Shown here piece by piece: positions 1 to 64,000 of a DNA stretch of 64,000 nt. Both the position numbers and the translations under genes were made by a program. The stretch covers positions 83,879 through 147,878 of IMG/VR virus record IMGVR_UViG_3300046171_000314; one strand, given 5' to 3'. How positions within the stretch are numbered: position 1 is the first letter of the stretch; the number at the start of each line of letters is the position of its first letter. This stretch comes from a virus. The notes under the pieces are model-generated. The model made no database searches, was not told the DNA's origin, and saw nothing but the letters and a program-made list of their open reading frames with translations.

Positions 1-582
1 GCGGCTCGCTACTACAAGCAAGGACTTGGTTATGTCATTCACGATGAAAGTGTTGGAGCGGAGTTGAAACGACTTATGGGGGGCAATCCTCAAGAGCGAT
101 TTGCAACCATTCTCATTCAGTGGAAAACAAGTGATGATGGAACTCTTGATCAAAACGCTTTCGTACAAGGTCGTGACTACAAAGTCTTATCTTGGATTAT
201 GTCACAAGAGAAACTTACAACCATTCTTCGTGTTCACAAAAACTTCGGCATCAGCGAAGTGGATATTAATATTACCTGTCCTAAAGGCGGCTCACAGTAT
301 CAGAAGATGGATATTATGCCCATAAACCGCTCTTTCAAAAATGTAAAGCACGGAAACCTCCTCCGCTTTGCTATGGAAAGTGACAAAGAAGGTATGACAG
401 CGATGGCTTCCAAGATTTACAAAGAGGTACAAGACACTGCTGAGACCATTAGAGATCAGATTGGTCGTCAATATTCTATCTCTGAAATCAAAGAGAAGTT
501 GGGCTTGGAAGACAACACAGCCACTGCTGATGTTGGTGTAGACAATGCTGATGATATTTTGGATAACATCTACCCTGTCTAA
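1..582 (+). CDS. ssDNA-binding protein-like, 5' truncated
   Basis: The reading frame is open from base 1, so the N-terminus lies outside the window; 193 residues are visible. A TTG at 64 is only an internal codon. The visible part includes a central beta-rich stretch with ITCPKGGSQYQKM, which resembles phage single-stranded DNA-binding proteins, and it ends in an acidic tail (roughly the last 25 residues, rich in D), the usual partner-binding tail of SSBs. It sits directly upstream of resolvase and recombinase genes, which fits a role in coating ssDNA during replication and recombination. The family call rests on overall look, tail and context, not on a diagnostic motif. A terminator-like hairpin follows at 606-639. 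Confidence 0.5.
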   Translation, partial: AARYYKQGLGYVIHDESVGAELKRLMGGNPQERFATILIQWKTSDDGTLDQNAFVQGRDYKVLSWIMSQEKLTTILRVHKNFGISEVDINITCPKGGSQYQKMDIMPINRSFKNVKHGNLLRFAMESDKEGMTAMASKIYKEVQDTAETIRDQIGRQYSISEIKEKLGLEDNTATADVGVDNADDILDNIYPV

Positions 583-605
583 TTCAACAACTATCTTGAT
601 GATTG

Positions 606-639
606 AGGGGTGAGGGTATTTTTCCTTTGCCCCTTTTTT
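606..639 (+). terminator. Rho-independent terminator
   Basis: An imperfect inverted repeat, AGGGGTGAGG against CCTTTGCCCCT, is followed directly by a run of six T. It lies 24 bp after the SSB-like gene and ends just before the ribosome binding site of the resolvase gene. Confidence 0.6.
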
Positions 640-652
640 ATTGGAGTCTTTT

Positions 653-1282
653 ATGAAAATACTTGGTCTTGACCCCTCTCTCACCAATTTTGGTTGGTGT
701 TTTATAGATGACGATGGCTCTACTGTGATAGAACGAGGTCGCTTCAAAACAACCTCCAAGCAAATCTTTATTGAACGTTATGTACAACTTAGAGGGGAAC
801 TTTCGGATCTCATAGATAGGTTGAAACCTGATCGAATAGGGATTGAGAGTCCTATTTTCAATGATATGTTCAGTGAAGGAATGTACGGTCTCTTCCTTTT
901 CTGTAACGAGGTCTTTATGACCAAAAAGAAAGATGTGGCTTTCTTTTCTCCTCCGCAAGTGAAGAGCCACGCTTTTGTTTTCCTAAAGCGACCTAAGGGT
1001 TGGAAGATGAAAAAGCAGGATATGTGCGAAGCATCTAGAACTAAGTCAGGTGGTGGAAAATGGAATCACAATGAAGCAGATGCCTATTGGGTTGGGGTGA
1101 CCGCCTACAGGTTTTGGCAATACTACGATCAAGTTCTTTCGGTGGATGATCTTACAGAAAAAGAAAAACACCAATTTACAAGAATTCATACATTTAAGAG
1201 AGGAAAGAAGATCGGAGAGACAGTAAAAAGCGGTTTAATACATAGGGAAGATGATCGATTTTTCCTTTGGTCACAAAAATAA
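653..1282 (+). CDS. RuvC-like Holliday junction resolvase
   Basis: 209 residues. The N-terminus KILGLDPSLTNFGW is the RuvC/RNase H-fold start with the first catalytic Asp (D7). A Glu follows in GIESP near residue 62, and acidic residues near the C-terminus lie in HNEADAYWV. Together these are the metal-binding carboxylates of RuvC-type resolvases, which cut four-way DNA junctions. ATG 653 is chosen over the upstream in-frame TTG at 641 because GGAG at 643-646 is correctly spaced for it. It lies between SSB-like and RecA-like genes, so branch resolution before packaging is the likely role. The C-terminal ~50 residues are basic and extend past the fold. Confidence 0.8.
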   Translation: MKILGLDPSLTNFGWCFIDDDGSTVIERGRFKTTSKQIFIERYVQLRGELSDLIDRLKPDRIGIESPIFNDMFSEGMYGLFLFCNEVFMTKKKDVAFFSPPQVKSHAFVFLKRPKGWKMKKQDMCEASRTKSGGGKWNHNEADAYWVGVTAYRFWQYYDQVLSVDDLTEKEKHQFTRIHTFKRGKKIGETVKSGLIHREDDRFFLWSQK

Positions 1283-1296
1283 ATTAGGAGGCTATT

Positions 1297-2514
1297 ATGG
1301 CTAGAAAAACTAAGAAGTCATCAGCAAAACCAAAGCAAAATGTGAGTGCTTTGGCTAATGCTATGTCAAAAATGAATACTGTTTTCAAGGGGGAGGATGT
1401 TGTTGTTTCGTTAGATATCTCTTCTATGAAACAATCTGTTCCTCATATCCCCACAGGTGCTCTTGCAGTGGATTACTTGATAGGGGGTCGCCCAAATCGT
1501 TACGGTGTAGCCCCCTGTCCGGGACTCCCCAAAGGTCGTATTCTGAACCTTTATGGACACGAGGGCAGCGGCAAGACAACACTTGCTTTGACTACTGTTG
1601 CACAGGTTTGTGCCACAGGAGGGACTGTCTGTTATATAGATTTTGAAAATGCCATTGTGCCTGATTATGCCGCACAAATAGGTGTGCCCATTGAAGATCC
1701 AAACAAGTTCTTATTGGTATCCCCTGAAACCCTCGAAGATGGCATCAAGATAATGTACATTATGTTGAGTGAAGGTGTTGATCTTATCTGTATTGATTCT
1801 GTTGGAGCAGGAGTTCCAAAAATCGAGTTTGAAAAATCGATCAAAGATACAGACAAACACGCAAAGGTTGGGGAACTTGCACGACTATGGTCGGGACATC
1901 TCCCTAAGTTGAAACAAATCGCATCAAAGAAAGGCACAACGATTATCGCCATTTCTCAGATCAGAGATAAGATTGGGGGGATGGGCTATGGAGAGCAATC
2001 CACTGTTCAAGGGGGTAAGGCATGGAAGTTCTATGCGGCTCTCAGAATGAAACTCAGGCGAGTACAACAAGTTAAGGGCAAGGTTTTCAATGCCATCACA
2101 GGTCGTTATGAAGACCAAACAATTGGGTCTGTTACACGAGCCAAGTTAGACAAGTGTAAAGTAAGTTCTTCTCAAGGTCAAGAGATAGACTTCCATCTTC
2201 GACAAGGCGAGGGGATTGACAATGCAAGCACCCTCATTGACATTGCAGCAGCACACGGATTCATCAAGAAAGGTGGTTCTTGGTATACTTGGGAAAGACC
2301 TCACGCACAAGACATCAAAGTGCAGGGTTCTGAGAAACTTCGTGAAATGCTCCTAGATGACGATGCCCTCTTTGATGAACTTTGGGCACACTGCATACCG
2401 TTATTGTCAGGGGGCAAAGCGGAAGAAGGAGTCATTCTTGGAGATGACACTCCTGAGGAAGCCTCTGAGTATTCAGACAAAGACCTGTTGAAGGACTTGA
2501 AAGATTTAGAATAG
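1297..2514 (+). CDS. RecA-like recombinase
   Basis: 405 residues, somewhat longer than bacterial RecA (~350). Walker A GHEGSGKT lies at residues 87-94, an acidic DFEN motif at 115-118, and Walker B LICID at 163-167. The following region, IISQIRDKIGG, matches the DNA-binding loop area of the RecA/UvsX core. It would form ATP-dependent filaments on ssDNA and drive strand exchange, working with the SSB-like, resolvase and SbcCD-like proteins around it. The first ~45 residues are a lysine-rich extension. AGGAGG lies immediately upstream. A hairpin at 2533-2554 follows the stop. Confidence 0.9.
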   Translation: MARKTKKSSAKPKQNVSALANAMSKMNTVFKGEDVVVSLDISSMKQSVPHIPTGALAVDYLIGGRPNRYGVAPCPGLPKGRILNLYGHEGSGKTTLALTTVAQVCATGGTVCYIDFENAIVPDYAAQIGVPIEDPNKFLLVSPETLEDGIKIMYIMLSEGVDLICIDSVGAGVPKIEFEKSIKDTDKHAKVGELARLWSGHLPKLKQIASKKGTTIIAISQIRDKIGGMGYGEQSTVQGGKAWKFYAALRMKLRRVQQVKGKVFNAITGRYEDQTIGSVTRAKLDKCKVSSSQGQEIDFHLRQGEGIDNASTLIDIAAAHGFIKKGGSWYTWERPHAQDIKVQGSEKLREMLLDDDALFDELWAHCIPLLSGGKAEEGVILGDDTPEEASEYSDKDLLKDLKDLE

Positions 2515-2532
2515 TATTGTTTTCGGTATAAA

Positions 2533-2560
2533 GAGAGGGGGGTAGTCCCCTCTCATTTTA
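2533..2560 (+). terminator. Probable terminator after recA-like gene
   Basis: GAGAGGGG (2533-2540) pairs with CCCCTCTC (2547-2554) across a six-base loop. A weak T-rich tail ATTTTAATT follows. It separates the recombinase gene from the SbcC-like gene. Confidence 0.5.
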
Positions 2561-2574
2561 ATTAGGGAGATCTT

Positions 2575-3645
2575 GTGGTAAAAGTACAAGTAAAAAACTT
2601 TCAATCTATCAAAAGTGCTACCGTAGAGATTGAAGGATTTACGGTCATAACAGGGAAGAACAACTCAGGGAAGACCGCTTTGCAAAGGGCGGTTCGTGGT
2701 GTTTTTGAGAACGCACGAGGACATTCTTTTGTTCGACATGGGGAGGATAGTTGTGAAGTTTCTGTTTCCTTTGAAGATGGGAATAAGGTTACTTGGCACA
2801 AAGGCAAGAAAGAAAACAAGTATGTTATCAATGGAAAAACTTACGACAAGGTTGGTTCAGGCACTCCTGAACCCCTGAGAGATTTCGGTGTATACCCTAT
2901 CACCTGTGGGGGTAAGGTTATCTCCCCCCAAATCGCACCGCAGTTCACAGGACAAGTATTTCTTTTGAATGAAACAGGTGCAGTTTTGGCAGAGGCTGTT
3001 TCAGATGTCGAGCGTGTGTCTGTGTTGAACAAGGCTCTCAAAGAGTCGGAAAAGGATAAGAGATCCGCAAGTTCTGAGTTGAAAATCAGGAAGAAGGATT
3101 TGAAAGGTCTTGAAGAGTCCTTGCTTTTTTATGAAGGCTTGGAAGACTTGGGTGGTGAAATAGAAGACCTAGATGCTTTACAGCAGGAATTAAAACAAAC
3201 TCAAGAATCCTTATCGGAACTAATTTCTCTTAGAGATAGATATAAGACAGCACAAAGTATCGTCTCACACCTAGAGGATGTCGGAAATTTGAGTATTCCG
3301 AATGAATCCTTGTCGGAAATCTCAAACAACGTGTCCGACTTACGCTCCTTTCAAAGTAGATTGGTTCGGTGTGATAAAAATATTTCTTTATTAGAACGTA
3401 TTCTTAATGGAGTGCAACCCTATGTCAGTGTTTTGGAAGAGAGCACCGTAGGGATGGATAGATGTTCCTCAGGGATTTATCTTCTTCAGGGATATCAGGA
3501 CAGGGTATTGTCTTCTTATTCAGAGGTTGCCTCTATACAACAAGAAATCGCTTCGGTTGAGGCTCAGTTAGAGCAGATAGCAGAAGAGTTGCAGGCTTCA
3601 CTAGAGGAACATTCTGAATGTCCTTTATGCGGAGGTGCTGTGTGA
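2575..3645 (+). CDS. SbcC/Rad50-like ATPase, N-terminal half ending at zinc hook
   Basis: 356 residues, GTG start with AGGGAG upstream. An ABC-ATPase N-lobe begins VKVQVKNFQSIKSATVEIEG, with Walker A GKNNSGKT at 27-34. Residues ~150-345 are predominantly coiled coil. The protein stops four residues after CPLC (349-352), the zinc-hook signature found at the apex of Rad50/SbcC coiled coils. Walker B, the signature motif and the returning coil are absent here. The matching C-lobe is encoded separately at 8002-8643. With the Mre11/SbcD-like nuclease at 3795 it should act in DNA end processing. The stop codon overlaps the next GTG start (GTGA). Confidence 0.75.
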   Translation: MVKVQVKNFQSIKSATVEIEGFTVITGKNNSGKTALQRAVRGVFENARGHSFVRHGEDSCEVSVSFEDGNKVTWHKGKKENKYVINGKTYDKVGSGTPEPLRDFGVYPITCGGKVISPQIAPQFTGQVFLLNETGAVLAEAVSDVERVSVLNKALKESEKDKRSASSELKIRKKDLKGLEESLLFYEGLEDLGGEIEDLDALQQELKQTQESLSELISLRDRYKTAQSIVSHLEDVGNLSIPNESLSEISNNVSDLRSFQSRLVRCDKNISLLERILNGVQPYVSVLEESTVGMDRCSSGIYLLQGYQDRVLSSYSEVASIQQEIASVEAQLEQIAEELQASLEEHSECPLCGGAV

Positions 3646-3755
3646 CAAATTTTATCTTGTTTTTCTGTGCGGTGTTCTTGTCTTTCCTTCTTTACTCAGG
3701 ACTTTCTTACCTATACCACCGTTGGAAATGGGATCGATTTGGAAGAGATGATTAA
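3642..3755 (+). CDS. Small single-pass membrane protein
   Basis: 37 residues. The GTG start overlaps the stop of the preceding gene (GTGA), and GGAGG at 3631-3635 sits at good spacing. The sequence is about 25 mostly hydrophobic residues followed by a charged tail (HRWKWDRFGRDD), a typical single membrane helix with a cytoplasmic basic end. I do not recognise a family. Translational coupling to the ATPase gene supports it being real; its job is unknown. Confidence 0.55.
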   Translation: MTNFILFFCAVFLSFLLYSGLSYLYHRWKWDRFGRDD

Positions 3756-3794
3756 TATCTTTTGTTGTTTCGGTAGTTCTATCGGAGGTTATTT

Positions 3795-4763
3795 ATGAAA
3801 CTTATATGGCGAACAGACATACACCTTTCTGACAAGACACCTGTGAGCAGGAAGGACAATTGGAAAGAAACAATATTTAAGAAGATTCAGCAGGTCGGAA
3901 AGATCGCAGAAAAACACGATGCAGTTGCTGTTCTAGATGGGGGTGACTTCTTCGATATCAAGTCGCCTTCACGGAACTCACACGAACTTGTTAGGGAAGT
4001 TCTCGATGTTCATAAGGAATACCCTTGCCCTGTCTATGCGAATGTGGGCAACCACGATTGTGTATATGGTGATTATCAATTCTTGCCACAACAACCTCTT
4101 GGGGTTCTGTTCTCAAGTGGGTGTTTTCAAAGGCTCTATGACGAGCACGAGGTCACCTTTGAAAAAGATGGTGTCAAGGTTCGGGTTGTGGGCGTTCCCT
4201 ATCACGGTGTTGAATATGATATGGAAAGATTCAAAAGCATAAAGAAGGGGGACGAGGATTGGCTTGTCTGTATTGCCCACGTTCTTGCTTCTGAGAAAGG
4301 CGGTACAATGTTTGAGGGGGAGGATATCGTCAAGTATAGCGACTTGACCGATCTAGACCCTGATGTATTTTGTTTTGGGCATTGGCACAAGAATCAAGGG
4401 ATTAAGAGTATCTCTCACACAAGACAACAATGGGTTGTGAACATAGGTTCTCTTTCAAGGGGTAGTCTCACACAGGACAACTTAGACCGAGTGCCTTGTG
4501 TGGCATTAATGGAATTCAATAAAGAGGGCATACATCTCATAGAGATACCTCTTGAGATAGAAGATGCTGAGGAGGTCTTTGACATTGAAAAACGATTACA
4601 AGAGCAGGTTCGTGAGGACACAATGAATCAACTTGTTTCGAGCATACAAACGAAGTTAGAGTCTACACAAGGACTAGACCTTCGGTCTGCTGTCAAGGCA
4701 TTAGATCTCCCTGATACAGTGAAGGAACGAGCCATCTCATATATAGAAAAAGTAGACCGATAA
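3795..4763 (+). CDS. Mre11/SbcD-like nuclease (metallophosphoesterase)
   Basis: 322 residues. The calcineurin-type metallophosphoesterase motifs are in order: TDIH (D8, H10), GGDFFD (49-54), GNHD (85-88), a His in CIAHVL, and FGHWH. This is the layout of SbcD/Mre11 and phage T4 gp47, a manganese-dependent nuclease partner of the SbcC/Rad50 ATPase. Its neighbours encode the split ATPase, so a phage SbcCD-type complex that processes DNA ends is likely. The C-terminal ~80 residues are helical and probably bind the ATPase. Confidence 0.85.
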   Translation: MKLIWRTDIHLSDKTPVSRKDNWKETIFKKIQQVGKIAEKHDAVAVLDGGDFFDIKSPSRNSHELVREVLDVHKEYPCPVYANVGNHDCVYGDYQFLPQQPLGVLFSSGCFQRLYDEHEVTFEKDGVKVRVVGVPYHGVEYDMERFKSIKKGDEDWLVCIAHVLASEKGGTMFEGEDIVKYSDLTDLDPDVFCFGHWHKNQGIKSISHTRQQWVVNIGSLSRGSLTQDNLDRVPCVALMEFNKEGIHLIEIPLEIEDAEEVFDIEKRLQEQVREDTMNQLVSSIQTKLESTQGLDLRSAVKALDLPDTVKERAISYIEKVDR

Positions 4764-4776
4764 TCTCCCTATATTT
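4759..4776 (+). promoter_or_regulatory. Late-type promoter motif
   Basis: GATAATCTCCCTATATTT overlaps the stop codon of the nuclease gene and lies 33 bp before the ATG of the next gene. One of about 20 copies in the window. Confidence 0.55.
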
Positions 4777-4809
4777 TCATCTTCTTATGAACCATAGGAG
4801 AAATTTATT

Positions 4810-5154
4810 ATGTCTGATAAGAATTTAAGAAAGAAACTAATACGCCTTGCTCATACAAACCCTGAACTCCGAAAGGACTTGCTTCCTTTGTTGAAAGAGG
4901 CTGCGGAAACTCCTAATGAATGGTTTGACGCTTTCAGTGATTGGTGGGGTGGTATTAAGAACAGCATCCTTGCTGACGATGATAATGAAGTTCGTAACTC
5001 TCTTGGTTGGGATCTTTATCAAATTTGTGTTGGCTATGATCAAAGTTCGAAAAGTCGAAAGGATAATGCACAGAGGGCTATTGATCAGTTTTCTAAGCGT
5101 CTTATGAAAGAGATTGATGTTCTCAATAAAAAAGCAGATGACCTTAAAAAATAA
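4810..5154 (+). CDS. Small protein with N-terminal LRxKhIRLAH tag
   Basis: 114 residues. Residues 5-30 (LRKKLIRLAHTNPELRKDLL and PLLKEA) form a module found at the N-terminus of four other proteins here (5169, 27567, 54062, 54585). The remainder, about 80 residues, is acidic then helical with a lysine-rich end and matches nothing I know. It has its own promoter-like motif at 4759 and an AGGAG site. It neighbours a second tagged gene with near-identical DNA over the tag, so the tag has been copied between genes. Function unknown; virion delivery of the body is a speculation. Confidence 0.6.
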   Translation: MSDKNLRKKLIRLAHTNPELRKDLLPLLKEAAETPNEWFDAFSDWWGGIKNSILADDDNEVRNSLGWDLYQICVGYDQSSKSRKDNAQRAIDQFSKRLMKEIDVLNKKADDLKK

Positions 5155-5168
5155 GACTTGGGGAAAAA

Positions 5169-5519
5169 ATGTCAGACTTACGCAGTAAAATTATCCGTTT
5201 GGCTCACGCAAACCCTGAACTCCGCAAAGACTTGCTTCCCTTGTTGAAAGAGGCTGTTCCGATGGTATCGAACTATGACATAAATGGATACTTCAATAGC
5301 CCACAGGAATACCTTGATGCGGAAGAGGTTCTTTTCAAGAAGAGACTTATTATGGACAACACCAATTGGAATGACAGTGGATCGCAAACGGGTTCTTTTC
5401 TGTATGCGGTTTCCCCAAAGAATGTTCGTAAGGTCGAACAGATTATTAAGAAAATGGGTGGCACGATTACAAGTAAGGTTGCTCGTGGCGAAGATGGACA
5501 AGAGATAGTAGCAAGATAG
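5169..5519 (+). CDS. Small protein with N-terminal LRxKhIRLAH tag
   Basis: 116 residues. Residues 4-29 repeat the tag of the preceding gene (LRSKIIRLAHANPELRKDLL then PLLKEA), while the body is unrelated: a segment around residues 35-60 and a compact C-terminal part (VSPKNVRKVEQIIKKMGG) that may be a small alpha/beta domain. It is 14 bp downstream of the first tagged gene and is followed by a strong terminator at 5544-5569, so the two form a short unit. Function unknown. Confidence 0.6.
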   Translation: MSDLRSKIIRLAHANPELRKDLLPLLKEAVPMVSNYDINGYFNSPQEYLDAEEVLFKKRLIMDNTNWNDSGSQTGSFLYAVSPKNVRKVEQIIKKMGGTITSKVARGEDGQEIVAR

Positions 5520-5543
5520 TAGATACACTCTTTCATCCTAATC

Positions 5544-5569
5544 AAGAACCCCTCTTGGGGTTCTTTTAC
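5544..5569 (+). terminator. Rho-independent terminator
   Basis: AAGAACCCC (5544-5552) pairs perfectly with GGGGTTCTT (5557-5565) across loop TCTT, followed by a T-rich tail. It closes the two-gene tagged unit before the nuclease gene. Confidence 0.8.
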
Positions 5570-5609
5570 TTTTCTTGGGTATCATTGTTTCACAGACACA
5601 GGTGAAATA

Positions 5610-6542
5610 ATGGCAAGAAAATTTAATGTGATGTATTGGTCTACCTTTGACCTATATGAAAATTGTCCTCAGAGGTTTCTTTGGCAAAGAGGTTGGAAAG
5701 GAATTGATCTTGGGTATGGAGTTGGCGAACCTATTCCTTCACCAAAGAAGGACAGTATGCACCACGCAGTTATGGGGATAGTCCTCGCAAAAGCGATGGA
5801 GGACTTATACAATGATCAACTTTATCTTGACCCTCCAACTCTTCGTGAGAAGTTAGAGGACATTGTTGAAAAGGAACTTCGCTATCAGATAACAAGAAAG
5901 CACATAGATTGGAATCAGACCTCTCACGAGGAAATGTTGAAGATTTGTTTGGATGGTATTCGTGGGTACTTGACCACAATGAAGCACAACAAACTTTTGG
6001 GGCAGTATGCAAGAAGCGAGGTCGACTTGGTTGCTGAATTGAAAGAGGGGCATCTCATTGGTGGTCGTGCAGACCTTATTATTAAGAGAGGTTCAGAGGT
6101 TGGCGTATATGATGGGAAGAACTCTAAGAGTAAAGGAAAATATACAAGCCCTGATCAGTTGCGTTGGTACGGTCTTTTGTACAAGGCTTGTGAAGGTGTT
6201 CTTCCTGATAAGTTGGGTTTTGTTTATTTCAGATATCCTTTTGGAACTCCAAAGGAAGATGGGGGCATTGAGCAGGGGGTTGAATATGTCGATTGCAATG
6301 AGGTCGACCTGCAAACTCTTAGCGAACGTGCTATTCAAGCAAGGGATAACATAATGGCACAGAAATTTGATGCCAACCCACAACCCAAATATTGTATGTG
6401 GTGCGAATATAATGAGATGTGTGAACCAAGACAGGAGCAGAGGAAAGCCAACTCTAAGAAAAGGAAAAAGTCTTTGGGTTTGGAATTGGACACAAAGGGA
6501 GAGGTATTTTTTGAATTTTCTTTGCCTCGCACGATCAAATAA
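5610..6542 (+). CDS. PD-(D/E)XK nuclease, RecB/Cas4-like with Fe-S cysteines
   Basis: 310 residues. Nuclease motifs are GGRADLII (D155), VYDGKN (D168, K170) and QLRWY (Q183, Y187), as in RecB/AddB/Cas4 nucleases. C19 near the N-terminus and C262, C265 and C271 (CMWCEYNEMC) give the four-cysteine arrangement that holds a 4Fe-4S cluster in AddB and Cas4. It probably degrades or trims DNA ends in recombination; there is no CRISPR array or other cas gene here. It lies between the SbcD-like gene and the clamp gene. The last ~35 residues are basic and poorly conserved in appearance. Confidence 0.75.
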   Translation: MARKFNVMYWSTFDLYENCPQRFLWQRGWKGIDLGYGVGEPIPSPKKDSMHHAVMGIVLAKAMEDLYNDQLYLDPPTLREKLEDIVEKELRYQITRKHIDWNQTSHEEMLKICLDGIRGYLTTMKHNKLLGQYARSEVDLVAELKEGHLIGGRADLIIKRGSEVGVYDGKNSKSKGKYTSPDQLRWYGLLYKACEGVLPDKLGFVYFRYPFGTPKEDGGIEQGVEYVDCNEVDLQTLSERAIQARDNIMAQKFDANPQPKYCMWCEYNEMCEPRQEQRKANSKKRKKSLGLELDTKGEVFFEFSLPRTIK

Positions 6543-6581
6543 AGATTCTGATTCTGTATAGGACAGAAGGAGGGTTCTAAT

Positions 6582-6845
6582 ATGACAACCGAACGATTAA
6601 AACAGGCTCTTGATAAGAGAGACAAGTTGAATACAACCTTACAACGATTGAAAGGTCGATTAGAAAAGTCTCAACAGGATAGGGATAGTATTATCTCAGA
6701 GATTAGAGATAAAAATCTAGATCCCGAAAACCTAGATCAAACTATTTCTGTACTACAAGAAAAATACACAAATCTTCTTCAGAAGTTTGAAGAAGACCTG
6801 AACACCTTACAAAACAATCTCACTCAATATATGGAGAAAAAATAA
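6582..6845 (+). CDS. Short coiled-coil protein
   Basis: 87 residues, almost entirely helical with heptad-like spacing (LKQALDKRDKLNTTLQRLKG and similar) and a break near DPENLD. Strong AGGAGG-type site; 2 bp before the clamp gene. No family recognised. It lies between the two halves of the SbcC-like ATPase and just ahead of the clamp gene, so it could be an accessory coil of either complex, but nothing in the sequence proves that. Confidence 0.6.
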   Translation: MTTERLKQALDKRDKLNTTLQRLKGRLEKSQQDRDSIISEIRDKNLDPENLDQTISVLQEKYTNLLQKFEEDLNTLQNNLTQYMEKK

Positions 6846-6847
6846 AA

Positions 6848-8002
6848 ATGAAACTTACGATAGCAAAAAATGACCTAATGTCTTCTTTATCCTTAACCTC
6901 TCACGCATTGGGCAAGGACACTTGGACTACCCATTATTTTGTCAGAAAGCACAACGATAGTAAAGTAGAGGTTCTTTCTACAAACCATCGATATTGCTCA
7001 TCGGCACTTGCTCCTTGTCACTTGGATGGGGAACTTGGAGAATTCACACTCGAAGGAAGTCGAGTAAAGACTTGGTTGAAAAATGTGTCAGATGGCGTAG
7101 CCCTTGTATTGGATAGTGATGGAAAAGTTGTTAATGCAAAGTCGGCTCGTGGCTCTGTTCGTTGGAACTGTGCAGGCACAGGGGACTTCCCCTATTGGGA
7201 TGATGCTTTGAAGAAAGCAACCACACAATGCACAATAGATGCCAATGAGTTCTTTGAGATGCTTTCGCACGCAAAGAACTTTGTGGGCAAGCCTGATGCA
7301 AAGAGTTTAGCCTTTCGTTATATTCGTGTTGAGAAAGGTGCGGTATTTGCAAGTAATGGTCTTTCTCTCAGCATTATATTTTGCGATAAATTGAAGAAAG
7401 CCAATTTCTGTTTCAATGCCAACGATGCCTCCCCTCTCTTGGGATTTTTGAGCAAACTTGAGGGCGATGTCGAGATCTTGTCCACTGACAGGATCGTCTT
7501 TTTCAAGGGATCAAATGAGGCAGTATTTGGGCTGACGTTGCCTTCTAAGCGTTCGATTGCAGGACTTGGAACACTTGCTCCTGATAAGTACCAAGCCACC
7601 TTGAATAGTAGTGTAGGCTCTTGGGAAGCCACAACTAAAGACCTTCAACAAACCATAGGGTTGTTAGAGTCATCTATGAATAGCGATGATCAAGTCATTA
7701 AGGTTTCTTTTGTCAATGATGAAGATGGGGAGAAAGCCTTGTCTTTGTCTGCTGTTTCGGTCACAGGAGATGTCGACAGTTTGAATGTGGGATTGTCTTC
7801 TTATGTTGATGAAGAGGGGATCGTAGAGAAGGGGCAATACCTCAACAAAGAGATAATGTTGAAGGTATTACAAATCATTGACTCACCGACAACTACGATT
7901 TCGGTATTAAAGTTGCTCAGTAACTCGGCTTGTTTGGAGCACGAAGTTCTTGGGTACACCTCATACTCAGTGGTCGTTCCTTTGCCCAATAAGACTTTTT
8001 AA
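6848..8002 (+). CDS. DNA polymerase sliding clamp, DnaN-like
   Basis: 384 residues, close to bacterial beta clamp size (~366). The organisation looks like three repeated beta-alpha-beta domains: residues 1-120, with a DGVALVLDSDGKVVNAKS-type strand pair; 120-245, FFEMLSHAKNFVGK then RYIRVEKGAVFASNG, matching the clamp domain-2 pattern; and a C-terminal domain ending SYSVVVPLPN, reminiscent of the beta-clamp end. It tethers the polymerase to DNA and would be loaded by the DnaX-like protein at 10912. The stop overlaps the next start (TAATG). Confidence 0.7.
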   Translation: MKLTIAKNDLMSSLSLTSHALGKDTWTTHYFVRKHNDSKVEVLSTNHRYCSSALAPCHLDGELGEFTLEGSRVKTWLKNVSDGVALVLDSDGKVVNAKSARGSVRWNCAGTGDFPYWDDALKKATTQCTIDANEFFEMLSHAKNFVGKPDAKSLAFRYIRVEKGAVFASNGLSLSIIFCDKLKKANFCFNANDASPLLGFLSKLEGDVEILSTDRIVFFKGSNEAVFGLTLPSKRSIAGLGTLAPDKYQATLNSSVGSWEATTKDLQQTIGLLESSMNSDDQVIKVSFVNDEDGEKALSLSAVSVTGDVDSLNVGLSSYVDEEGIVEKGQYLNKEIMLKVLQIIDSPTTTISVLKLLSNSACLEHEVLGYTSYSVVVPLPNKTF

Positions 8003-8643
8003 TGTTTGAACAAGTAAAACAAGATTATGCAAAATTGCTTGGTCGGAAAGAAGCCCTACAAGAGCGGATTCTTACGACCAAGCAGAACATTACAACACTA
8101 TCAAATGAAATAGAAACTCTTGATAGTGTTGGGGTGGTCTTTCGTCAGTTGCTTGATGATGAGGTAGCCTCCTCTGTGAAAGCAGTGGAGGAACTTTTGT
8201 CAGAAGCCCTACAAGCCGTTTTCACCGATCAAAGTCTTCGTGTTCGTGCTAACATTTCTGTCCTTAGGGGCAAGGTTTCCGTAGAACTTTTGACTATTCA
8301 AGATCACGGTGGAGGGGTAATTATTGAGGGACAGAGTTCTGAGGGTTTTGGTGGGGCTGTTACTACAGTTCAATCTATCATTCTGCGTATTCTTGTTTGC
8401 TTGAAGCGAGGTATGAGACCCTTTCTCCTTTTAGACGAGTCCTTGCCTGCCTTTGACTCTAATTATGTTCATAATATGGGGAATTTCCTATCTTCCTTAT
8501 GTGGGAGGTTGGGTATAGATATTCTTCTAGTCACACACAATCAGCATCTTGTTGAGGCTAGTGACAAAGCCTTTATCATTGATAAAAAGAAAGGGAAAGC
8601 AACCTTTTCAAAAGTTGTGAAGGGTTCTGTGTCAAAGACATAA
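8002..8643 (+). CDS. SbcC/Rad50-like ATPase, C-terminal half
   Basis: 213 residues. A short N-terminal coil (1-45) leads into an ABC-ATPase C-lobe. The signature-like segment SEGFGGAV is at 113-120, Walker B FLLLDE at 141-146, D-loop SLPAFD at 147-152 and H-loop THN with H179. These are exactly the motifs missing from the 2575-3645 protein, so the two probably pair into one ATP-binding unit. The coil here is far shorter than that of the N-half and has no CxxC, so the complex would be asymmetric. ATG overlaps the clamp stop, suggesting coupled translation with the clamp. Confidence 0.75.
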   Translation: MFEQVKQDYAKLLGRKEALQERILTTKQNITTLSNEIETLDSVGVVFRQLLDDEVASSVKAVEELLSEALQAVFTDQSLRVRANISVLRGKVSVELLTIQDHGGGVIIEGQSSEGFGGAVTTVQSIILRILVCLKRGMRPFLLLDESLPAFDSNYVHNMGNFLSSLCGRLGIDILLVTHNQHLVEASDKAFIIDKKKGKATFSKVVKGSVSKT

Positions 8644-8652
8644 GAGGGAAAA

Positions 8653-9057
8653 ATGGCGTTGTTGGGAAAAGTGGTTCAGAAATTTAAGCAGGTTCGATTT
8701 AGATACTTGAAGAAGTTTTTAAATGATCATCTTAATAAAGAATCCAAGAACTGTGTGTACAATCGATCAACAACCTTTTCACAAGGAGGCTGCGATAATG
8801 TCGGCTTGTGTGCTTTTGGTTTTGAGGAGAAGGCTTGGCTAGGGGGTGCTTGTGATTCAAGGGTAAACCCTGAACTTGCGAAAGGGTGCGAGGACTTTCT
8901 TTCGTTGTATAAGAAAGAGGACTTAAAGAAGGTGTTCAATGATTTCTTGGAGACATCGACTTTGGCAGATATCACAAAACACTATCCTGACCTTGCTACT
9001 CTTATGTGGGTGATGGAACAGGCGAACATAGATATAGAAGACTCAGAGGAGGAATAG
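8653..9057 (+). CDS. Hypothetical cysteine-containing protein
   Basis: 134 residues. A basic N-terminal helix (residues 1-30) precedes a region with five cysteines (NCVYN, GGCDNVGLC, GAC, GC) that could bind metal, and then an acidic helical C-terminus. Unrecognised. The tight spacing (9 bp after the SbcC C-half, directly abutting the next GTG) puts it in the replication operon. Confidence 0.6.
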   Translation: MALLGKVVQKFKQVRFRYLKKFLNDHLNKESKNCVYNRSTTFSQGGCDNVGLCAFGFEEKAWLGGACDSRVNPELAKGCEDFLSLYKKEDLKKVFNDFLETSTLADITKHYPDLATLMWVMEQANIDIEDSEEE

Positions 9058-9594
9058 GTGTCGCATTTATTAAAGTTAGTGAAGTTTGATAAAGTAAAGC
9101 CTTCTATTCAGCCCCTTGCGTTTGAGTTTCAGGCTAACAAGGAGGCTACTCCTTTTTTGGTTTCGACAAGCAAATCTTTGTTGTGGATAACAGAAGCCCC
9201 AACAAATGTTGTTCGAGCAGCAGTTAGACCCAAAACAAAGATACAAGATTTTTATCTTGAGGTTATTCAAGAAGTAGTGGAGGTGGGGGAAGAGTGTTCT
9301 TGGGGAAATAATTACTCTTTTAATAAAGAGGGGGTGTTGTCTGCTGTTTCCTATGTAAAATCTTATGGCATTGAGGAGGTGGTTTGTCTATTAAGTTCCT
9401 CTACAAAAAGCAGAACTAATTTTTTGCAGGGAACAGGGGTGGAGTTTTCTATTTGTAATTGGTTGCCGCAAGACTTTATTGCTGTCGTCCCCAAAGACAG
9501 ATCTCTATTAGGGTTCGTTGGTGTGATGAACTCAGGGTTTGTTTCGGTAATACAAAATCCAAGCAGGTGTTTGGCTTTTGCAGGTGCTATATGA
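9058..9594 (+). CDS. Hypothetical protein upstream of primase
   Basis: 178 residues, GTG start with GAGGAGGAA at 9046-9053; the preceding stop directly abuts the start. Mixed alpha/beta composition, ending in a hydrophobic strand-rich segment (VGVMNSGFVSVIQNPSRCLA). I see no motif that names a family. The ATGA overlap with the primase-like gene implies coupled translation and a role in the replication module. Confidence 0.55.
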   Translation: MSHLLKLVKFDKVKPSIQPLAFEFQANKEATPFLVSTSKSLLWITEAPTNVVRAAVRPKTKIQDFYLEVIQEVVEVGEECSWGNNYSFNKEGVLSAVSYVKSYGIEEVVCLLSSSTKSRTNFLQGTGVEFSICNWLPQDFIAVVPKDRSLLGFVGVMNSGFVSVIQNPSRCLAFAGAI

Positions 9595-10313
9595 GAGAAT
9601 GGCTTGAAAATTCATTGTACGACTTAACGGAAGATCAGGAGACGTATCTCTTAGGTCGAGGAGTTCTCAGAGAGGAGATTCGTAATGTGAACTTTCAATC
9701 TTGGTGTCCTGAGAAGCCTTGTCCTGCAAAAACCACAGAAGGGCAAGACTTTGTTAAGAGATTTGGGGAGTACGGTCATCGTCTTAATGATCTTCTATTG
9801 ACTCCTTTGTACTCTCCTTCTAGCAAGTTGGTTGGTGTTGAAGGTCGTTCCATAGATGGCAACAAAACAATAATGAGAGTCCTTTCCTTTGAGTCTAAGT
9901 GGTGTCCGATATGGATAGGGCTTGGCAAAGCAGAGATGCTCAGGATTTGGAATGGGTATGATGTGTGGATAGTAGAAGGGATCTTCGATCTTACAACTCT
10001 GAGAGCCATAATGCCTCACGTAGTTGTTCTAGGGTCTTTGAGAGCCAACCTCACCAAGAAACATTTAGAGTTCCTTAGTCGCTTTGTGAAGGGCACAATT
10101 TACGTTGCTTACGACAACGATGAGACAGGACAAAAGGCTATGTACGGTCACTTCGATCCTAATGGTCGAAGACAACAAGGTATCATAGAAAAAATTAACA
10201 AATTACGATTAAACGCAGTGCCTGTTCGGTATAAGGGTGGCAAAGACCCGAATGAGATATGGCAACAAGGTGGCTACGATCAAGTTCGTAAATCTTTCAT
10301 TAACTACCTATAA
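9591..10313 (+). CDS. DnaG-like primase with Toprim domain, no zinc finger
   Basis: 240 residues from ATG 9591, which overlaps the upstream stop (ATGA). A primase-core-like segment (LLLTPLYSPSSKLVGVEGRS, residues 68-86) precedes a Toprim fold with VEGIFD (E129) and YDNDETG (D175, D177), the metal-binding acids of DnaG-type primases. The CHC2 zinc-binding domain and the helicase-binding tail are absent, so this is a minimal protein or relies on a partner. It would make RNA primers for the phage replisome. An upstream in-frame start at 9459 is rejected because it runs through the preceding gene. Confidence 0.7.
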   Translation: MREWLENSLYDLTEDQETYLLGRGVLREEIRNVNFQSWCPEKPCPAKTTEGQDFVKRFGEYGHRLNDLLLTPLYSPSSKLVGVEGRSIDGNKTIMRVLSFESKWCPIWIGLGKAEMLRIWNGYDVWIVEGIFDLTTLRAIMPHVVVLGSLRANLTKKHLEFLSRFVKGTIYVAYDNDETGQKAMYGHFDPNGRRQQGIIEKINKLRLNAVPVRYKGGKDPNEIWQQGGYDQVRKSFINYL

Positions 10314-10328
10314 TATAAGGAGCATAAT

Positions 10329-10799
10329 ATGCCTACTGAAATATGGAAAGCAACAGAGGACATACAGGATTCTGTTAAAAAACTTGTTGCGAATCATCAC
10401 CCTGACCTAATACTTGCCGCTGACGAGATTGTGGTTCTCTTTCGTGAGAAAGCCACAAAGAAAGGTGGGAAAGTCATCTTAGGATCAAGCAAGAAAGCCC
10501 CCTCGATATTGAATGTTCTATCTGATGTTGAGTGTAAGTTTATTATCGAACTTGCGGCAGACGAATGGGTGGGTCTTACATCAAACCAACAAACCGCTTT
10601 GTTGGATCACCACTTGTGTGCGTTTCAAGTAGAAGAAGACCCCAAGACAGGAGATGTGAAATACTTTATCGCTCCTCCTGACATCGGATACTATCTTGAT
10701 GAATATGAGCGGTATGGGGATTGGAGACCAAAGCAAGAAGAGGACACCACTGTGAAAGTGGATACAGTAACAGCAGACACCATCTTAGATGGACAGTAA
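10329..10799 (+). CDS. Putative phage metallopeptidase-like protein
   Basis: 156 residues. The segment ALLDHHLCAF (around residues 93-102) resembles the H-x-x-x-C/H helix of the putative phage metallopeptidase family, where the usual form is DHELCH. It is preceded by FIIELAADEWVGLTSNQQTA, also in keeping with that family. The canonical Glu is replaced by His here, so activity is doubtful. The acidic C-terminus is low complexity. It ends the replication operon before a strong terminator at 10821. Confidence 0.45.
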   Translation: MPTEIWKATEDIQDSVKKLVANHHPDLILAADEIVVLFREKATKKGGKVILGSSKKAPSILNVLSDVECKFIIELAADEWVGLTSNQQTALLDHHLCAFQVEEDPKTGDVKYFIAPPDIGYYLDEYERYGDWRPKQEEDTTVKVDTVTADTILDGQ

Positions 10800-10820
10800 G
10801 CAGTTTTAATTGGCTTTATT

Positions 10821-10849
10821 AAAGGTGGGCTATTGCTCACCTTTTTTTG
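10821..10849 (+). terminator. Rho-independent terminator
   Basis: AAAGGTGGGC (10821-10830) pairs with GCTCACCTTT (10835-10844) around loop TATT, followed by TTTTTG. It separates the primase operon from the clamp-loader operon. Confidence 0.8.
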
Positions 10850-10911
10850 TTTATGGGGTGGTTGGAACGTAAGAGCACTTCGGTATATTCAAAAACAGAT
10901 AGGAGAATACA

Positions 10912-12294
10912 ATGGCATTTGATACAAAATATCGTCCTAATGGATATGACTCGGTTATTGGGCAAGAAGCCAATGTAAAGGTTCTACAGAGCATCGTGAA
11001 GAATGGATCAGGCTTTCACCAATCTTATGTATTTTGTGGGCAGCACGGTACAGGAAAAACCACATTGGGTCGGATTCTTGCACGAGCCTTGCTTTGCGAA
11101 AATCCTCAGGAGGGTAATCCTTGCGATCAGTGCTCTTCTTGTTTGTCTATTTTGGAGAATGGTAGTTCGGAGGGGTTCATAGAAATAGATGCGGCTACAA
11201 ACTCAGGCAAGGGAGACATTAAAGAGATAGTGGATCAATTAGAATACGCTACTGTGACAGGAAAGAAAAGGATTTATCTATTTGATGAGGCACATGAGTT
11301 ATCAAGACAAGCCCTTGATGGTTTATTGAAGCCGATGGAAGATACAGAGGTGGGATCTGACGATAAAAAGTTGGTGTGCATCTTTTGTACAACCGAGCCT
11401 GAGAAGATGCGAAAGACCATCTTCTCAAGGTGTGCCCCTGCTTTTGTTATTCGTGTTCCAACCCCTCAGGATATAGCAGACAGACTTGTATATGTCTGTG
11501 AGAAGGAGGAAATAGAATATGACTATGAAGCCCTTGTATCTATTTCGGAGTACTGTTCCTGCCACGTTCGAGATTCTCTTAAGTCTTTACAAGGTGTCTC
11601 TTCTTTGGGCAAGGTCGATATGGCAGCCATTAAGCAATACCTGCGATTAGATGTACAGATAAAATGTTTAGAGGTTCTTGATAACTTAAGATCCGATTTT
11701 GCAAAGGCAATCGAGAACTTCGATGCTTTAAGGATTATTGCTTCTCCTGCCTCTTGTTACGAGCAACTATCCAAGTTGTCCTTGATGGCATATAGAAAAT
11801 CATTGGGGGTTTCAAAGATCCCCGTTTATTTGGATTCCAAAAAGATAGACTCAATCTCTAAACAAGGGCAGCAACTTATAGTTCTCACCCAAAGTTTGCT
11901 TTCACATCCACATAATCCCTCTCACGAAATGCTACTATGTGATCTGTCTAATTATCATTTTGGACAAGCCCCTATACAGACTATAACTAAAGTAGTCACC
12001 CAAACTTTAGAACCAAAAACACAACCAACACAAAAAAATTCTCAACAGATACCACAAAGTTCGGTATCGTACCAACAACAAAAGCCTACAATTATAAATG
12101 GGGTATATCGAGAAGCAAGGGCGGTTAAGAAACCTCCTAGAAAATCAGAGAGTGTTCCGAAAAAAGAAGGAATACCTTTTGAAGTTTTTAAGGATTTCCT
12201 AGACGCTCGCTATCAGGAGTTGGAACACGAACATGGACAAAAGAGACGAACAAACTTGGGTGGTTTTGGAACTTTCTCACGCAGGAGAGTCTAG
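10912..12294 (+). CDS. dnaX: DNA polymerase III gamma/tau-like clamp loader ATPase
   Basis: 460 residues. AAA+ clamp loader: Walker A GQHGTGKT at 43-50, zinc-binding cysteines C62, C71, C74 and C77 as in bacterial DnaX, Walker B LFDEAH at 123-128, and the SRC arginine-finger motif (FSRCAPAF). It would load the DnaN-like clamp at 6848. The ~90 C-terminal residues are Q/P/K rich and differ from tau. The end of the gene overlaps the NusG-like gene by 62 bp. AGGAG lies upstream. Confidence 0.88.
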   Translation: MAFDTKYRPNGYDSVIGQEANVKVLQSIVKNGSGFHQSYVFCGQHGTGKTTLGRILARALLCENPQEGNPCDQCSSCLSILENGSSEGFIEIDAATNSGKGDIKEIVDQLEYATVTGKKRIYLFDEAHELSRQALDGLLKPMEDTEVGSDDKKLVCIFCTTEPEKMRKTIFSRCAPAFVIRVPTPQDIADRLVYVCEKEEIEYDYEALVSISEYCSCHVRDSLKSLQGVSSLGKVDMAAIKQYLRLDVQIKCLEVLDNLRSDFAKAIENFDALRIIASPASCYEQLSKLSLMAYRKSLGVSKIPVYLDSKKIDSISKQGQQLIVLTQSLLSHPHNPSHEMLLCDLSNYHFGQAPIQTITKVVTQTLEPKTQPTQKNSQQIPQSSVSYQQQKPTIINGVYREARAVKKPPRKSESVPKKEGIPFEVFKDFLDARYQELEHEHGQKRRTNLGGFGTFSRRRV

Positions 12295-12769
12295 GGCGAA
12301 GGAGGGGATTCTCGAAAAGATTGTTCGACACGAGTTGGGTGTTGAGCCAACTTTTCCTGTTTTTATACCTATACAGGTATATCAGAAAGGAGATAAGACA
12401 ATACGAATTGATGGTATGCAGGGGTATGCCTTTGTGAAAGCAGGGCTTCCCGATCACGTCTATTTTCAATTAGAGCAATCAGATTTTGTGAAGAATGTTA
12501 TCTCTGCCCCTCATAAAAGAGGAAGAGTCCTTGCTTGTGTTCCTGATAGTGCCATAGAAGGTGTTCGAGATTCAATTCGAAGAGAGGTAAGCCAAGACCT
12601 TGTTGCAGGAACAAGGGTTCGTGTGCGGACAGGGCTATTCTCCTATCTTGAGGGTGAGGTCATCGACAGAGAAGATGACGATATCATACTAGAAATTAAG
12701 ATGAGATCCATACACGCAATTGTGAAAGTACACGGCTTGTATGTTGATCTTGCTGAGGGAGATGCTTAA
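12233..12769 (+). CDS. NusG-like transcription elongation factor
   Basis: 178 residues. An NGN-like domain (TWVVLELSHAGESRAKEGIL, then FPVFIPI and GYAFVKAGLPDHVYFQLEQS, residues 8-90) is followed by a KOW segment near residue 125 (VAGTRVRVRTGLFSYLEGEV). NusG binds RNA polymerase and modulates pausing or antitermination. The start lies inside the DnaX reading frame, 62 bp upstream of its stop, and the TAATG at its end overlaps the sigma-like gene, so three genes are translationally linked. A phage-encoded NusG beside a sigma-like gene suggests it redirects host polymerase on late operons. Confidence 0.65.
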   Translation: MDKRDEQTWVVLELSHAGESRAKEGILEKIVRHELGVEPTFPVFIPIQVYQKGDKTIRIDGMQGYAFVKAGLPDHVYFQLEQSDFVKNVISAPHKRGRVLACVPDSAIEGVRDSIRREVSQDLVAGTRVRVRTGLFSYLEGEVIDREDDDIILEIKMRSIHAIVKVHGLYVDLAEGDA

Positions 12770-13374
12770 TGTGGTGGTCAGGTCATAAACTAATAGATTC
12801 ACACGAATTAGAGTCAAGGTTCTCTAATGAAGATGGGTTGTCTGAAATAGGGATTACTGTTTCTGAGGAGATGTCAGAGGAAACCCTAGAGAAGTTGGAT
12901 AGGATAAGGGATATGCTTGATCGTATTCCACCAAGAGAAGCCGACTTTATTGAACTGTACTATTTCAATAAGATGCGACAAACGGACATAGCAGAACTCT
13001 TTTGTGTAACACAACCTACTGTTTGCTATAGATTACAACGAGCCTCCGACAGATTGAAATATCTTATGGAACTTCCTGATATCAACTCAAGCCAATTAAG
13101 AGAGAACCTAACAGGCAAATTTAAGGATGAGGTGGATGTTGATATAATGATCCTGATGTTTGAAACTACTTGTCAGAGTGAGGTTGCGAATTCTCTTTCC
13201 GTTTCACAGGGGTTGGTTCGTCACAGATTTATTCGGTCTATGAAAGCCTTAGCCCACTACCCTGAATTGGATTATATCTTGCAGATGTACGAAAAACTAT
13301 CAAAGAATTTGAACATTCTGAGAGAGGTTCAAAGACCAACCTTGCCGAATGAAATTTTCAATGTGGTTCATTAG
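12769..13374 (+). CDS. Sigma-70 region 4-like DNA-binding protein
   Basis: 201 residues. Residues ~45-105 (IPPREADFIELYYFNKMRQ then TDIAELFCVTQPTVCYRLQR) match sigma region 4 or a LuxR-like HTH, including the preceding helix with IPPRE. A second HTH-like repeat (CQSEVANSLSVSQGLVRHRF) lies at ~140-170. No region 2 is seen, so it is not a full sigma factor; it could be a late sigma-like protein like T4 gp55 in role, or a repressor. ATG overlaps the NusG-like stop. It is the best candidate to recognise the repeated GATAAT/CTATATT motif. Confidence 0.65.
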   Translation: MWWSGHKLIDSHELESRFSNEDGLSEIGITVSEEMSEETLEKLDRIRDMLDRIPPREADFIELYYFNKMRQTDIAELFCVTQPTVCYRLQRASDRLKYLMELPDINSSQLRENLTGKFKDEVDVDIMILMFETTCQSEVANSLSVSQGLVRHRFIRSMKALAHYPELDYILQMYEKLSKNLNILREVQRPTLPNEIFNVVH

Positions 13375-13387
13375 TTTCTCTATATTC
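13370..13387 (+). promoter_or_regulatory. Late-type promoter motif (degenerate)
   Basis: ATTAGTTTCTCTATATTC sits at the end of the sigma-like gene, 23 bp before the TTG start at 13411. The CTATATT half is intact; the upstream half is poor. Confidence 0.4.
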
Positions 13388-13410
13388 CTTCATTACAAGA
13401 AGGAGGAGTC

Positions 13411-13722
13411 TTGTCTGATAAAGAGTTAGAAGATCGTATACTAATGACAAAGAGGTTGGCACACAGGTGGGTGAAGAAACACATTAAGCCTGAGAACCGA
13501 TTGATTGTTTATTATGGACACGTAGAGATAAGTCGTGTCCCATCTTTGTTGCGTAGTTTTCGAGACTCTAAGATCACTATGGCAGGCATTCCACCTATCC
13601 CTGATCTTGGCATCACAGAAAGATTTGATTGCTTTGAGATATGGACAGAGAATAAGGAAGGTTTGATAGCCCTTGACAAGTGGCTGTCTGATCGGGGATT
13701 TGAAACATCAGGGGTATGGTAA
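13411..13722 (+). CDS. Hypothetical protein with RLAHRW motif
   Basis: 103 residues, TTG start with AGGAGGAG seven bases upstream. Near the N-terminus, KRLAHRWVKKHI (residues ~14-25) is a copy of the R-[VIL]-A-x-R-[YW] motif recurring at the ends of other proteins in this window. The rest is a compact alpha/beta sequence (RLIVYYGHVEISRVPSLL) of unknown function. The stop directly abuts the next ATG. Confidence 0.55.
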   Translation: MSDKELEDRILMTKRLAHRWVKKHIKPENRLIVYYGHVEISRVPSLLRSFRDSKITMAGIPPIPDLGITERFDCFEIWTENKEGLIALDKWLSDRGFETSGVW

Positions 13723-14154
13723 ATGTCTTCACAAAGAATACAATCAGAGTTTGTTTATAAGTCTGTCACATCAGCGGCTGAGACCTATTACTTCACGATA
13801 CGTTGCGACACCGAGAGCAATCTCAGTGTTCGGAATATACAAAATCCCGCAGGGCTTATTGTAGATTCTATGTCTTCTTTACCCTCTGAGGTTATTACAG
13901 ATATCTCGGATGCAATGTCAGTTGTTCGTGATCTGCTCTCCATTAATTCTAGAGTCAATGGCACAATAACTTTCACCGCTGAAACTTCTGTTACTGTTTC
14001 ACTGCCTGAGGCGATGTCAACGGCAGGCTATTCTGTTCTTCTTGATGTTTCAGACTTTGTTCTTTTTCGTGTCACTTCAAAAACAACAACATCTTTTGTT
14101 GTTCAAAGTTCTACGACATATACGGGAACGATTCTTTATTCTGTTTTTAATTAA
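13723..14154 (+). CDS. Virion/fibre-like protein with beta C-terminal domain
   Basis: 143 residues. The last ~50 (VTVSLPEAMSTAGYSVLLDV then FRVTSKTTTSFVVQS) follow the pattern seen at the C-terminus of many phage fibre proteins: a Y-x-V strand, a turn, a K-T-T-T-x-F strand and a final hydrophobic strand. The gene at 14724 ends with a similar domain, so the two probably share a surface-binding or trimerising module. The N-terminal half is unassigned. Confidence 0.5.
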   Translation: MSSQRIQSEFVYKSVTSAAETYYFTIRCDTESNLSVRNIQNPAGLIVDSMSSLPSEVITDISDAMSVVRDLLSINSRVNGTITFTAETSVTVSLPEAMSTAGYSVLLDVSDFVLFRVTSKTTTSFVVQSSTTYTGTILYSVFN

Positions 14155-14162
14155 GGTACAGC

Positions 14163-14724
14163 ATGGACATATACATATTTGACTTTGATGGTACTTTGAT
14201 GCGAACACCTGAGGAAACCCCTTCTTGGTGGAAAGACCCTGCTCCTTTTAGTTGGCACAGTAATCCTGTTTCACTATCTCCTCCTGTTGTTCCCTCAAAG
14301 CCAAGCGGAAAACATTGGATTTCTTGGGTAGCCAAAGAAGCAAAGAGGTCTTTGCAAGACCCCAATGCAAAAGTATTTCTTGTCACTGCGAGAGTTTCTT
14401 CTATGAGGCAGAGAATACTTGAGATTCTGAAGAGTAAAGGTATAGTGTTCGATGGAACTTACTTCAATCCGGGGGACCGATGCTTCGTCTTACAAGAAAA
14501 AGGTTTTTCAAGATATTCAAGCGAAGTACCCTAACCCACAAGAGGTTCACATCTTTGAAGATAATCACCTCAATGCTTATGTTCCTGCCTTAGAAAAAAT
14601 GTTTCCCTTCTCGAAGGTCTTTGGGCATGGTGTAAAAGACAGTCAGCATCCGATAGAGCCTGAGGGTATCCCTCAGGACTTAGCCTTAAGGGTTGCTGAT
14701 CGATACTTGAATAGGAGATACTAA
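14163..14724 (+). CDS. HAD-like hydrolase, frameshifted at a G5 run
   Basis: Frame one (14163-14534) begins MDIYIFDFDGTLMRTP, the HAD nucleophile motif DxDGT, and includes VTARV (motif II). It breaks near TYFNPG. The next frame (ending 14724) continues SYKKKVFQDIQAKYPN and VHIFEDN (motif III/IV acids), so the two form one ~187-residue enzyme. A +1 shift at GGGGG (14471-14475) restores it. The layout resembles HAD domains of the Swiss Army Knife RNA-repair-like type. The C-terminus is ALRVADRYLNRRY, a copy of the recurring RVAxRYL tag. Either a sequencing indel, a programmed shift, or a recent pseudogene. Confidence 0.65.
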
Positions 14725-15902
14725 TGCCGCAAACAACCCCCACAGAAGCAGATGTGATACAGTTCAATTCAAATGGTGGCAACACCATACAAGTTTCATC
14801 AGACACTGATGGCAATTTGACCTTTGTAGATGCTGTCGTTTCTTCTGCAATCAAATTAGTAGATTTGGCAGGTCTTGAAAGCCATAGTTCTGTTTTTGTT
14901 GTCGGCAAAAAATATGCCACAATACAAGCCGCATTAGATGCGGTTTCAGGCACTTCATCGGTTTCCAATCCTTCTGTTATCTTAATTCCTACAGGTGTTT
15001 ATGCCGAGAGCATTACTGTTCAAAAAGATGGTGTTCATTTGGTGGGGCTTGGTTTGGTCGAGATAACAGGAACAGTGGGCAACCCTACTGTTTCTATTGA
15101 TGATTTGGGGGCGGTTGTTCCTCTCTCGGTCACTTTTCAAAACATAATCTTCTCAAAATCACAAGATGCAGAGAAGGCGGTCTCTATTGTTGGGGCTGCT
15201 GCAACTAATCTTGGATTGGGGGGTATTACTTTCAAAGGTTGTCAGTTCAAAGCAACAGGCATTGGAACGTTTGCGGTCTTTGTAGATATTGCTAATACAG
15301 TTATTATTGAGGGTGGGAGTACCACAGGTTCTAGTGCAACTGCGAAATTTTCGGTTTCACAGTGTGCAAGTTTTTCAGCGAATAGGACATCGGAAATTCC
15401 CAATGTAGAGTTGTCATATAATAATGCCTCTGATCGACCCTCAACTTTGACATCAAGTTATTCCTTCGCACATAATCTTTCGTGTGGAGATTTTTTGGTA
15501 TCTCTGTTGGGGATAGGGTCTCTGAGTGTTTCTAATTGTACTGTGGGCAGTTTGTCTGTAGATGGAACACAAAACATCTCTCTTGCAAGATGTACTTTGG
15601 GGGTTCTTACGGTTAGTGGGACGATTGGTGCAGCGATCACAGACTCGGAGTACACCTCCTTGAGTGGGGATGTCACAGCATCCTTAGAGATAGATCAGGT
15701 GATTGATTCGATAGTTTTCTCGAACGAAGCAAGTAAAACTGTCTCGTTGCCACTGCCTTACCCCAACTCTTCTTATATGGTTCTTATAGATAGTCCTCTT
15801 GCTGACATGCCTTTTGTCGAAAATAAGACCACCACAACCTTTGATATTACCTACTCAGGGTTGGTCACAGTTACTGCTATTTACCAAGTCATAAAGTTTT
15901 GA
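14724..15902 (+). CDS. Right-handed beta-helix virion protein
   Basis: 392 residues. KKYATIQAALDAVSG at about residues 60-75, followed by VILIPTGVYAESITVQKDGV, is the start of a pectin-lyase-type parallel beta-helix typical of phage tail spikes. Repeated strands with small residues continue to about 320. The C-terminal ~60 residues (VSLPLPYPNSSYMVLIDS, then NKTTTTFDITYSG) are the same type of beta domain as at the end of the 13723 protein. Likely an adsorption or decoration protein; no catalytic residues are obvious. ATG overlaps the end of the HAD gene. Confidence 0.6.
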   Translation: MPQTTPTEADVIQFNSNGGNTIQVSSDTDGNLTFVDAVVSSAIKLVDLAGLESHSSVFVVGKKYATIQAALDAVSGTSSVSNPSVILIPTGVYAESITVQKDGVHLVGLGLVEITGTVGNPTVSIDDLGAVVPLSVTFQNIIFSKSQDAEKAVSIVGAAATNLGLGGITFKGCQFKATGIGTFAVFVDIANTVIIEGGSTTGSSATAKFSVSQCASFSANRTSEIPNVELSYNNASDRPSTLTSSYSFAHNLSCGDFLVSLLGIGSLSVSNCTVGSLSVDGTQNISLARCTLGVLTVSGTIGAAITDSEYTSLSGDVTASLEIDQVIDSIVFSNEASKTVSLPLPYPNSSYMVLIDSPLADMPFVENKTTTTFDITYSGLVTVTAIYQVIKF

Positions 15903-15918
15903 TAATCATTCTATATTT
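15901..15918 (+). promoter_or_regulatory. Late-type promoter motif
   Basis: GATAATCATTCTATATTT, the best match to the consensus, begins in the stop codon of the beta-helix gene and ends 24 bp before the next ATG. An almost identical copy occurs at 51145. Confidence 0.6.
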
Positions 15919-15942
15919 CCACAAGGATAGTGAGGTGTATCT

Positions 15943-16530
15943 ATGTCTAGTGGAAATGATTTTGGTTTTTGGGATGGTCTATTAAAAGAATCCTACCTTA
16001 GCGGTGATGTTGATTCTATGAATATGTTCCTTGACGATGCCGTTGAGACAAGAATGACCTCAAGAGAAATTGGGGAGAACTTTGAACAACTGAGAGGTTT
16101 GACCGATAAAGGCAGAGTTTCCAAAGCACTGCATTTGCCTGTCCTTGATGGGTCTCGTGTGGCTTTTAATTCTAACTTGGGGGTTGTGTTATCTTTTGAG
16201 GATATGCCTGAACACGGATCGAAGGGGACAGTGGTCTCAGTACGGTCTGCCTCAGGGGAGGTCACCTCATACGAGGGTAATGTCTTTGTTGAGTGGGATG
16301 ATGGGCATTTTCGATCTGTTAATGCTCAATACCTTTTGTTATTAGAAAGCCCTAAGAAAGCAGAAAAAATTCGTGTTAGTTCTTTGGGAGATCTTACAGA
16401 TTTCTTAAAGGTTTCCAAAGATGCCTTAGTACACAAATCCACTAAGGATATTTGGTCTTTCAAAAAAGATGGTGATGAATTTGTTATTGAAAGGCTGCTT
16501 GGAGAAGATGGCACACCCTTAAAAAGTTAG
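15943..16530 (+). CDS. Hypothetical protein with SH3/KOW-like segment
   Basis: 195 residues. An N-terminal acidic helical part precedes a beta-barrel-like segment at ~85-130 (KGTVVSVRSASGEVTS, then NVFVEWDDGHFRSV) resembling a KOW/SH3 turn-rich barrel. A similar stretch occurs in the protein at 32446. No family or function is recognised. It starts a unit preceded by a strong copy of the late-type motif. Confidence 0.55.
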   Translation: MSSGNDFGFWDGLLKESYLSGDVDSMNMFLDDAVETRMTSREIGENFEQLRGLTDKGRVSKALHLPVLDGSRVAFNSNLGVVLSFEDMPEHGSKGTVVSVRSASGEVTSYEGNVFVEWDDGHFRSVNAQYLLLLESPKKAEKIRVSSLGDLTDFLKVSKDALVHKSTKDIWSFKKDGDEFVIERLLGEDGTPLKS

Positions 16531-16539
16531 GAGTAACCT

Positions 16540-17148
16540 GTGAGTATAAAGAGAATCGCTGATAGATATATGACTAGGCATAGCGTCCGAACCGCAGGTG
16601 AAGTTCGTTTCGTAAAAGACAATTCTAACGATGCAAGTTCGTGGGCTTGGAAGCAAGGACCTTCTGAGCGTGTGATGACACCTGACCATGTGTTTAATCC
16701 TGCGAAGAAAAAAGCATTGGCGAAAGTTTTGAGAAGCACCACTGCATCAATGGGGCACGCTATGAGTGCTTATTCTACATTTACAAAAATCAAGAGTGCA
16801 GATGTTTCCCCTGATGGGAACTTAGGCGGCAAAGGGTACATTCAAAAGATAATGGATATGCGAAAGCAATATATGAATGTTGTTGAGGCTCTCTCTGCAC
16901 TCAGTGATACGATTTATGACGAAGTTTCTGCTCCACATTGGGCTGCAATCTCTCGTCAAGAAACGGATGAAGACAAAGCAGAAGTTGCACAAATTATGCA
17001 AGATGCTCAGGATATAAAAGAAAATCCTGAGGAGTGGGCAGAAGAACAGGAAGAAGAAATGGATAAAAACCCTGTGGGAAAAACCGCAAGCACAAAAGTT
17101 CCTTCTGTTGTTAGAGTTGCCCAACGATATTTAAAGGAGAGAGTCTAA
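16540..17148 (+). CDS. Hypothetical protein with RVAxRYL tag at both ends
   Basis: 202 residues, GTG start after GGAG. It begins IKRIADRYMTRH and ends VVRVAQRYLKERV, so the recurring tag is present at both termini. Residues 40-120 are helical and basic; 145-190 are acidic. Unrecognised otherwise. The stop overlaps the next start (TAATG). The terminal placement of the tag is the main clue and suggests docking to a shared partner. Confidence 0.55.
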   Translation: MSIKRIADRYMTRHSVRTAGEVRFVKDNSNDASSWAWKQGPSERVMTPDHVFNPAKKKALAKVLRSTTASMGHAMSAYSTFTKIKSADVSPDGNLGGKGYIQKIMDMRKQYMNVVEALSALSDTIYDEVSAPHWAAISRQETDEDKAEVAQIMQDAQDIKENPEEWAEEQEEEMDKNPVGKTASTKVPSVVRVAQRYLKERV

Positions 17149-19226
17149 TGAGTTCTAAGTTACCCTCAGAAACACTTGTGCCTAGAGGTCTTAATGGTCT
17201 TGTGGATACGTACCCTGACTTGAATTACGGATTAGGAGTGTTGGAGAAAAGACATTTGATTGATAGTGGTGAACAAACAGCACAGATCCCTGATGGATTA
17301 CAAAAAGAATCTGACTTGTTGTTAGGAGATCTCTCAGGGTTTATGGGGGAAGAAAGTAATTCCGATCTGTTATTTATGGATATAGAGCCTGATCCTGAGA
17401 TTCAATCTTTGCCTGAGTTTCAAGAGCCTGTTGCCGAACTCGAAGCGGCTTGGGCAGAGAGAGATCATACTCCTCTTTATGCAGAACACCAAAAAGAATT
17501 AATCGCTCCTGTGCAATCGGTTTCCCCTGAGATTTCAGAAGAATTGCTTGAGGAAACTCTGTACAAGGCGGCTCGTGCTTATGCTAACGGATTATCTCAA
17601 AAAGAGATAGATCGGTTGGTCAAAGCATCTCTTGGTGGAATGACCGACATGCTTCAAGAGGAACTTGAATGGTTGAAGGGGCAGCGAGGTCTTAATGGTA
17701 ATGTTTATGTTCTTGCTAGTGCCTACCCTAATCTTCATAATGGACAATGGAAAGAGGAGGTTCGAAAACTAGCCCAAAGAGCAAGATATTTAATAGTCGA
17801 CACAGACACAGTAATGGGTCGGAAACTTGCTTCTCAAGACCGTTTTATGGGGATGCAGATTGTAGAGGAAGTGGGTTGGAAAGAAGCCTTCAATCACTAT
17901 GCTCCCAAATTAAAGTCTTTGGGGTGTCGGTTGGCGAGTGAGGGTTCTTATGAACAACGAATTCAACAAGGGTTCTTAAACATTCCCAAACGCAAAGCGA
18001 ACTTGGGTACAAGACCGCAAGACTTTCGACCAACAGATCACATTACTCTTAAGGAAGCACAGCAAGAGTTTTCACAACTCATTCCGCAAGAGAGAAGGGT
18101 TTATGTAAGAGAGGCGAGCGAGAACAGAATACGCCTTAAGCAAGCAACCAAAAAAGTTATTCAATCATATAGAGCAGGGTTTATCTCTAAGTCAGAGTTG
18201 AAAGAAATAGTTGCGACAGGAGACCATCGGAAGATGCTCCAAATGTTGTCTTCTAAGAAGAAACTCTCTTCTGAAAGTTCTGAATACACCGCACCGATAA
18301 TAGGAAGACACCAAGATACAAGAAGAGAAGCATCTGTAGATGTTCGTGAAAGCCGCATACAGAAAAAACAGGCAGAGAGACATCGCAAAACAGTTGCACA
18401 GAAAGTTCAAAAGGTAGCAAAGGCAATCAAGAGTGGGCTTCGAGGGAGTTCTTTAGCGAAGATGCTTAGAGCCAACTTTAGCAAAGAGGACTTGGTTCTA
18501 GCATCCCCTTTGTTGAATCCTCTCTTGAAAGAAACCAATGCTCTGAATGAGACAGTTAAGGAAGCAAGAGAATATAGTGGAACACCTGAGTTCAGACACC
18601 AATCTGTTCGCAAGACAGCCCAACCTAAAAAGATATCCAAACAACAACAAGCCCTCAGAAAGATTTCTCTTTGGACAAGGCGACAAATGACAGAGGGTAC
18701 TTGTGGGGAGGTTCTTACAGGACTACTCAAAGCGAAGTTCGCCCCCTCCTTTCTTAAGTCTGCACAAGAAACTATTCTAGATGTTCGTCAGGCACACGAA
18801 GGTTTATCAGGGTTTGTTTATGTTGATGCTGAGGCTTATGCTTCACCGACAGGTACGAATGGTTGTGAAGAGGGTGCTCTGAGACATCGAGCCAACCAAC
18901 TTAAGTTTGTAAAAAAGATGGCTCGTTGCGGTGGGTGTTCCTTTGCAAACACTTTGGCAGATGGCACAAGTGTTTGTCAGAAGTACAACAAAAGATTGGC
19001 AGCAGAAACACCTGTGGAGTTCCCACAAGAGTACCAACAAGAAATGATTCGTCTTTCAAATGCTAGCGATGCCGAGCAAACTGCTTCTCTTTTCGGAAGC
19101 ACCTATACGAATGATTTTGGATTACAAAATACTGCCTTAGATGGTTTTGGTTTCAATGAAACTGCAAGTGTTGAGCAACTCAGCGGTCTGTTCTTTGGCG
19201 GTATGGATATTGGGGAAGATGAATAA
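17148..19226 (+). CDS. Large hypothetical protein
   Basis: 692 residues. The N-terminal ~150 are acidic. Residues 150-330 contain helical segments (YANGLSQKEIDRLVKASLGG) and an alpha/beta stretch (NGNVYVLASAYPNLHNGQ). The 330-500 part is highly basic and helical. Near 590-640 are cysteines (NGCEEG, ARCGGCSF, SVCQKYN) that may bind metal. The last 60 residues are low in charge. No family recognised; its size and place between tagged proteins and the terminase suggest an internal virion protein, which is inference. The TAATG stop overlaps the Dps-like start. Confidence 0.6.
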   Translation: MSSKLPSETLVPRGLNGLVDTYPDLNYGLGVLEKRHLIDSGEQTAQIPDGLQKESDLLLGDLSGFMGEESNSDLLFMDIEPDPEIQSLPEFQEPVAELEAAWAERDHTPLYAEHQKELIAPVQSVSPEISEELLEETLYKAARAYANGLSQKEIDRLVKASLGGMTDMLQEELEWLKGQRGLNGNVYVLASAYPNLHNGQWKEEVRKLAQRARYLIVDTDTVMGRKLASQDRFMGMQIVEEVGWKEAFNHYAPKLKSLGCRLASEGSYEQRIQQGFLNIPKRKANLGTRPQDFRPTDHITLKEAQQEFSQLIPQERRVYVREASENRIRLKQATKKVIQSYRAGFISKSELKEIVATGDHRKMLQMLSSKKKLSSESSEYTAPIIGRHQDTRREASVDVRESRIQKKQAERHRKTVAQKVQKVAKAIKSGLRGSSLAKMLRANFSKEDLVLASPLLNPLLKETNALNETVKEAREYSGTPEFRHQSVRKTAQPKKISKQQQALRKISLWTRRQMTEGTCGEVLTGLLKAKFAPSFLKSAQETILDVRQAHEGLSGFVYVDAEAYASPTGTNGCEEGALRHRANQLKFVKKMARCGGCSFANTLADGTSVCQKYNKRLAAETPVEFPQEYQQEMIRLSNASDAEQTASLFGSTYTNDFGLQNTALDGFGFNETASVEQLSGLFFGGMDIGEDE

Positions 19227-20035
19227 TGTACTTGAATGAAGAAAAAAGTTCTGAATTGGGTCGAGTATTGTTTGACCTTCTTACAACCCTACGAGCGATG
19301 TACGTTCATTATCAGAATTTACATTGGGAGAGTCAGGGTCAGGCTTTTTATAGTGATCATCTTTTGTATCAAAGATTATATGGAGGAGTCGCAGAAGAAA
19401 CTGATGCTCTCGCTGAAAAGATTTTGGGACTTACAGGGGATGGTGTTTTTGTTTCAGACATACACACTTTCGAGCACGGATACAACACTCTTCGTATTTG
19501 GTATGATGTTGCAAAGGGAAAGTCTTCAGAAGACAGGGCTTTGTTCTCTGAGTTCTACCTTTTGGAGCAGTTGGAATACACATCAGCCTACTTGGGGGAA
19601 TTGGGTGCAAAGTCTCTCGGACTAGAGGATTTCTTATCGGGATTGGCTAGTAAGCACGAGGAGCATATATACCTTCTCAGACAAAGAAATGGTTTTACAA
19701 AGAAGCGGCAAGCCTCTGCTGCTCACTTATTCTTTGATAATCCTCAGGCAAGGGAAGTTCGTGAGTTTTCCGAGAGCGGTGCTTTATCTAACAACCCTGA
19801 ATCCGCAGAAACATTTGAAGAGGAATTGCGAGCCGAAATCGCACCCCCTAATCCAAGTGAGATTATCGAAGACACAGCAGGGGCGGATGAGTTCTCTACT
19901 CTTTCAAGGTTCATTGTCGAAACAGAACAACCTGTCGAAGACGAGGCAAACATCCCACAAGGATATGACGATGTTGATAAAGCCGATGATGTTCGGTTGA
20001 AACAAGGTCGTAGAAAAAGACTTACTTGGAGATAA
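19226..20035 (+). CDS. Dps/ferritin-like protein with C-terminal extension
   Basis: 269 residues. The N-terminal ~155 are a four-helix ferritin-like domain: H33 and W34 in NLHWESQG, H45, D60 and E64 fall at the spacing of the Dps ferroxidase site (12, 15 and 4 residues apart), with Q49 where an Asp is usual. Dps proteins bind iron and DNA and protect against oxidants. Residues 160-269 are an acidic extension ending RRKRLTWR, echoed by the start (RRRRLTW) of the protein at 34448. Its setting among presumed virion genes hints at packaging with the genome. Confidence 0.65.
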   Translation: MYLNEEKSSELGRVLFDLLTTLRAMYVHYQNLHWESQGQAFYSDHLLYQRLYGGVAEETDALAEKILGLTGDGVFVSDIHTFEHGYNTLRIWYDVAKGKSSEDRALFSEFYLLEQLEYTSAYLGELGAKSLGLEDFLSGLASKHEEHIYLLRQRNGFTKKRQASAAHLFFDNPQAREVREFSESGALSNNPESAETFEEELRAEIAPPNPSEIIEDTAGADEFSTLSRFIVETEQPVEDEANIPQGYDDVDKADDVRLKQGRRKRLTWR

Positions 20036-20038
20036 GAA

Positions 20039-20560
20039 ATGAGCAACAAGCAAAAATTAATTGACCTGATGAAAGAAGGCGACATATCTTCAATAAAACA
20101 AGCAATAGAGTTGAACAAAGTTCTGAATTTGCTTCCTACTCAAAAACTTTTTGATGCCTTAGAGTGGAATGGCAAAGTGTTGACTGAAGAGTTGTTTGAG
20201 TATGTTTCTGAGATAGATGCAATCAATGACATCTTTGATAAGATTCGCAAAAAGTATGGCGGAGAAAACTCTGATAGTATTGCAAGGTTTTTTCCTATTG
20301 ATACAGGATCACACTTGCTGCAGCAATCATTTTATATGTTCTTTGAAATGGATAAGTTGTTTTCTTATTCTCCATCTTCTCCTGTATCGGCATCCATTAA
20401 AAAATTATCCGACATTGAAAAAGATATTCGTAGTGGGATCGCATCTGCCAAAGGCATTTCATTGGCAGGGGAAGTTCTTATGTTCACTATTTCAGATAAA
20501 GACATCCTATTTCAAGCAAGTTTGAACGTAGACCTAGACTTTTTCATCTCACGACTTTAG
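20039..20560 (+). CDS. Hypothetical protein, KQKLhxLhxxG N-terminal module
   Basis: 173 residues. The start (KQKLIDLMKEGDISSIKQAI, then ELNKVLNLL) resembles those of the proteins at 50739 and 49465, giving a second shared N-terminal module of about 35 helical residues. The body is alpha/beta with no known motif. It starts three bases after the Dps-like stop. Confidence 0.55.
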   Translation: MSNKQKLIDLMKEGDISSIKQAIELNKVLNLLPTQKLFDALEWNGKVLTEELFEYVSEIDAINDIFDKIRKKYGGENSDSIARFFPIDTGSHLLQQSFYMFFEMDKLFSYSPSSPVSASIKKLSDIEKDIRSGIASAKGISLAGEVLMFTISDKDILFQASLNVDLDFFISRL

Positions 20561-20570
20561 GAGATAAAAC

Positions 20571-21188
20571 ATGAAAATCGCAAAGCCACCTTTCACAATG
20601 ATTGCACCACAAATCAAAAGTCCAAGCGACCCAAGCAAGGGTGTTGCTGCTACGGTTTCGGGTAATGCGGTCACTTTTCAAGAAGTCTCTGAGTTCCAAA
20701 GTGCTGTTCCTTCAACTCACCCACTCCCTTCTCGTGGCGGCTTGCACAGAACAATAAAAGGAAATCTCACAGGAACACCGACAGGAGCAGTAGCCCAAAT
20801 CGAATTTGATCCTGCCGCTACGGTACATAGCATTCCCTTTAATCTTTTTATTGGTTCATATGAACTTCGCTCAGGACACTCTGCCTCTTACAGTTCTTCC
20901 ACAGACCTTGTTGGGGAGTTTCAGAACTCAAACAATATCAGCCCTGCTGCAAATACTCTTGCAGTGGCTGACTTTTTGGCAACCCTTGAAACTGCTTTGC
21001 AGGCTGTAGGTTTTTCGACATCGGTTGTTGGCAGTACTATTGAGATTACAGCACCCATTGGGTTAGACTATAATGACTTAGAGATTTCTTATTCTATTCG
21101 TGGTGTTGCCACAGGTTCTACTCCTATTGTATCCATTACACAATTTTCAGGAGGTCTTCCATCTGTCGGTGGTATTGTGATCTCATAG
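20571..21188 (+). CDS. Putative virion structural protein
   Basis: 205 residues, rich in S, T, G and A with alternating beta-type sequence (AVTFQEVSEFQSAVPS; ITAPIGLDYNDLEISYSI), which is usual for phage surface or tail proteins. It has no cysteine and little charge. No family recognised. It immediately precedes the terminase-region genes. Confidence 0.5.
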   Translation: MKIAKPPFTMIAPQIKSPSDPSKGVAATVSGNAVTFQEVSEFQSAVPSTHPLPSRGGLHRTIKGNLTGTPTGAVAQIEFDPAATVHSIPFNLFIGSYELRSGHSASYSSSTDLVGEFQNSNNISPAANTLAVADFLATLETALQAVGFSTSVVGSTIEITAPIGLDYNDLEISYSIRGVATGSTPIVSITQFSGGLPSVGGIVIS

Positions 21189-21198
21189 GAGGAAAAGT

Positions 21199-21999
21199 AT
21201 GTCTGAAGAAAGCAAGCCTGAGATAGATAAGCAGGCAGTATTGGCGGCTCTGCCATCAGATGTTTCTCGTATCCAAGTAAAGGATACCGAAGATAAGATT
21301 AGGTTTCGTTTGTTGGATGAGGTTCGTTGGGATGACGAACTACAATTTAATAAACATGGACAGCCTATTGTAATGCGAGGTTCTTTGGGTCGCCCCAAAG
21401 ATGATTCTCGTTCTCCCATACCAACGGTTTTGGAGGAGGAGAAAGACCCAAATGTCTTTGTGCCCATAGTTAAGAGCAAAGGGAAAAAATCATTTATTAA
21501 GAATAAAGCACCTACCGCTCCAACACAGCCTACGATACAAACCCCTGTCGCAGTTGTTCCTGCAACAAGTATCCCCCAACCTACCCCTGCAACGAGTGGG
21601 GTTCTTGGAACAATAAAAGAAGACCCTGAGAGCGTGGATGTTCTGTACCACGTTATGCAAGGCTTGGCAGAAGAGGCGGAGGCTATGGCACACGCAAGGC
21701 TTTTGTTGGAGTCACAGGGTAAGAACGCCTCCAATGTATCAGCCAAGCGAGTATCGGCACTAAGGGCTGTCGGAGATACTTGGTTGAAAAGAAAAGAGCA
21801 AATTGGGTCAAAGGGTGTGGACTTGAATTCTCTTGCTTTCAAAAGGGTTTTCACATTTATTATGGATACCTTTCGAGTGTCTTTGATGGTGAGTGGTGTT
21901 CGTGCGGAGCAAATCGAAGTAATCTTCGCAAAACTTGCGGCAAAGATCGACGACGATTGGATGAAAGAGGCTCAGAAGAAAGTCGAAGGCGAGGAATAA
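21199..21999 (+). CDS. Hypothetical protein upstream of terminase, possible small subunit
   Basis: 266 residues. A basic N-terminal half is followed by a P/T/Q-rich linker (~115-140) and a helical C-terminal domain (VLYHVMQGLAEEAEAMAHA to the end). Its position three bases before the large terminase, its size and the helical end fit a terminase small subunit that recognises phage DNA. No HTH is clearly visible, so this is a context-based guess. Confidence 0.4.
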   Translation: MSEESKPEIDKQAVLAALPSDVSRIQVKDTEDKIRFRLLDEVRWDDELQFNKHGQPIVMRGSLGRPKDDSRSPIPTVLEEEKDPNVFVPIVKSKGKKSFIKNKAPTAPTQPTIQTPVAVVPATSIPQPTPATSGVLGTIKEDPESVDVLYHVMQGLAEEAEAMAHARLLLESQGKNASNVSAKRVSALRAVGDTWLKRKEQIGSKGVDLNSLAFKRVFTFIMDTFRVSLMVSGVRAEQIEVIFAKLAAKIDDDWMKEAQKKVEGEE

Positions 22000-22002
22000 T
22001 CT

Positions 22003-23820
22003 ATGGCAGGTCTTGCTGACATTGCAATGGGTGCAGGCAGGGTTCGTGGCAGTGAAAGTCGAGATGTTGTAGATATTATCACTTTCATTGAGAGCGAATG
22101 GGGCTTGAAGATGAAACTTTTCCCCATTCAAAGAGTGATCTTGAAAGCCCACTATGGGATACCTCTTGATGACAAAGTTAAGGATGTGCCTGTATCGGAT
22201 TGGAGGCGTATCAATAACAGAATGATGACCGAGTTAGAGTACCTCCAATACCTTTATGATGATGGTCGGTGTAACATTAACTATGTTGAAGAAGGACACG
22301 AAAGACGAGAAATGATTCTCTCTGTTGGTCGAAGATCAGGAAAAACTACAATTAGTGCTTGTGTTGCTGCCTATGAGACGTACAAGTTGATTTCAAAAGG
22401 TGATCCACAAGCCTTTTATGGGTTGCCTGCAAGCAACGTTATACAGTTGATATCTGTTGCGACAGATAAAGACCAAGCAGGTTTGTTGTACAACGAGGTA
22501 TCAGGACACTTTCGGAACTGTACTTTTTTCACACCGTATATGGCTAACAACACAATGTCTTACGCAAGGTTTCAAACACCTATGGACATTGATAGGTATG
22601 GGTCTTATGCAGAGGACAATAGTGCCAATGCGAACATCAAGGTAACATTCAGGTCTTGTGTTGCTAAGGGTCTTCGTGGTGCAGGTAATATTTGCGTCAT
22701 CCTTGATGAGGTTGCTCACTTTACGGATAAAGGACAGAGTGGTGCAGAGGCGGTTTATAATGCGGTCACACCTTCGACATCGGCATACTCACAGAAAGAC
22801 CCCAATGACAAATCAAAGCCTGTCGGACCTGTTGAAGGTCGAATTATTTCGATTAGTTCCCCTCTTGGAAAACAAGGTTTGTTCTATAAGTTGTTTCAAA
22901 CTGCTATGGGCAGCGGAAAGGCAGCGGAGAATATGTTGGCTGTTCAAGCCCCTACTTGGGAGGTAAATCCTACTGTTCCTGCAAGCGAATTTGAGAAGCA
23001 TTATGTGAAAGACCCACGAGTATTTTTTACGGAATATGGTGCAGAGTTTTCAGATAGAACTAGGGGTTGGATAGAAGATAGGGTTGACTTAATGGCTTGT
23101 GTCATTGATGGTCGGAAAGCAAAGCAACGAGGTATTCCTCGATCTCCGCACTTTATGGGAATTGACTTGGGCTTAGTGGGTGATGGCAGTGCCGTTGCTA
23201 TTGGGCACATAGAAGATGGAAAGGTGATTCTTGATTGTGTGGAACAAATAAAGGCAGGCGAAGGGGCATTTGTCGACAAGGAAAGACTAGAGTTTGATGA
23301 TGTTGCTGATTGGGTTTATGAATGGACAAAGAAGTTCTACATAAAAGAAGGAATGTTCGATCAATGGGCAGGAATACCTTTTGAACAGGCTCTTGCGAAA
23401 AGAGGGTTGAAAGTTATAAAGTCGAAGCACTTTACAAAGACCCTAACATCTCAAATGTTTCAGAATTTTAAGAACTTAATGTTTGATGAGAAGTTGGAAT
23501 TATACAATGACCCTTCTGAGGAAGAGGAGTTGTCAGACTATCTCCAAGAGTTGCTTGAACTTCAAGCCCAAATACATAGCAAACACCTCATTACAGTAGA
23601 AGCCCCCCAAGTAGATGGAAAACACGATGATATGTCAGATGCCATAGTTCGTATGGTGTGGTGTGCTTCCCAAAATATGTCAAAGCAGTTAAGGATGACT
23701 ACATCGAGTGGAAAGGTTTTCGGTAATGCTCCAATAAATTCTAATAGGCGACACGTAAAGAGTAGGGTTAGGGCTATGAAAGGTGGTTCTCATCCAAGTC
23801 GATACAAGAAGAAAAGATGA
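22003..23820 (+). CDS. terL: Terminase large subunit
   Basis: 605 residues. ATPase: Walker A GRRSGKTT at 109-116 and Walker B VILDE at 232-236, followed by VAHF. Nuclease: MGIDLGLVGDGSAVAIG with D388, and KHDDMSDAI near residue 550 supplying the late acidic residues. This is the motor that translocates DNA into the prohead and cuts it. The last ~40 residues are basic. The portal is encoded 1.1 kb downstream, as expected for a packaging module. Confidence 0.92.
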   Translation: MAGLADIAMGAGRVRGSESRDVVDIITFIESEWGLKMKLFPIQRVILKAHYGIPLDDKVKDVPVSDWRRINNRMMTELEYLQYLYDDGRCNINYVEEGHERREMILSVGRRSGKTTISACVAAYETYKLISKGDPQAFYGLPASNVIQLISVATDKDQAGLLYNEVSGHFRNCTFFTPYMANNTMSYARFQTPMDIDRYGSYAEDNSANANIKVTFRSCVAKGLRGAGNICVILDEVAHFTDKGQSGAEAVYNAVTPSTSAYSQKDPNDKSKPVGPVEGRIISISSPLGKQGLFYKLFQTAMGSGKAAENMLAVQAPTWEVNPTVPASEFEKHYVKDPRVFFTEYGAEFSDRTRGWIEDRVDLMACVIDGRKAKQRGIPRSPHFMGIDLGLVGDGSAVAIGHIEDGKVILDCVEQIKAGEGAFVDKERLEFDDVADWVYEWTKKFYIKEGMFDQWAGIPFEQALAKRGLKVIKSKHFTKTLTSQMFQNFKNLMFDEKLELYNDPSEEEELSDYLQELLELQAQIHSKHLITVEAPQVDGKHDDMSDAIVRMVWCASQNMSKQLRMTTSSGKVFGNAPINSNRRHVKSRVRAMKGGSHPSRYKKKR

Positions 23821-23830
23821 GGGTGCTTCA

Positions 23831-24073
23831 ATGTCAAAACCTATTCGCTCTGATTACCGATTGGTTCAGAGATTAATAAAGATACAGGGAAAAAAGAAGG
23901 GTCTTTCCCCCACGAGTGGGGATTTCGATAAGATCATTCGTGCCTTTGGTCAGGTAGGAGGTTCTTGGGAGAAGTTATTCAAGGGAAGTGTGGATGATAT
24001 GTCCCTCTTGAAAAAAATAATCAAAGTCGGCATTGAAAAAGAACTCTTTACAAAGAAAGACACTTGGAGTTGA
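23831..24073 (+). CDS. Hypothetical small basic protein
   Basis: 80 residues from ATG 23831; an earlier in-frame start at 23783 would overlap the terminase. It is helical and lysine-rich (YRLVQRLIKIQGKKKGL). No family recognised. It sits between terminase and portal in a continuous run of short genes. Confidence 0.5.
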   Translation: MSKPIRSDYRLVQRLIKIQGKKKGLSPTSGDFDKIIRAFGQVGGSWEKLFKGSVDDMSLLKKIIKVGIEKELFTKKDTWS

Positions 24074-24074
24074 T

Positions 24075-24644
24075 ATGAGATTGATACACCATTCAATGGG
24101 AAATGCAGAGCACGATGTAGAGTTAAACTTTCTTGGGGATAGATTTCCTGTCAAAGCACACCCAATACTGAGAGAGAGCGGTTGGCGTGGGGGTCAATGG
24201 GTAATGTATGTGACAGCCCCTACTAGCGAAGAATTTATGGTTGTCAAAAGTGATGGCACAGCCTGTGCAGGATTTCTGCTTTTTCCAAGTGAGAATTACG
24301 ACCCTGTTCCTCCCTTTGGAACAGGGGTGGGATCTACTGAAAATTACATAGGGATTCAGCCTGCGGCTAATCCAAATAACGCCATCACGATGGTGAATGG
24401 AGGAACACGAGCCTACTTTAAGGTTTTTGAAACAGTTGCTTTAAGTGGTGGAACAAGATCAGGAGGGGCGATTACTTATTCTTTGAATGAGGAGATAAAG
24501 ATATCGGAGAATGGCTTACTCTGTAATGATAGTAATGTGCAATTTGGGCTTGCAGGGATTACAACTCCTGTCGTCATTGGTATAGTGTCAGCAATACCTA
24601 ATCCTGCTAATGGGAATAGGCTTTGTGTGGATATAAAGTATTGA
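24075..24644 (+). CDS. Putative head decoration-like protein
   Basis: 189 residues from ATG 24075, one base after the previous stop. Mostly beta strands and turns, with repeated Gly and few Cys (ESGWRGGQWVMYVTAP; SENGLLCNDSN). The composition and position between terminase and portal suggest a small head or decoration protein. No diagnostic motif. Confidence 0.45.
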   Translation: MRLIHHSMGNAEHDVELNFLGDRFPVKAHPILRESGWRGGQWVMYVTAPTSEEFMVVKSDGTACAGFLLFPSENYDPVPPFGTGVGSTENYIGIQPAANPNNAITMVNGGTRAYFKVFETVALSGGTRSGGAITYSLNEEIKISENGLLCNDSNVQFGLAGITTPVVIGIVSAIPNPANGNRLCVDIKY

Positions 24645-24645
24645 T

Positions 24646-24945
24646 ATGGGAAGACTTAGAGCAAGATTAGCAACAAATCCTGTTGAAAAGGATATATTAA
24701 AGAACTTGGCAGAGGCGGAACGGTCTTTATTGAAAGTTCTCGACATTGCTCGTTCGAGTCGTAAGGACAAAAATCTCCGACTCGGTAGATTGTCTGAAAT
24801 TGAGCAGAAGGTACAATCGGCTATTCGCTTGATAGATAATCCCCCAAGCATTACATCTAAGATAGATGCACAAGACCCTGATTTAAATCCGACAGTTCGT
24901 GATAGAAAACGAATGGAACGGATGGAAAAGAGAGGTAAGAAATGA
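24646..24945 (+). CDS. Hypothetical helical protein upstream of portal
   Basis: 99 residues, almost entirely charged helix (EKDILKNLAEAERSLLKVLD) with a basic C-terminus (RDRKRMERMEKRGKK). It overlaps the portal start by four bases (ATGA). Unrecognised; it may be a small assembly partner of the portal. Confidence 0.5.
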   Translation: MGRLRARLATNPVEKDILKNLAEAERSLLKVLDIARSSRKDKNLRLGRLSEIEQKVQSAIRLIDNPPSITSKIDAQDPDLNPTVRDRKRMERMEKRGKK

Positions 24946-26627
24946 CAAAGAAAAACGAGGGTGAAAAAGAAGTAGCCAAGTTAAAATCACGTCCTAATGT
25001 TCAGACAGGCAAGCCTCGAAAACTAACAGCAAGTTCAATGCGGATTGCAGGGTTACAGACTTACTCAGGGTCAGAGGGTTCAGGAGGGAATTTTTATTCT
25101 CCTGAGTTGAGCACGGACTTTCTTGAACTTCCTCAGAGTATGCACGAGCGATGGAACTACTTTCGGTTCTTCTATCGGTCTGAACCTTTCGTCGGGCAGG
25201 CAATTGACTTACACACTGAGTTGCCCCTATCTAAGATTAGGCTTGGATTTCCTAAGTACATAAAGAACAGAGATATGGCGAAAGAGGCTTTGGTGTTTTG
25301 TGAGAGATGGTCAAAGAAGATTGGGCTGCTCCATAGAATGATAGAAATTGTCCACGAATATAATCTTATTGGTGAGGTCTTTGTTTTTATGGAGGACACG
25401 ACTCCTGACCCCCCTAAAAGGTTGAGATATGAAACTGTCCGAAGGTTGGAAGAAGATGGCACTCTCTTTGAGGAAGAGATTGAACACGAAAACGCAGACG
25501 AAAAAGAGATTGAGTGGTTAAAGAAAAACTACTCAGGTTGGACAGCCATTCGAGTGCTTCCTCCTGAGCAAGTACATGTTCAATCCTTTCCGTTCACCGA
25601 CGAAAAGATAATGGAACTTATTCCTGACAGTAAGACAAAGGATATCATTGCCCAATCAGACGCAGGGGACATTCACGCCAAAAGGGTGGTTGATTCAATG
25701 CCAAAGGGTGTTGTTGATTCGGTTCGTGAAGGGAACAACATTCCTTTGAACACTGATCCTGAGGCAGGTTCTTTTGTGACCTACCTTGCTCGTAAAAAAT
25801 CTCAGTACGAAGATAGAGGGCATTCTATTCTTGAACGGTGTATTCGGACACTTGTTTTCAGAGATAAATTACGCCAAGCAAATACAAGTATTGCCTCTCG
25901 TCATATGACACCTATTCGATTGGTCTTTGCTGAGGATATGGATGTCCAAGATGTAGAAGATTTGAGAGAACAGGTCGACTTGGCTCTTGCTGATCCCGAC
26001 TTTTCGATTATCGCCAACTTTCAAATTAATTGGGAAGAGATGGGTTCAGATCAAAGACTCTTGGAGTTGTCAGGAGAGTATGACTTGACCGATAGACAGT
26101 TGTATGCAGGTCTTGGGGTAACAGAGGGGCTACTTAGCGGTGAAAGTTCTTACAGTGGGGATAGAATAAACCTTGAGGTCATCAACACTCGCTATATGCT
26201 TCTTCGAGAAATCTTACAGGATTTGGTTGAGGAAAAGATGCTCAAACCAATGTGTGCTCGTATGGGTTTCATAGAAGAAGATGAGTATGGCAATGAGCAG
26301 GTGTTATATCCGACACTATCCTTTACTCGTTTGGCTCTCAGAGATAACAATGACACCTTTGATGCGTTGTTCAACCTGTATCAAAAGGGTTCGCTTGATG
26401 TTGATATTATTCTCGAACTCTTGAACATTGATCCTGTGGCAACCAAAGAGAAATTAGAGAGAGATTTATTTACTATTAATGATGGCTCATTCAATGAGGT
26501 CTTGCGAGGTATCTACGGTGATGTGGGTCGAGCATTGGCAGAGAACAGCGATGCGGTAGAGATTATTGCGAAGAACTTGGGCTTAGACTATGCTGTTCCT
26601 GAGGAAGAGGGTGGCGGCAGGTTCTAA
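24942..26627 (+). CDS. Portal protein
   Basis: 561 residues. Phage portal features: HERWNYFRFFYRSEPFVGQA and then DLHTELPLSKIRLGFP in the N-terminal part, a clip/stem-like region with GWTAIRVLPPEQVHVQ, a long helix SILERCIRTLVFRDKLRQAN, and GLGVTEGLLSGESSYSGDRI followed by a long helix, as in gp20-type portals. It forms the dodecameric DNA channel at one vertex. The acidic C-terminus ends in EEEGGGRF. Its stop converges on the minus-strand gene with a one-base gap and no obvious terminator between. Confidence 0.8.
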   Translation: MTKKNEGEKEVAKLKSRPNVQTGKPRKLTASSMRIAGLQTYSGSEGSGGNFYSPELSTDFLELPQSMHERWNYFRFFYRSEPFVGQAIDLHTELPLSKIRLGFPKYIKNRDMAKEALVFCERWSKKIGLLHRMIEIVHEYNLIGEVFVFMEDTTPDPPKRLRYETVRRLEEDGTLFEEEIEHENADEKEIEWLKKNYSGWTAIRVLPPEQVHVQSFPFTDEKIMELIPDSKTKDIIAQSDAGDIHAKRVVDSMPKGVVDSVREGNNIPLNTDPEAGSFVTYLARKKSQYEDRGHSILERCIRTLVFRDKLRQANTSIASRHMTPIRLVFAEDMDVQDVEDLREQVDLALADPDFSIIANFQINWEEMGSDQRLLELSGEYDLTDRQLYAGLGVTEGLLSGESSYSGDRINLEVINTRYMLLREILQDLVEEKMLKPMCARMGFIEEDEYGNEQVLYPTLSFTRLALRDNNDTFDALFNLYQKGSLDVDIILELLNIDPVATKEKLERDLFTINDGSFNEVLRGIYGDVGRALAENSDAVEIIAKNLGLDYAVPEEEGGGRF

Positions 26628-26628
26628 T

Positions 26629-27036
26629 CTACCTAACACTGTGTCGAGGATTACCTGTTAGATTGGCAAGGGAGATGTGGAACGTTCTGTTCTCCCTTAT
26701 ATTAATTCCAAGATCCCTTCTAATACTATCCACAAACTTTTCTAATGCTTTTTGAGTGGTTGGGGTTACTTTCAGTGCCCAAGTTTCACGACCTTGTTTT
26801 TCGTCTATTCTGTACCAAATTTTATTCTCAAATTGAATCTTTGGTATTGTAGGGAACACAAACTCTTTCGAATTAAGAATATCCTTGTAAGGAGATAAGA
26901 TATCATAATGTATAAGAGTGATGTGGGTAACACTTGGGTCAAGAACTACTGCTCTTTCGGGAAAAGAAAACCTCTTGTGTATTTCTCCAAAAGAGCGATC
27001 TTTTAACATCAGTATTCCATCGAATTTGATTTTCAT
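26629..27036 (-). CDS. 2H phosphoesterase, Acb1-like (putative anti-CBASS)
   Basis: 135 residues from ATG 27036 with GGAG seven bases upstream. It carries the two H-x-[ST] motifs that define 2H phosphoesterases: H38-I-T40 (THITLIHYD) and H120-I-S122 (FHISLANLTGNP). Size, motif spacing (82 residues) and the NLTGNPxxSV-type end resemble phage T4 Acb1, which cleaves cyclic oligonucleotides made by bacterial CBASS immunity. Acb1 function is inference; an RNA ligase-like or cyclic phosphodiesterase role is also possible. It lies with other minus-strand accessory genes dividing the portal from the head genes. The longer ORF to 27192 is not needed. Confidence 0.65.
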   Translation of the reverse strand: MKIKFDGILMLKDRSFGEIHKRFSFPERAVVLDPSVTHITLIHYDILSPYKDILNSKEFVFPTIPKIQFENKIWYRIDEKQGRETWALKVTPTTQKALEKFVDSIRRDLGINIRENRTFHISLANLTGNPRHSVR

Positions 27037-27074
27037 TGTTGCTCCGAGTTTATCTTTCCTGAATAATAGAAAGA

Positions 27075-27470
27075 TTATTTGGCGGCTTGTGCTTTCTCTA
27101 ACAGTTGTTTGATGTGCCACGAGCCAATTAAGGAACTGTTGAGAGTCTGCTCGATAGCCATTTGATCCATCTCTAATCGTTGATCGAGCCAAATAGCAAG
27201 TCGAATAACGTGCTTACAGATGTTCTTTCTTTTACTGCCTTCACATTCACACCTAACGGTTCTGTCTTTTATACTAATGCTTGTGTTGTATACCTGAGCA
27301 TTTTCAAGAGGGGTGTGTGTCATACCAACAACAACTCCGCTTTCAATATTGACAGAAGGGATTTCAAGGGCGACCTTGCTTGCTCTTTTCTTTCCCTCTG
27401 CTCCTTGTGCTTCAATGAGTTTGCTTAGGGTTTTTCGGTATTCTATGGTCTTTGATAGTACATTCATCAT
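27075..27470 (-). CDS. SWIM zinc-finger protein
   Basis: 131 residues. C74-x-C76-x8-C85-x-H87 (RCECEGSKRKNICKHVI) is a SWIM zinc finger, which binds DNA or protein. The flanks are helical with a basic N-terminal half. AGGAG precedes three clustered start candidates, of which 27470 or 27467 is most likely. It lies 38 bp upstream of the 2H phosphoesterase gene on the same strand, so the two are probably co-transcribed. The upstream minus strand contains GGTAATCCTATTACAAG (27482-27498), a degenerate promoter-like copy. A second SWIM protein is encoded at 47903. Confidence 0.7.
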   Translation of the reverse strand: MMNVLSKTIEYRKTLSKLIEAQGAEGKKRASKVALEIPSVNIESGVVVGMTHTPLENAQVYNTSISIKDRTVRCECEGSKRKNICKHVIRLAIWLDQRLEMDQMAIEQTLNSSLIGSWHIKQLLEKAQAAK

Positions 27471-27519
27471 ATCTCCTATTGCTTGTAATAGGATTACCGA
27501 AATGGGGTTGAGATCTGAT

Positions 27520-27538
27520 CGTTAATTCCTCTATATTT
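27520..27538 (+). promoter_or_regulatory. Late-type promoter motif
   Basis: CGTTAATTCCTCTATATTTC lies in the divergent gap between the SWIM gene and the tagged gene, 28 bp before ATG 27567. The CTATATTT half is perfect. Confidence 0.5.
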
Positions 27539-27566
27539 CTTTCAAAGTGAACATAAGGAGAAGAAC

Positions 27567-27905
27567 ATGTCTAATTTAAGAAGCAAAATCATTCGACTTG
27601 CTCACGCAAAACCTGAGTTGCGAAAGCACTTACTACCTCTTGTCACTAATAAAAAGGCTTACAAAGACCCTTGTAATGGAGGTTCTTACTTCGGTGATAG
27701 TTATGACGAGACTATGGTAGGTCTTGAAGAATGTCACGATGAAAAAATTAATGAAAAAAAAGTCGACGATGCTTTTGAATTACTCACAATATTAAGTAAC
27801 GAAGATGATTTTGAATTTCCAAATGGAATGGAAACAGTAAGTTTGAAATTTCGTCTTAATCGGGCAGAGTCTGAATTCGTGAAGTGGCATTACGACAACG
27901 TATAA
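27567..27905 (+). CDS. Small protein with N-terminal LRxKhIRLAH tag
   Basis: 112 residues. LRSKIIRLAHAKPELRKHLL then PLV at residues 4-26 is the shared tag. The body (from ~35) is acidic and helical with no known motif; it contains two cysteines (PCNGG, EECHDE). It has its own late-type promoter copy and an AGGAG site, and it converges on the minus-strand metallopeptidase with no gap. A single-gene cassette inside the accessory island; function unknown. Confidence 0.6.
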   Translation: MSNLRSKIIRLAHAKPELRKHLLPLVTNKKAYKDPCNGGSYFGDSYDETMVGLEECHDEKINEKKVDDAFELLTILSNEDDFEFPNGMETVSLKFRLNRAESEFVKWHYDNV

Positions 27906-28286
27906 TCAATGTCTATCTAAGTGCTCTAACAAAAGAGCGTGGGCATCCATAAGATTGTTGTCTTTAAGGATGCTCAAGGCTACTTGATCACAGTGGCTCT
28001 CATCTAGGGTTTTCAAATAGATGTGAGCCATTTCGTGTGCAAGGATTACGAACAGGTGGTCGGCACTGAACCAATCTGTGTGTAATATTTCTTTATCCAA
28101 TAGAATCAGAGGTTGTGGGACATCTTCCCAAACAGCAAAAGCGTGTGAGTCTTTGAACATTGACATTTCGAAGTGCCACTTGCTATCTTCAGGCAGTTCG
28201 AACTTATCATTATACTTATCGAGTACGAGTACGAGAATGCTTTCATCCAAAGGACAATCGAATCTTGTGTATTGCTCTAAGTTCAT
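27906..28286 (-). CDS. HEXXH metallopeptidase-like protein
   Basis: 126 residues from ATG 28286; an upstream GTG at 28292 is possible. HEMAH at 84-88 is the zinc-metalloprotease helix, and ESHCD at 96-100 could give the third ligand. The small size suggests a minimal zincin. The likely role is cleavage of a host or virion protein, inferred only from the motif. It belongs to the minus-strand accessory group. CAATAAAACCCCTATAAC on the minus strand at 28309-28326, 23 bp upstream of the start, is a degenerate promoter-like copy. Confidence 0.6.
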   Translation of the reverse strand: MNLEQYTRFDCPLDESILVLVLDKYNDKFELPEDSKWHFEMSMFKDSHAFAVWEDVPQPLILLDKEILHTDWFSADHLFVILAHEMAHIYLKTLDESHCDQVALSILKDNNLMDAHALLLEHLDRH

Positions 28287-28308
28287 ACTCACCTCATTAA
28301 TGGGTATT

Positions 28309-28326
28309 GTTATAGGGGTTTTATTG
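28309..28326 (-). promoter_or_regulatory. Late-type promoter motif (minus strand, degenerate)
   Basis: Minus-strand CAATAAAACCCCTATAAC, spaced 23 bp from the metallopeptidase ATG. A + strand copy 3 bp away points the other way, so this gap is divergent. Confidence 0.35.
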
Positions 28327-28329
28327 ATT

Positions 28330-28346
28330 GATAATTGTTCTATAAA
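28330..28346 (+). promoter_or_regulatory. Late-type promoter motif
   Basis: GATAATTGTTCTATAAA, with both halves well matched, 31 bp before the start of the topoisomerase gene. Confidence 0.55.
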
Positions 28347-28377
28347 CCTTTCTCAGTATTGAACGAGCAGGTAAGAT

Positions 28378-29535
28378 ATGTCTAAGAAGGTGTGGTCTGA
28401 ACTAGAAAGTATTTGGTTTCGAGAAGCCAAATACAAAGACAAAAAAACCATCAAAAATAAAGATGGTGAAGAGACAACTGTTTATGAATACAGTGATCGT
28501 CAGGTCAATACAAGAAACAAGGAGAAGTCTAAGAAGGTCGAGAAGATACGACAGAACATAGATGCCCTTGAAAAAACGGTTTATTCTGATCTTAAGAGTA
28601 AAGAAAACAAATTGGTTGCTCTTGCGGTTGCTCTCATAAACCACACTTATGAGCGAGTAGGGAACGATGAGAGTGCTTCCAATGGTCACTATGGGGTAAC
28701 AGGTTGGAAGAAGAAGCATCTGTCTTTCAAAGGCGGCAAAGCCATTCTTAAATACACAGGCAAGAGTGGTGTAAAGCACGAGAAAGAAATCACCGACAAG
28801 AAACTCGTCAGTGCTTTGAAAGAGATTTCAAAAGGATTATCAGGAGATGATTGTTTGTTGGAAGAGATCAGTGCCTCAGATGTGAATGACTATCTTGATC
28901 AATTTGGAATCACTGCGAAGGATATCAGAGGATATCACGCCAACAGAGAAATGCAGGAACGCCTTAAAGCCCTCCGAGAAGAAAACGGTGCTCTGCCTAA
29001 GGATAAGAAAGAAAAAGAACAACAACTCAAAGACGAGTTCAAAGAGGCATTAGAGGGAACAGCAAACTCGGTAGGGCACGAAGAGGCAACTCTCAGAAAG
29101 CAATACCTTGTGCCACACCTAGAAGACACCTATATGAAAGATGGTACGGTTATCACTACTCTGAAGGAAGCCTCTCGACTAGGGGACTGTTATGAGGCGG
29201 CAGGTAGGTATATGCTTGACAACTGCCACAGGAAAAACCTAATTCTTGTCCATGCGGAGGTAACAGGTCAGGGTAGGATTGATGGTGTGAAGTACGGACA
29301 CGCATTTATTCTTGATGGCAATACTGTAATAGATGTCTCAAATGGCAATAACATTAAGATGGAAAAAATGGTCTATTTCTTATTGGGTAAAATTGGGCAG
29401 TACGACCTGAAAACAGGGGATGTAGACACTAGCAAAGCCAATATGCACACATACACTTGCGACCAATTTCGAGAAAAGATTAGTAGACACGAACATTGGG
29501 GTCCGTGGGATCTTCAAACAAGTACAGGGTACTGA
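28378..29535 (+). CDS. Topoisomerase IB fused to papain-like C-H-D domain
   Basis: 385 residues. Residues 50-250 hold the topoisomerase IB active site: R93 (RVGND), K129 (GKSG), R184 (AKDIRG), H234 (VGHEEATLRKQYL) and nucleophile Y243. The gaps of 36, 55, 50 and 9 residues are close to those of vaccinia enzyme (R130, K167, R223, H265, Y274). It should relax supercoils through a 3'-phosphotyrosine link. Residues 255-385 form a second domain with C271 (GDCYEAAGRYM), H308 (YGHAFILDG) and D319 (VIDVSNG), in the order of papain-like thiol enzymes, ending HEHWGPWDL. Its N-terminus ESIWFREAK is shared with the next protein. Confidence 0.7.
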   Translation: MSKKVWSELESIWFREAKYKDKKTIKNKDGEETTVYEYSDRQVNTRNKEKSKKVEKIRQNIDALEKTVYSDLKSKENKLVALAVALINHTYERVGNDESASNGHYGVTGWKKKHLSFKGGKAILKYTGKSGVKHEKEITDKKLVSALKEISKGLSGDDCLLEEISASDVNDYLDQFGITAKDIRGYHANREMQERLKALREENGALPKDKKEKEQQLKDEFKEALEGTANSVGHEEATLRKQYLVPHLEDTYMKDGTVITTLKEASRLGDCYEAAGRYMLDNCHRKNLILVHAEVTGQGRIDGVKYGHAFILDGNTVIDVSNGNNIKMEKMVYFLLGKIGQYDLKTGDVDTSKANMHTYTCDQFREKISRHEHWGPWDLQTSTGY

Positions 29536-29536
29536 T

Positions 29537-31624
29537 ATGGAAAAAAAGATTTTCACCAAGTTACAGAAGAAGCACGTTCGAGTTGATCCCCAAATTCTTT
29601 CAGAGATTAGAGGAACACGAATACGTTCCGCAACTCTTGTGAGGATAGCAAAACAAGTGTTCGCAACCAAATCTCAATCTGAGAAAGAAGACGAAGAGGT
29701 TGAGAGATTACAGAAACCATCTCCAAAGAAGAAGCCTCCTCGTAAGGATAAATCTCGTAGAAGGGTAAAGATTAAAGACAAGGACACAGACAAAGACCCT
29801 GACTTGAACACCAAAGATATGTCAATGAACTACAAGATAGTGGGAAGTCAACTTGAAACCCTTTGGTTCAAAGATGCGAAGGAGGACTTGAACACTGTCC
29901 GTAGAAAAGAAGATGGAGAGGTCATACAGGTGTCTGACAATACACTCAAAGAAAGAGGCTCTGAGTTTGATATCGTGGAAGATGATGATGAAGACGAAGA
30001 CACAGAGGTAGAGGAAGATACAGAGACAGAGCAAAACGAAACCTCAACAGAGAATGCCCCTGAGGATAAAGAAGACAAAGAAGAGGTTAAGAAGGAAGAA
30101 GAAAAAGAAGAAGCCAATACGCAAGGTGATGCCGTAAAGAAAGAGTTCAGTAAGACCTTAGAGGGGAAAGAGGGGGCGTTGGATTTCCTGTTGGAATTGG
30201 GGGATGATGTAAAAGCCTTGTTGTCTGAAAATGCGGATACCTTAAAAGGTGTTGAAAATATGAAGGTCATCCTGAAAGAAAAAGGTTCTTTGCTTGAGTC
30301 TATCCAAGATGCTTTGGAGGGTGATTATGGTTCTGAGTTTATGGATGCTGTTAAAGATGTTTTGGGTGAGGGGCTTGACACAGATGTTTCTGTTGAAATA
30401 ATAGAGACATTAAAAAAAGTTATTGATGAGGGAATAACAGATACCCCTGTCAAAGAGTTGGCAGAGTTGTCTGTTGATGAGTTGGAGCAGCGGATATTAG
30501 ATGAAGCAGAGTTAAAAGATATCCACACAGAGAAAACCAAAGAGTTGAAAGATAAATACAAGAAAGAGGTTCGTGAAAAATTCGAGTCTTTGTCGGATAG
30601 CGATGCAGGGATAGAAAAAGTTCATAGTATTCTTGCGGAGGTTTCTAACGCAGAGTTGTCCTACTTTTCGAGTGTTGTGAAAGAGCCTATGGATAAACTC
30701 GAAGAGATAGACAAGTCTTTGGAAGATAAGAAAGAGGAATTGGAAAAAGCAGAGGGAAAAGAGAAGCGAACTCTTGAAAAGGAGATCAAAGCCTTAGAGC
30801 AGGAGAAAGGTCAGTTAGAAGAGTCTTTGCCCAAGTTGAATACTGTAAAGAACATGGTTAATGTCAATGCTATTCTTAGAGGGGAAGATAGTTCAATAGT
30901 TGGGGAGGTGTCCGACAAACAAAAAAGTTTGATTTCTTTTTTGGGAGACCATCTTCCTGTTGAGGGTGTTCTTGACTCTATGTCTCAGATTGTTTCTGTT
31001 TCAGAAGATAGCGATAAAGAGGTGGAGTCTAAGACTCAAATGCAACTAGCGATTGGAAACTCAATGAAAGACCTGTCTATGGATCAGAAGATGAGTGTTC
31101 TTATGGATCAGAAAGTTTTTGATGACAACAAAATATTTATTGAGGCTTTCAATAGATACGCAGAGCAAGCCAAGAGTCCTCTAATTACCGCAGCCAAACG
31201 AAAGGAACTAGAGGATATGGCTGATATGATGTTCTCAAGAGCAATGGCAGAAACTTTGGCAGGGTCAGAAGGCACGAGTAAGGATAAGAAGGATAAGAAG
31301 CCTTCTTCCTCTTTTTCCTCTAAAGAAAAAGCAAAAGAAAGATCTAACTTACTTAATTCTATTGGAAAAATTCTTGAAGAGAATCTTGGATCATTCCTTT
31401 CCGATCCTGATCAAGTTAATGACGCAGACATTTCAGGTATGTCAGAAGGGCTTGATTCTGCTATCCAAGCCGAGTCTATTCGTGAGATGTATCGGAAAAG
31501 AATGGAAAATGCCTCTGAAGGCGAGAAGCAACTTTTGCAGAAAAAACAGGAAGAGGCTGTTGAACGAATGATGAAAAAGGCAAAAATAAGATCAAATCTC
31601 ACTCTTCTTTGGGGTAAGATTTGA
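29537..31624 (+). CDS. Large acidic coiled-coil protein
   Basis: 695 residues. A basic start with RIRSATLVRIAKQVF is followed by a K/R-rich stretch, then GSQLETLWFKDAKEDLNTV at about 100-118, which resembles the topoisomerase N-terminus. After that it is mostly acidic coiled coil (long E/D/K runs at 135-200; 330-430). It starts two bases after the topoisomerase stop. The composition resembles a head scaffold or internal core protein, and it lies in the head module, but no motif confirms this. Confidence 0.55.
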   Translation: MEKKIFTKLQKKHVRVDPQILSEIRGTRIRSATLVRIAKQVFATKSQSEKEDEEVERLQKPSPKKKPPRKDKSRRRVKIKDKDTDKDPDLNTKDMSMNYKIVGSQLETLWFKDAKEDLNTVRRKEDGEVIQVSDNTLKERGSEFDIVEDDDEDEDTEVEEDTETEQNETSTENAPEDKEDKEEVKKEEEKEEANTQGDAVKKEFSKTLEGKEGALDFLLELGDDVKALLSENADTLKGVENMKVILKEKGSLLESIQDALEGDYGSEFMDAVKDVLGEGLDTDVSVEIIETLKKVIDEGITDTPVKELAELSVDELEQRILDEAELKDIHTEKTKELKDKYKKEVREKFESLSDSDAGIEKVHSILAEVSNAELSYFSSVVKEPMDKLEEIDKSLEDKKEELEKAEGKEKRTLEKEIKALEQEKGQLEESLPKLNTVKNMVNVNAILRGEDSSIVGEVSDKQKSLISFLGDHLPVEGVLDSMSQIVSVSEDSDKEVESKTQMQLAIGNSMKDLSMDQKMSVLMDQKVFDDNKIFIEAFNRYAEQAKSPLITAAKRKELEDMADMMFSRAMAETLAGSEGTSKDKKDKKPSSSFSSKEKAKERSNLLNSIGKILEENLGSFLSDPDQVNDADISGMSEGLDSAIQAESIREMYRKRMENASEGEKQLLQKKQEEAVERMMKKAKIRSNLTLLWGKI

Positions 31625-31642
31625 TAAAAATCGAAAATATTT

Positions 31643-31660
31643 GCATATTCTGTCTATAAA
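31643..31660 (+). promoter_or_regulatory. Late-type promoter motif
   Basis: GCATATTCTGTCTATAAA, 66 bp before ATG 31727. A hairpin with one A-A mismatch (TGTCGATGG at 31671-31679 with CCAACGACA at 31687-31695) lies between the motif and the gene. Confidence 0.4.
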
Positions 31661-31726
31661 CAGAACATATTGTCGATGGATTTATACCAACGACATTTTA
31701 TTTATACCCATATTGGAGGCTTAAAA

Positions 31727-32423
31727 ATGAAGAAGATTTCAAAAAAGCAGGTAACAGCAAGCCTTGATCGCATTGCTGACTTGTTTCAAAACCATGCCGA
31801 GCAACTAGGAGTTCCCTCTCGTGTTGCTTTTGACTTTGCCTATCGTTGTGACTTACTTTCAGATGCCTTAGATAAAATGGCTTCCGAAGATAAGAAAGAA
31901 GAGAAGGAAGAAGAAAAAAGAAGAGGAAGAAAAGTCTGAGGAAGAATCTGAAGAAAAAGAAGAGAAGTCTGAGGAAAAAGAATCCTCAAAGAAGGCTCGT
32001 CTTTCTCGAAGAGCAGCCCTCAAAAAACTAGATCTTTTGTATGCAAAAATTGCTGCGGAAGAGGAAGCAGAAGAAGAGGAATCAGAAGAGGAAGAGGAAG
32101 AGGCAGAAGAGAAGGAATCTTCTAAGAAAGCCAAACTTACTCGTCGTGCCGCTATTCGTGAATTGGATCGTTTGCATAGACAAGTTGTTGCTAAGGACAG
32201 AAGATCAACTCGCAGAAGTCGTAAATTGGCTGATTTCGATCCAAATGATATTGGTGAAGACAAAGGTCAGGAAGTTGAAAGCGATGAAGCGTATATGAAT
32301 GACTTTGGTGATGATCCTGCTGAATTGCGTTCAAAGCAAGAAGGTAAGGGTCTTGGTAAAGCAGCGGCTCGCAGACAACGTGCTCGTCGTAGAATGGCTA
32401 ATCGTGTAAGAAGAAACCGCTAA
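31727..32423 (+). CDS. Repetitive Glu/Lys-rich protein, frameshifted at an A6 run
   Basis: The first frame (from ATG 31727) encodes QVTASLDRIADLFQNHAEQL and soon becomes Glu/Lys rich, reaching a stop at 31939. The following frame carries on the same composition without a start site and ends at 32423 with a basic RRMANRVRRNR tail. A +1 shift in the AAAAAA run at 31914-31919 joins them into ~230 residues with two internal repeats: ESSKKARLSRRAALKKLDLL and ESSKKAKLTRRAAIRELDRL. It lies between the coiled-coil protein and the prohead protease, so a scaffold or core role is plausible. Confidence 0.5.
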
Positions 32424-32445
32424 TATTTGTTGGTAGGAGTTCCTT

Positions 32446-33012
32446 GTGGAAAAAGCATCAGCAGGTAGCGTGGTTAACCTCCCATTAAGGTCTGAAGACT
32501 TTCAAGTTGGCGACAGTATTGTCGCCCTTGATGGTCCGAGGGACAATGTTGGGAAGATAACCCGTTTATACCCTGCCATTGGTATGGCAGATGTTGAGTT
32601 CTCGACAGGAAATCATCGGATGCCTGTCGAAGAGATCAAGAAAGTCGATGAAGACGATAAGGGCTATGCTCCGAATACGGACTCTACGGTGGGTGGTGGT
32701 ATAGATCTTGAGCCTTTTGGCGTTCGTGACATTAGTACAAAAGACCCCTCAAATTCTTTTGGGGTATTGGCTACTCGTGTTGCGAGGGCTTGGGTCAAGA
32801 AAGGTCTTTATTGGGCTTCTGTTGATCGTAAGTATCGTGCCACCAAGTCTGAGTGTGGTTCTCACTACACCTGTCCCAAATGTCCTGAGGTTGCTTTGAA
32901 AAAAGCCATCTATAAAAGAGACAGTGGGGCAAGTGAAAAGTTGTGGGGATGTCCTAGTTGTATGTTCTTAATAAAGGACAGCGACATTACAAGATACAAT
33001 GGAGGTATGTGA
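32446..33012 (+). CDS. Hypothetical protein with KOW-like and zinc-binding segments
   Basis: 188 residues, GTG start after TAGGAG. Residues 20-65 (VGDSIVALDGPRDNVGKITR) look like an SH3/KOW barrel. RVARAWVKKGLYWA near 115 carries the recurring tag. At the C-terminus, two CxxC pairs (HYTCPKCPEV; WGCPSCMF) form a zinc ribbon. The TGATG overlaps the protease start, so expression is coupled. Function unknown; the zinc ribbon may bind the protease or DNA. Confidence 0.55.
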   Translation: MEKASAGSVVNLPLRSEDFQVGDSIVALDGPRDNVGKITRLYPAIGMADVEFSTGNHRMPVEEIKKVDEDDKGYAPNTDSTVGGGIDLEPFGVRDISTKDPSNSFGVLATRVARAWVKKGLYWASVDRKYRATKSECGSHYTCPKCPEVALKKAIYKRDSGASEKLWGCPSCMFLIKDSDITRYNGGM

Positions 33013-34415
33013 TGGCTTTTATGAAATATGCCTCTGCTCTCTTAATGTCCCCTAGTATTTCTCAAAGGGGTTGGAAAAAGGTTCGAACTGCTTCCATGAA
33101 AGCAGGCGGAAATCTTGTTCATCAAGCCGAGAACATTTTTGGTCAAAAGTTTGATCCGAGTAAGTACTTATTGTCTCATTGTACGATAGTGGCTTCTGTT
33201 GATGTTGATGAAGTCTCCAATGTTAAAATGGGGTCTGTTCAAGAAGGTGGTAAGACAATTAATCGCAAGTATAGCGATTACTATATTACTCCCCAAACCT
33301 CTAAGTATGTAAATAACAATGGGGATTCTTGGTCAAGAGAAGTTCTTATGAAGTCTTACAAAACCTTTATAGGTTCTCATAACTTTCAAGAACATGTACA
33401 AATAGAAGACCTGTCAAAGGGTCGCATTATTGATGCAGTTGCTCGTGATGTTGGTGAGAGTATTTATATTGATATTCTTGTGGCTACGGATCGACAACAC
33501 ACACAATTAGTAGAGGACATAGAGAGTGGCAAAATGGCTACTCTTTCTATGGGATGTACTGTCGAAGCAACCATTTGCTCTCAATGTGGAAATGTTGCAG
33601 TAGATGAAACCGATATGTGTGATCATATTAAATATGCCAAACTAAACAAGTTCTTTGACAAGAGCGGTAATCAAAGGGTTATTGCAGAACTTTGTGGTCA
33701 CCCTGAGATGGGTGATACAGGCGGTGTTCATTTTATAGAAGCCTCTTGGGTTGCTGTTCCTGCTTTTACAGGTGCGGTAATGAGAAATATTTTGACACCT
33801 GAGCAAGTTAGTGCAGAAGTCAAAAAGAAGGCTACTGAGATTCTTTCTGTTCCTCCGAGTGAGTGGGTCAATCCTGAGGGCAATCAAAAGGTTGCTCGTG
33901 ATGTATATGCTCGTGGAATGTTTGATGACGATGACGATGATGATGGCGGTGGCGGAGATGCCTCTCCAATTAAAGAGTTGGAAGATGAAATGGTTCAAGT
34001 GGTTAAGAAGAGAGTTCTTGATCGATTGAAAACCGAAATGAATCCTCCAAAGGAAGAAGCAGAAAAAGATGCCCCAAAGACAGAAGATGCTACCACGTAT
34101 CAAAATGATACGATAGTCAAAGAGGCTATGCGTAAAGGTGCATTGGAAGGTCTTGTAAAGATTTCCTCCTCTTCGGTGGAATTGGTTGATGGTATTGCTA
34201 GGCTCGATAGAGCGAACGGTGAGCCATTTGCAATAGATTTGTATCGTGCCTCTCTTAGAGTAGGTTCGACCACAAATTACCCTTCTTTGAGATCCTTTTT
34301 GGCACAATGTCATAAAGTGTTGAGAAGAAGATTTACTTCACAAGAAGCAAAAAAATTGGTTCGCCTTGCTAAACTCATAGAAATATGGGAGAAGCGGAGC
34401 AACTTTCAATCTTAA
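33012..34415 (+). CDS. Prohead protease with zinc-binding insertion
   Basis: 467 residues from ATG 33012. HK97/S78-type core: SHNFQEHVQIEDLSKGRIID, then a catalytic-Ser-like segment ATLSMGCTVEA near 185, and EASWVAVPAFTGAVMRN near 250, matching the S-x-G and SWVxxPA pattern. Between them lies a ~50-residue insert with CSQCGNVAVDETDMCDH (Cys/His zinc site). The C-terminal third has a run of D and G, a helical acidic region and a final KKLVRLAKLIEIWEKR. It should cleave scaffold and capsid during maturation; the neighbours are scaffold-like and capsid genes. Upstream starts inside the preceding gene were rejected. Confidence 0.7.
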   Translation: MAFMKYASALLMSPSISQRGWKKVRTASMKAGGNLVHQAENIFGQKFDPSKYLLSHCTIVASVDVDEVSNVKMGSVQEGGKTINRKYSDYYITPQTSKYVNNNGDSWSREVLMKSYKTFIGSHNFQEHVQIEDLSKGRIIDAVARDVGESIYIDILVATDRQHTQLVEDIESGKMATLSMGCTVEATICSQCGNVAVDETDMCDHIKYAKLNKFFDKSGNQRVIAELCGHPEMGDTGGVHFIEASWVAVPAFTGAVMRNILTPEQVSAEVKKKATEILSVPPSEWVNPEGNQKVARDVYARGMFDDDDDDDGGGGDASPIKELEDEMVQVVKKRVLDRLKTEMNPPKEEAEKDAPKTEDATTYQNDTIVKEAMRKGALEGLVKISSSSVELVDGIARLDRANGEPFAIDLYRASLRVGSTTNYPSLRSFLAQCHKVLRRRFTSQEAKKLVRLAKLIEIWEKRSNFQS

Positions 34416-34431
34416 TAAACCCCCCTATTTT
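34414..34431 (+). promoter_or_regulatory. Late-type promoter motif (degenerate)
   Basis: AATAAACCCCCCTATTTT, 16 bp before the scaffold-like gene. Similar to the minus-strand copy at 28309. Confidence 0.35.
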
Positions 34432-34447
34432 ATAAAGGAGATATGTT

Positions 34448-35512
34448 ATGCGTAGACGCAGACTTACTTGGAAAAAAGCAGACTCTGATTTGCCTAATGA
34501 AGGATATGACCATCCTGCCTTCATCGGACAACAACCTGCTGAAAAATATTTTATCGACAATGATGGTAACGGTGTTGGTTCTGAGCCTTCTGACTTTGCA
34601 GAAGATGTTCATCAAGGACCTTACGACAATGGTGCTGAACCTGCTCTTCCTCACGAAGAATGGGATCATCCTGCATCAATGAAGCAAGCCGCTCGTGACA
34701 TTCGTGCTAGTGTAGAACGCAAAGCCGCTAAGTGTATTCGTATTGCACAGGCGACTCTTGGAAAGAAGGCAACTGTTGCTGACATTGAAAATCAAGCCCT
34801 TGCTTTTATGGATATGCCTGATTCTCAAATCGATGCTACTCTTTCTCGTCTTTCAATGCCAATGCCAATGGCACAAGAAGAAAAGGCTACTCTTTATGCA
34901 GAGGAAGACCACGCTCTTGAAGAAATGATGGCTGAGTTCTTGGCAGAAGATCACGAAGGCGAAGATGCAGAAGCAGAAGAAATGCTTGCTCAAATGCTTG
35001 CAGAAGAGCCTGTTGCTATGAAGCCCCCAATGATGTCCAATCAGAATGATCCTGAGCACTTTGAAGCACAGGAAGAAAAGGCTACTCTTTATGCGGAAGA
35101 AGAAGAGGCTATGATTGATCCTATGATGAGTGATAATCATATGAGTGAGCACCATGAAGAACACGCTACTATGTATTCTGAAATGGATCATATGGGTCTT
35201 AATCCTATGATGGGTGAAGAACTTGATGCAGAAGATGAAGACTTGCTTGCAAGTATCTTTGGTGGAAAGTTCGCTGCTGATGAAGAAAAAGAAGCAGAGG
35301 AAGAAAAAGCGGAAGATGAGAAGGAAGCAAAAGAAGAGGAAGCAGAAGAAAAAGAATCTTCTAAGAAAGCCTCTTACAAGTTGAAGCCTCGTGCTCGTAA
35401 AACTTCAAAAGGTGTCAAGTCTGTTGGAAACGTTTCTAAGACCGCAAAGTCAGAAATGGATGACCTTTCAAAACTTTGGCAATCTGCTCCTGACATTTCG
35501 GATATGTTTTAA
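34448..35512 (+). CDS. Scaffold-like acidic head protein
   Basis: 354 residues. It starts RRRRLTWKKADSDLPNEG, then reads as repeated acidic/Met-rich segments: EEKATLYAEE occurs twice and ATMYSEMDHM once. The C-terminus is a lysine-rich tail ending in SKLWQSAPDISDMF. The position between prohead protease and capsid proteins and the acidic repeats fit a capsid scaffold that is proteolysed during maturation. That is inference from order. The motif RRxRLTW also ends the Dps-like protein. Confidence 0.5.
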   Translation: MRRRRLTWKKADSDLPNEGYDHPAFIGQQPAEKYFIDNDGNGVGSEPSDFAEDVHQGPYDNGAEPALPHEEWDHPASMKQAARDIRASVERKAAKCIRIAQATLGKKATVADIENQALAFMDMPDSQIDATLSRLSMPMPMAQEEKATLYAEEDHALEEMMAEFLAEDHEGEDAEAEEMLAQMLAEEPVAMKPPMMSNQNDPEHFEAQEEKATLYAEEEEAMIDPMMSDNHMSEHHEEHATMYSEMDHMGLNPMMGEELDAEDEDLLASIFGGKFAADEEKEAEEEKAEDEKEAKEEEAEEKESSKKASYKLKPRARKTSKGVKSVGNVSKTAKSEMDDLSKLWQSAPDISDMF

Positions 35513-35551
35513 TTCTCTATAAGAATTGAAAAATTGAGTTGAGTGAATGTA

Positions 35552-35582
35552 AATCCCACCGAGCAATCGGTGGGATTTTTTT
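35552..35582 (+). terminator. Strong Rho-independent terminator
   Basis: AATCCCACCGA (35552-35562) pairs perfectly with TCGGTGGGATT (35567-35577) around GCAA, followed by TTTTT. It isolates the scaffold-like gene from the head-protein operon. Confidence 0.9.
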
Positions 35583-35603
35583 ATTTATTTTCAATATTCA
35601 TTC

Positions 35604-35622
35604 GATAATCCAACCTATATAT
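35604..35622 (+). promoter_or_regulatory. Late-type promoter motif for capsid operon
   Basis: GATAATCCAACCTATATAT follows the terminator. Transcription from here would give a ~90-base leader with a hairpin (CTCCCT/AGGGAG at 35673-35691) before ATG 35717, longer than most leaders here and perhaps stabilising. Confidence 0.55.
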
Positions 35623-35716
35623 GATCACTCACACGTGGGTTGGTCTTTTAACCAAACTTTCTATTTAACTCTCTCCCTTGTAAACAGGGAGTATTGCCTA
35701 TAAAAGGAGAAATCTT

Positions 35717-36400
35717 ATGGCTATGCTTGGACAAGCGAGTGGTGGTTTTACTGAAAGTTCATCTTCTCTTCGTCTGTTGCATGTTGGTATTCGCAACTCA
35801 ACAGGTGTTTTGGCTGATGATGCTTTCACACAAACTAACCCCGTAGGCTCAATTTTGGCAGGCGAAAGCACTGCTACATATGCAACAAATTCCCCACAAG
35901 TAGCAACATCTGTATTGGGTGTTCTCAGTGGTTCTGTTGCTTTCACAAGACCCACAACCGCAGATGGTGGGAACAACGAAATCGGTGGACTTGGCTTTGC
36001 CTCTCTTAGTGGTGTTGCTACTGTCGTTGCTGACCTTAAAGCAGGACAAACAAACTGTATAGGTGTTCGCCCTATTGGTTGTTTCATCAATCACGCAGCA
36101 GGTTATTCTTTCGAGAACACCCCTGCTCTTGCATCTTCTAAGTCACCTTATGTATCTGCACAAGGAACTTACGCAAACTCATTGTTTGAAACGGTAAGAC
36201 CTGCCTCTGTAGGTGTTAATGTTACTTATCTTGTTGGGAACACTCTTGTACCATCTATCAATGGATTCCTTATTTCATTGGAAGGTTGTGTTTCGGCAGA
36301 CGATTGTTACAATGGTGGTGATACACCTGAAACAATCGGTATCTTAAAAATGGTTTCTGATTCTGCACAAGATGAAATCATGTATGACCAACGAATTTAG
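35717..36400 (+). CDS. Head structural protein upstream of major capsid
   Basis: 227 residues, rich in G, S, T, V and A with little charge (VLADDAFTQTNPVGSILAGE and similar); a Cys pair lies near the end (GCVSADDCYNG). The composition and place immediately ahead of the major capsid gene, under the strongest promoter copy, fit an abundant head protein such as decoration or vertex protein. No family recognised. The AGGAGG at its end serves the next gene. Confidence 0.55.
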   Translation: MAMLGQASGGFTESSSSLRLLHVGIRNSTGVLADDAFTQTNPVGSILAGESTATYATNSPQVATSVLGVLSGSVAFTRPTTADGGNNEIGGLGFASLSGVATVVADLKAGQTNCIGVRPIGCFINHAAGYSFENTPALASSKSPYVSAQGTYANSLFETVRPASVGVNVTYLVGNTLVPSINGFLISLEGCVSADDCYNGGDTPETIGILKMVSDSAQDEIMYDQRI

Positions 36401-36414
36401 GAGGAGGTTAAAAA

Positions 36415-37287
36415 ATGTCTAATGTTAATAATGCTGTAAAGCAAAAAATTATTTCTGATTATATCAAAACTCCTCAAGGGCGTGCAAAACTTGCTGCTTC
36501 TATGACTCAACCGCTTCGTTTGCGTAGAGATTATAGTTCGGTTGGTCGTAAGACTTTCCTTGTGGAACAACTACCTGATGGTGCTCTTCCTATCTATGAT
36601 AAAGACCCTGACGTAACTGCTTATGTTGTTGGTGAAGAAGGTGAAAACATTCTTGCTATCACTAAGCCTCGTCGTGTTATTTTTCCATTGTTTGAAATTG
36701 CATCCAACCCTGAAATTCCTTTGACACAAATCAAAGAGCGTCGTTTCGACTTGATCGAACGTGCTCAAGACTTGGCTCGTGCTCAAATCCAAGCCGCAGA
36801 AGATGAGCGAGTATTCGCTACTCTTGATGGTGTTGCTACTAACGGATTTGATTCTTTGGGAACTGAAAATGCTGACATTCCTGTTGTTGCTCCTGTTACA
36901 GGTGCAGTACTTGCTGATGCATATGCTCTCATCGAACGCCACGATCTTCGTGTTGCTCGTGTCTTTATGAATGCTCGTGACTATGCTGACCTTCGTAAGT
37001 TTGGTCGTGACATTCTTGACATCGAATCTCAAAGAGATTTGTTGAAGACAGGTCTTATGGGAACTCTTTGGGGTGCTCAAATCATTACTTCACGTATCGT
37101 TCCTGTTGGAACTGTATATGTTGCTTGTGAGCCTGAGTACTTTGGTCGTATTCCTGTTCGTACCGAACTTACTGTTCTTTCTGCTGATGATCCTAAGGCT
37201 CGTACCATTGGTTTCTCAGTATTTGAAAATCTCGGTATCGGTTGTTTCAATCCAAAAGGACTTGTTCGTTTGTCAATTACTCGATAA
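36415..37287 (+). CDS. Major capsid protein, HK97-type
   Basis: 290 residues. The pattern is that of short HK97-fold/encapsulin-like capsid proteins. An N-terminal arm contains RLRRDYSSVGRKTFLV. Next comes the E-loop region VVGEEGENILAITKPRR, and the spine helix RFDLIERAQDLARAQIQAAE follows. The P-domain carries ADAYALIERHDLRVARVFMN. The C-terminal strand segment has WGAQIITSRIVPVGTVYV. Codon use shifts to CGT/GCT/CTT, as in highly expressed genes. Adjacent protease and scaffold-like genes support the call. A strong terminator follows. Confidence 0.8.
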   Translation: MSNVNNAVKQKIISDYIKTPQGRAKLAASMTQPLRLRRDYSSVGRKTFLVEQLPDGALPIYDKDPDVTAYVVGEEGENILAITKPRRVIFPLFEIASNPEIPLTQIKERRFDLIERAQDLARAQIQAAEDERVFATLDGVATNGFDSLGTENADIPVVAPVTGAVLADAYALIERHDLRVARVFMNARDYADLRKFGRDILDIESQRDLLKTGLMGTLWGAQIITSRIVPVGTVYVACEPEYFGRIPVRTELTVLSADDPKARTIGFSVFENLGIGCFNPKGLVRLSITR

Positions 37288-37313
37288 TCGACTTAGAACT
37301 GTCACTTGACCTA

Positions 37314-37344
37314 AAACCCTCCGTATTGCACGGAGGGTTTTTTA
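37314..37344 (+). terminator. Strong Rho-independent terminator
   Basis: AACCCTCCGT pairs with ACGGAGGGTT around ATTGC, followed by a T run. It ends the head operon. Confidence 0.9.
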
Positions 37345-37361
37345 ATAATTGTCCTATACTT
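37344..37361 (+). promoter_or_regulatory. Late-type promoter motif plus leader hairpin
   Basis: AATAATTGTCCTATACTT directly follows the terminator. The leader then contains TCCCC (37361-37365) pairing with GGGGA (37378-37382), which covers the ribosome binding site of the next gene. Confidence 0.5.
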
Positions 37362-37389
37362 CCCCGTTATGTAAGTAGGGGAGTCTTCT

Positions 37390-37623
37390 ATGAAAGATGT
37401 TGTAAGTTTGACCGATTTTCGTTTGGCAGGGTTTTTAGTTTCAAAGGGGGCAACCCTTTTGAGAACTTCCAAGAACAACAAAGGTGAAGTTGTTTTTACT
37501 TTTGATGACAGTGATGGCACAGCCACGAAAACACTTATGTCTTTCCCAAATTCCCCTGAACAAAGATACGACTCTGCTTGCAAAACAATGTATGACCTAG
37601 TAAAAGTTGAACTGCGGAAGTAA
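37390..37623 (+). CDS. DUF5659-like small protein
   Basis: 77 residues. The pattern LTDFRLAGFLVSKGATLLRT, then KNNKGEVVFTFDDSDG, resembles the DUF5659 family of small phage/bacterial proteins; another member is at 52646. Function unknown. The ribosome binding site lies in a short hairpin that could limit translation. Confidence 0.5.
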   Translation: MKDVVSLTDFRLAGFLVSKGATLLRTSKNNKGEVVFTFDDSDGTATKTLMSFPNSPEQRYDSACKTMYDLVKVELRK

Positions 37624-37653
37624 ATTATTAGGGTATAATGCCACACCCTTTAC

Positions 37654-37673
37654 AATATCATTACACTATATTT
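37654..37673 (+). promoter_or_regulatory. Late-type promoter motif (close to start)
   Basis: AATATCATTACACTATATTT, only 14 bp before ATG 37688. The CTATATTT half is perfect. Confidence 0.4.
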
Positions 37674-37687
37674 ATGGAGTTTTTCCT

Positions 37688-38056
37688 ATGAGCACACGAC
37701 AAGAAGATATTTCTGAATTGAATGAACGACTCGAAAACCTTGCGAGCAAACGCTTGGTGGTTTTTGAAGAATACAAAACTGAATCTCAAGGTCTAAATGA
37801 CAAAGCCAAGTCTATCTTAGAAGAGGCAGGCATTTTGGAACAATGGACAGAGTTGGAAAAAGAGAAAGCCGAGTTGAACGCTCGCTTTCAAAAATTGCTT
37901 GACCCCTACAACAATGCAATTCAACAAGTTCAAGGTGTCCGAAATTGGTTGAGTTCAAAAGAGAATCCTGTTGCCCCTGAGGTCGCCCCTGCGATTTCTG
38001 AGGAGACCGTTGCATTAGAGTCTTCTCTTGAAGAAGGTGGCGAGGACACCGAATAA
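37688..38056 (+). CDS. Coiled-coil protein
   Basis: 122 residues from ATG 37688. A long helix (DISELNERLENLASKRLVVF then EEAGILEQWTELEKEKAELN) is followed by an acidic, proline-containing tail. The protein at 55791 has a similar build. No family recognised. A terminator follows at 38099. Confidence 0.55.
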   Translation: MSTRQEDISELNERLENLASKRLVVFEEYKTESQGLNDKAKSILEEAGILEQWTELEKEKAELNARFQKLLDPYNNAIQQVQGVRNWLSSKENPVAPEVAPAISEETVALESSLEEGGEDTE

Positions 38057-38098
38057 CTTTTTTACTTTCAAATAAATTAGGGTGAAACTAATCTATCA

Positions 38099-38139
38099 AA
38101 TGAGAAGGTCATTTTTTTAATGGTCTTCTCATTTTTCTA
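38099..38139 (+). terminator. Rho-independent terminator
   Basis: AATGAGAAGGTCAT pairs with ATGGTCTTCTCATT (perfect at the base, wobble near the loop), followed by TTTTT. It separates this gene from the giant fibre gene. Confidence 0.75.
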
Positions 38140-38170
38140 TTTATATCTCCTTGTAATAGGGTGACTATTC

Positions 38171-38186
38171 TAAATCATTCTATGGT
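38171..38186 (+). promoter_or_regulatory. Late-type promoter motif (weak)
   Basis: TAAATCATTCTATGGT, 52 bp before ATG 38239; only the central part matches the consensus. The giant gene must have a promoter in this 100-bp gap, and this is the best candidate. Confidence 0.3.
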
Positions 38187-38238
38187 GTGCAATTGCATCA
38201 TTCTTTTCTCTTTCTAAAAAACATAATAGGAGTTTATT

Positions 38239-41200
38239 ATGGCTGATTTTTCAACAGGTAGTGGTATTAGCGGTAGCGGTATCAGTGCTAGTGGGGACAA
38301 TGACAATTTGTCTCTTGCTTTTATTAACTTAAAAGGACAAACTGTCGCAGTGGGCGAGGCTCACGATGTCGAACTTGGTTTCTCTGCCTTAACTATTGGT
38401 ACAGATTCAGGTTCTCTTGAACTGTTATCCACAGGCAACATGCTATTTGATGCCTCGCAATACACTTTTCAGACAGGTGCTGTCAATTTCGATGCTGCTG
38501 TCACTATGGATACCACTCTTGGTGTCGATGGTGTTCTGACAGTTAATGATACTTCTGAGGCAACAAGTGCTACAACAGGTTCTGTCATAATAGATGGTGG
38601 TGTTGGTATTGCTAAGGATCTTTATGTAGGTATTGACCTCCATGTAGCAGGCGACCTTATTGCTGTCGGTGATGTAGCAGGTGCGACAGGTACTTTCGGA
38701 TCACTCACTGTTGGTGGTGGTTACGGTAGTTCAGGTGTTTCTGTATCAGCCACAGGTGACATTCAAGCGAATGGTGATCTTGATGTTGATGGTGCTATCA
38801 CAGGAACAGGTGGAGCAAATATCTCAGGTGGCGAGACAGTATTATCTTCTGCTACTGTATCTGACTTGACCGATAATCGTGTTGTTCTTGCAGGAACAGC
38901 AGGTGTTCTTGAAGATAGTGCAAACCTTACATATAATGGTACTGTGCTTACAATCGGTGGTCAATCACAAGGTACTACCGCATTATCTGTTTCAGGGGAT
39001 GCCGTAGTTACAGGTGATCTTACTGTTAATGGTGTTACCGTTACAGCAAATGCCGAAACAGTATTGTTTGAAGATACCATTCTTCAACTTGCAAACAATA
39101 CCACTTTCAACTCCAATTCTCTTGATGTTGGTTGGATGTATGAATATGCTAGTGGAGACTTCAAAGGTACTATTTATGACAATAATGCGAGTGAGTTTGC
39201 TTTCTTTGAAAATGGTGCGGAAGGTAGTACAGGTGTTATTACTATCAGCACTTATGCTGATATTCGTATCAAAGACCTTACAGCCGTAGGCGGAACATTT
39301 TCAGGAAATATTAGTGCTGTCGATGCTATTTTCACAGGTAACCTTCAGGTTGATGGTAACACAACTCTCGGTGACGCTGATACTGACACTCTTTCAATTA
39401 ATGCTAAGGTTGATACAGCCATTATCCCAAGTGGTAGTGTAAGTCTTGGTTCTGCAACAGCAAGTGAGCAATGGACATCTATCTTTGCTGTCAGTGGTGT
39501 CTTGGGTAATGGAACAAGTGCTTCTCTTACTTTTAATGGTGCATCAGGTAATAATACTTTCCAAGTTCCCAATAATGCTCAGGATGCTTTGTCTATCATA
39601 GATTCAGGTTCTACTGACATTATGGTGTTTGATAGTGTTGACGAAGAGATCCAAATTGCTAACTACGATGTATTTATCACCAATGGTCTTGATGTTGATG
39701 GAACAACCAATCTTGATGTTGTAGATATTGATGGTGGTCTTACTGCCGACACCGCTACCATTGAAGACCTTAATGTTGTTAATGCTGTTGTCTTTACAGA
39801 TGCAAATGGTACTCTTGATAACGATGCTACTCTGACCTTCGACACATCAAGTGCAACGAACGAACTTGCTTTGACAGGAAGTATGACCATTTCTGTTGAT
39901 CTTGATGTTGATGGTATTGCAAATCTTGATGTTGTGGATATTGATGGTGGTGCTAATATCGCAAGCGGTGCTGTTATTGATACCCTACAAGTCTCAGACT
40001 TGTCCGATGGTCGGGTTGTCTTGGCAGGTACATCAGGCGAACTTGAAGATAGTGCGAACTTGACCTTCAGTGGCTCTGCATTAGTTGTTACAGGTACTGC
40101 TGCTATCACCTCTACTCTTGATGTTGGAAGTACCTCTACCTTTGCCGATACCATTACATTAGATGGTGGGTCTACCGCTACTCAGACAATTAATTTTGCC
40201 ACAGGTGGTAACGGAAGGCTTCTCGCAGCAGATGAATTGCATCTCGATGGTGACATTGTTGAAGTCGCAGCAAGTGCAGGAAAGATTACTCTTGACTCTT
40301 CAACAGGTGTTGTTGAAATCAACGGTATTACTATCACAGAAAGTGCCGCTCAAACACACAATGATATCTTCGCTCAAATTTCTTTGGGAAGTAGCAATGT
40401 TGCTTTCTTGTATGAAGATTATCAAAGAGAAGAAAGTGAGACTTCAGATCATCTCGGTGCTGATCATGATGTATTTGGTGTCAATGAGTTGCTTGGTTTC
40501 AAGCCAATCTCTAAGCCTACTATTGACTTGGCAGAAGATAGAGGACAGGGACACCTTTACTCTGTAAATACCTCTGTTGTCGAAAACCAACTTGTCTTTA
40601 CGAATCTTGCTAATGGTGATGGTTTCAAGATAGCATTTGACGATGGCGGTTCTTCTTCCACTATCCAAGTTGACATCAACAACCCTGCCTCACCCTCCGC
40701 CCCGTACTATGTTTGGGCAGCAGGTGGTGTTGCTATTAATGTCGGTGCTGATGATAATGAAACTGTTCAAAGACTTGCGAATGCTTTGCAAGCAGCGGAT
40801 GCGAACAATCCATTCAATGGGCTACAGGTTGTTGCAGAACAAAATGCTCTTAAAATTGTTCAAGAAGATGCTGCCAAGCCTTTTGAGTCGCCTGTTCTCA
40901 CTAGCATTACTGATGCCGCAGGATCTGACTTAGTTATCAATGACTTCCCTGCTAATGGGGCAGGAACAGCAGCGTTTGTCAACGGAGCAATCAATCAGCC
41001 TGAACTTTATTGGGAAGATATCAAAATCACTAAGTGGACAGGTACTACTTACACCTTTGGTACTGACCTTCAAGCGGCTTATGACTCTGCCTCTGCTGAC
41101 CAAGATGTTCCTTCAATCATAATGGATGGTCAATACGACCTTTCTATTGAACTTGGAGATAGTTCCAAGTTTCAATTGGAGCGTTCATCGAAAGCAGTAA

Positions 41201-42204
41201 TCAACCGACATACGCTTACTTATGAAGGTGAGGCTGATCCAAGTTTGAGCAATGCTAATGTTTCTGAAATTCAGGACAGTGGTTTAGCCTTTGGACATGC
41301 CTCTATGTTCTGTGGTGAGTATGACTCTACAAATGCTGATGCGACTACTTTGCCCGCAGGTCTTGCTGTTGTTTCAAAAGAACAAAGTGTTATACAGGTT
41401 GTTTTTGATGCAAGCACAACAGGGGCTAACTTGCAGACTAAGATCGTTGCTCTTGAACGTGTTACTACTGCTCCTTTTACTCAAGGAACAGGTACTTCCA
41501 TTGATTACCAAGAAGGTGGGGCTTCTCCAAGAGGATGGACTATCAGTAATCCATTCGACTTGAAGTCTAGTATTGAGGCTCTTGCAAATGCAATCAACAC
41601 CTCTAACGGACCACAAGCAGGGAGTGCTTCGGACAGATTTTTCAAAGCATCTGTCATTGATATGGGAACTGATGGCGTAATGCTTCAAGTTATCGGTATC
41701 AATAATCCTGAGAGAGCCTACATTGATATGAGTGGGACTACCATCCTTGCATCAAATCTATCTCTTGTACAACAAAGACAAGTATCTGCTTTGTATAAAG
41801 CAGATTCCTCAGAGTCTTCTGACTCGATTGTTGGGATTGTTGCTAAGGGTGCTTCTCACGGTGATATGGTGCAATTGCATCAACCAAACACTGTCTTTGA
41901 GATTTCCCTTGCCTCAAACGTTACAGGGGCAGTAGGTCGAGAGTATCCTACTATCGGGGAAGAAATGTTTGTTGCTAATGAGGTTGGAACAGGTGAAAAG
42001 GGAGTCTTTATTCCTGCACAACATCTTGGTGATGCTACTCTTGGATTGGATGCAGGATCTCAGATATTCTCTGTGGGTTATGTTGCAGCCGCTCCTGAGG
42101 CAATTTGGGACCCCTCCGCTAATAGTGGTGCAGGTGGCTTTGTCTCTGCCCAAGTTGGTTGGCAGATCAAGTATCTTCCACGATTTGTTGCAATCAAGCC
42201 ATAA
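38239..42204 (+). CDS. Giant repetitive fibre-like structural protein
   Basis: 1321 residues. The first ~700 residues are repeats of short beta strands with G, S, T, D and V, e.g. DLDVDGAITGTGGANISGG. Two partial repeats match closely: VSDLTDNRVVLAGTAGVLED and VSDLSDGRVVLAGTSGELED, each followed by SANLT. This is the look of a trimeric fibre shaft. The C-terminal ~600 are more complex (FGVNELLGFKPISKPT; TLTYEGEADPSLSN; ATLGLDAGSQIFSVGYV) and probably fold into tail-attachment or tip domains. No enzymatic motif seen. It is the longest gene here and flanked by terminators. Confidence 0.6.
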   Translation: MADFSTGSGISGSGISASGDNDNLSLAFINLKGQTVAVGEAHDVELGFSALTIGTDSGSLELLSTGNMLFDASQYTFQTGAVNFDAAVTMDTTLGVDGVLTVNDTSEATSATTGSVIIDGGVGIAKDLYVGIDLHVAGDLIAVGDVAGATGTFGSLTVGGGYGSSGVSVSATGDIQANGDLDVDGAITGTGGANISGGETVLSSATVSDLTDNRVVLAGTAGVLEDSANLTYNGTVLTIGGQSQGTTALSVSGDAVVTGDLTVNGVTVTANAETVLFEDTILQLANNTTFNSNSLDVGWMYEYASGDFKGTIYDNNASEFAFFENGAEGSTGVITISTYADIRIKDLTAVGGTFSGNISAVDAIFTGNLQVDGNTTLGDADTDTLSINAKVDTAIIPSGSVSLGSATASEQWTSIFAVSGVLGNGTSASLTFNGASGNNTFQVPNNAQDALSIIDSGSTDIMVFDSVDEEIQIANYDVFITNGLDVDGTTNLDVVDIDGGLTADTATIEDLNVVNAVVFTDANGTLDNDATLTFDTSSATNELALTGSMTISVDLDVDGIANLDVVDIDGGANIASGAVIDTLQVSDLSDGRVVLAGTSGELEDSANLTFSGSALVVTGTAAITSTLDVGSTSTFADTITLDGGSTATQTINFATGGNGRLLAADELHLDGDIVEVAASAGKITLDSSTGVVEINGITITESAAQTHNDIFAQISLGSSNVAFLYEDYQREESETSDHLGADHDVFGVNELLGFKPISKPTIDLAEDRGQGHLYSVNTSVVENQLVFTNLANGDGFKIAFDDGGSSSTIQVDINNPASPSAPYYVWAAGGVAINVGADDNETVQRLANALQAADANNPFNGLQVVAEQNALKIVQEDAAKPFESPVLTSITDAAGSDLVINDFPANGAGTAAFVNGAINQPELYWEDIKITKWTGTTYTFGTDLQAAYDSASADQDVPSIIMDGQYDLSIELGDSSKFQLERSSKAVINRHTLTYEGEADPSLSNANVSEIQDSGLAFGHASMFCGEYDSTNADATTLPAGLAVVSKEQSVIQVVFDASTTGANLQTKIVALERVTTAPFTQGTGTSIDYQEGGASPRGWTISNPFDLKSSIEALANAINTSNGPQAGSASDRFFKASVIDMGTDGVMLQVIGINNPERAYIDMSGTTILASNLSLVQQRQVSALYKADSSESSDSIVGIVAKGASHGDMVQLHQPNTVFEISLASNVTGAVGREYPTIGEEMFVANEVGTGEKGVFIPAQHLGDATLGLDAGSQIFSVGYVAAAPEAIWDPSANSGAGGFVSAQVGWQIKYLPRFVAIKP

Positions 42205-42233
42205 TACTTGAATAGTCAATAACTTTAAGTTAT

Positions 42234-42268
42234 CCCCCACTTCTTTTGAGGTGGGGGTTTTCTTTTTT
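42234..42268 (+). terminator. Rho-independent terminator
   Basis: CCCCCAC pairs with GTGGGGG around a ten-base loop, followed by TTTTCTTTTTT. It ends the giant fibre gene. Confidence 0.8.
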
Positions 42269-42287
42269 GGGTATAGTATGCACAAGT

Positions 42288-42305
42288 GATAATCTTTGTA
42301 TATTT
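42288..42305 (+). promoter_or_regulatory. Late-type promoter motif
   Basis: GATAATCTTTGTATATTT, 25 bp before ATG 42331, just after the terminator. Confidence 0.55.
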
Positions 42306-42330
42306 ATCTCTCTTTGCACAGGAGATGTTT

Positions 42331-42687
42331 ATGTCTGACAATGAAGAAAAATTAGTAAATTTGGGTCTTGGTGATGCCATTCTCAGGTTGGTGCGTGTTC
42401 AATTTCAGCATCATATGAATTTTGGAGATACCAATAAAGCAAACAAAGAAGAAACACAAATGATTGTTGAGGCTCTTAATCAATATGAGTTAGACTTAGG
42501 GTTTGATTGTAATATGGATGGTGTTCCTGATACCATTGGGGATATAGCAGCCTTGAACAGCCTTAATATATTTAATGTGTCTGCGAAGACTTCTTGTTGT
42601 CGGATTTCTTTCACAGGAGAGAAGGAAGAGACCCCCAAGAAGAAGAGCACGATTCGTAGAAAGAAAACAAGTTCACGAAGAAAATAG
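42331..42687 (+). CDS. Hypothetical protein
   Basis: 118 residues from ATG 42331, after AGGAG. Helical N-terminal half (DAILRLVRVQFQHHMNFG) and a short basic end (KKKSTIRRKKTSSRRK); C-rich spot KTSCCRISF. Unrecognised. It begins an operon with the membrane protein and decoration-like protein downstream. Confidence 0.5.
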   Translation: MSDNEEKLVNLGLGDAILRLVRVQFQHHMNFGDTNKANKEETQMIVEALNQYELDLGFDCNMDGVPDTIGDIAALNSLNIFNVSAKTSCCRISFTGEKEETPKKKSTIRRKKTSSRRK

Positions 42688-42696
42688 GAGAATAAA

Positions 42697-43011
42697 ATGT
42701 ATCCAACTTTTGTTTTATTGCTTATGGCATACGCCATTTGTTTTGGTATCCAACACAAAGTGCCCTTCTTTCATAGAAAGTTTGGTTGGGTAGACAGTAT
42801 GCTCGAATGTACATACTGCACAGGTTTCCACGCAGGGTGGATTACTTGGGCATTAACACACGCACTTCTTTGGAAAGCCCCTGCGGAATCCATAGGTGGA
42901 AATATCTTGTCAGTTATCTCTTGGGCTTTTGCTTCTGCTATCTTTTGCTATATTGCGGATGCTCTTGTGAAATGGTTCGAGGTTAATTCTGTTGAGATTG
43001 AGGAAGAGTAG
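42697..43011 (+). CDS. DUF1360-like membrane protein
   Basis: 104 residues. Three hydrophobic segments (YPTFVLLLMAYAICFGI; WITWALTHALLW; ILSVISWAFASAIFCYIADA) and a C-x-Y-C-x-G-F-H-A-G-W motif (ECTYCTGFHAGWI) match the DUF1360 type of small phage membrane proteins. The acidic end EIEEE is cytoplasmic. Its function is unknown; insertion in the host membrane late in infection is plausible. Confidence 0.6.
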   Translation: MYPTFVLLLMAYAICFGIQHKVPFFHRKFGWVDSMLECTYCTGFHAGWITWALTHALLWKAPAESIGGNILSVISWAFASAIFCYIADALVKWFEVNSVEIEEE

Positions 43012-43419
43012 ATGCCAATTGCTAGACAAGGGACTAGCAGTGGTGGGTCTTCCTTTGCTCACCCCTTTCCTGCAAATGAACTTATCCCACAAGGCTCTTT
43101 GGTGGCTGTCACACACTCAGGTGGAAACACAGAAATAGAGTTAGCACAACCAAGCACCAATGGGGAACGAGCCTTAGGTTTTGCGGTGGATGAGATTGCC
43201 GAAAATGCCACAGGCAAGTTCATAGTTAGTCGAGGGGCTTTGGTGACACCTGTGATAGCAGGAGGGGGAACGTTCACCCCTAATGACCCTGTGTATATGG
43301 TGGCGAATGGGGAGGTTTCACAAACACCTCCTTCTCAGGGTACAGTTACAATGATTGGTTATGCCACATCAACAACCGAACTTATACTTACAACAGATTT
43401 CAGGTTTATAAGACCATAA
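43012..43419 (+). CDS. Capsid decoration-like protein
   Basis: 135 residues, beta-rich with the pattern of DUF2190-type capsid cement proteins: an N-terminal SLVAVTHSGGNTEI strand pair, GERALGFAVDEIAEN, GALVTPVIAGGGTFTPNDPV and a final LILTTDF. It follows the preceding stop with no gap. It probably binds the outer capsid. Confidence 0.5.
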   Translation: MPIARQGTSSGGSSFAHPFPANELIPQGSLVAVTHSGGNTEIELAQPSTNGERALGFAVDEIAENATGKFIVSRGALVTPVIAGGGTFTPNDPVYMVANGEVSQTPPSQGTVTMIGYATSTTELILTTDFRFIRP

Positions 43420-43454
43420 ACTTGGTACAATAACAAACAAATTAGGAGAGCAAT

Positions 43455-44456
43455 ATGCAATTCACAAAGGGCACATTCCAAGAGTTCCGAGCGACAACCA
43501 AAGTACATTTGGGACAGGCAGGGATAGATATTCATCAGGATGACATCATTGAGTTTGATGGTCAGACATTAAATTATGGAGGCAATACTCACCAAGTTCC
43601 AACACTACGCTCGGCTATAAAGGCAGGGTGGTTTGTTTCTTCTACGGACACAACCTCTAAGTATGTTCCAAAGAGTGCTTCTATTTCTATTCGTTCAGCG
43701 AACACAGATGAGAAGAAGCAAATGTCTGTTAAGACAGTTCAGAATGAGGAGAGGGTTGTTGGGCGAGTTCCTGAAAAAGAAGATCCTTCAAAGGTGCAAG
43801 TTCAAGATGAGGGTACTCCTGTAAAGACGACATTAAAAACCTCCACTAAACAGAAGACCGTATTGACAGACAAGACAAATGTTGATCAAGAGGTCTCTAA
43901 ACTTGAAAACACACAGGTGAAGTCAAGCAAGTATCAGGTCGTTCGACAAGAAGATCAACGAGTGGAAACCTCACGAACCCCAAGTCCAAAAGCCTCTGTA
44001 CAAACAAGCAGAGATGATGGGGCGATTGTTGCAGGCAAGATAAAAAGTCCTGCCAAACAAAAGATTTCCCTTGATGGGACAAACAAGTCTTTTGATCAAG
44101 TGTATGCCCCAAAGAAAGCAGAGATTTTCAAGGTCGCTAAGGCAACAGGGGATGTCGATGAGCAAATAGAGGGCGAGGAACTTACGGAACTTTTGCCTGA
44201 GGCTGCGGTAGCCAAAACCACAATGCCAAGTGATGAGGTACAAGAAGAGGTACAAGTTGAGGTACAAGTTGAGGTACAAGATGAAACCGAAACACCGAAG
44301 GCGGAGTCTTTCGATTGGGATGTAAAAGCAAATTGGAGAACTCGTGTAAAGAAAGCCACTGCTTTGTACAATTCTGATAGGGATTTGTACAATCAAGTTC
44401 TTTTGTTAGAAACCGATGCGGTTAAGAAGAGAATCCTAGACGCTATTTCTGAATAG
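43455..44456 (+). CDS. Virion-associated protein with Val/Glu repeats
   Basis: 333 residues. The N-terminal ~80 (DDIIEFDGQTLNYGGNTHQV then PTLRSAIKAGWFV) look like a phage surface module. The middle is unordered K/T/Q/E. Residues near 260 repeat EVQV/EVQE, encoded by four 12-bp tandem repeats. The C-terminal ~45 are a helical SFDWDVKANWRTRVKKATAL domain. Function unknown. Confidence 0.5.
   Translation: MQFTKGTFQEFRATTKVHLGQAGIDIHQDDIIEFDGQTLNYGGNTHQVPTLRSAIKAGWFVSSTDTTSKYVPKSASISIRSANTDEKKQMSVKTVQNEERVVGRVPEKEDPSKVQVQDEGTPVKTTLKTSTKQKTVLTDKTNVDQEVSKLENTQVKSSKYQVVRQEDQRVETSRTPSPKASVQTSRDDGAIVAGKIKSPAKQKISLDGTNKSFDQVYAPKKAEIFKVAKATGDVDEQIEGEELTELLPEAAVAKTTMPSDEVQEEVQVEVQVEVQDETETPKAESFDWDVKANWRTRVKKATALYNSDRDLYNQVLLLETDAVKKRILDAISE
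44235..44282 (+). repeat. Four tandem 12-bp repeats
   Basis: GAGGTACAAG plus two variable bases occurs four times at 12-bp spacing (44235, 44247, 44259, 44271), encoding repeated EVQ(E/V). Copy-number variation would be expected between related phages. Confidence 0.85.
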
Positions 44457-44458
44457 TC

Positions 44459-44476
44459 GATAAATCTTTTATATTT
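44459..44476 (+). promoter_or_regulatory. Late-type promoter motif
   Basis: GATAAATCTTTTATATTT lies four bases after the TAG stop codon of the preceding gene and 41 bp before ATG 44518. Confidence 0.5.
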
Positions 44477-44480
44477 TGTG

Positions 44481-44511
44481 CCCCAATGAGTAATATATAT
44501 ATTCATTGGGG
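44481..44511 (+). promoter_or_regulatory. Leader hairpin covering ribosome binding site
   Basis: CCCCAATGA (44481-44489) pairs perfectly with TCATTGGGG (44503-44511) across an AT-rich 13-base loop. The 3' arm contains the GGGG that serves as ribosome binding site for ATG 44518, so folding should reduce initiation. Similar structures precede 37390 and 56126. Confidence 0.6.
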
Positions 44512-44517
44512 TTTCTT

Positions 44518-45534
44518 ATGAAGAAGACAGCAAGTTCGAGTTATGCTTCGTGGGCATTGATCACAGAAGGAGTCACTTCGGCTAGAGTCGAGGCGTATCG
44601 TCTTCGGCACTTATTAAATCGTACTATGGAGTTGGTTGAAAATTCTGAGAAGAAAGACCACCTCTATCAAGTGGGAGGGGATATCATTATGGGCTTCCCT
44701 CAAAGACTTCATAGGTTGGAAGAGACCTTAGATAGAACATCGTATGCCCTGTCTAAAATGGGCGAAGCACACCTTAGAGAAAGACTTCCTATCTCTGACA
44801 GGGAGTTGGTCGAAGAGAGCATAGAAAGGGCTGCTCCGCTATCCCCTGCTATGAGTAGAGCCGCAAAGAATGTGGCTCGCATTGCAAGCCGAAAAGAATT
44901 CTTTGACTTCTTGAAGAAATACTATGACAACATTCCTAATGCTCCACAACAGAAGACCGCTATTCTGCAATTCATCAAGTTTTGGTTCTTGGATAGTTTG
45001 GCGAAGATACCTGCAAAGGATGAGGCTTGGTTTGCTAAGAATAACATTTCCCAAGAGACTCCTCCTTTTGAGTTCCCTTTGAAGGCAAAGGTTGGGTATG
45101 GGGGAGGTAGTTTAACTATTAGCCCTAATGTCAAATTCAGATTCACCTCTCATTCTGTTGTTCGTTCTGTACTAAGAAATGTTTCTCTCAGAGAAGCAAT
45201 GAATGCCGTTCGTGAGCAACTTTTGTCGGTTTCAAAGAACCCTTCTGATATGAATCGAAGGTCACGATTTTTCAGTATGTTCAACGACAAACTTGTTGCA
45301 CATGGCAGAGGATCTATTCAGGTTTGGTACACCATAAGTGGTTTCCAACCTTATTCGTACCCCAATAACGCAGTGATACCAAAGGGTTCGGTGATCACAA
45401 TACACACCATTATCCAAGATGGGCAAGTGGAGAGAGCAGGGTCTGTAGATTTGAGCAAGTGGTTTGATCCACAGATTATTGGATTAAGTTCTTGGGATGA
45501 TATGGATTGGAACACAGTAAAAGACAGAAGGTAG
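44518..45534 (+). CDS. Hypothetical virion protein
   Basis: 338 residues from ATG 44518; a TTG at 44506 lies inside the leader hairpin and is rejected. Helical N-terminal ~130 with NVARIASRKEFFDFLKKYYD near the tag pattern, then a beta-richer part (FPLKAKVGYGGGSLTISPNV). No known motif. It sits between fibre and basic proteins. Confidence 0.5.
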   Translation: MKKTASSSYASWALITEGVTSARVEAYRLRHLLNRTMELVENSEKKDHLYQVGGDIIMGFPQRLHRLEETLDRTSYALSKMGEAHLRERLPISDRELVEESIERAAPLSPAMSRAAKNVARIASRKEFFDFLKKYYDNIPNAPQQKTAILQFIKFWFLDSLAKIPAKDEAWFAKNNISQETPPFEFPLKAKVGYGGGSLTISPNVKFRFTSHSVVRSVLRNVSLREAMNAVREQLLSVSKNPSDMNRRSRFFSMFNDKLVAHGRGSIQVWYTISGFQPYSYPNNAVIPKGSVITIHTIIQDGQVERAGSVDLSKWFDPQIIGLSSWDDMDWNTVKDRR

Positions 45535-45538
45535 TTAG

Positions 45539-46318
45539 GTGAAAAAAGGATCAAAAACCGCTTATAGTCCGCCTGCATCCGAACTTCCGGGTCAGCAGAC
45601 CTATGTCCGAGAAAAGGATGATACAGGATCAGGTGATAAGGACAGATCCCCTGATAGTGTTTTATCGCCTGACAAAGCCACACCTAGATCTCCAACTAGA
45701 CCCGACAGCAATAAAGAAGACAACATCACACACTTGGGACCTACCACATTCAATGTTCCTGATGGCACAGCAGATGAGATTAAATCTCGAACTAGACCTG
45801 CGGAGGGTGAGCAATATGGACACCCCTATAACGATCAAACCACGAATGTTCGGATAAAGAAAGACAGAAGAACCGCATCAGTTGGAAGAGCACTTGAACA
45901 ACAAATGACTCAAAGAGTTGCGAGTGCTTGGATAAAGAAAGCGGTTATTCGTGTTCGTGAAAGACCCCACGTAAAATCAAAAGGGCTGTTTAATACTCGA
46001 TACAAAAGAGATAAGCCTAAGTCGCAACAGAACCAACACCCCAATAAAGATAAGTTGAAGAAGAAAAGATACTATCGACGAAACAAGGCGAAGATTAGGC
46101 GAAAGAACAATATAAGATACAAGAGAAAGTATAAGAACAATCAGCGGTGGAAAAAAGTGCAACAGCGAAGGAAGGAGAACCCTGCCAAGCACGTTAGAAA
46201 ATCCCCCAACAAGTCCTTGTTGAAAAGAAATAGAAAGAAGCACCAAAAGAACTATAAGAACAGAAATAAGAGTGCCTTGTTGCAAAGAGTAGTAGACAGG
46301 TATTTGCTCTCTGAATAG
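45539..46318 (+). CDS. Highly basic Lys/Arg-rich protein with tag motifs
   Basis: 259 residues, GTG start. The N-terminal half is disordered-looking. RVASAWIKKAVIRVRERP near 125 is the recurring tag, and the C-terminus (LLQRVVDRYLLSE) carries it again. Residues 145-245 are almost entirely K, R, N, Q and Y. Such composition fits nucleic-acid binding, for example DNA condensation in the head. Its neighbour at 46357 has a similar basic block. Confidence 0.55.
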   Translation: MKKGSKTAYSPPASELPGQQTYVREKDDTGSGDKDRSPDSVLSPDKATPRSPTRPDSNKEDNITHLGPTTFNVPDGTADEIKSRTRPAEGEQYGHPYNDQTTNVRIKKDRRTASVGRALEQQMTQRVASAWIKKAVIRVRERPHVKSKGLFNTRYKRDKPKSQQNQHPNKDKLKKKRYYRRNKAKIRRKNNIRYKRKYKNNQRWKKVQQRRKENPAKHVRKSPNKSLLKRNRKKHQKNYKNRNKSALLQRVVDRYLLSE

Positions 46319-46332
46319 TTGGTTTATATTTT
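46313..46332 (+). promoter_or_regulatory. Late-type promoter motif (degenerate)
   Basis: GAATAGTTGGTTTATATTTT, spanning the end of the basic-protein gene, 24 bp before ATG 46357. Confidence 0.35.
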
Positions 46333-46356
46333 TGATTGGTTTAGATTGAGGTTTTT

Positions 46357-47267
46357 ATGAGTGAATATGATGAAATCATTGAGGAAGAGTCTGAGGAAGA
46401 ATCTGAAGAGGATCATCTTGCAGTTAGTAGGATGCCTGAGACCCAAAGACGACAGATGAACAAGTCTCGCAAAAAAAACAAGGGCAAAAATCAGGGTGGA
46501 AAAAGAAAGAGAAGAAAAAAAGACAAGAAGAAGCGAAGAGAGAATAGATCAAAAATAAAGAGGTACAATAAAAGAAGGAATAAAAAGCCTTGGGGGGGGC
46601 TAGGGGGGCAGCCGAGAGAGTAGCGGCAAGATGGCTCAATGCGGACTTTCTCTATGAGAAAAGACCCCCTGAGGAAGATGAGATTTATTATCCAAGTGGC
46701 ACAAACTATTCTCCGAGTGGGGGTAATGGTTACTATAAGTTCGACCCTTCTAATAAAGAAAGAAAACCCTCTGAGGTTCAGAACACAGATGGGGAACAGC
46801 CTGATGTTGGAAACACATCAAGGGTTGTACCGAATGGGCAGTTTGTGAAAGCCTCTGACCATCCTCAATCGCTCAAGGACTTGGTTAATCGAGAGATAGA
46901 TTTGATAGGAGAATTGAATAAATTGGAAAAGGCTTTCAAAGAAACAGAGTCTTCTCGAAATGGCGAACGCCTAAAAGTTCATCGCTTGAGCAGAGAACAA
47001 TCTGAACACTTTAAGAAGATACTTATATTACTTGATGAGGAAGCCCACATTGAACAAGCAGTCAGCCTCGCAGATGCGATTGACCTACTAGGAAACCTCC
47101 GCAGAGAACTACTTATCCGACGGGAGAGTGTGCGAGAAAAACTTAGAGAAATCAGAAAAGAAATAAAAGAGTGGAACGAAGCAGAAGATAAAAGAATGGA
47201 AAAGATGATGAGAGAGATGTTCAATCGAGTAGCCCATCGATACTTACAGGGGAACTTGAAATGCTAA
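46357..47267 (+). CDS. Basic tagged protein, frameshifted at a G8 run
   Basis: The first frame (46357-46623) is acidic, then strongly K/R-rich (SRKKNKGKNQGGKRKRRKK). The next frame, without a usable start, continues AERVAARWLNADFLYEKRP and ends FNRVAHRYLQGNLKC at 47267. One missing base in GGGGGGGG (46592-46599), or in the nearby G6, restores ~302 residues. The tag is thus present in the middle and at the C-terminus. The C-terminal half is helical (REIDLIGELNKLEKAFKETE). It overlaps the aldolase gene by seven bases. Confidence 0.5.
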
Positions 47268-47906
47268 CTGCTATGGGCGATGTAATGAGAGAGGCATACA
47301 AGCGAGGTTGGATAACAACTCGTGATGGAAACATCTCCGTTATGATGACCGAAAGGAACATCTTGTATATCACACCAAGCGGTTGGCGAAAAACCATTCT
47401 TCATCCTGAGCATCTTATTCGTATTCCAACGAATGGCGACCTCTTGAACTTGGGCGAGACTGAAAACGCAAGTGGTGAATTAGAGATGCATTGGTTGTTA
47501 CAAAAAGACTATTCTCGAACTAGGGCGATAGTCCACCTTCACCCAACATACACAATCGCTGCTATGTTGAGGGGCTTCAATCTCCAACACTTATCAAACC
47601 ATTTTCCCGAACTTTCTCGATACACAAGAGTGGGAAAGACAGTGCCTATTCTCCCTGTTACATCTCCTGAATTAGCCACAGCAACAGCAGCGTCTTTTGA
47701 GGTGTCTAAGAAAGGAAAGTTGTCTTGTGATATTGTTGGACAAACGGGGCACGGAGTTTGTGCTGCCGCTAAGAATCCTTGGGGATGCCTTCGAACACAT
47801 TGAAAGGTTAGAGCATATTTGTCAAATCACATTGGCAAGTGGTGTTAATCCTTCTTTTTTTACACCGCCTCCTATTAATCGGAGTGGTAGGGAGTCTATG
47901 TTATGA
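47261..47906 (+). CDS. Class II aldolase-like protein, frameshifted at a G4 run
   Basis: The first frame gives TTRDGNISVMM, NILYITPSGWRKTILHPEHL, NASGELEMHWLLQKDY and AIVHLHPTYTIAAML (zinc HxH), the signature of the class II aldolase/adducin superfamily, and a third His in GQTGHGVCAA. It breaks at CCTTGGGGATGCC; skipping one G (47781-47784) continues DAFEHIERLEHICQITLASG, the usual C-terminal helix. Full product ~215 residues. Such enzymes cut or epimerise sugar phosphates; the substrate is unknown. It is an unusual metabolic gene in a phage tail region, between tagged proteins. Confidence 0.65.
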
Positions 47907-49036
47907 TTAAAAAAGTTGCTTTCAGATATATTTTGGCAAAGACTATGGATGAACTGATCGCAGGCACATCTCGAAAGGTTGTCGATAGAGCCTCTTCTCT
48001 CTCTGTAATTAACAACAATGATGGGTCATTTACTGTCACAGGAGGAAAAGGTAAGCACACGGTAAAGGTTCAAAGAAAGGGCGTTGATGTAAAGGTGTCT
48101 TGTACCTGTAATGGTTGGGTTTTTCAGGGTTCGGAATACTATGCCGATAAGAGAAACTATTTATTAGGCAAGCCGAAGGGAACTCTCACTCCACCAAGAA
48201 TAAGAGATCCGAAGGGAATAAACCTTGTTTGCAAACACGTTGTAGCAACCTTTCAACAGTTGCAAGCGGCAATGATTCGTATGGGTAAGAGAGAAAACAT
48301 CCTCAAGCACAAGATGGTACAAAAAGATGTCTGCCAAAGTCCTACTAAGTGGGACAATGTTCTCGATGTAATTGAGTTTGACGACGAACTAGATTTCACG
48401 ACAAAAGATGAGTTCTTGATAGCGGATACTATAAGAAAAGACCAAGAATACCAATCGAGTTTCAATGTCCAACACCCTAATGTTTATAGGAAAGGCAGGA
48501 AGGTGAAGGATAAAAACCAACTTATTAAGGCTAAATTTATTATTAGTTTCACAGAGCACGCTATTACTCGTGTTATTGCACGAGGTTTCAACACAAAGAC
48601 GTTGGTAATTGGTATACTTAGAGCAATGGATGACCCCAAGAAGTTCGCTAAGAAATTCACCAAAGGCAAAAAAAATGATGGCTATATCAAGGTCGATAAC
48701 GCTTTGTGCGTGCTTTATACACACAGTCTTAATAATCCCCTTTCTTATCGAAATAAAGACAATAATCCTGACGCTATTTCGTACATAGAGGAGGTGGATA
48801 AGATTGTTCTAGGGAAAAACATTCATTTTCGAGTTCACACTGTGTATGACCCAAACGACAAAGGTTATGGCAATCCTTTGGGTGCAGGGAACGCAGGACA
48901 GTACCTTCCTTGTTTGGTAGAAACAGACGAGAACTATGACACTCACGATTCGAAAAAACAAGACTCGGATTATGATTGGAAAGCAAGGTTTGGTACTATG
49001 GTCAAGAGCCTAGCCGATAGATGGCTGCTCCAATAA
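47903..49036 (+). CDS. SWIM zinc-finger protein with terminal tags
   Basis: 377 residues, ATGA overlap with the aldolase. It starts IKKVAFRYILAK and ends VKSLADRWLLQ, carrying the tag at both ends. C67-x-C69 and C110-x-H112 (SCTCNGW; LVCKHVV) form a SWIM finger with an unusually long 40-residue insert. The rest is alpha/beta with no known motif (ITRVIARGFNTKTLVIGILR). It may bind DNA or a virion protein. Distinct from the minus-strand SWIM protein at 27075. Confidence 0.65.
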   Translation: MIKKVAFRYILAKTMDELIAGTSRKVVDRASSLSVINNNDGSFTVTGGKGKHTVKVQRKGVDVKVSCTCNGWVFQGSEYYADKRNYLLGKPKGTLTPPRIRDPKGINLVCKHVVATFQQLQAAMIRMGKRENILKHKMVQKDVCQSPTKWDNVLDVIEFDDELDFTTKDEFLIADTIRKDQEYQSSFNVQHPNVYRKGRKVKDKNQLIKAKFIISFTEHAITRVIARGFNTKTLVIGILRAMDDPKKFAKKFTKGKKNDGYIKVDNALCVLYTHSLNNPLSYRNKDNNPDAISYIEEVDKIVLGKNIHFRVHTVYDPNDKGYGNPLGAGNAGQYLPCLVETDENYDTHDSKKQDSDYDWKARFGTMVKSLADRWLLQ

Positions 49037-49072
49037 TAAGACTATAAAAAAGTAAAACAAAGGAAACTCTGT

Positions 49073-49468
49073 ATGCCAACCTATACCTATCAATGTCATT
49101 CTTGTGGAACTCAGTTCGATGCTATGCGTTCTTTTTCAGATAAGTCCCAACAAGCCTGTGCTTCTTGTGGGTCTCTTGAAACCAAAAGACAACTGACAAG
49201 ACCGAACTTCATCTTGAAGGGTGATGGTTGGACAGGAAAGAACATTAAGATCAAAGGACAGATGCGACAGAAGAATCGTGCTATCGCTCCAAAGGAGCAA
49301 GCCTTTGCTCGTGAGTCCAAAGAAATGAAAAGTATGCGTGTTCAACCAAATGTCGGTGGTGAGCAAGTAGATAGTTGGTCTGAGGCACAGCGGTTGGCTC
49401 AATCACAAGGTAAAGACGCAAGCACATACGACTCTCTTGTGAAGAAAGAGAAGAGAGGGGAACTGTGA
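49073..49468 (+). CDS. FmdB-like zinc-ribbon protein
   Basis: 131 residues. The N-terminal ~40 (PTYTYQCHSCGTQFDAMRSF and QQACASCGS) form a two-CxxC zinc ribbon of the FmdB regulatory type. The C-terminal part is basic, then helical. A similar protein is encoded at 61144. It overlaps the next gene (GTGA). Confidence 0.65.
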   Translation: MPTYTYQCHSCGTQFDAMRSFSDKSQQACASCGSLETKRQLTRPNFILKGDGWTGKNIKIKGQMRQKNRAIAPKEQAFARESKEMKSMRVQPNVGGEQVDSWSEAQRLAQSQGKDASTYDSLVKKEKRGEL

Positions 49469-50064
49469 GTCACGAAAGAAAACTACAAACCTTATTAGAT
49501 GCCGCTCTCGAAGAAGGTGATGCAGAATCCTTTTTTCAAGTTCAAAGTTTAGACGAAACACTTAATCTTTTATCTCCAAGCCCAATTGAGCAGTTGGCGG
49601 AGAGATTCAAGGCACTTATCAAAGCAAAGAAGTTCAATGATGCAAAGGTGTTCCTTCCGATCATTGATGCCGAGAAAGATCCAAAGTTGTCCAAAACTCT
49701 TCAAGATGTTGTATGGGAGTCTTGGGTTGCGGATTTCGCCTCTTATGTTCGTAAGAAGACCTATACCTATGACATTGATTTTGAAACACAACCCAAACAC
49801 CGATTACAGACAAAGTTTGTGTTTGAAGCAGAGGTTGTAACAGACCCTGCTTTCACTTATGGCTCTCAAGCAGAGGGTCAGATTCCTCATTTTGAGGAAA
49901 GACTGATGTACTTGGTAAGGGATTTCATCACACACATATATCACCACCAAGTTCTCCTTCATATGAAGTGGGATATAAAAGGTGAATTGGGGTATGAGGG
50001 TCAGATTTTGTTGAATCTTGAGATGAAGAATATCAGACTAAGAAATAGAGGATACTATGATTAA
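49465..50064 (+). CDS. Putative tail/neck protein, KLxxLLxxxxxxG N-terminal module
   Basis: 199 residues, GTG start overlapping the zinc-ribbon stop. The first ~55 (RKLQTLLDAALEEGDAESFF) resemble the N-terminal module at 20039 and 50739. The rest is alpha/beta (DFETQPKHRLQTKFVFEAEV). Unrecognised; likely a virion assembly protein by location. Confidence 0.5.
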   Translation: MSHERKLQTLLDAALEEGDAESFFQVQSLDETLNLLSPSPIEQLAERFKALIKAKKFNDAKVFLPIIDAEKDPKLSKTLQDVVWESWVADFASYVRKKTYTYDIDFETQPKHRLQTKFVFEAEVVTDPAFTYGSQAEGQIPHFEERLMYLVRDFITHIYHHQVLLHMKWDIKGELGYEGQILLNLEMKNIRLRNRGYYD

Positions 50065-50737
50065 AAATATTCGGTTGGTTGGTCGTCAAGACAATATGGT
50101 AGACATTATGATTCCTGATCGTAAGGGTGTGTCTGCCTATAAGATATTTGTAGCACCGACATTGAATGGGGCATACGATTTGAATCCTGCGACCACACAG
50201 TTGGTTGAGATCCTTGAGATCAAGCCCCAACAGGTGTATATCTCTCCCTCTTTGAAAAGACAGGGCAGGGAAAAGCAGATGGGAAGCAACAGAGGACTTT
50301 CTCGTGTTGTGTTCAGTATCAATGACTTTGCCGCAAGCAATCCTAATATTCCCAATGATGATCAGCAGTTCTATCTTCGAATTCAAGAAGTCGATATGTC
50401 AGGAACAGCGACAGGCTATTCTCCGATCTTGGTTATCCCTCCTCCTGAGGTATACTTTTTCAGAAAAGCCCCAATGACTTTGGTTGGGACAGCAGGCGGT
50501 TCAAGCAGTTCAGGATCTTTGCCAAATAATGCGGATATGAACTTTATCATTCCAAAGTATGCGACACATGTAGTGATAAAGCAAACATCAGGAACACTTC
50601 TTTTTTCCCCTCTTGAAAGTATGCCTTTCATTACGGTAGGGGACAGTCTTGTTTTGTTTAACACTGCCACCAAGCAATTCATTCTAAGTGGTGCGGCAGG
50701 CTTTGAGATATTCCTTTCGATAGAATTAGGGGATTAG
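50057..50737 (+). CDS. Virion structural protein
   Basis: 226 residues. Beta-rich: an N-terminal domain (GVSAYKIFVAPTLNGAYDLN; QVYISPSLKRQG) that looks like a fibronectin-type fold, then a Gly/Ser linker (TAGGSSSSGSLPNN) and a final domain of short strands (HVVIKQTSGTLLFSPLESMP). Likely a tail or baseplate surface protein. It overlaps the preceding gene by eight bases. Confidence 0.5.
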   Translation: MIKNIRLVGRQDNMVDIMIPDRKGVSAYKIFVAPTLNGAYDLNPATTQLVEILEIKPQQVYISPSLKRQGREKQMGSNRGLSRVVFSINDFAASNPNIPNDDQQFYLRIQEVDMSGTATGYSPILVIPPPEVYFFRKAPMTLVGTAGGSSSSGSLPNNADMNFIIPKYATHVVIKQTSGTLLFSPLESMPFITVGDSLVLFNTATKQFILSGAAGFEIFLSIELGD

Positions 50738-50738
50738 T

Positions 50739-51146
50739 GTGAGTAAGCAACACAAACAAAAACTTATTTCTTTGATCCAACAGGGGTTTAAGTCCAAAGA
50801 CATAGACATAATCAATCAAGCCCTTGAACTAGATGATGCTCTCGGCAAGATCCTAAGTCTCAAAGACTTTGAGACTGCCTGTCGTGCTTATATCGTGAAG
50901 AAGACCTTAGATCGGTGGAAGGAGGAACTTTCTTGGTTTCTTAGAGAGTTATCCGAAGATGCCACAGGTGAGCAAGCGTCTGCGATGAAGCAATATCAGA
51001 AGAATGGTTTAGGAGAGGAGTTAGAGATATCCAAATGGCTTTGTTGGGATGCCAAACAGTTCGATAAGCGAAATAAAGATTGGATGCCCATAATCGACTC
51101 TGCTGATGATTATCGTTGGTATTTGCAAAACGAACTTGAGTTTTGA
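50739..51146 (+). CDS. Hypothetical protein, KQKLhxLhxxG N-terminal module
   Basis: 135 residues, GTG start one base after the previous stop. KQKLISLIQQGFKSKDIDII, then NQALELDDAL, matches the start of the 20039 protein. The body is helical with many Trp and charged residues (LDRWKEELSWFLRELSED). Function unknown. Confidence 0.55.
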   Translation: MSKQHKQKLISLIQQGFKSKDIDIINQALELDDALGKILSLKDFETACRAYIVKKTLDRWKEELSWFLRELSEDATGEQASAMKQYQKNGLGEELEISKWLCWDAKQFDKRNKDWMPIIDSADDYRWYLQNELEF

Positions 51147-51162
51147 TAATCATTCTATATTC
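51145..51162 (+). promoter_or_regulatory. Late-type promoter motif
   Basis: GATAATCATTCTATATTC begins in the stop codon of the preceding gene. A hairpin (GCCTCCCA...TGGGGGC, about 51170-51195) follows, and the gene starts 121 bp further on, the longest leader here. Confidence 0.55.
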
Positions 51163-51282
51163 ATTTATTTGTGCCTCCCAAGTTTTTGATGGGGGCTTTC
51201 GGAGAAATCCTCATTAATCGTTCAATACTCATACCTATTTGAGTAAAGACCCTATCAAAATACTATTCTTAGGAGAAAAAAA

Positions 51283-52056
51283 ATGGCTGAACTTTTTGTA
51301 ATCAATCTTGATTCCGACCTTGATGGTCAGTATCTGTCTGATTTGCCTATCGTAAATGCAACACCTGTTGCTCGTCAAATCGGATTTTATATGGGAACGC
51401 AATTGTCTGCGACTTCCTCACAAGCAAGTAACCTTTCTACTTACCTTGATGGTTTCACTTATACTACCGATCAAGGAGCGGGTCAAACGGGTGCTCTATT
51501 CTTCAATGGTGGTGCTGTTGCTATCAATTCATCTGTAGGAACAGAAATCGTATCTGCTGCTGAAAACGGTGCAGGAACTCTAACTGTTGGAGAGGCAGTT
51601 GGTCGTTTGATTGCTATCTTTGCTATTGAGTATGCAAACGGAGATCACGCAAATGCTATCTCATTGGCTAACCTTGAAGCCGAGTTTGATGCGGTATTTA
51701 AGACTCTTACTTTGGATGACACTTCAGGTGGTGGTGGTACTGCCCATGTTGTTCTTGGTGCAGGTCTCACTGCTATTGACCTTGACGTAGGTGGTGGAGA
51801 CATTGGTGGTATTCTTCGTATCCTTATGGGTGCAGAGCCAAGTGGTGCAGGAACATTCTCTGAGGGTGCTATCATTGGAAACCATAGACTTATCGGTGGT
51901 TTGAGAAGAATCTATTCTCGTGACCGCATCGATGCTTGTGTTAACGAAGGATCACTTTCACATTACAAATCCGCAACTGCTTTCGATGGATCGGCAAAGC
52001 CTGCTAGTAAAGGCGTTCAATGTCTTATCCTCAACGAAAGTGGCGAAAAGCAATAG
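51283..52056 (+). CDS. Virion protein, paralog of the next gene
   Basis: 257 residues. It starts AELFVINLDSDLDGQYLSDL and ends with the segment ILRILMGAEPSG, GNHRLIGGLRRIYSRDRID, all mirrored in the next protein. The middle is a longer G/A/T-rich insert. Uncharged and likely abundant. AGGAG followed by an A-run precedes the start. Tail tube, baseplate or head decoration are options; no diagnostic motif. Confidence 0.55.
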   Translation: MAELFVINLDSDLDGQYLSDLPIVNATPVARQIGFYMGTQLSATSSQASNLSTYLDGFTYTTDQGAGQTGALFFNGGAVAINSSVGTEIVSAAENGAGTLTVGEAVGRLIAIFAIEYANGDHANAISLANLEAEFDAVFKTLTLDDTSGGGGTAHVVLGAGLTAIDLDVGGGDIGGILRILMGAEPSGAGTFSEGAIIGNHRLIGGLRRIYSRDRIDACVNEGSLSHYKSATAFDGSAKPASKGVQCLILNESGEKQ

Positions 52057-52065
52057 GGAGAAAAC

Positions 52066-52569
52066 ATGGCTGAGATTTTTGTAGTAACCGCTGACGCTGA
52101 CTTTGCAGGACAATATGTTTCTGATCTACCTGTGATCAATGAAGCACCTGCCTCTCGTCAAGTAGGTTTTTATCTTCCAAGTTTGGCATCTGCTTATCAA
52201 ACAGAGTTGGCTTCTTACTTAACAAGTAGTGCTGCTAACTTAGGTGGCGAAACAGCCGCTGTTCGTGCAGGTGAGATTATCGCCCTTGTTGGTGGTGCTA
52301 TCACCGAAGGCGAAATCAATACTGCTTGGGGGGCAGGCGGTGTTCTTGCAGGGACAGCGACTATCGAAGAAATCCTTCGTATTCTCACAGGTGCTGATAG
52401 TGCCTTTGCTGAAACAGGGGTTGTTGGAAATGGTCGTTTGATCGGTGGTAAGCGAAGAATTTATCTTCGTGACCGAACAACTGCTTCTTTGGGTGAAGGC
52501 TTTTTGAGAGTTCATTCAGATGCAGGAAACCTCGTTGTTTATCTTGCCGATGGTTCTATCGCTTCATAA
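52066..52569 (+). CDS. Virion protein, paralog of the previous gene
   Basis: 167 residues. AEIFVVTADADFAGQYVSDL, EEILRILTGADSAFAETG, GNGRLIGGKRRIYLRDRTT align with the preceding protein, but the central insert is shorter. Nine-base gap; a tandem duplication that has diverged, probably a paired structural role. Confidence 0.55.
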   Translation: MAEIFVVTADADFAGQYVSDLPVINEAPASRQVGFYLPSLASAYQTELASYLTSSAANLGGETAAVRAGEIIALVGGAITEGEINTAWGAGGVLAGTATIEEILRILTGADSAFAETGVVGNGRLIGGKRRIYLRDRTTASLGEGFLRVHSDAGNLVVYLADGSIAS

Positions 52570-52593
52570 AGTTCGATAACTGTTCGATAAAAG

Positions 52594-52628
52594 AGGGTGG
52601 TTGAGAAATCAATCCACCCTTTTCTATT
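52594..52628 (+). terminator. Rho-independent terminator
   Basis: AGGGTGG plus TTGA (52594-52604) pairs with TCAA, a bulged T, and CCACCCT (52609-52620), followed by TTTTCTATTTTT. It ends the paralog pair. Confidence 0.75.
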
Positions 52629-52645
52629 TTTGGAGAATGGACATT

Positions 52646-52906
52646 ATGTACAACAAGAAGCAGCCCTACGTAGAAGGGAGATACAGAACTAGCGACCTCT
52701 ATTATGCAGCCTATTTGAAGGTAGCAGGTGTTGTGTTTTTAGACACAGAGAAAGAAGGACACCGCATCTTCTTCGTGTTTGAGAATAGTAACTCCATCAA
52801 AGAGTTGAAGAAGGAATACTTTAATAGAACATCAAGAGTGCCTGCTTTGACTTATGCCGATGAGATACGGACTATGAAGTCATTGACTCATATGGGGAGT
52901 AGATGA
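52646..52906 (+). CDS. DUF5659-like small protein
   Basis: 86 residues from ATG 52646; an ATG at 52637 is too close to GGAG. YRTSDLYYAAYLKVAGVVFL, then RIFFVFENSNSIKELKKEYF matches the DUF5659 pattern, as at 37390. Function unknown. The ATGA at its end overlaps a membrane-protein start. Confidence 0.5.
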   Translation: MYNKKQPYVEGRYRTSDLYYAAYLKVAGVVFLDTEKEGHRIFFVFENSNSIKELKKEYFNRTSRVPALTYADEIRTMKSLTHMGSR

Positions 52907-53082
52907 GAGACCTAATTCTTCTTGTGTTGTTTGCTTTGGGTATCGCAGTGGTGTCTATGGGGCTGACAATGGCAGTAGGACTATTGCTTTATCTTTTTGA
53001 GAGTATGTGGTCGGTGTTGTTTGTTCTTTGGGGTTTTTGGGTACTTGTGTTGGGAGCAGTGTCTTCTTTTCACGACCAATAA
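52903..53082 (+). CDS. Small two-helix membrane protein (holin-like size)
   Basis: 59 residues, ATG overlapping the preceding stop (ATGA). Two hydrophobic segments: LILLVLFALGIAVVSMG to about residue 30 and WSVLFVLWGFWVLVLGA, joined by LFESM. The size and topology fit a class II holin, but many phage membrane proteins look like this and no lysis gene is adjacent. Confidence 0.55.
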   Translation: MRDLILLVLFALGIAVVSMGLTMAVGLLLYLFESMWSVLFVLWGFWVLVLGAVSSFHDQ

Positions 53083-53096
53083 CCTTTTTATATATT
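53078..53096 (+). promoter_or_regulatory. Late-type promoter motif (degenerate)
   Basis: AATAACCTTTTTATATATT spans the stop of the membrane-protein gene, 21 bp before ATG 53118. Confidence 0.4.
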
Positions 53097-53117
53097 CTCT
53101 CCAAAGAGGGGTTCATT

Positions 53118-54014
53118 ATGTCAGTGGTATTTCAACAGGGTCAAACAATAGGCAGGGGAGACTTAGATATCTTCCTTTCAAATTCAAGCGGTAATGCCGC
53201 CAATGCTTATGATATTTATTTTGCTCTTTATTATGTTGATCCTGCTACCTCATCAGAGGTTTTGATTGGTAGTGCCAAGCGAGTGCCTGCAAACCCTTCT
53301 GTCGGTGAGTATTATGCTGCCCTTGCCATACCAAGTAGTTCGACAGTGGGAGATTACAGAATCAGGTGGACATTCAAAGAGTTGGCGAGTTCCCCCTTGC
53401 AACAGGTGGTGCAAGAGTTCGCTGTTGTTGGGATTAGTGTTGTGACAGATGCTTCTCCGTATTCTGATTATGAGCAAAGTATGATATACAAACTGAGAGT
53501 TCTGTTGAGAGATCAGAACCCTGATAAGTTTTATCGCTTTCGCCCACCTGAGCACGAGGGGGATATCGGAAGGTACAATCAAGTATTTGGATACATTTGG
53601 GAAGATGCGGAACTGCTCGAATACCTTGAGCGTTCTTTGGATTGGTGGAATATGATGCCTCCTGAGACAGAGAGTTTGAGCACCATCGATAAGTTGGTGG
53701 GCAATAAGCCTGTATGGAGAACAGCCATTTTATGGGGTGCGATAGTTCACGCAGCCACAGCCCTGACTTTCAATTGGATAGCGGATGAGTTCGACTATTC
53801 TATCGGAGGGGTTTCTCTTACTGTCGAAAAGTCAGGCAAGTATGAGGGAATGAAATCCAATGCAGAGGGACAGTTTCAAGCGGCAGCAGAAGCCAAGCAA
53901 CGAACCACAAAGATTATGCGATCATTGACTCAACCGAGATTTGGTCGAGGGGTTCGAAGTGCCTTCGGACCACACGTGGGTAAAGGTGTTTTATCACCAA
54001 GAAAGTTCGTGTGA
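53118..54014 (+). CDS. Neck/tail structural protein
   Basis: 298 residues from ATG 53118; an earlier in-frame start at 53007 lies inside the membrane-protein gene. Beta-rich N-terminal ~110 (immunoglobulin-like: IFLSNSSGNAANAYDIYFAL) and a helical C-terminal part (YSDYEQSMIYKLRVLLRDQN; FGYIWEDAELLEYLERSLDW) ending in a basic tail. Likely a head-tail connector or baseplate component, from composition and location. Confidence 0.5.
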   Translation: MSVVFQQGQTIGRGDLDIFLSNSSGNAANAYDIYFALYYVDPATSSEVLIGSAKRVPANPSVGEYYAALAIPSSSTVGDYRIRWTFKELASSPLQQVVQEFAVVGISVVTDASPYSDYEQSMIYKLRVLLRDQNPDKFYRFRPPEHEGDIGRYNQVFGYIWEDAELLEYLERSLDWWNMMPPETESLSTIDKLVGNKPVWRTAILWGAIVHAATALTFNWIADEFDYSIGGVSLTVEKSGKYEGMKSNAEGQFQAAAEAKQRTTKIMRSLTQPRFGRGVRSAFGPHVGKGVLSPRKFV

Positions 54015-54030
54015 TAATCTTTCTATAAAT
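54013..54030 (+). promoter_or_regulatory. Late-type promoter motif
   Basis: GATAATCTTTCTATAAAT overlaps the preceding stop and lies 31 bp before ATG 54062. Both halves are well matched. Confidence 0.6.
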
Positions 54031-54061
54031 AGAAATATGTAATTACTTTGAGGAAAAAATT

Positions 54062-54553
54062 ATGTCGGATAAAACTTTACGAAATAAGGTAATTCGGTTG
54101 GCTCACCAAAAGTCCGAACTTAGAGAGCATCTTTTGCCCTTGTTGGAAAAAACCTCCAACGAAGAAATAGAGGTTTATATATTTGAAACTATACAAGGAA
54201 CAGAAGCCTATGATCAATGGGGATACGAAGAAATCGAAATAATGGTTTCAGTGCTACTCCTCCCAAAAGAAACAGGGATTGCGAGAGAACTTGAAAAGAT
54301 TGCAAAAAACTCTCTGAAACTTGTCAGAACTTCTGTCCATAACAATGACGATTTCGAGTTTCATACAACACTTAAAGGTAGCGATAGGGTGTTGTTGAGA
54401 TTCATAAATTACACAGATGAGAGTACAGATAAGTACAGAACCAAACATAAAGATATTCTATCTGAGATGTCAAAAGAGGTATTCAAAAAGGTTTTGCCTT
54501 ACATTGAAAAACAATCGAAGATAAAACTTAAAGTAACCAAGCACCAAAAGTGA
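54062..54553 (+). CDS. Small protein with N-terminal LRxKhIRLAH tag
   Basis: 163 residues. LRNKVIRLAHQKSELREHLL then PLLEK at residues 6-30 is the tag. The body (IEVYIFETIQGTEAYDQW; ELEKIAKNSLKLVRTS) is a compact alpha/beta segment with no known motif. It is the first of two adjacent tagged genes. Confidence 0.6.
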   Translation: MSDKTLRNKVIRLAHQKSELREHLLPLLEKTSNEEIEVYIFETIQGTEAYDQWGYEEIEIMVSVLLLPKETGIARELEKIAKNSLKLVRTSVHNNDDFEFHTTLKGSDRVLLRFINYTDESTDKYRTKHKDILSEMSKEVFKKVLPYIEKQSKIKLKVTKHQK

Positions 54554-54584
54554 TAACTAAACCTTTCACAGGAGAGAGAAGATT

Positions 54585-55067
54585 ATGTCAAAAGATTTAA
54601 GAAATAAAATTATCCGATTGGCTCATCAAAAGCCTGAACTCAGAAAGCATTTGTTGCCCTTGTTGACAAAGCAAGCAGGCTATCCAAAAGCACCAAAGAT
54701 TAAGAGTAAAGATGAGGCTAAGGCTATTGAAGAAACCAAGTGGCAAGATTGGTCGCCTGTACAACTTCCTGATGAACCCTCGAAGTACTTCTTGAATGAT
54801 AAGAACCTTGTGAAAGTTCCTGTCAAAGATCTCAAGCCTATTCGTGCTCGTGAGAAGGGTATCTCAAATGCCAACAAGTTTATGTGGTTGGCTTACAACG
54901 GATTCAAGCCAAAACGAAAGCCTATCTCTCTCAAAAGAGAGAAAGATGGCTCATACACTATCCTTGATGGGAACTCTACTTTTGCAAATGCCAAAGAAAA
55001 TGGTTGGAAGATTATGTGGGGGGTTCTTGAAGAAGACGAGTATTCAGGATCAGGCGACAAGAAATAG
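54585..55067 (+). CDS. Tagged protein with ParB/Srx-like domain
   Basis: 160 residues. LRNKIIRLAHQKPELRKHLL then PLL at residues 5-27 is the tag. Residues ~75-150 (LVKVPVKDLKPIRAREKGI; KPISLKREKDGSYTILDGNS then TFANAKENGW) have the layout of a ParB/sulfiredoxin-fold domain: P-I-x-L strand, DG-Y-x-I-x-DGN and a following helix. ParB-type domains bind nucleotides or cut DNA. Its role in a phage particle or infected cell is open. Confidence 0.6.
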   Translation: MSKDLRNKIIRLAHQKPELRKHLLPLLTKQAGYPKAPKIKSKDEAKAIEETKWQDWSPVQLPDEPSKYFLNDKNLVKVPVKDLKPIRAREKGISNANKFMWLAYNGFKPKRKPISLKREKDGSYTILDGNSTFANAKENGWKIMWGVLEEDEYSGSGDKK

Positions 55068-55133
55068 TTTTCCCACCTTAGTAGGAATTCTTTATGGAAT
55101 AGTCTTAAAATGAAGTAATTCCTATTTCAGTGT

Positions 55134-55149
55134 GAATAACCTTTCTATG
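55134..55149 (+). promoter_or_regulatory. Late-type promoter motif (degenerate)
   Basis: GAATAACCTTTCTATG just upstream of a perfect hairpin that encloses a start codon. Confidence 0.35.
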
Positions 55150-55185
55150 GGAGCAGATAGATATGTACTATCTGCTCCTTTTCCT
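55149..55185 (+). promoter_or_regulatory. Hairpin enclosing ribosome binding site and start codon
   Basis: GGAGCAGATAG (55150-55160) pairs perfectly with CTATCTGCTCC (55168-55178). The loop ATATGTA holds ATG 55163 and the 5' arm holds the GGGAG ribosome binding site. It is followed by TTTTCCTTTT, so it could also act as a terminator for the upstream tagged gene. Confidence 0.6.
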
Positions 55186-55303
55186 TTTGCTTCTTTTTTT
55201 ATTTCTTTGGTGGGTTTGTTGGAGGCTTTTTGACAAACACCCTTTTCTTTTTCTATTGGTTTTGTACTTAATTGTGGAGTATTTCAGAGGAAAAAAGAAG
55301 TGA
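55163..55303 (+). CDS. Small hydrophobic membrane protein in hairpin leader
   Basis: 46 residues, ATG inside a hairpin loop. YYLLLFLLLLFLFLWWVCW, then RLFDKHP, FLFLLVLYLIVEYF and a basic end RGKKK: two hydrophobic segments. The stop overlaps the next GTG (GTGA). Because the region is T-rich, some hydrophobicity may be by chance; the coupling and ribosome binding site support it. Function unknown. Confidence 0.45.
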   Translation: MYYLLLFLLLLFLFLWWVCWRLFDKHPFLFLLVLYLIVEYFRGKKK

Positions 55304-55521
55304 TAGTTTGTACCTCAAAGTGTAGAAACTGCACTTTTTCGTGTAAATTTTGCACCGAAGCGTGTAATTATTGCACTTTTTGGTGTAAAAACTGCACTTC
55401 TTTGTGCGAATTTTGCACTTTTTCGTGTAGTAAAGGTTTTCGGTATTTATTGAATAATGACAGACACTTGATTGGAGATTTGTATGAAGAGGACTTCGAA
55501 CCAAAAATTGAAAGTCTATGA
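55300..55521 (+). CDS. Cys-x-x-Cys heptad-repeat protein
   Basis: 73 residues, GTG start coupled to the membrane protein; GAGGA at 55286-55290. Residues 4-45 are repeats of C-x-x-C-T-x-x (CRNCTFS, CKFCTEA, CNYCTFW, CKNCTSL, CEFCTFS), thirteen cysteines in all. Heptad cysteines might line a helical bundle and bind metal. The coding DNA is the 21-bp repeat array. It overlaps the next gene by 38 bp. It may be a real metal-binding protein or a by-product of a DNA-level iteron array; I cannot decide from one sequence. Confidence 0.4.
   Translation: MIVCTSKCRNCTFSCKFCTEACNYCTFWCKNCTSLCEFCTFSCSKGFRYLLNNDRHLIGDLYEEDFEPKIESL
55321..55425 (+). repeat. Five 21-bp tandem repeats, partly palindromic
   Basis: Units starting at 55321, 55342, 55363, 55384 and 55405 share TGTAnAnnnTGCACTTnTTnG. 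Each carries a GTGtAAnnnTTGCAC-type inverted repeat, best at 55362-55376 (GTGTAATTATTGCAC). The 21-bp period equals two DNA turns, as in iterons or operator arrays. The same bases encode CxxC heptads, so protein-level selection is the alternative. Confidence 0.75.
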
Positions 55522-55744
55522 ATATATAGATGAAGATGGCAATGTCTTTTGGTCTTTCACTGAAAGCAAGGAGCGTGTGTCCATCAAGAAGGTACGCCTT
55601 GTGGATCGTGTGGGGATGTGGTATCACAGATGGGAACATCAGTTGAGGCGTTTGGTTCGCCAAGCCGAGAAGTCTAACTCGGATATCATTGAGGAAGCCC
55701 CCATAGAAGAAACAAATTGGGGCAAAAGAAGAAAGAACCCTTGA
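55484..55744 (+). CDS. Hypothetical basic protein
   Basis: 86 residues from ATG 55484, GGAG six bases upstream. KVYEYIDEDGNVFWSFTESK and then a basic helical half (HRWEHQLRRLVRQAEKSN) with an acidic, then basic end. No family recognised. It begins inside the Cys-repeat ORF. Confidence 0.5.
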   Translation: MKRTSNQKLKVYEYIDEDGNVFWSFTESKERVSIKKVRLVDRVGMWYHRWEHQLRRLVRQAEKSNSDIIEEAPIEETNWGKRRKNP

Positions 55745-55790
55745 GTTCTTGGGTATAACAAAACACACAACACATATAATAGGAGTGATA

Positions 55791-56060
55791 ATGTCTGAAT
55801 ATGGTTCAGTAGAAACATCTGTGCGACAACAATTAAATTCATTAAAGCAAGCCGCTCAGGATATACAACTTGAAGTGGGTCACATTGAGATTCGCAAGGC
55901 TCGTCTTATTGGTTCTCTTGGCGAGGTTGAGAGACGTGCTCAACAGATACTTACAGAAGAAGGAAAGCGATTGGGCATTCCTGAGGGTGTCGCTTGGCAA
56001 GTAACTCCTGAGGGAGAGGTTCTTATTGACAACCCTCCTGAGACCGCTCCTGCCAAGTAA
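55791..56060 (+). CDS. Coiled-coil protein
   Basis: 89 residues from ATG 55791, AGGAG upstream. A long charged helix (SVRQQLNSLKQAAQDIQLEV, GEVERRAQQILTEEGKRLG) and a short tail (WQVTPEGEVLIDNPPETAPA). Similar build to the protein at 37688. No known family. Confidence 0.55.
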   Translation: MSEYGSVETSVRQQLNSLKQAAQDIQLEVGHIEIRKARLIGSLGEVERRAQQILTEEGKRLGIPEGVAWQVTPEGEVLIDNPPETAPAK

Positions 56061-56072
56061 AAAGCAAGGCTT

Positions 56073-56090
56073 GAATATTTCTCTTATATT
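56073..56090 (+). promoter_or_regulatory. Late-type promoter motif (degenerate)
   Basis: GAATATTTCTCTTATATT, 35 bp before ATG 56126, directly followed by a 13-bp hairpin. Confidence 0.45.
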
Positions 56091-56122
56091 AACCTCATAG
56101 ATGAAACTACATCTATGAGGTT
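56091..56122 (+). promoter_or_regulatory. Leader hairpin covering ribosome binding site
   Basis: AACCTCATAGATG (56091-56103) pairs perfectly with CATCTATGAGGTT (56110-56122) around loop AAACTA. The 3' arm holds GAGG, the ribosome binding site for ATG 56126. This is the longest of the leader hairpins. Confidence 0.7.
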
Positions 56123-56125
56123 TTT

Positions 56126-57595
56126 ATGGGTTACGAGCAAAATGTTTTTCGCCCTGCATCTGAGTTCCCCTTCGCCCCTGCCAATGTGCAAGTGATACAT
56201 GGGTTCGACAAAGGTGTTGTGGATATTCGGTGGGATGACCCTTCTGTTATTTCTATAGTCAATACCACACAACGGTGGGATAATCCGATATACTCTGCTT
56301 CTGAGAGCATTGGCGGTCAGAATAATGGAGATTGGGAAATCGTTGGTGTGAATATTTATCGATCAACGAATGGGGAAAGAGGAACATATAAGAGATTGAA
56401 TCAGTATCCGATTGGATCAGGGATGTTTCGTGATAGAACCGACAATGTTTTTGTGAACCGAGAACTTATCTATTGGGATGAAGATTGGCATACAAGGGGA
56501 GACAAAGCCAATCTCAGTAGTTGGATAATTCAAGTCAAGAATTTCCCTATGGTTAAGAAAGAAGGGAGTGCTATCCACGCAAACTCGACATTCGATGTGG
56601 CTGTTTATATAGATGGTGTTCGTGTGCAGGTTGATCGAGTTGTTGGCACAACAGGACACATCACACTTATTGATGCCCCTTGTTATGACATAGCAAGAGA
56701 AAAGAACATTCAGCCCATACTCCCAAGTTCTACTTCAGTGGTGGAGGTTTCTTACTACCACAACATCAATTTGATTGACACTACCCTTGATAAAAAGGAT
56801 AAGGTTTTTTATCGAGTTACTACGGTAGCCAAGAGCAACAGCACCCCATCAGGGCTAATCGAAACTCCTTTGTCTTACGCTCCTCCTGTCTCTTTGATGG
56901 AGGTCGAAACTCTCGATTATATATGGAGAGAAGCCTTAAGAAGAAACAATTGGATACTTGAGCAAGGTGGTGAGAGAGTAAAATTATTTGTTCGTAAGCG
57001 AACAGGTCTTAAGTGCAACTGCACTCTTGATGAGCAACTTGTGGAATATAGCAAGCAACCCTCTGCTCGGTGTCAGAGGTGTTTCGGAACAGGAATCGTT
57101 GGTGGGTATGAAGGTCCGTATGATATTATTGTTTGCCCTGATGATGGTGAAAGGGTCGTTTCTCAGAGTGATCGAGGTCGAAGAAAAGAACACACTTATG
57201 ATTGTTGGATAGGAAACACCCCAACTGTTTCACAGAGAGACTTTATTGTTAAGCAAGATGGGGAAAGATACAGTATAGGTTCAGTTCGAAGACCAAGCAA
57301 TCGTGGAAATCAACTCAATCAGTTTTTCAGTATTGGCTATCTTGATGAAAGTGATATTCGATACCAAGTTCCTGTCACAGGGGTTTCCGAGTTGTCTTAT
57401 CCTGAAACACGAACCACCGAAAATCGAACACGAACGGTCATAGATCACACAACTTGGACAACGGTAACAGAAACAGCACCGTACCCTGTGGGTTCTGATT
57501 ATCAAGCAGCACCGATGGTATCCGAAAAAGAGGAGATCTCTGACAATCAAGAGCAAAGAGGTCGAACTCCTGTTTGGGAAAATCAAAACTACTAA
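56126..57595 (+). CDS. Tail/baseplate protein with fibronectin-like and zinc domains
   Basis: 489 residues. The N-terminal part (FPFAPANVQVIHGFDKGVVD; VGVNIYRSTNGERGTYKRLN) is fibronectin III-like. Residues ~285-345 carry CNC and CQRC (GLKCNCTLDE; SARCQRCFGTGIVGGYEGPY), a zinc-binding knot found in phage neck/baseplate proteins. C-terminal disordered tail. The stop overlaps the next start. Translation is probably controlled by the 56091 hairpin. Confidence 0.6.
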   Translation: MGYEQNVFRPASEFPFAPANVQVIHGFDKGVVDIRWDDPSVISIVNTTQRWDNPIYSASESIGGQNNGDWEIVGVNIYRSTNGERGTYKRLNQYPIGSGMFRDRTDNVFVNRELIYWDEDWHTRGDKANLSSWIIQVKNFPMVKKEGSAIHANSTFDVAVYIDGVRVQVDRVVGTTGHITLIDAPCYDIAREKNIQPILPSSTSVVEVSYYHNINLIDTTLDKKDKVFYRVTTVAKSNSTPSGLIETPLSYAPPVSLMEVETLDYIWREALRRNNWILEQGGERVKLFVRKRTGLKCNCTLDEQLVEYSKQPSARCQRCFGTGIVGGYEGPYDIIVCPDDGERVVSQSDRGRRKEHTYDCWIGNTPTVSQRDFIVKQDGERYSIGSVRRPSNRGNQLNQFFSIGYLDESDIRYQVPVTGVSELSYPETRTTENRTRTVIDHTTWTTVTETAPYPVGSDYQAAPMVSEKEEISDNQEQRGRTPVWENQNY

Positions 57596-57990
57596 TGCCT
57601 TCTGAAATATTTAACATCCCAATTTCAAATGATTTCTCTTACAAGAGTGAGATGAAGAAGTTCGTCTTGGATGAGTCTCGAAAAGCCTTTTCTGATTATA
57701 TGTCGAGAGGGGGTCGTTCAAAAAAAGAAGCACAGAACTTTATCTCTTCTTTGTATGTAGATGTTTCGTCCAAGACCATTTCTTTGATGACAAAAAATGA
57801 CTTGGGGAAGAAGCCCAAACAAAAAACAACCATTGAAATGCAAAAAGATGGGACAATGGCACGAATGAAATATCCAAGAGAACTTGAAAAAGGCACTTGG
57901 ATATCTGCATCAATTGTAGATAGAAGTTTTGTTTCCGATTTGTATGCTGATTGTGTGGCGTATTATATGGAACTGCTTTTACTTGGGTGA
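57595..57990 (+). CDS. Hypothetical virion protein
   Basis: 131 residues, ATG overlapping the preceding stop (TAATG). Alpha/beta (MKKFVLDESRKAFSDYMSRG; ISLMTKNDLGKKPKQKTTIE). No known motif. Tail completion or connector protein is possible. Confidence 0.5.
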   Translation: MPSEIFNIPISNDFSYKSEMKKFVLDESRKAFSDYMSRGGRSKKEAQNFISSLYVDVSSKTISLMTKNDLGKKPKQKTTIEMQKDGTMARMKYPRELEKGTWISASIVDRSFVSDLYADCVAYYMELLLLG

Positions 57991-57994
57991 GACT

Positions 57995-58576
57995 ATGAAG
58001 AGGGCTATCTTGACGTGTCGTTGCACATCTTTCCATATCTCTGAAATAAACAAGACCTATTACTTAGGGCAAACCTTAGTTCTCTCAGAAGAGTCTTACA
58101 ATAAACCTTATATAATCAAAGCCATTGAAATAGGAGTTTTCTCTGTACGATGGGAACAGGAGTGTCGAATGAAAAAACCGCAACACAAACATAAAGCACC
58201 GCCATTCATCAGAGTGAATGGTCGCAAAGCCCCATCTGCCCCATCTGCCCCTCCTCCCAAACAACAAGCAGACTTGGTGGCTTTGGAGCAATTGTTCACA
58301 AGAATTATCCGCAAAGAAATGCAATCTTTGAAAAGCGAAATCCTGCAAGAGATCACAAAGAGACCTGTCGCACAACAGGTACAAGCCTTAAAGGAAGTGC
58401 CTGCTCCAACAACAGATGTTTGGGAAGATGAGGAAGAGCCGATATATATTCCCTCTGACATTACAAATAGCGGCAAGGTATCGGGTACTATGTCCGTAGA
58501 ATCTGTCGAGAAAGATTCCTCTGTGAGTGATGCTGCTGCCGCTCTTCGAGCAATGAAAAAGAAACGTAGAAAATAA
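57995..58576 (+). CDS. Hypothetical protein with P/A linker
   Basis: 193 residues from ATG 57995. A short N-terminal domain with two cysteines (LTCRCTSF), strands (TYYLGQTLVLSEESYNKPYI), a Pro/Ala linker (KAPSAPSAPPPKQ), a helix (LFTRIIRKEMQSLKSEILQE) and a basic end. Unrecognised; possibly an adaptor. Confidence 0.5.
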   Translation: MKRAILTCRCTSFHISEINKTYYLGQTLVLSEESYNKPYIIKAIEIGVFSVRWEQECRMKKPQHKHKAPPFIRVNGRKAPSAPSAPPPKQQADLVALEQLFTRIIRKEMQSLKSEILQEITKRPVAQQVQALKEVPAPTTDVWEDEEEPIYIPSDITNSGKVSGTMSVESVEKDSSVSDAAAALRAMKKKRRK

Positions 58577-58589
58577 ATAGGAGAATATT

Positions 58590-59594
58590 ATGTCAAAAAA
58601 ACAATTAGGTGTCGGACTTGATCTTGGCACAATGAATATAGTTGCTGCAAGACAAGGCGGCTCAGGAATAGACATCCGTAGGATACGAGATGCTTTCCTT
58701 GACCTTGACCTATCAGCAAAGAAGATGTTGAAACTATCAGGGGTGGATTTCATCGAAAGAGAGAATGAAATTCTTCTTATTGGCGATGCGGCTCTTGAAA
58801 CAGCAAATGTGTTTGGGCAGGAAGCAAGACGACCTTTATCACAAGGGTTGATCGCAGCAGGAGAGATCGATGCCATTGAGGTATTGGGTATTTTGGTTCG
58901 ACATGTTCTTGGTGAACCTTCCGAAAAAAACGAAGTATGTTACTTCAGTGTTCCTGCTGCTCCTGTGGATGACCTTACGAGAGATGTCATTTACCACGAG
59001 GGAGTGTTCGAGAGAATTGTAGAGGAGTGTGGATACGATGCGGTTGCTTCAAATGAAGCAATGGCGATTATCTTTTCTGAATGTGCTAAAGAAACCTTTA
59101 GTGGTCTTTCAATCTCTTTTGGTGCAGGGATGTGTAATATTGCTCTTGCTGTAAATACAATTGAAGGGCTGTGTTTCTCTGTTGCGAGGGGCGGTGATTG
59201 GATTGATGCAGGTGCAAGCAAAGCAACAGGATCAACGCAATCAAAAATAACCTCTATCAAAGAGGCAGGTATTGATCTTCTTAATCCGAAAACAAGGGAA
59301 GAAGAAGCCCTTGCTGTTTATTACAAAAGTTTGATCAAGTATTGTTTGAAGCACATTGCAAATGAGTTCAATAAAATCAAAGGCAAGTTTAGCCTTCCGA
59401 AAGCAATCCCTCTTGTGATATCAGGAGGCACGAGTAAAGCAGGTGGGTTCGTGGAGTTTTTCAAAACTGTTTTTGAAAAAGAGAGTCGAAGATTTCCAAT
59501 AGAAATCAGTGAGATCCGACACGCAAGAGACCCCCTTAATGCGGTTGCTTTGGGTCTTTGTGTGCAAGCCCAAACAGAATATGATGGGGATTAA
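58590..59594 (+). CDS. Actin/Hsp70-fold ATPase (ParM/MreB-like)
   Basis: 334 residues. Phosphate-1 loop GVGLDLGTMNIVAAR (D11), the interdomain/phosphate-2 segment LSISFGAGMCNIALAV near residue 175, and adenosine-binding ISGGTSKAGGF near 278 define the actin/ParM/Hsp70 ATPase fold. Residues 200-245 contain the VARGGDWIDAG segment usual in this fold. It could polymerise to position or segregate phage DNA, or chaperone virion assembly. It lies among tail genes, which is unusual. AGGAG upstream. Confidence 0.7.
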   Translation: MSKKQLGVGLDLGTMNIVAARQGGSGIDIRRIRDAFLDLDLSAKKMLKLSGVDFIERENEILLIGDAALETANVFGQEARRPLSQGLIAAGEIDAIEVLGILVRHVLGEPSEKNEVCYFSVPAAPVDDLTRDVIYHEGVFERIVEECGYDAVASNEAMAIIFSECAKETFSGLSISFGAGMCNIALAVNTIEGLCFSVARGGDWIDAGASKATGSTQSKITSIKEAGIDLLNPKTREEEALAVYYKSLIKYCLKHIANEFNKIKGKFSLPKAIPLVISGGTSKAGGFVEFFKTVFEKESRRFPIEISEIRHARDPLNAVALGLCVQAQTEYDGD

Positions 59595-59596
59595 TT

Positions 59597-59716
59597 ATGA
59601 ATGAAGAGAAGATCAAAGAAATCGAAGATAGAGTTAATTCAGGAACAGAAACCGAAGAAGATATAGAGGTTCTTGTGGATTACTTCGTAGATTTTATGGA
59701 AACATTGGAAGACTAA
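59597..59716 (+). CDS. Small acidic protein
   Basis: 39 residues (ATG 59597), almost all charged or hydrophobic helix (EEDIEVLVDYFVDFMETLED). Stop codon one base before the next ATG. It may be a small adaptor of the preceding ATPase; too short to classify. Confidence 0.5.
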   Translation: MNEEKIKEIEDRVNSGTETEEDIEVLVDYFVDFMETLED

Positions 59717-59717
59717 T

Positions 59718-60905
59718 ATGTATTTTCAACTCACTGAAGCCATAAAGAGGAGAATGATTATCGAACTTAGGAGGTATTGGAAAGACCATCCTAAGTATGG
59801 TGACCTTGTGGATAACATACAGGGGAAGTTCTCTTTTAGGGAGAGACCACAGCATGGAATCATAGTGAAAACAGGTTCTGCGAGCACAGTTGCCCTTGCT
59901 AATGACAACTATATGGGAACAACATATTCTTATGTGTCTTTATTGAAAGTTGAGAACTATTTTGGTCAGGCGATTGAGTGGGTTCGAGAAGATGCAGCGG
60001 CTATTCGAAGGAATAATGGGGTGTTTCCTACAGCAGCAGGGATTTATTATATTGAACTAACAGAGGACAACGAGTTCTATGTAGATCCTCTATTAGATAT
60101 TCGTAACGAAAGGATCACGAAGGTGACCTCTACGGAGTTTCAATTGCAAAATGTGGCACTAAGTGGGACACTTCGCCTCTATCTTCACCCCTCTAATCTT
60201 CCTTTGTATGAAACAACCAATTACACGTTGGATGCTTCCGCAGGAACAATTACCTTGAACGAACCTTTGGGAGAGGGACTTGCTTTGGTTGCAGATTACA
60301 GAACTCCTCAGGCATCATTGGGACCTTTCTATATAAAGGAAAATCATGCAAGACACGATGTTATTGAGGGCGTGATTCTTGCTTTTGGTAGGAGATGTAA
60401 GAAGGGAGATCGGTTGGGGATTGTGATATCTCCTTATCGAGAACCCACTGCTTTGGAGTATGGTGGTCGGTGGGACTTGTCTTTAGATTTTGATATCGTG
60501 GCGAGAGATGTTTATGCTCAACAAGAGATAGCCGACAGGACAGTGTTTTGGTTGTGGGGTGTGGCTCGGTCTTGGTTCTTACGAGAAGGGATTGAGGTTT
60601 CAGAGGTATCTCTTGGCGGTGAAAGTGAAGAGGTCTACGATGAGACAGGTGATGATTATTACTACACATCTTCTTTCAGTATGAGCATATCAACCGATTG
60701 GAGCATCAGTGTTCCAATCAATAAGACGATCCGTAGGCTTATTCCTGAGAGCCTAGAAACAAATAAGCAAGCCTCCACTATGACAGATGGAGAACTTGCT
60801 TCTCAACAATTGCCCTCCAAGTTACAAATGGTGGAGAGCATTGGTCGGATTTTAGAAGACCCTTACTTTACAGGAAAGAATTGGTCTTATGAAACCATTA
60901 AGTAG
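59718..60905 (+). CDS. Tail/baseplate structural protein
   Basis: 395 residues. Mixed alpha/beta: EAIKRRMIIELRRYWKDHPK, FSFRERPQHGIIVKTGSAST, YIELTEDNEFYVDPLLDIRN, then LDASAGTITLNEPLGEGLAL and DVIEGVILAFGRRCKKGDRL. Similar proteins in phages encode neck or baseplate components; no diagnostic motif. Its end overlaps an antisense small ORF by eight bases. Confidence 0.5.
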   Translation: MYFQLTEAIKRRMIIELRRYWKDHPKYGDLVDNIQGKFSFRERPQHGIIVKTGSASTVALANDNYMGTTYSYVSLLKVENYFGQAIEWVREDAAAIRRNNGVFPTAAGIYYIELTEDNEFYVDPLLDIRNERITKVTSTEFQLQNVALSGTLRLYLHPSNLPLYETTNYTLDASAGTITLNEPLGEGLALVADYRTPQASLGPFYIKENHARHDVIEGVILAFGRRCKKGDRLGIVISPYREPTALEYGGRWDLSLDFDIVARDVYAQQEIADRTVFWLWGVARSWFLREGIEVSEVSLGGESEEVYDETGDDYYYTSSFSMSISTDWSISVPINKTIRRLIPESLETNKQASTMTDGELASQQLPSKLQMVESIGRILEDPYFTGKNWSYETIK

Positions 60906-61026
60906 GCTGCTGTCCTTTGAAAATATTTCTTTCCTCTTTGGTCAAACTTTTAATGCCGCTCTCTTTAACCTTTGCTCGGACTCTTCTGTATTCTTTTTGT
61001 TGCTCTTGTTTCTTAGCCTGTTCCAT
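60898..61026 (-). CDS. Antisense small charged protein
   Basis: 42 residues (starts at ATG 61026), strong AAGGAGG five bases upstream. EQAKKQEQQKEYRRVRAKVK, SLTKEERNIFKGQQP: a charged helix. TTGACA-N17-GATAAA on the minus strand at 61090-61118 lies about 64 bp upstream of the start codon and is a sigma-70-type promoter. It is tail-to-tail with the 59718 gene. Too short for the usual ORF cutoffs. Confidence 0.55.
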   Translation of the reverse strand: MEQAKKQEQQKEYRRVRAKVKESGIKSLTKEERNIFKGQQPT

Positions 61027-61089
61027 AAGAACCTCCTTTTATTGACTAGACAAGACTTTTTACCTAGAATCTTTTCAAGATTGATCAAC

Positions 61090-61118
61090 TTTATCAAGAT
61101 TTTTTAATATTATGTCAA
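61090..61118 (-). promoter_or_regulatory. Sigma-70-type promoter (minus strand)
   Basis: Reading on the minus strand, TTGACA (61118-61113) and GATAAA (61095-61090) are separated by 17 bp. It points at the antisense ORF and does not resemble the late-type motif. Confidence 0.5.
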
Positions 61119-61143
61119 TAATACATCTTAGGTAGGAGACTTT

Positions 61144-61584
61144 ATGCCGATATATCAATTCCAATGCCAATCTTGTGGTCTTTCCTTTGAAAAACGTTGG
61201 CAGTATGCCAAAGCAAAGGCAAAGAACTTCACATTGCCTTGTGAATCCTGCGGCACACCCGTAAAGCGAGAAATGACATCATCGAATTTTCAGTTTCAGC
61301 ATAAAGCGACCTCTGCCCTTCCTCAAAATACAGGAGTTCAATCTTTTGATACAAATTGTGATCGTGTGATTGGTTCTGATGCTGAACAGAAGTGGAAGAT
61401 AGTACATAAAAGACAACAAGAAAAAGTGGATTTGCTTAAAAGCAGTCCCGATAAAAATGGTTCTCATATTAGAAGAAACTCAGACAATCATTATGAGTTG
61501 GTTTCTGAAAAAGAAAAGAACGCATTTACTTTCGGCTCGGCTGTTGGAAAGCAAGCAATGACAAAAGGTAAGAAAATCCAATGA
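61144..61584 (+). CDS. FmdB-like zinc-ribbon protein
   Basis: 146 residues. PIYQFQCQSCGLSFEKRWQY and LPCESCGT form a two-CxxC zinc ribbon, as at 49073. The C-terminal part is basic, with a final KNAFTFGSAVGKQAM. Function unknown; the paralog pair suggests a conserved small DNA- or protein-binding role. An in-frame ATG start and GGTAGGAG precede it. Confidence 0.65.
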   Translation: MPIYQFQCQSCGLSFEKRWQYAKAKAKNFTLPCESCGTPVKREMTSSNFQFQHKATSALPQNTGVQSFDTNCDRVIGSDAEQKWKIVHKRQQEKVDLLKSSPDKNGSHIRRNSDNHYELVSEKEKNAFTFGSAVGKQAMTKGKKIQ

Positions 61585-61586
61585 TC

Positions 61587-61603
61587 GTTAATATTCCTAT
61601 AAA
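61587..61603 (+). promoter_or_regulatory. Late-type promoter motif
   Basis: GTTAATATTCCTATAAA, 42 bp before the sheath-like gene. Confidence 0.45.
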
Positions 61604-61645
61604 CAATTATTGCAGAGAACATATTCATTACAGTGAGAGGTAAAA

Positions 61646-64000
61646 ATGGCATTTCCAAGTTCAATATATGCACCCCCAAGCGTCTACACTCGAACTAATT
61701 TCGAGTCACCAATTCAGGGAGCAGTATCAGGTCTCAAAGTTCCTTTCCTTATCGGAACAGGGTCAGAGATTTTAACTCAAAATAATCTAGAGGTTATTCG
61801 TGGCTCATCAGCGGTTGTCGATCAGCAGATCGTACAAGAGGATATGACAGGTCGTGCTGTTGTTGCTGAACTTGCTAGTGGGCAAGTAACACTAGGAGAC
61901 TTCGATGGCTCTATTGGTCAAGTACAGGTGCGAAACTATCCAATCGTGACAGGAAATGGAACAGGCACAACCTCTACTAAGCCGAGCGATGTGACAGTGA
62001 CCAAGAACGGAAGCCCTGTTGTTGTGATGGCTATCGATGGAACGAAGGGTATCCTTACTCTTTCCGAGATACCAAGTTTGGGCGACGAACTTAAAATCAC
62101 TTATTTCTTTAATAGAACAGACACCCTGATAACTGATGATGTTTCCTCTCAGGTCAGCAGTGAGGGTGTAGAGATGTTCTGTGCGAAGGCTGCAAACTAT
62201 ACTTTTGAAAGTGACTCATCTTCTTCTCTGATTTTGACAGTAGATGGTGTGACATTGGGAATGACCCTATCAGGAGAAGGTGTTGATGCCGCTAATGTTG
62301 TGGCTCAAATAAAGTCAGGAGCAGGCACTACATCATTGTCTGCCTCTACTTATACAAATAATGAAGGAGACACCTCTATCAAACTTACAGCGGACAGCGA
62401 AATCGTTGTTGGAGGCGGTGGTGCAAATGTTGTTCTTGGTTTGGCACAAGGTGAGAGTTCAGGTCGAGCAAAGACTTTTTACACATTCAACGGACCTATT
62501 GTTGATGGATCAAATGGCGGAGTTACTACTACTGACACTGCTAGTGTGGTCGTAAAGGTAGACAACATTCAAGTCATTCCTCTCTCAGTTGATGGGGCAA
62601 GTCGAGCAGTGACCTTGAGTGTTCCTCCTGCGGCAGGAAGCACAGTAACAATTCAGTACTACTTCAACACTTGGCAAGATACTTTTGATTATCTTGCACA
62701 TACAGGAATCTCTGAGATCTCTGTGGTTGGAGAGACCCCAAATAAGGCGACTTATATAAAAGGCGTAGATTATGTCCTTAAAGACGACAAAGTTCTTTGG
62801 GGTACTGCCACCCTAGTCGAGGGCGGAGAATACACACAAGGCGGTGCGGTGTTCGGAACGAGCCAAGTCACATCTGCTCTCATTGATAATCGAGCATACT
62901 TAGAGGCTTGTTCGGCAGTGATCAACACAAGTGTTTCGCCTTCAAGTGTGAGCACTACCAAGTTCAAATTGCCTTTCGTACCAACCACAGGGAATGGTCG
63001 AAATACTCCAATCGGACAAAGTTTGTTTCAAACAGTATCTAATGGAAGAATTGACCTTCCAACCAATCGCCCTGACCTTGTTAAGGTTTATGGGGATACT
63101 CAGCACAAGATGCTCTCGATAGAGGAGAGGTTACTGTTCTCTCTGTTGATCACAGTGATGCTACTGTCACCCTTAAAGAGTCTGTTCCTGTTGGAGCGTC
63201 TGTCTATGCCTCTTTGTATTACAATGTCATTCAAGACACAGAGCATAGCATTGTCTGTTCAAGTGCAGGTATCTCAGGTGTAGGGGAATATGAAATCCAC
63301 GATAAGAATGGGAACTCGGTATTCATTCCTCAATACACAGGAAAGAGTCCTTCTTTGGCTACGGTCACAATCAATTTCCCAAGTGGGTCTGAGTTGTTAA
63401 GTGATGTTCGCTTCGAGTCACCCCATGTAATAAAAGACTTCAAGGGTCAAGCCGAAGAAATTGTCACAGTGACATTTGATGCGACAGAAGACACACCTGC
63501 CAAGTATGCTTTGAAGTCAAAAGGCGACTTTGCTTTCATTAGTGGGCAATCAAGTGACTTGAAACTAACTGTCGATGGGGCAGATAGAACTGTTAATTTG
63601 ACCTCAGGCTTCGTTGCTTCTTTGTTGAGTGCGGAACTGTCTTACGACAATGCCTCACATAGTTCCTCTACAATCGTGGCAGGAACGAATGACAACCTTG
63701 TTTTCACACTTGATGGACAACAAATCGATGTCACCCTGACAGCAGGGGCAGCGAAAGATGCAACAACCTACATAGCCGATATCAACTCGGCTGCTGATTT
63801 GGTACACCCTATGATTACAGGGATTACAAAGTACCTTAGTCCTTTTACGGTCAATGCGAATAACCAAAACCTTTCTATTACTATTGGTGGCTCAGGGACA
63901 CTTGCTCTTCCTGCTCTCACTATTAAAGAGTACGCTACCCCAACCGAGTTGGTTACCGAAATCAACCTTAAAATCGCAGCAGAGGCTTCGGGAGCAATTG
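61646..64000 (+). CDS. Tail sheath-like protein, frameshifted, runs off the window
   Basis: Starts MAFPSSIYAPPSVYTRTNFE, then GLKVPFLIGTGSEILTQNN, the N-terminal handshake seen in contractile-tail sheath proteins. Several hundred residues of repeated strand-rich domains follow. The frame reading to 63283 turns to nonsense after LVKVYG; a -1 shift at GGGG (63092-63095) continues GYSAQDALDRGEVTVLSVDH and stays open to base 64000. The gene is thus one long ORF, cut by the window end, with a single-base frame break. Confidence for sheath is moderate; no C-terminal sheath domain is visible. Confidence 0.5.

Follow-up and report, generated by a model that had tools for sequence, protein, structure and literature searches.

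Why would a phage gene for a topoisomerase IB (TopoIB) carry a second, enzyme-like domain, and why does it stand among head genes? Such a gene lies in the window analyzed here, a 64,000-nucleotide stretch of an IMG/VR virus record (IMGVR_UViG_3300046171_000314, positions 83,879 to 147,878). A first-pass annotation had described it as a TopoIB followed by a putative papain-like domain with Cys, His, and Asp in that order (here called the C-H-D domain), and the open reading frame (ORF), coordinates, length, and residue numbers it gave were all exact. The observation was confirmed and its interpretation was partly supported, and the gene proved to be part of something larger than had been noted. 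The features discussed are collected in Table 1, and L numbers denote individual viral loci.

Table 1. Fused gene, its parts, and the surrounding head-gene cluster, in window coordinates
Feature	Position	Strand	Evidence or remark
Terminase large subunit	22003..23820	+	PHROG phrog_2, E=1.4e-21
Portal protein	24942..26627	+	PHROG phrog_16240, E=8.6e-33
Small zincin-like (M48/SprT-like) metallopeptidase	27906..28292	-	PF01435, E=2.8e-4, narrowly above the Pfam cut-off
Fused gene, 385 aa, TopoIB + C-H-D domain	28378..29535	+	ORF and translation; one unbroken frame in the 147,878-base record
Poxvirus-type topoisomerase IB domain, aa ~14-262	28417..29163	+	PF01028, PDB profile match, invariant residues R93/K129/R184/H234/Y243
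Catalytic Tyr243 codon	29104..29106	+	Profile alignments pair it with the tyrosine of the pox and Deinococcus TopoIBs
C-H-D domain, aa 266-385	29173..29532	+	35-sequence viral family with invariant C, H, and D; AlphaFold2 pLDDT 86.7
C-H-D residue codons (Cys271; His308; Asp319)	29188-29190; 29299-29301; 29332-29334	+	
IF tag, N terminus of next ORF (MEKKIFTKLQKKHVRVDPQILSEIR)	29537..29611	+	Starts 1 nt past the C-H-D stop codon
695-aa acidic (pI 4.8) head-cluster protein	29537..31624	+	phmmer match to TopoIB polyproteins
Head maturation protease	32958..34415	+	phrog_18299, E=9e-13
Major head protein	36415..37287	+	phrog_2522, E=8e-53

The topoisomerase domain and its head-gene neighborhood

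By domain identity, the N-terminal part of the protein is a complete poxvirus-type TopoIB, for which DNA relaxation is predicted. Pfam PF01028 (Topoisom_I) matches aa 45-242 with E=4.2e-24 and 85.6 bits against a curated cut-off of 23.7. Searched against the PDB, a profile built from five phage relatives found Deinococcus TopIB (2f4q/3m4a, E=3e-19) and pox TopoIB (E=5e-14 and 4e-11). The residues R93, K129, R184, H234, and Y243, which the first-pass annotation had read as the active site, do not vary among the five phage sequences and lie in the same order as, and aligned with, vaccinia R130, K167, R223, H265, and Y274, the last two of which we take to be the counterparts of H234 and Y243. In the profile alignments, the VGH histidine and the next tyrosine of the pox and Deinococcus enzymes fall on these same two window residues, and the placement of the catalytic tyrosine at 243 holds in the aligned family profile. 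The window enzyme thus has the whole catalytic set and the spacing of the poxvirus-type enzymes (vaccinia/variola; Deinococcus TopIB, PDB 3m4a). Unlike them, it is encoded by a phage, within a head-gene cluster, and bears a C-terminal thiol-enzyme-like domain, and phage TopoIBs further differ in often being one module of a giant ORF. Neither the fusion nor the C-H-D domain was matched by PADLOC.

The gene order in the window is terminase, portal, TopoIB-CHD, 695-aa ORF, protease, and major head protein. An ATKxxEKEDEE...KKPPRKD segment of the 695-aa protein is fused directly to TopoIB in relatives. In the gap between the portal gene and the fused gene, three minus-strand genes (26629-28292; a SWIM-like zinc finger, the zincin-like gene, and one unknown) lie inside the plus-strand head cluster, and two of the three are kept in L061-L063. 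Just before the terminase genes, the ORF at 19226-20035 has a start (MYLNEEKSSELGRVLFDLLTTLRAMYVHYQNLHWESQG...) that by eye is Dps/ferritin-like.

Sequence family and fold of the C-terminal domain

Scans of viral contigs collected the C-H-D family, at 8 loci and later at 46. In an alignment of 35 viral sequences, with identities to the window domain down to 29%, C271, H308, and D319 are among only nine invariant columns, and chance is therefore no explanation for their conservation. The other invariant columns include H292 (in LVH) and the G-P-W of a terminal HWGPWD. The window copy itself deviates from the family, with GHAF for GHAW, LVHA for LVHG, an insert of ~12 aa, and an end branch of 0.57; it is changed at positions that hardly vary in the rest of the family, and its activity could be altered.

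AlphaFold2, given the 35-sequence alignment, returned a confident model of the domain (pLDDT 86.7, pTM 0.79); a full-length model made without an alignment was unusable (pLDDT 44). By DSSP of the domain model, in domain numbering, helix 20-31 begins at C20 (Cys271), strand 54-62 contains H57 (His308), and the next strand, 65-68, ends with D68 (Asp319). A Foldseek search of the PDB gave a best match of E=0.08, zero matches below 0.001, and a TM-score of at most 0.40. The first 20 neighbors, none significant, mostly had papain/transglutaminase/NAT folds, with GtgE, staphopains, a papain-like toxin, a NAT-type amide synthase, pseudomurein endoisopeptidase, vasohibin, phytochelatin synthase, and SseI represented. 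Weak Pfam matches to Transglut_core3 were found in 9 of the 35 members (best E=0.006) and not in the window copy.

The domain thus shares with papain/transglutaminase-like enzymes (staphopain, SseI/PMT-type, vasohibin, NAT/GdmF, Transglut_core3) the Cys-His-Asp order and, in the model, a Cys that opens a helix, with His and Asp on later strands. It differs from them in having no significant sequence or fold match, in its own HWGPWD end, and in its length of only about 105-125 aa. The invariant set agrees with the C-H-D order that the first-pass annotation had recognized, as does the confident model, in which the elements follow one another as expected and whose PDB neighbors are nonsignificant; together they support the fold class to a moderate degree, and we consider a thiol-enzyme fold very probable. 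NlpC/P60, a fold to which that annotation had also pointed, gave no C-H-D match among the Pfam profiles.

No convincing Pfam or PHROG family was found for the domain, and PDB sequence searches with the domain or its profiles returned chance-level or unconvincing matches only. A tblastn search with four members found no convincing relative in 50,697 phage records. Prokaryotes, scanned with one genome for each species, gave a single 18-residue match and nothing else, so the domain looks viral. Separate production of the domain from an internal start at a Met near residue 253 was considered and dropped, as no convincing ribosome-binding site was seen there by eye.

Origin of the fusion and the tag beside the domain

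The C-H-D domain is mostly stand-alone, and its fusion to TopoIB is rare. An alignment scan for TopoIB yielded 59 distinct ORFs at 72 viral loci, with many contigs of 200-500 kb, and a single one of these ORFs (L028 = L100) has both domains. The first-pass annotation had called the architecture nonstandard for phages, and it is indeed no standard annotated one, with none in the 50,697 phage records. In the closest relatives of the window gene (L061-L063, 76% identical), TopoIB is joined directly to the following polyprotein segment. Aligning the window with L061 leaves one clean insert, which comprises the C-H-D domain, a stop/start, and a short peptide at the beginning of the next ORF, here called the IF tag. 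The order of TopoIB, C-H-D, and next polyprotein segment is identical in the window and L028. A single origin of the fusion was nevertheless dropped on the TopoIB tree, where L028 and the window fall in different clades with well-supported branches between them. Because the C-H-D domain of L028 also does not group with that of the window, which sits on a long branch, the unit of domain and tag probably entered at least twice.

A neutral history has to be weighed here, in which independent enzymes were fused in frame by chance, with no functional meaning, and TopoIB is an intracellular, unpackaged enzyme. We find this doubtful, if credible: the triad is intact despite divergence, both fusions share the same order of parts, and TopoIB is repeatedly part of head-cluster polyproteins, as set against the rarity of the fusion (two cases), its separate origins, the fast evolution of the window C-H-D copy, and the plain TopoIB gene of 250-356 aa found in some relatives.

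The tag, with a consensus like IF[TD]xxxxKKxRVxPxxLxxLE (also written IFxxxxKKxRVxPxxLxxLE), stands beside the domain in the main C-H-D clades. The ORF that bears it usually begins within -4 to +3 nt of the C-H-D stop; in L019, L020, and L025 the tag lies just N-terminal of the C-H-D domain itself. The sequence after the tag varies and includes TopoIB-SprT (L017), a zincin protein (L016), and others, down to a 51-aa ORF right after the C-H-D gene (L023:6300-6455) that holds little beyond the tag and an RVASRFLGR end. When a tag profile was run against the 13,002 ORFs of all loci, the tag was found only beside C-H-D; since the profile was built from sequences in that position, the informative part is the absence elsewhere, including TopoIB loci without C-H-D. 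The idea of a general cargo tag was dropped on this result. In a related form, the next ORF of a marine C-H-D subfamily begins with DEPREIGKKKxRVS, and the tag of L028 is recognizable by eye only. The tag was not seen in the divergent C-H-D members L031, L039, L042, L051, L054, L057, and L059. One of these (L042:5992-7164) carries ~260 more residues and lies near a DnaB-like helicase gene, outside any head cluster.

These peptides resemble the capsid-targeting propeptides of T4 internal head proteins in being short N-terminal peptides on head proteins, with cleavage putative for the tag. Unlike the T4 propeptides, the IF tag is tied to the C-H-D gene and not to all cargo. The tag might instead act on the C-H-D domain as its propeptide or inhibitor, the two forming an effector and its keeper, a controlled protease directed at host targets after delivery. 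The gene layout is comparable to that of a staphopain gene followed by a staphostatin inhibitor gene, and staphopain is among the best fold neighbors of the domain (none significant). The tag takes the place of a propeptide in the three loci where it is N-terminal to the enzyme and is otherwise on the very next gene. A tag of only ~25 aa on proteins as unlike as TopoIB-SprT, the zincin protein, and the 51-aa peptide would nonetheless be unusual for an inhibitor, and we consider this explanation unlikely.

Modular topoisomerase ORFs and the proposed role of the fusion

Of the 72 loci, 54 have a head-cluster gene at most 8 kb from TopoIB, counting as such terminase, portal, and protease genes and relatives of the ORFs at 32446 and 34448 in the window; this search found none in the other 18. 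The TopoIB ORFs are longer than 450 aa in 35 of 59 cases and longer than 900 aa in 25, reaching 2,806 aa, and in 24 of the 59 TopoIB runs into a KPPRxD segment, which the window has in the next ORF. Modules are shuffled among these ORFs, which further hold HAD_SAK_1 (LR745208), a PolyA_pol head domain (L069, L088, and L096), a 2'-5' RNA ligase (L074), a LAGLIDADG intein (L069), and an SprT-like domain (L008). Head association is not general for the C-H-D domain, since divergent copies can adjoin replication genes and not head genes.

A short motif, R[VI][AV]x[RK][YFW] (RVAxRY), has 49 occurrences across the 59 distinct TopoIB ORFs where shuffles predict 0.4, with some copies shared by descent, and often stands directly before TopoIB. 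It is absent from 36 portal, 35 terminase, 29 protease, and 24 MCP-side ORFs. A slightly looser form has 7 copies in the window, where 0.4 would be expected and 200 shuffles gave 2 at most, with sites at both ends of the ORFs at 16540-17148 and 46590-47267, at the C-terminal end of 45539-46318, and at the N-terminal end of 47903-49036. Stand-alone HAD_SAK and PolyA_pol genes of other phages bear the motif as well. From its placement in these sequences, the motif seems to mark the module borders of cargo-like proteins, and it is possibly a packaging tag or a module linker.

One role that the first-pass annotation had suggested for the C-H-D domain is to release or modify the topoisomerase while this is covalently bound. 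The domain would then cleave or modify the DNA-bound enzyme as a built-in release protease, with a role like that of SPRTN/Wss1. Zincin motifs in 13 of the 59 TopoIB ORFs (2.0 expected), the SprT-like domain fused to TopoIB in L008, and the small zincin just upstream in the window point in this direction, as TopoIB would thus be paired with proteases of two unrelated folds. However, such motifs are as frequent in RVAxRY ORFs without TopoIB (8 of 24, against 16 of 944 in other ORFs), and a specific pairing of TopoIB with proteases was dropped for this reason. The suggestion also needs the C-H-D domain and TopoIB together, which is rarely the case: 58 of the 59 TopoIB ORFs from other viruses lack the domain, and most C-H-D copies lack TopoIB. 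Moreover, TopoIB reseals its own break and normally needs no release. We therefore consider a release protease very unlikely.

Polyvalent proteins of phages and conjugative elements are multidomain and are encoded beside portal and terminase genes, and packaging and injection have been proposed for them (Iyer et al. 2017, PMC5512222). The window gene and its relatives resemble them in combining several enzyme domains per polypeptide (two in the window, several in relatives) and in their head-cluster context, and 2H phosphoesterase modules are common to the polyvalent proteins and the relatives. The words "papain" and "transglutaminase" are absent from the main text of that paper and "topoisomerase" occurs in its reference list only; the RVAxRY motif and the IF tag, unlike its contents, come from the present analysis. 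Giant-phage ejection proteins (SPN3US, PMC10052503) are a further case of enzymes as head cargo, and the window cluster likewise has a head maturation protease. Neither the enzyme class nor the idea of cargo is new. A limited literature search found no description of the C-H-D family, its tag, or the RVAxRY modular ORFs.

Some large DNA viruses carry TopoIB in the virion. By analogy with them, the phage TopoIB would relax supercoils at the first transcription or replication of the injected DNA, and both its location and the polyvalent-protein precedent (PMC5512222) suggest that it is probably packaged with the genome. The C-H-D domain, as a putative papain/transglutaminase-type thiol enzyme (Cys271-His308-Asp319), would have arrived as a mobile unit together with the tag on the next ORF, and this unit would have cut an ancestral gene for a TopoIB-core polyprotein in two. 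The domain would most likely recognize the IF tag and so process, or less likely conjugate, the tag-bearing head or cargo protein encoded alongside; it would be joined to TopoIB for co-delivery and not to act on it. Processing of a partner in the head had been raised in the first-pass annotation, and the tag linkage adds some weight to that idea. Taken jointly, a two-enzyme head cargo whose C-H-D domain processes an IF-tagged neighbor is a reading to which we give an even chance.

In a variant of this reading, which we hold only tentatively and would sooner doubt than accept, the C-H-D domain and its tag would be a mobile maturation or conjugation pair for head cargo. The domain would then recognize the tag on whichever cargo protein comes next, and TopoIB would be one interchangeable cargo enzyme among those joined by RVAxRY.

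If TopoIB-CHD is indeed two-enzyme head cargo, large uncultivated phages would carry a topoisomerase among their head-encoded cargo enzymes, like some large eukaryotic DNA viruses, and phage head cargo would be assembled from interchangeable enzyme modules. With a thiol-enzyme-like family and its dedicated tag, the choice, maturation, or release of head-carried proteins by phages would become open to testing, and a small new tag-specific protease might be gained.

Two sequences of other loci deserve mention for their composition. In the window's closest relatives, a ~150-aa domain without a Pfam match lies N-terminal of TopoIB (L001:5542-6000, FIHFTPQSRAREILASGRLLF...), and by eye its start is somewhat of the ADP-ribosyltransferase/KptA type. 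The 2,806-aa ORF at L069:2001-10421, in a head cluster, has the PolyA_pol head domain followed by the LAGLIDADG intein, a zincin motif, and TopoIB.
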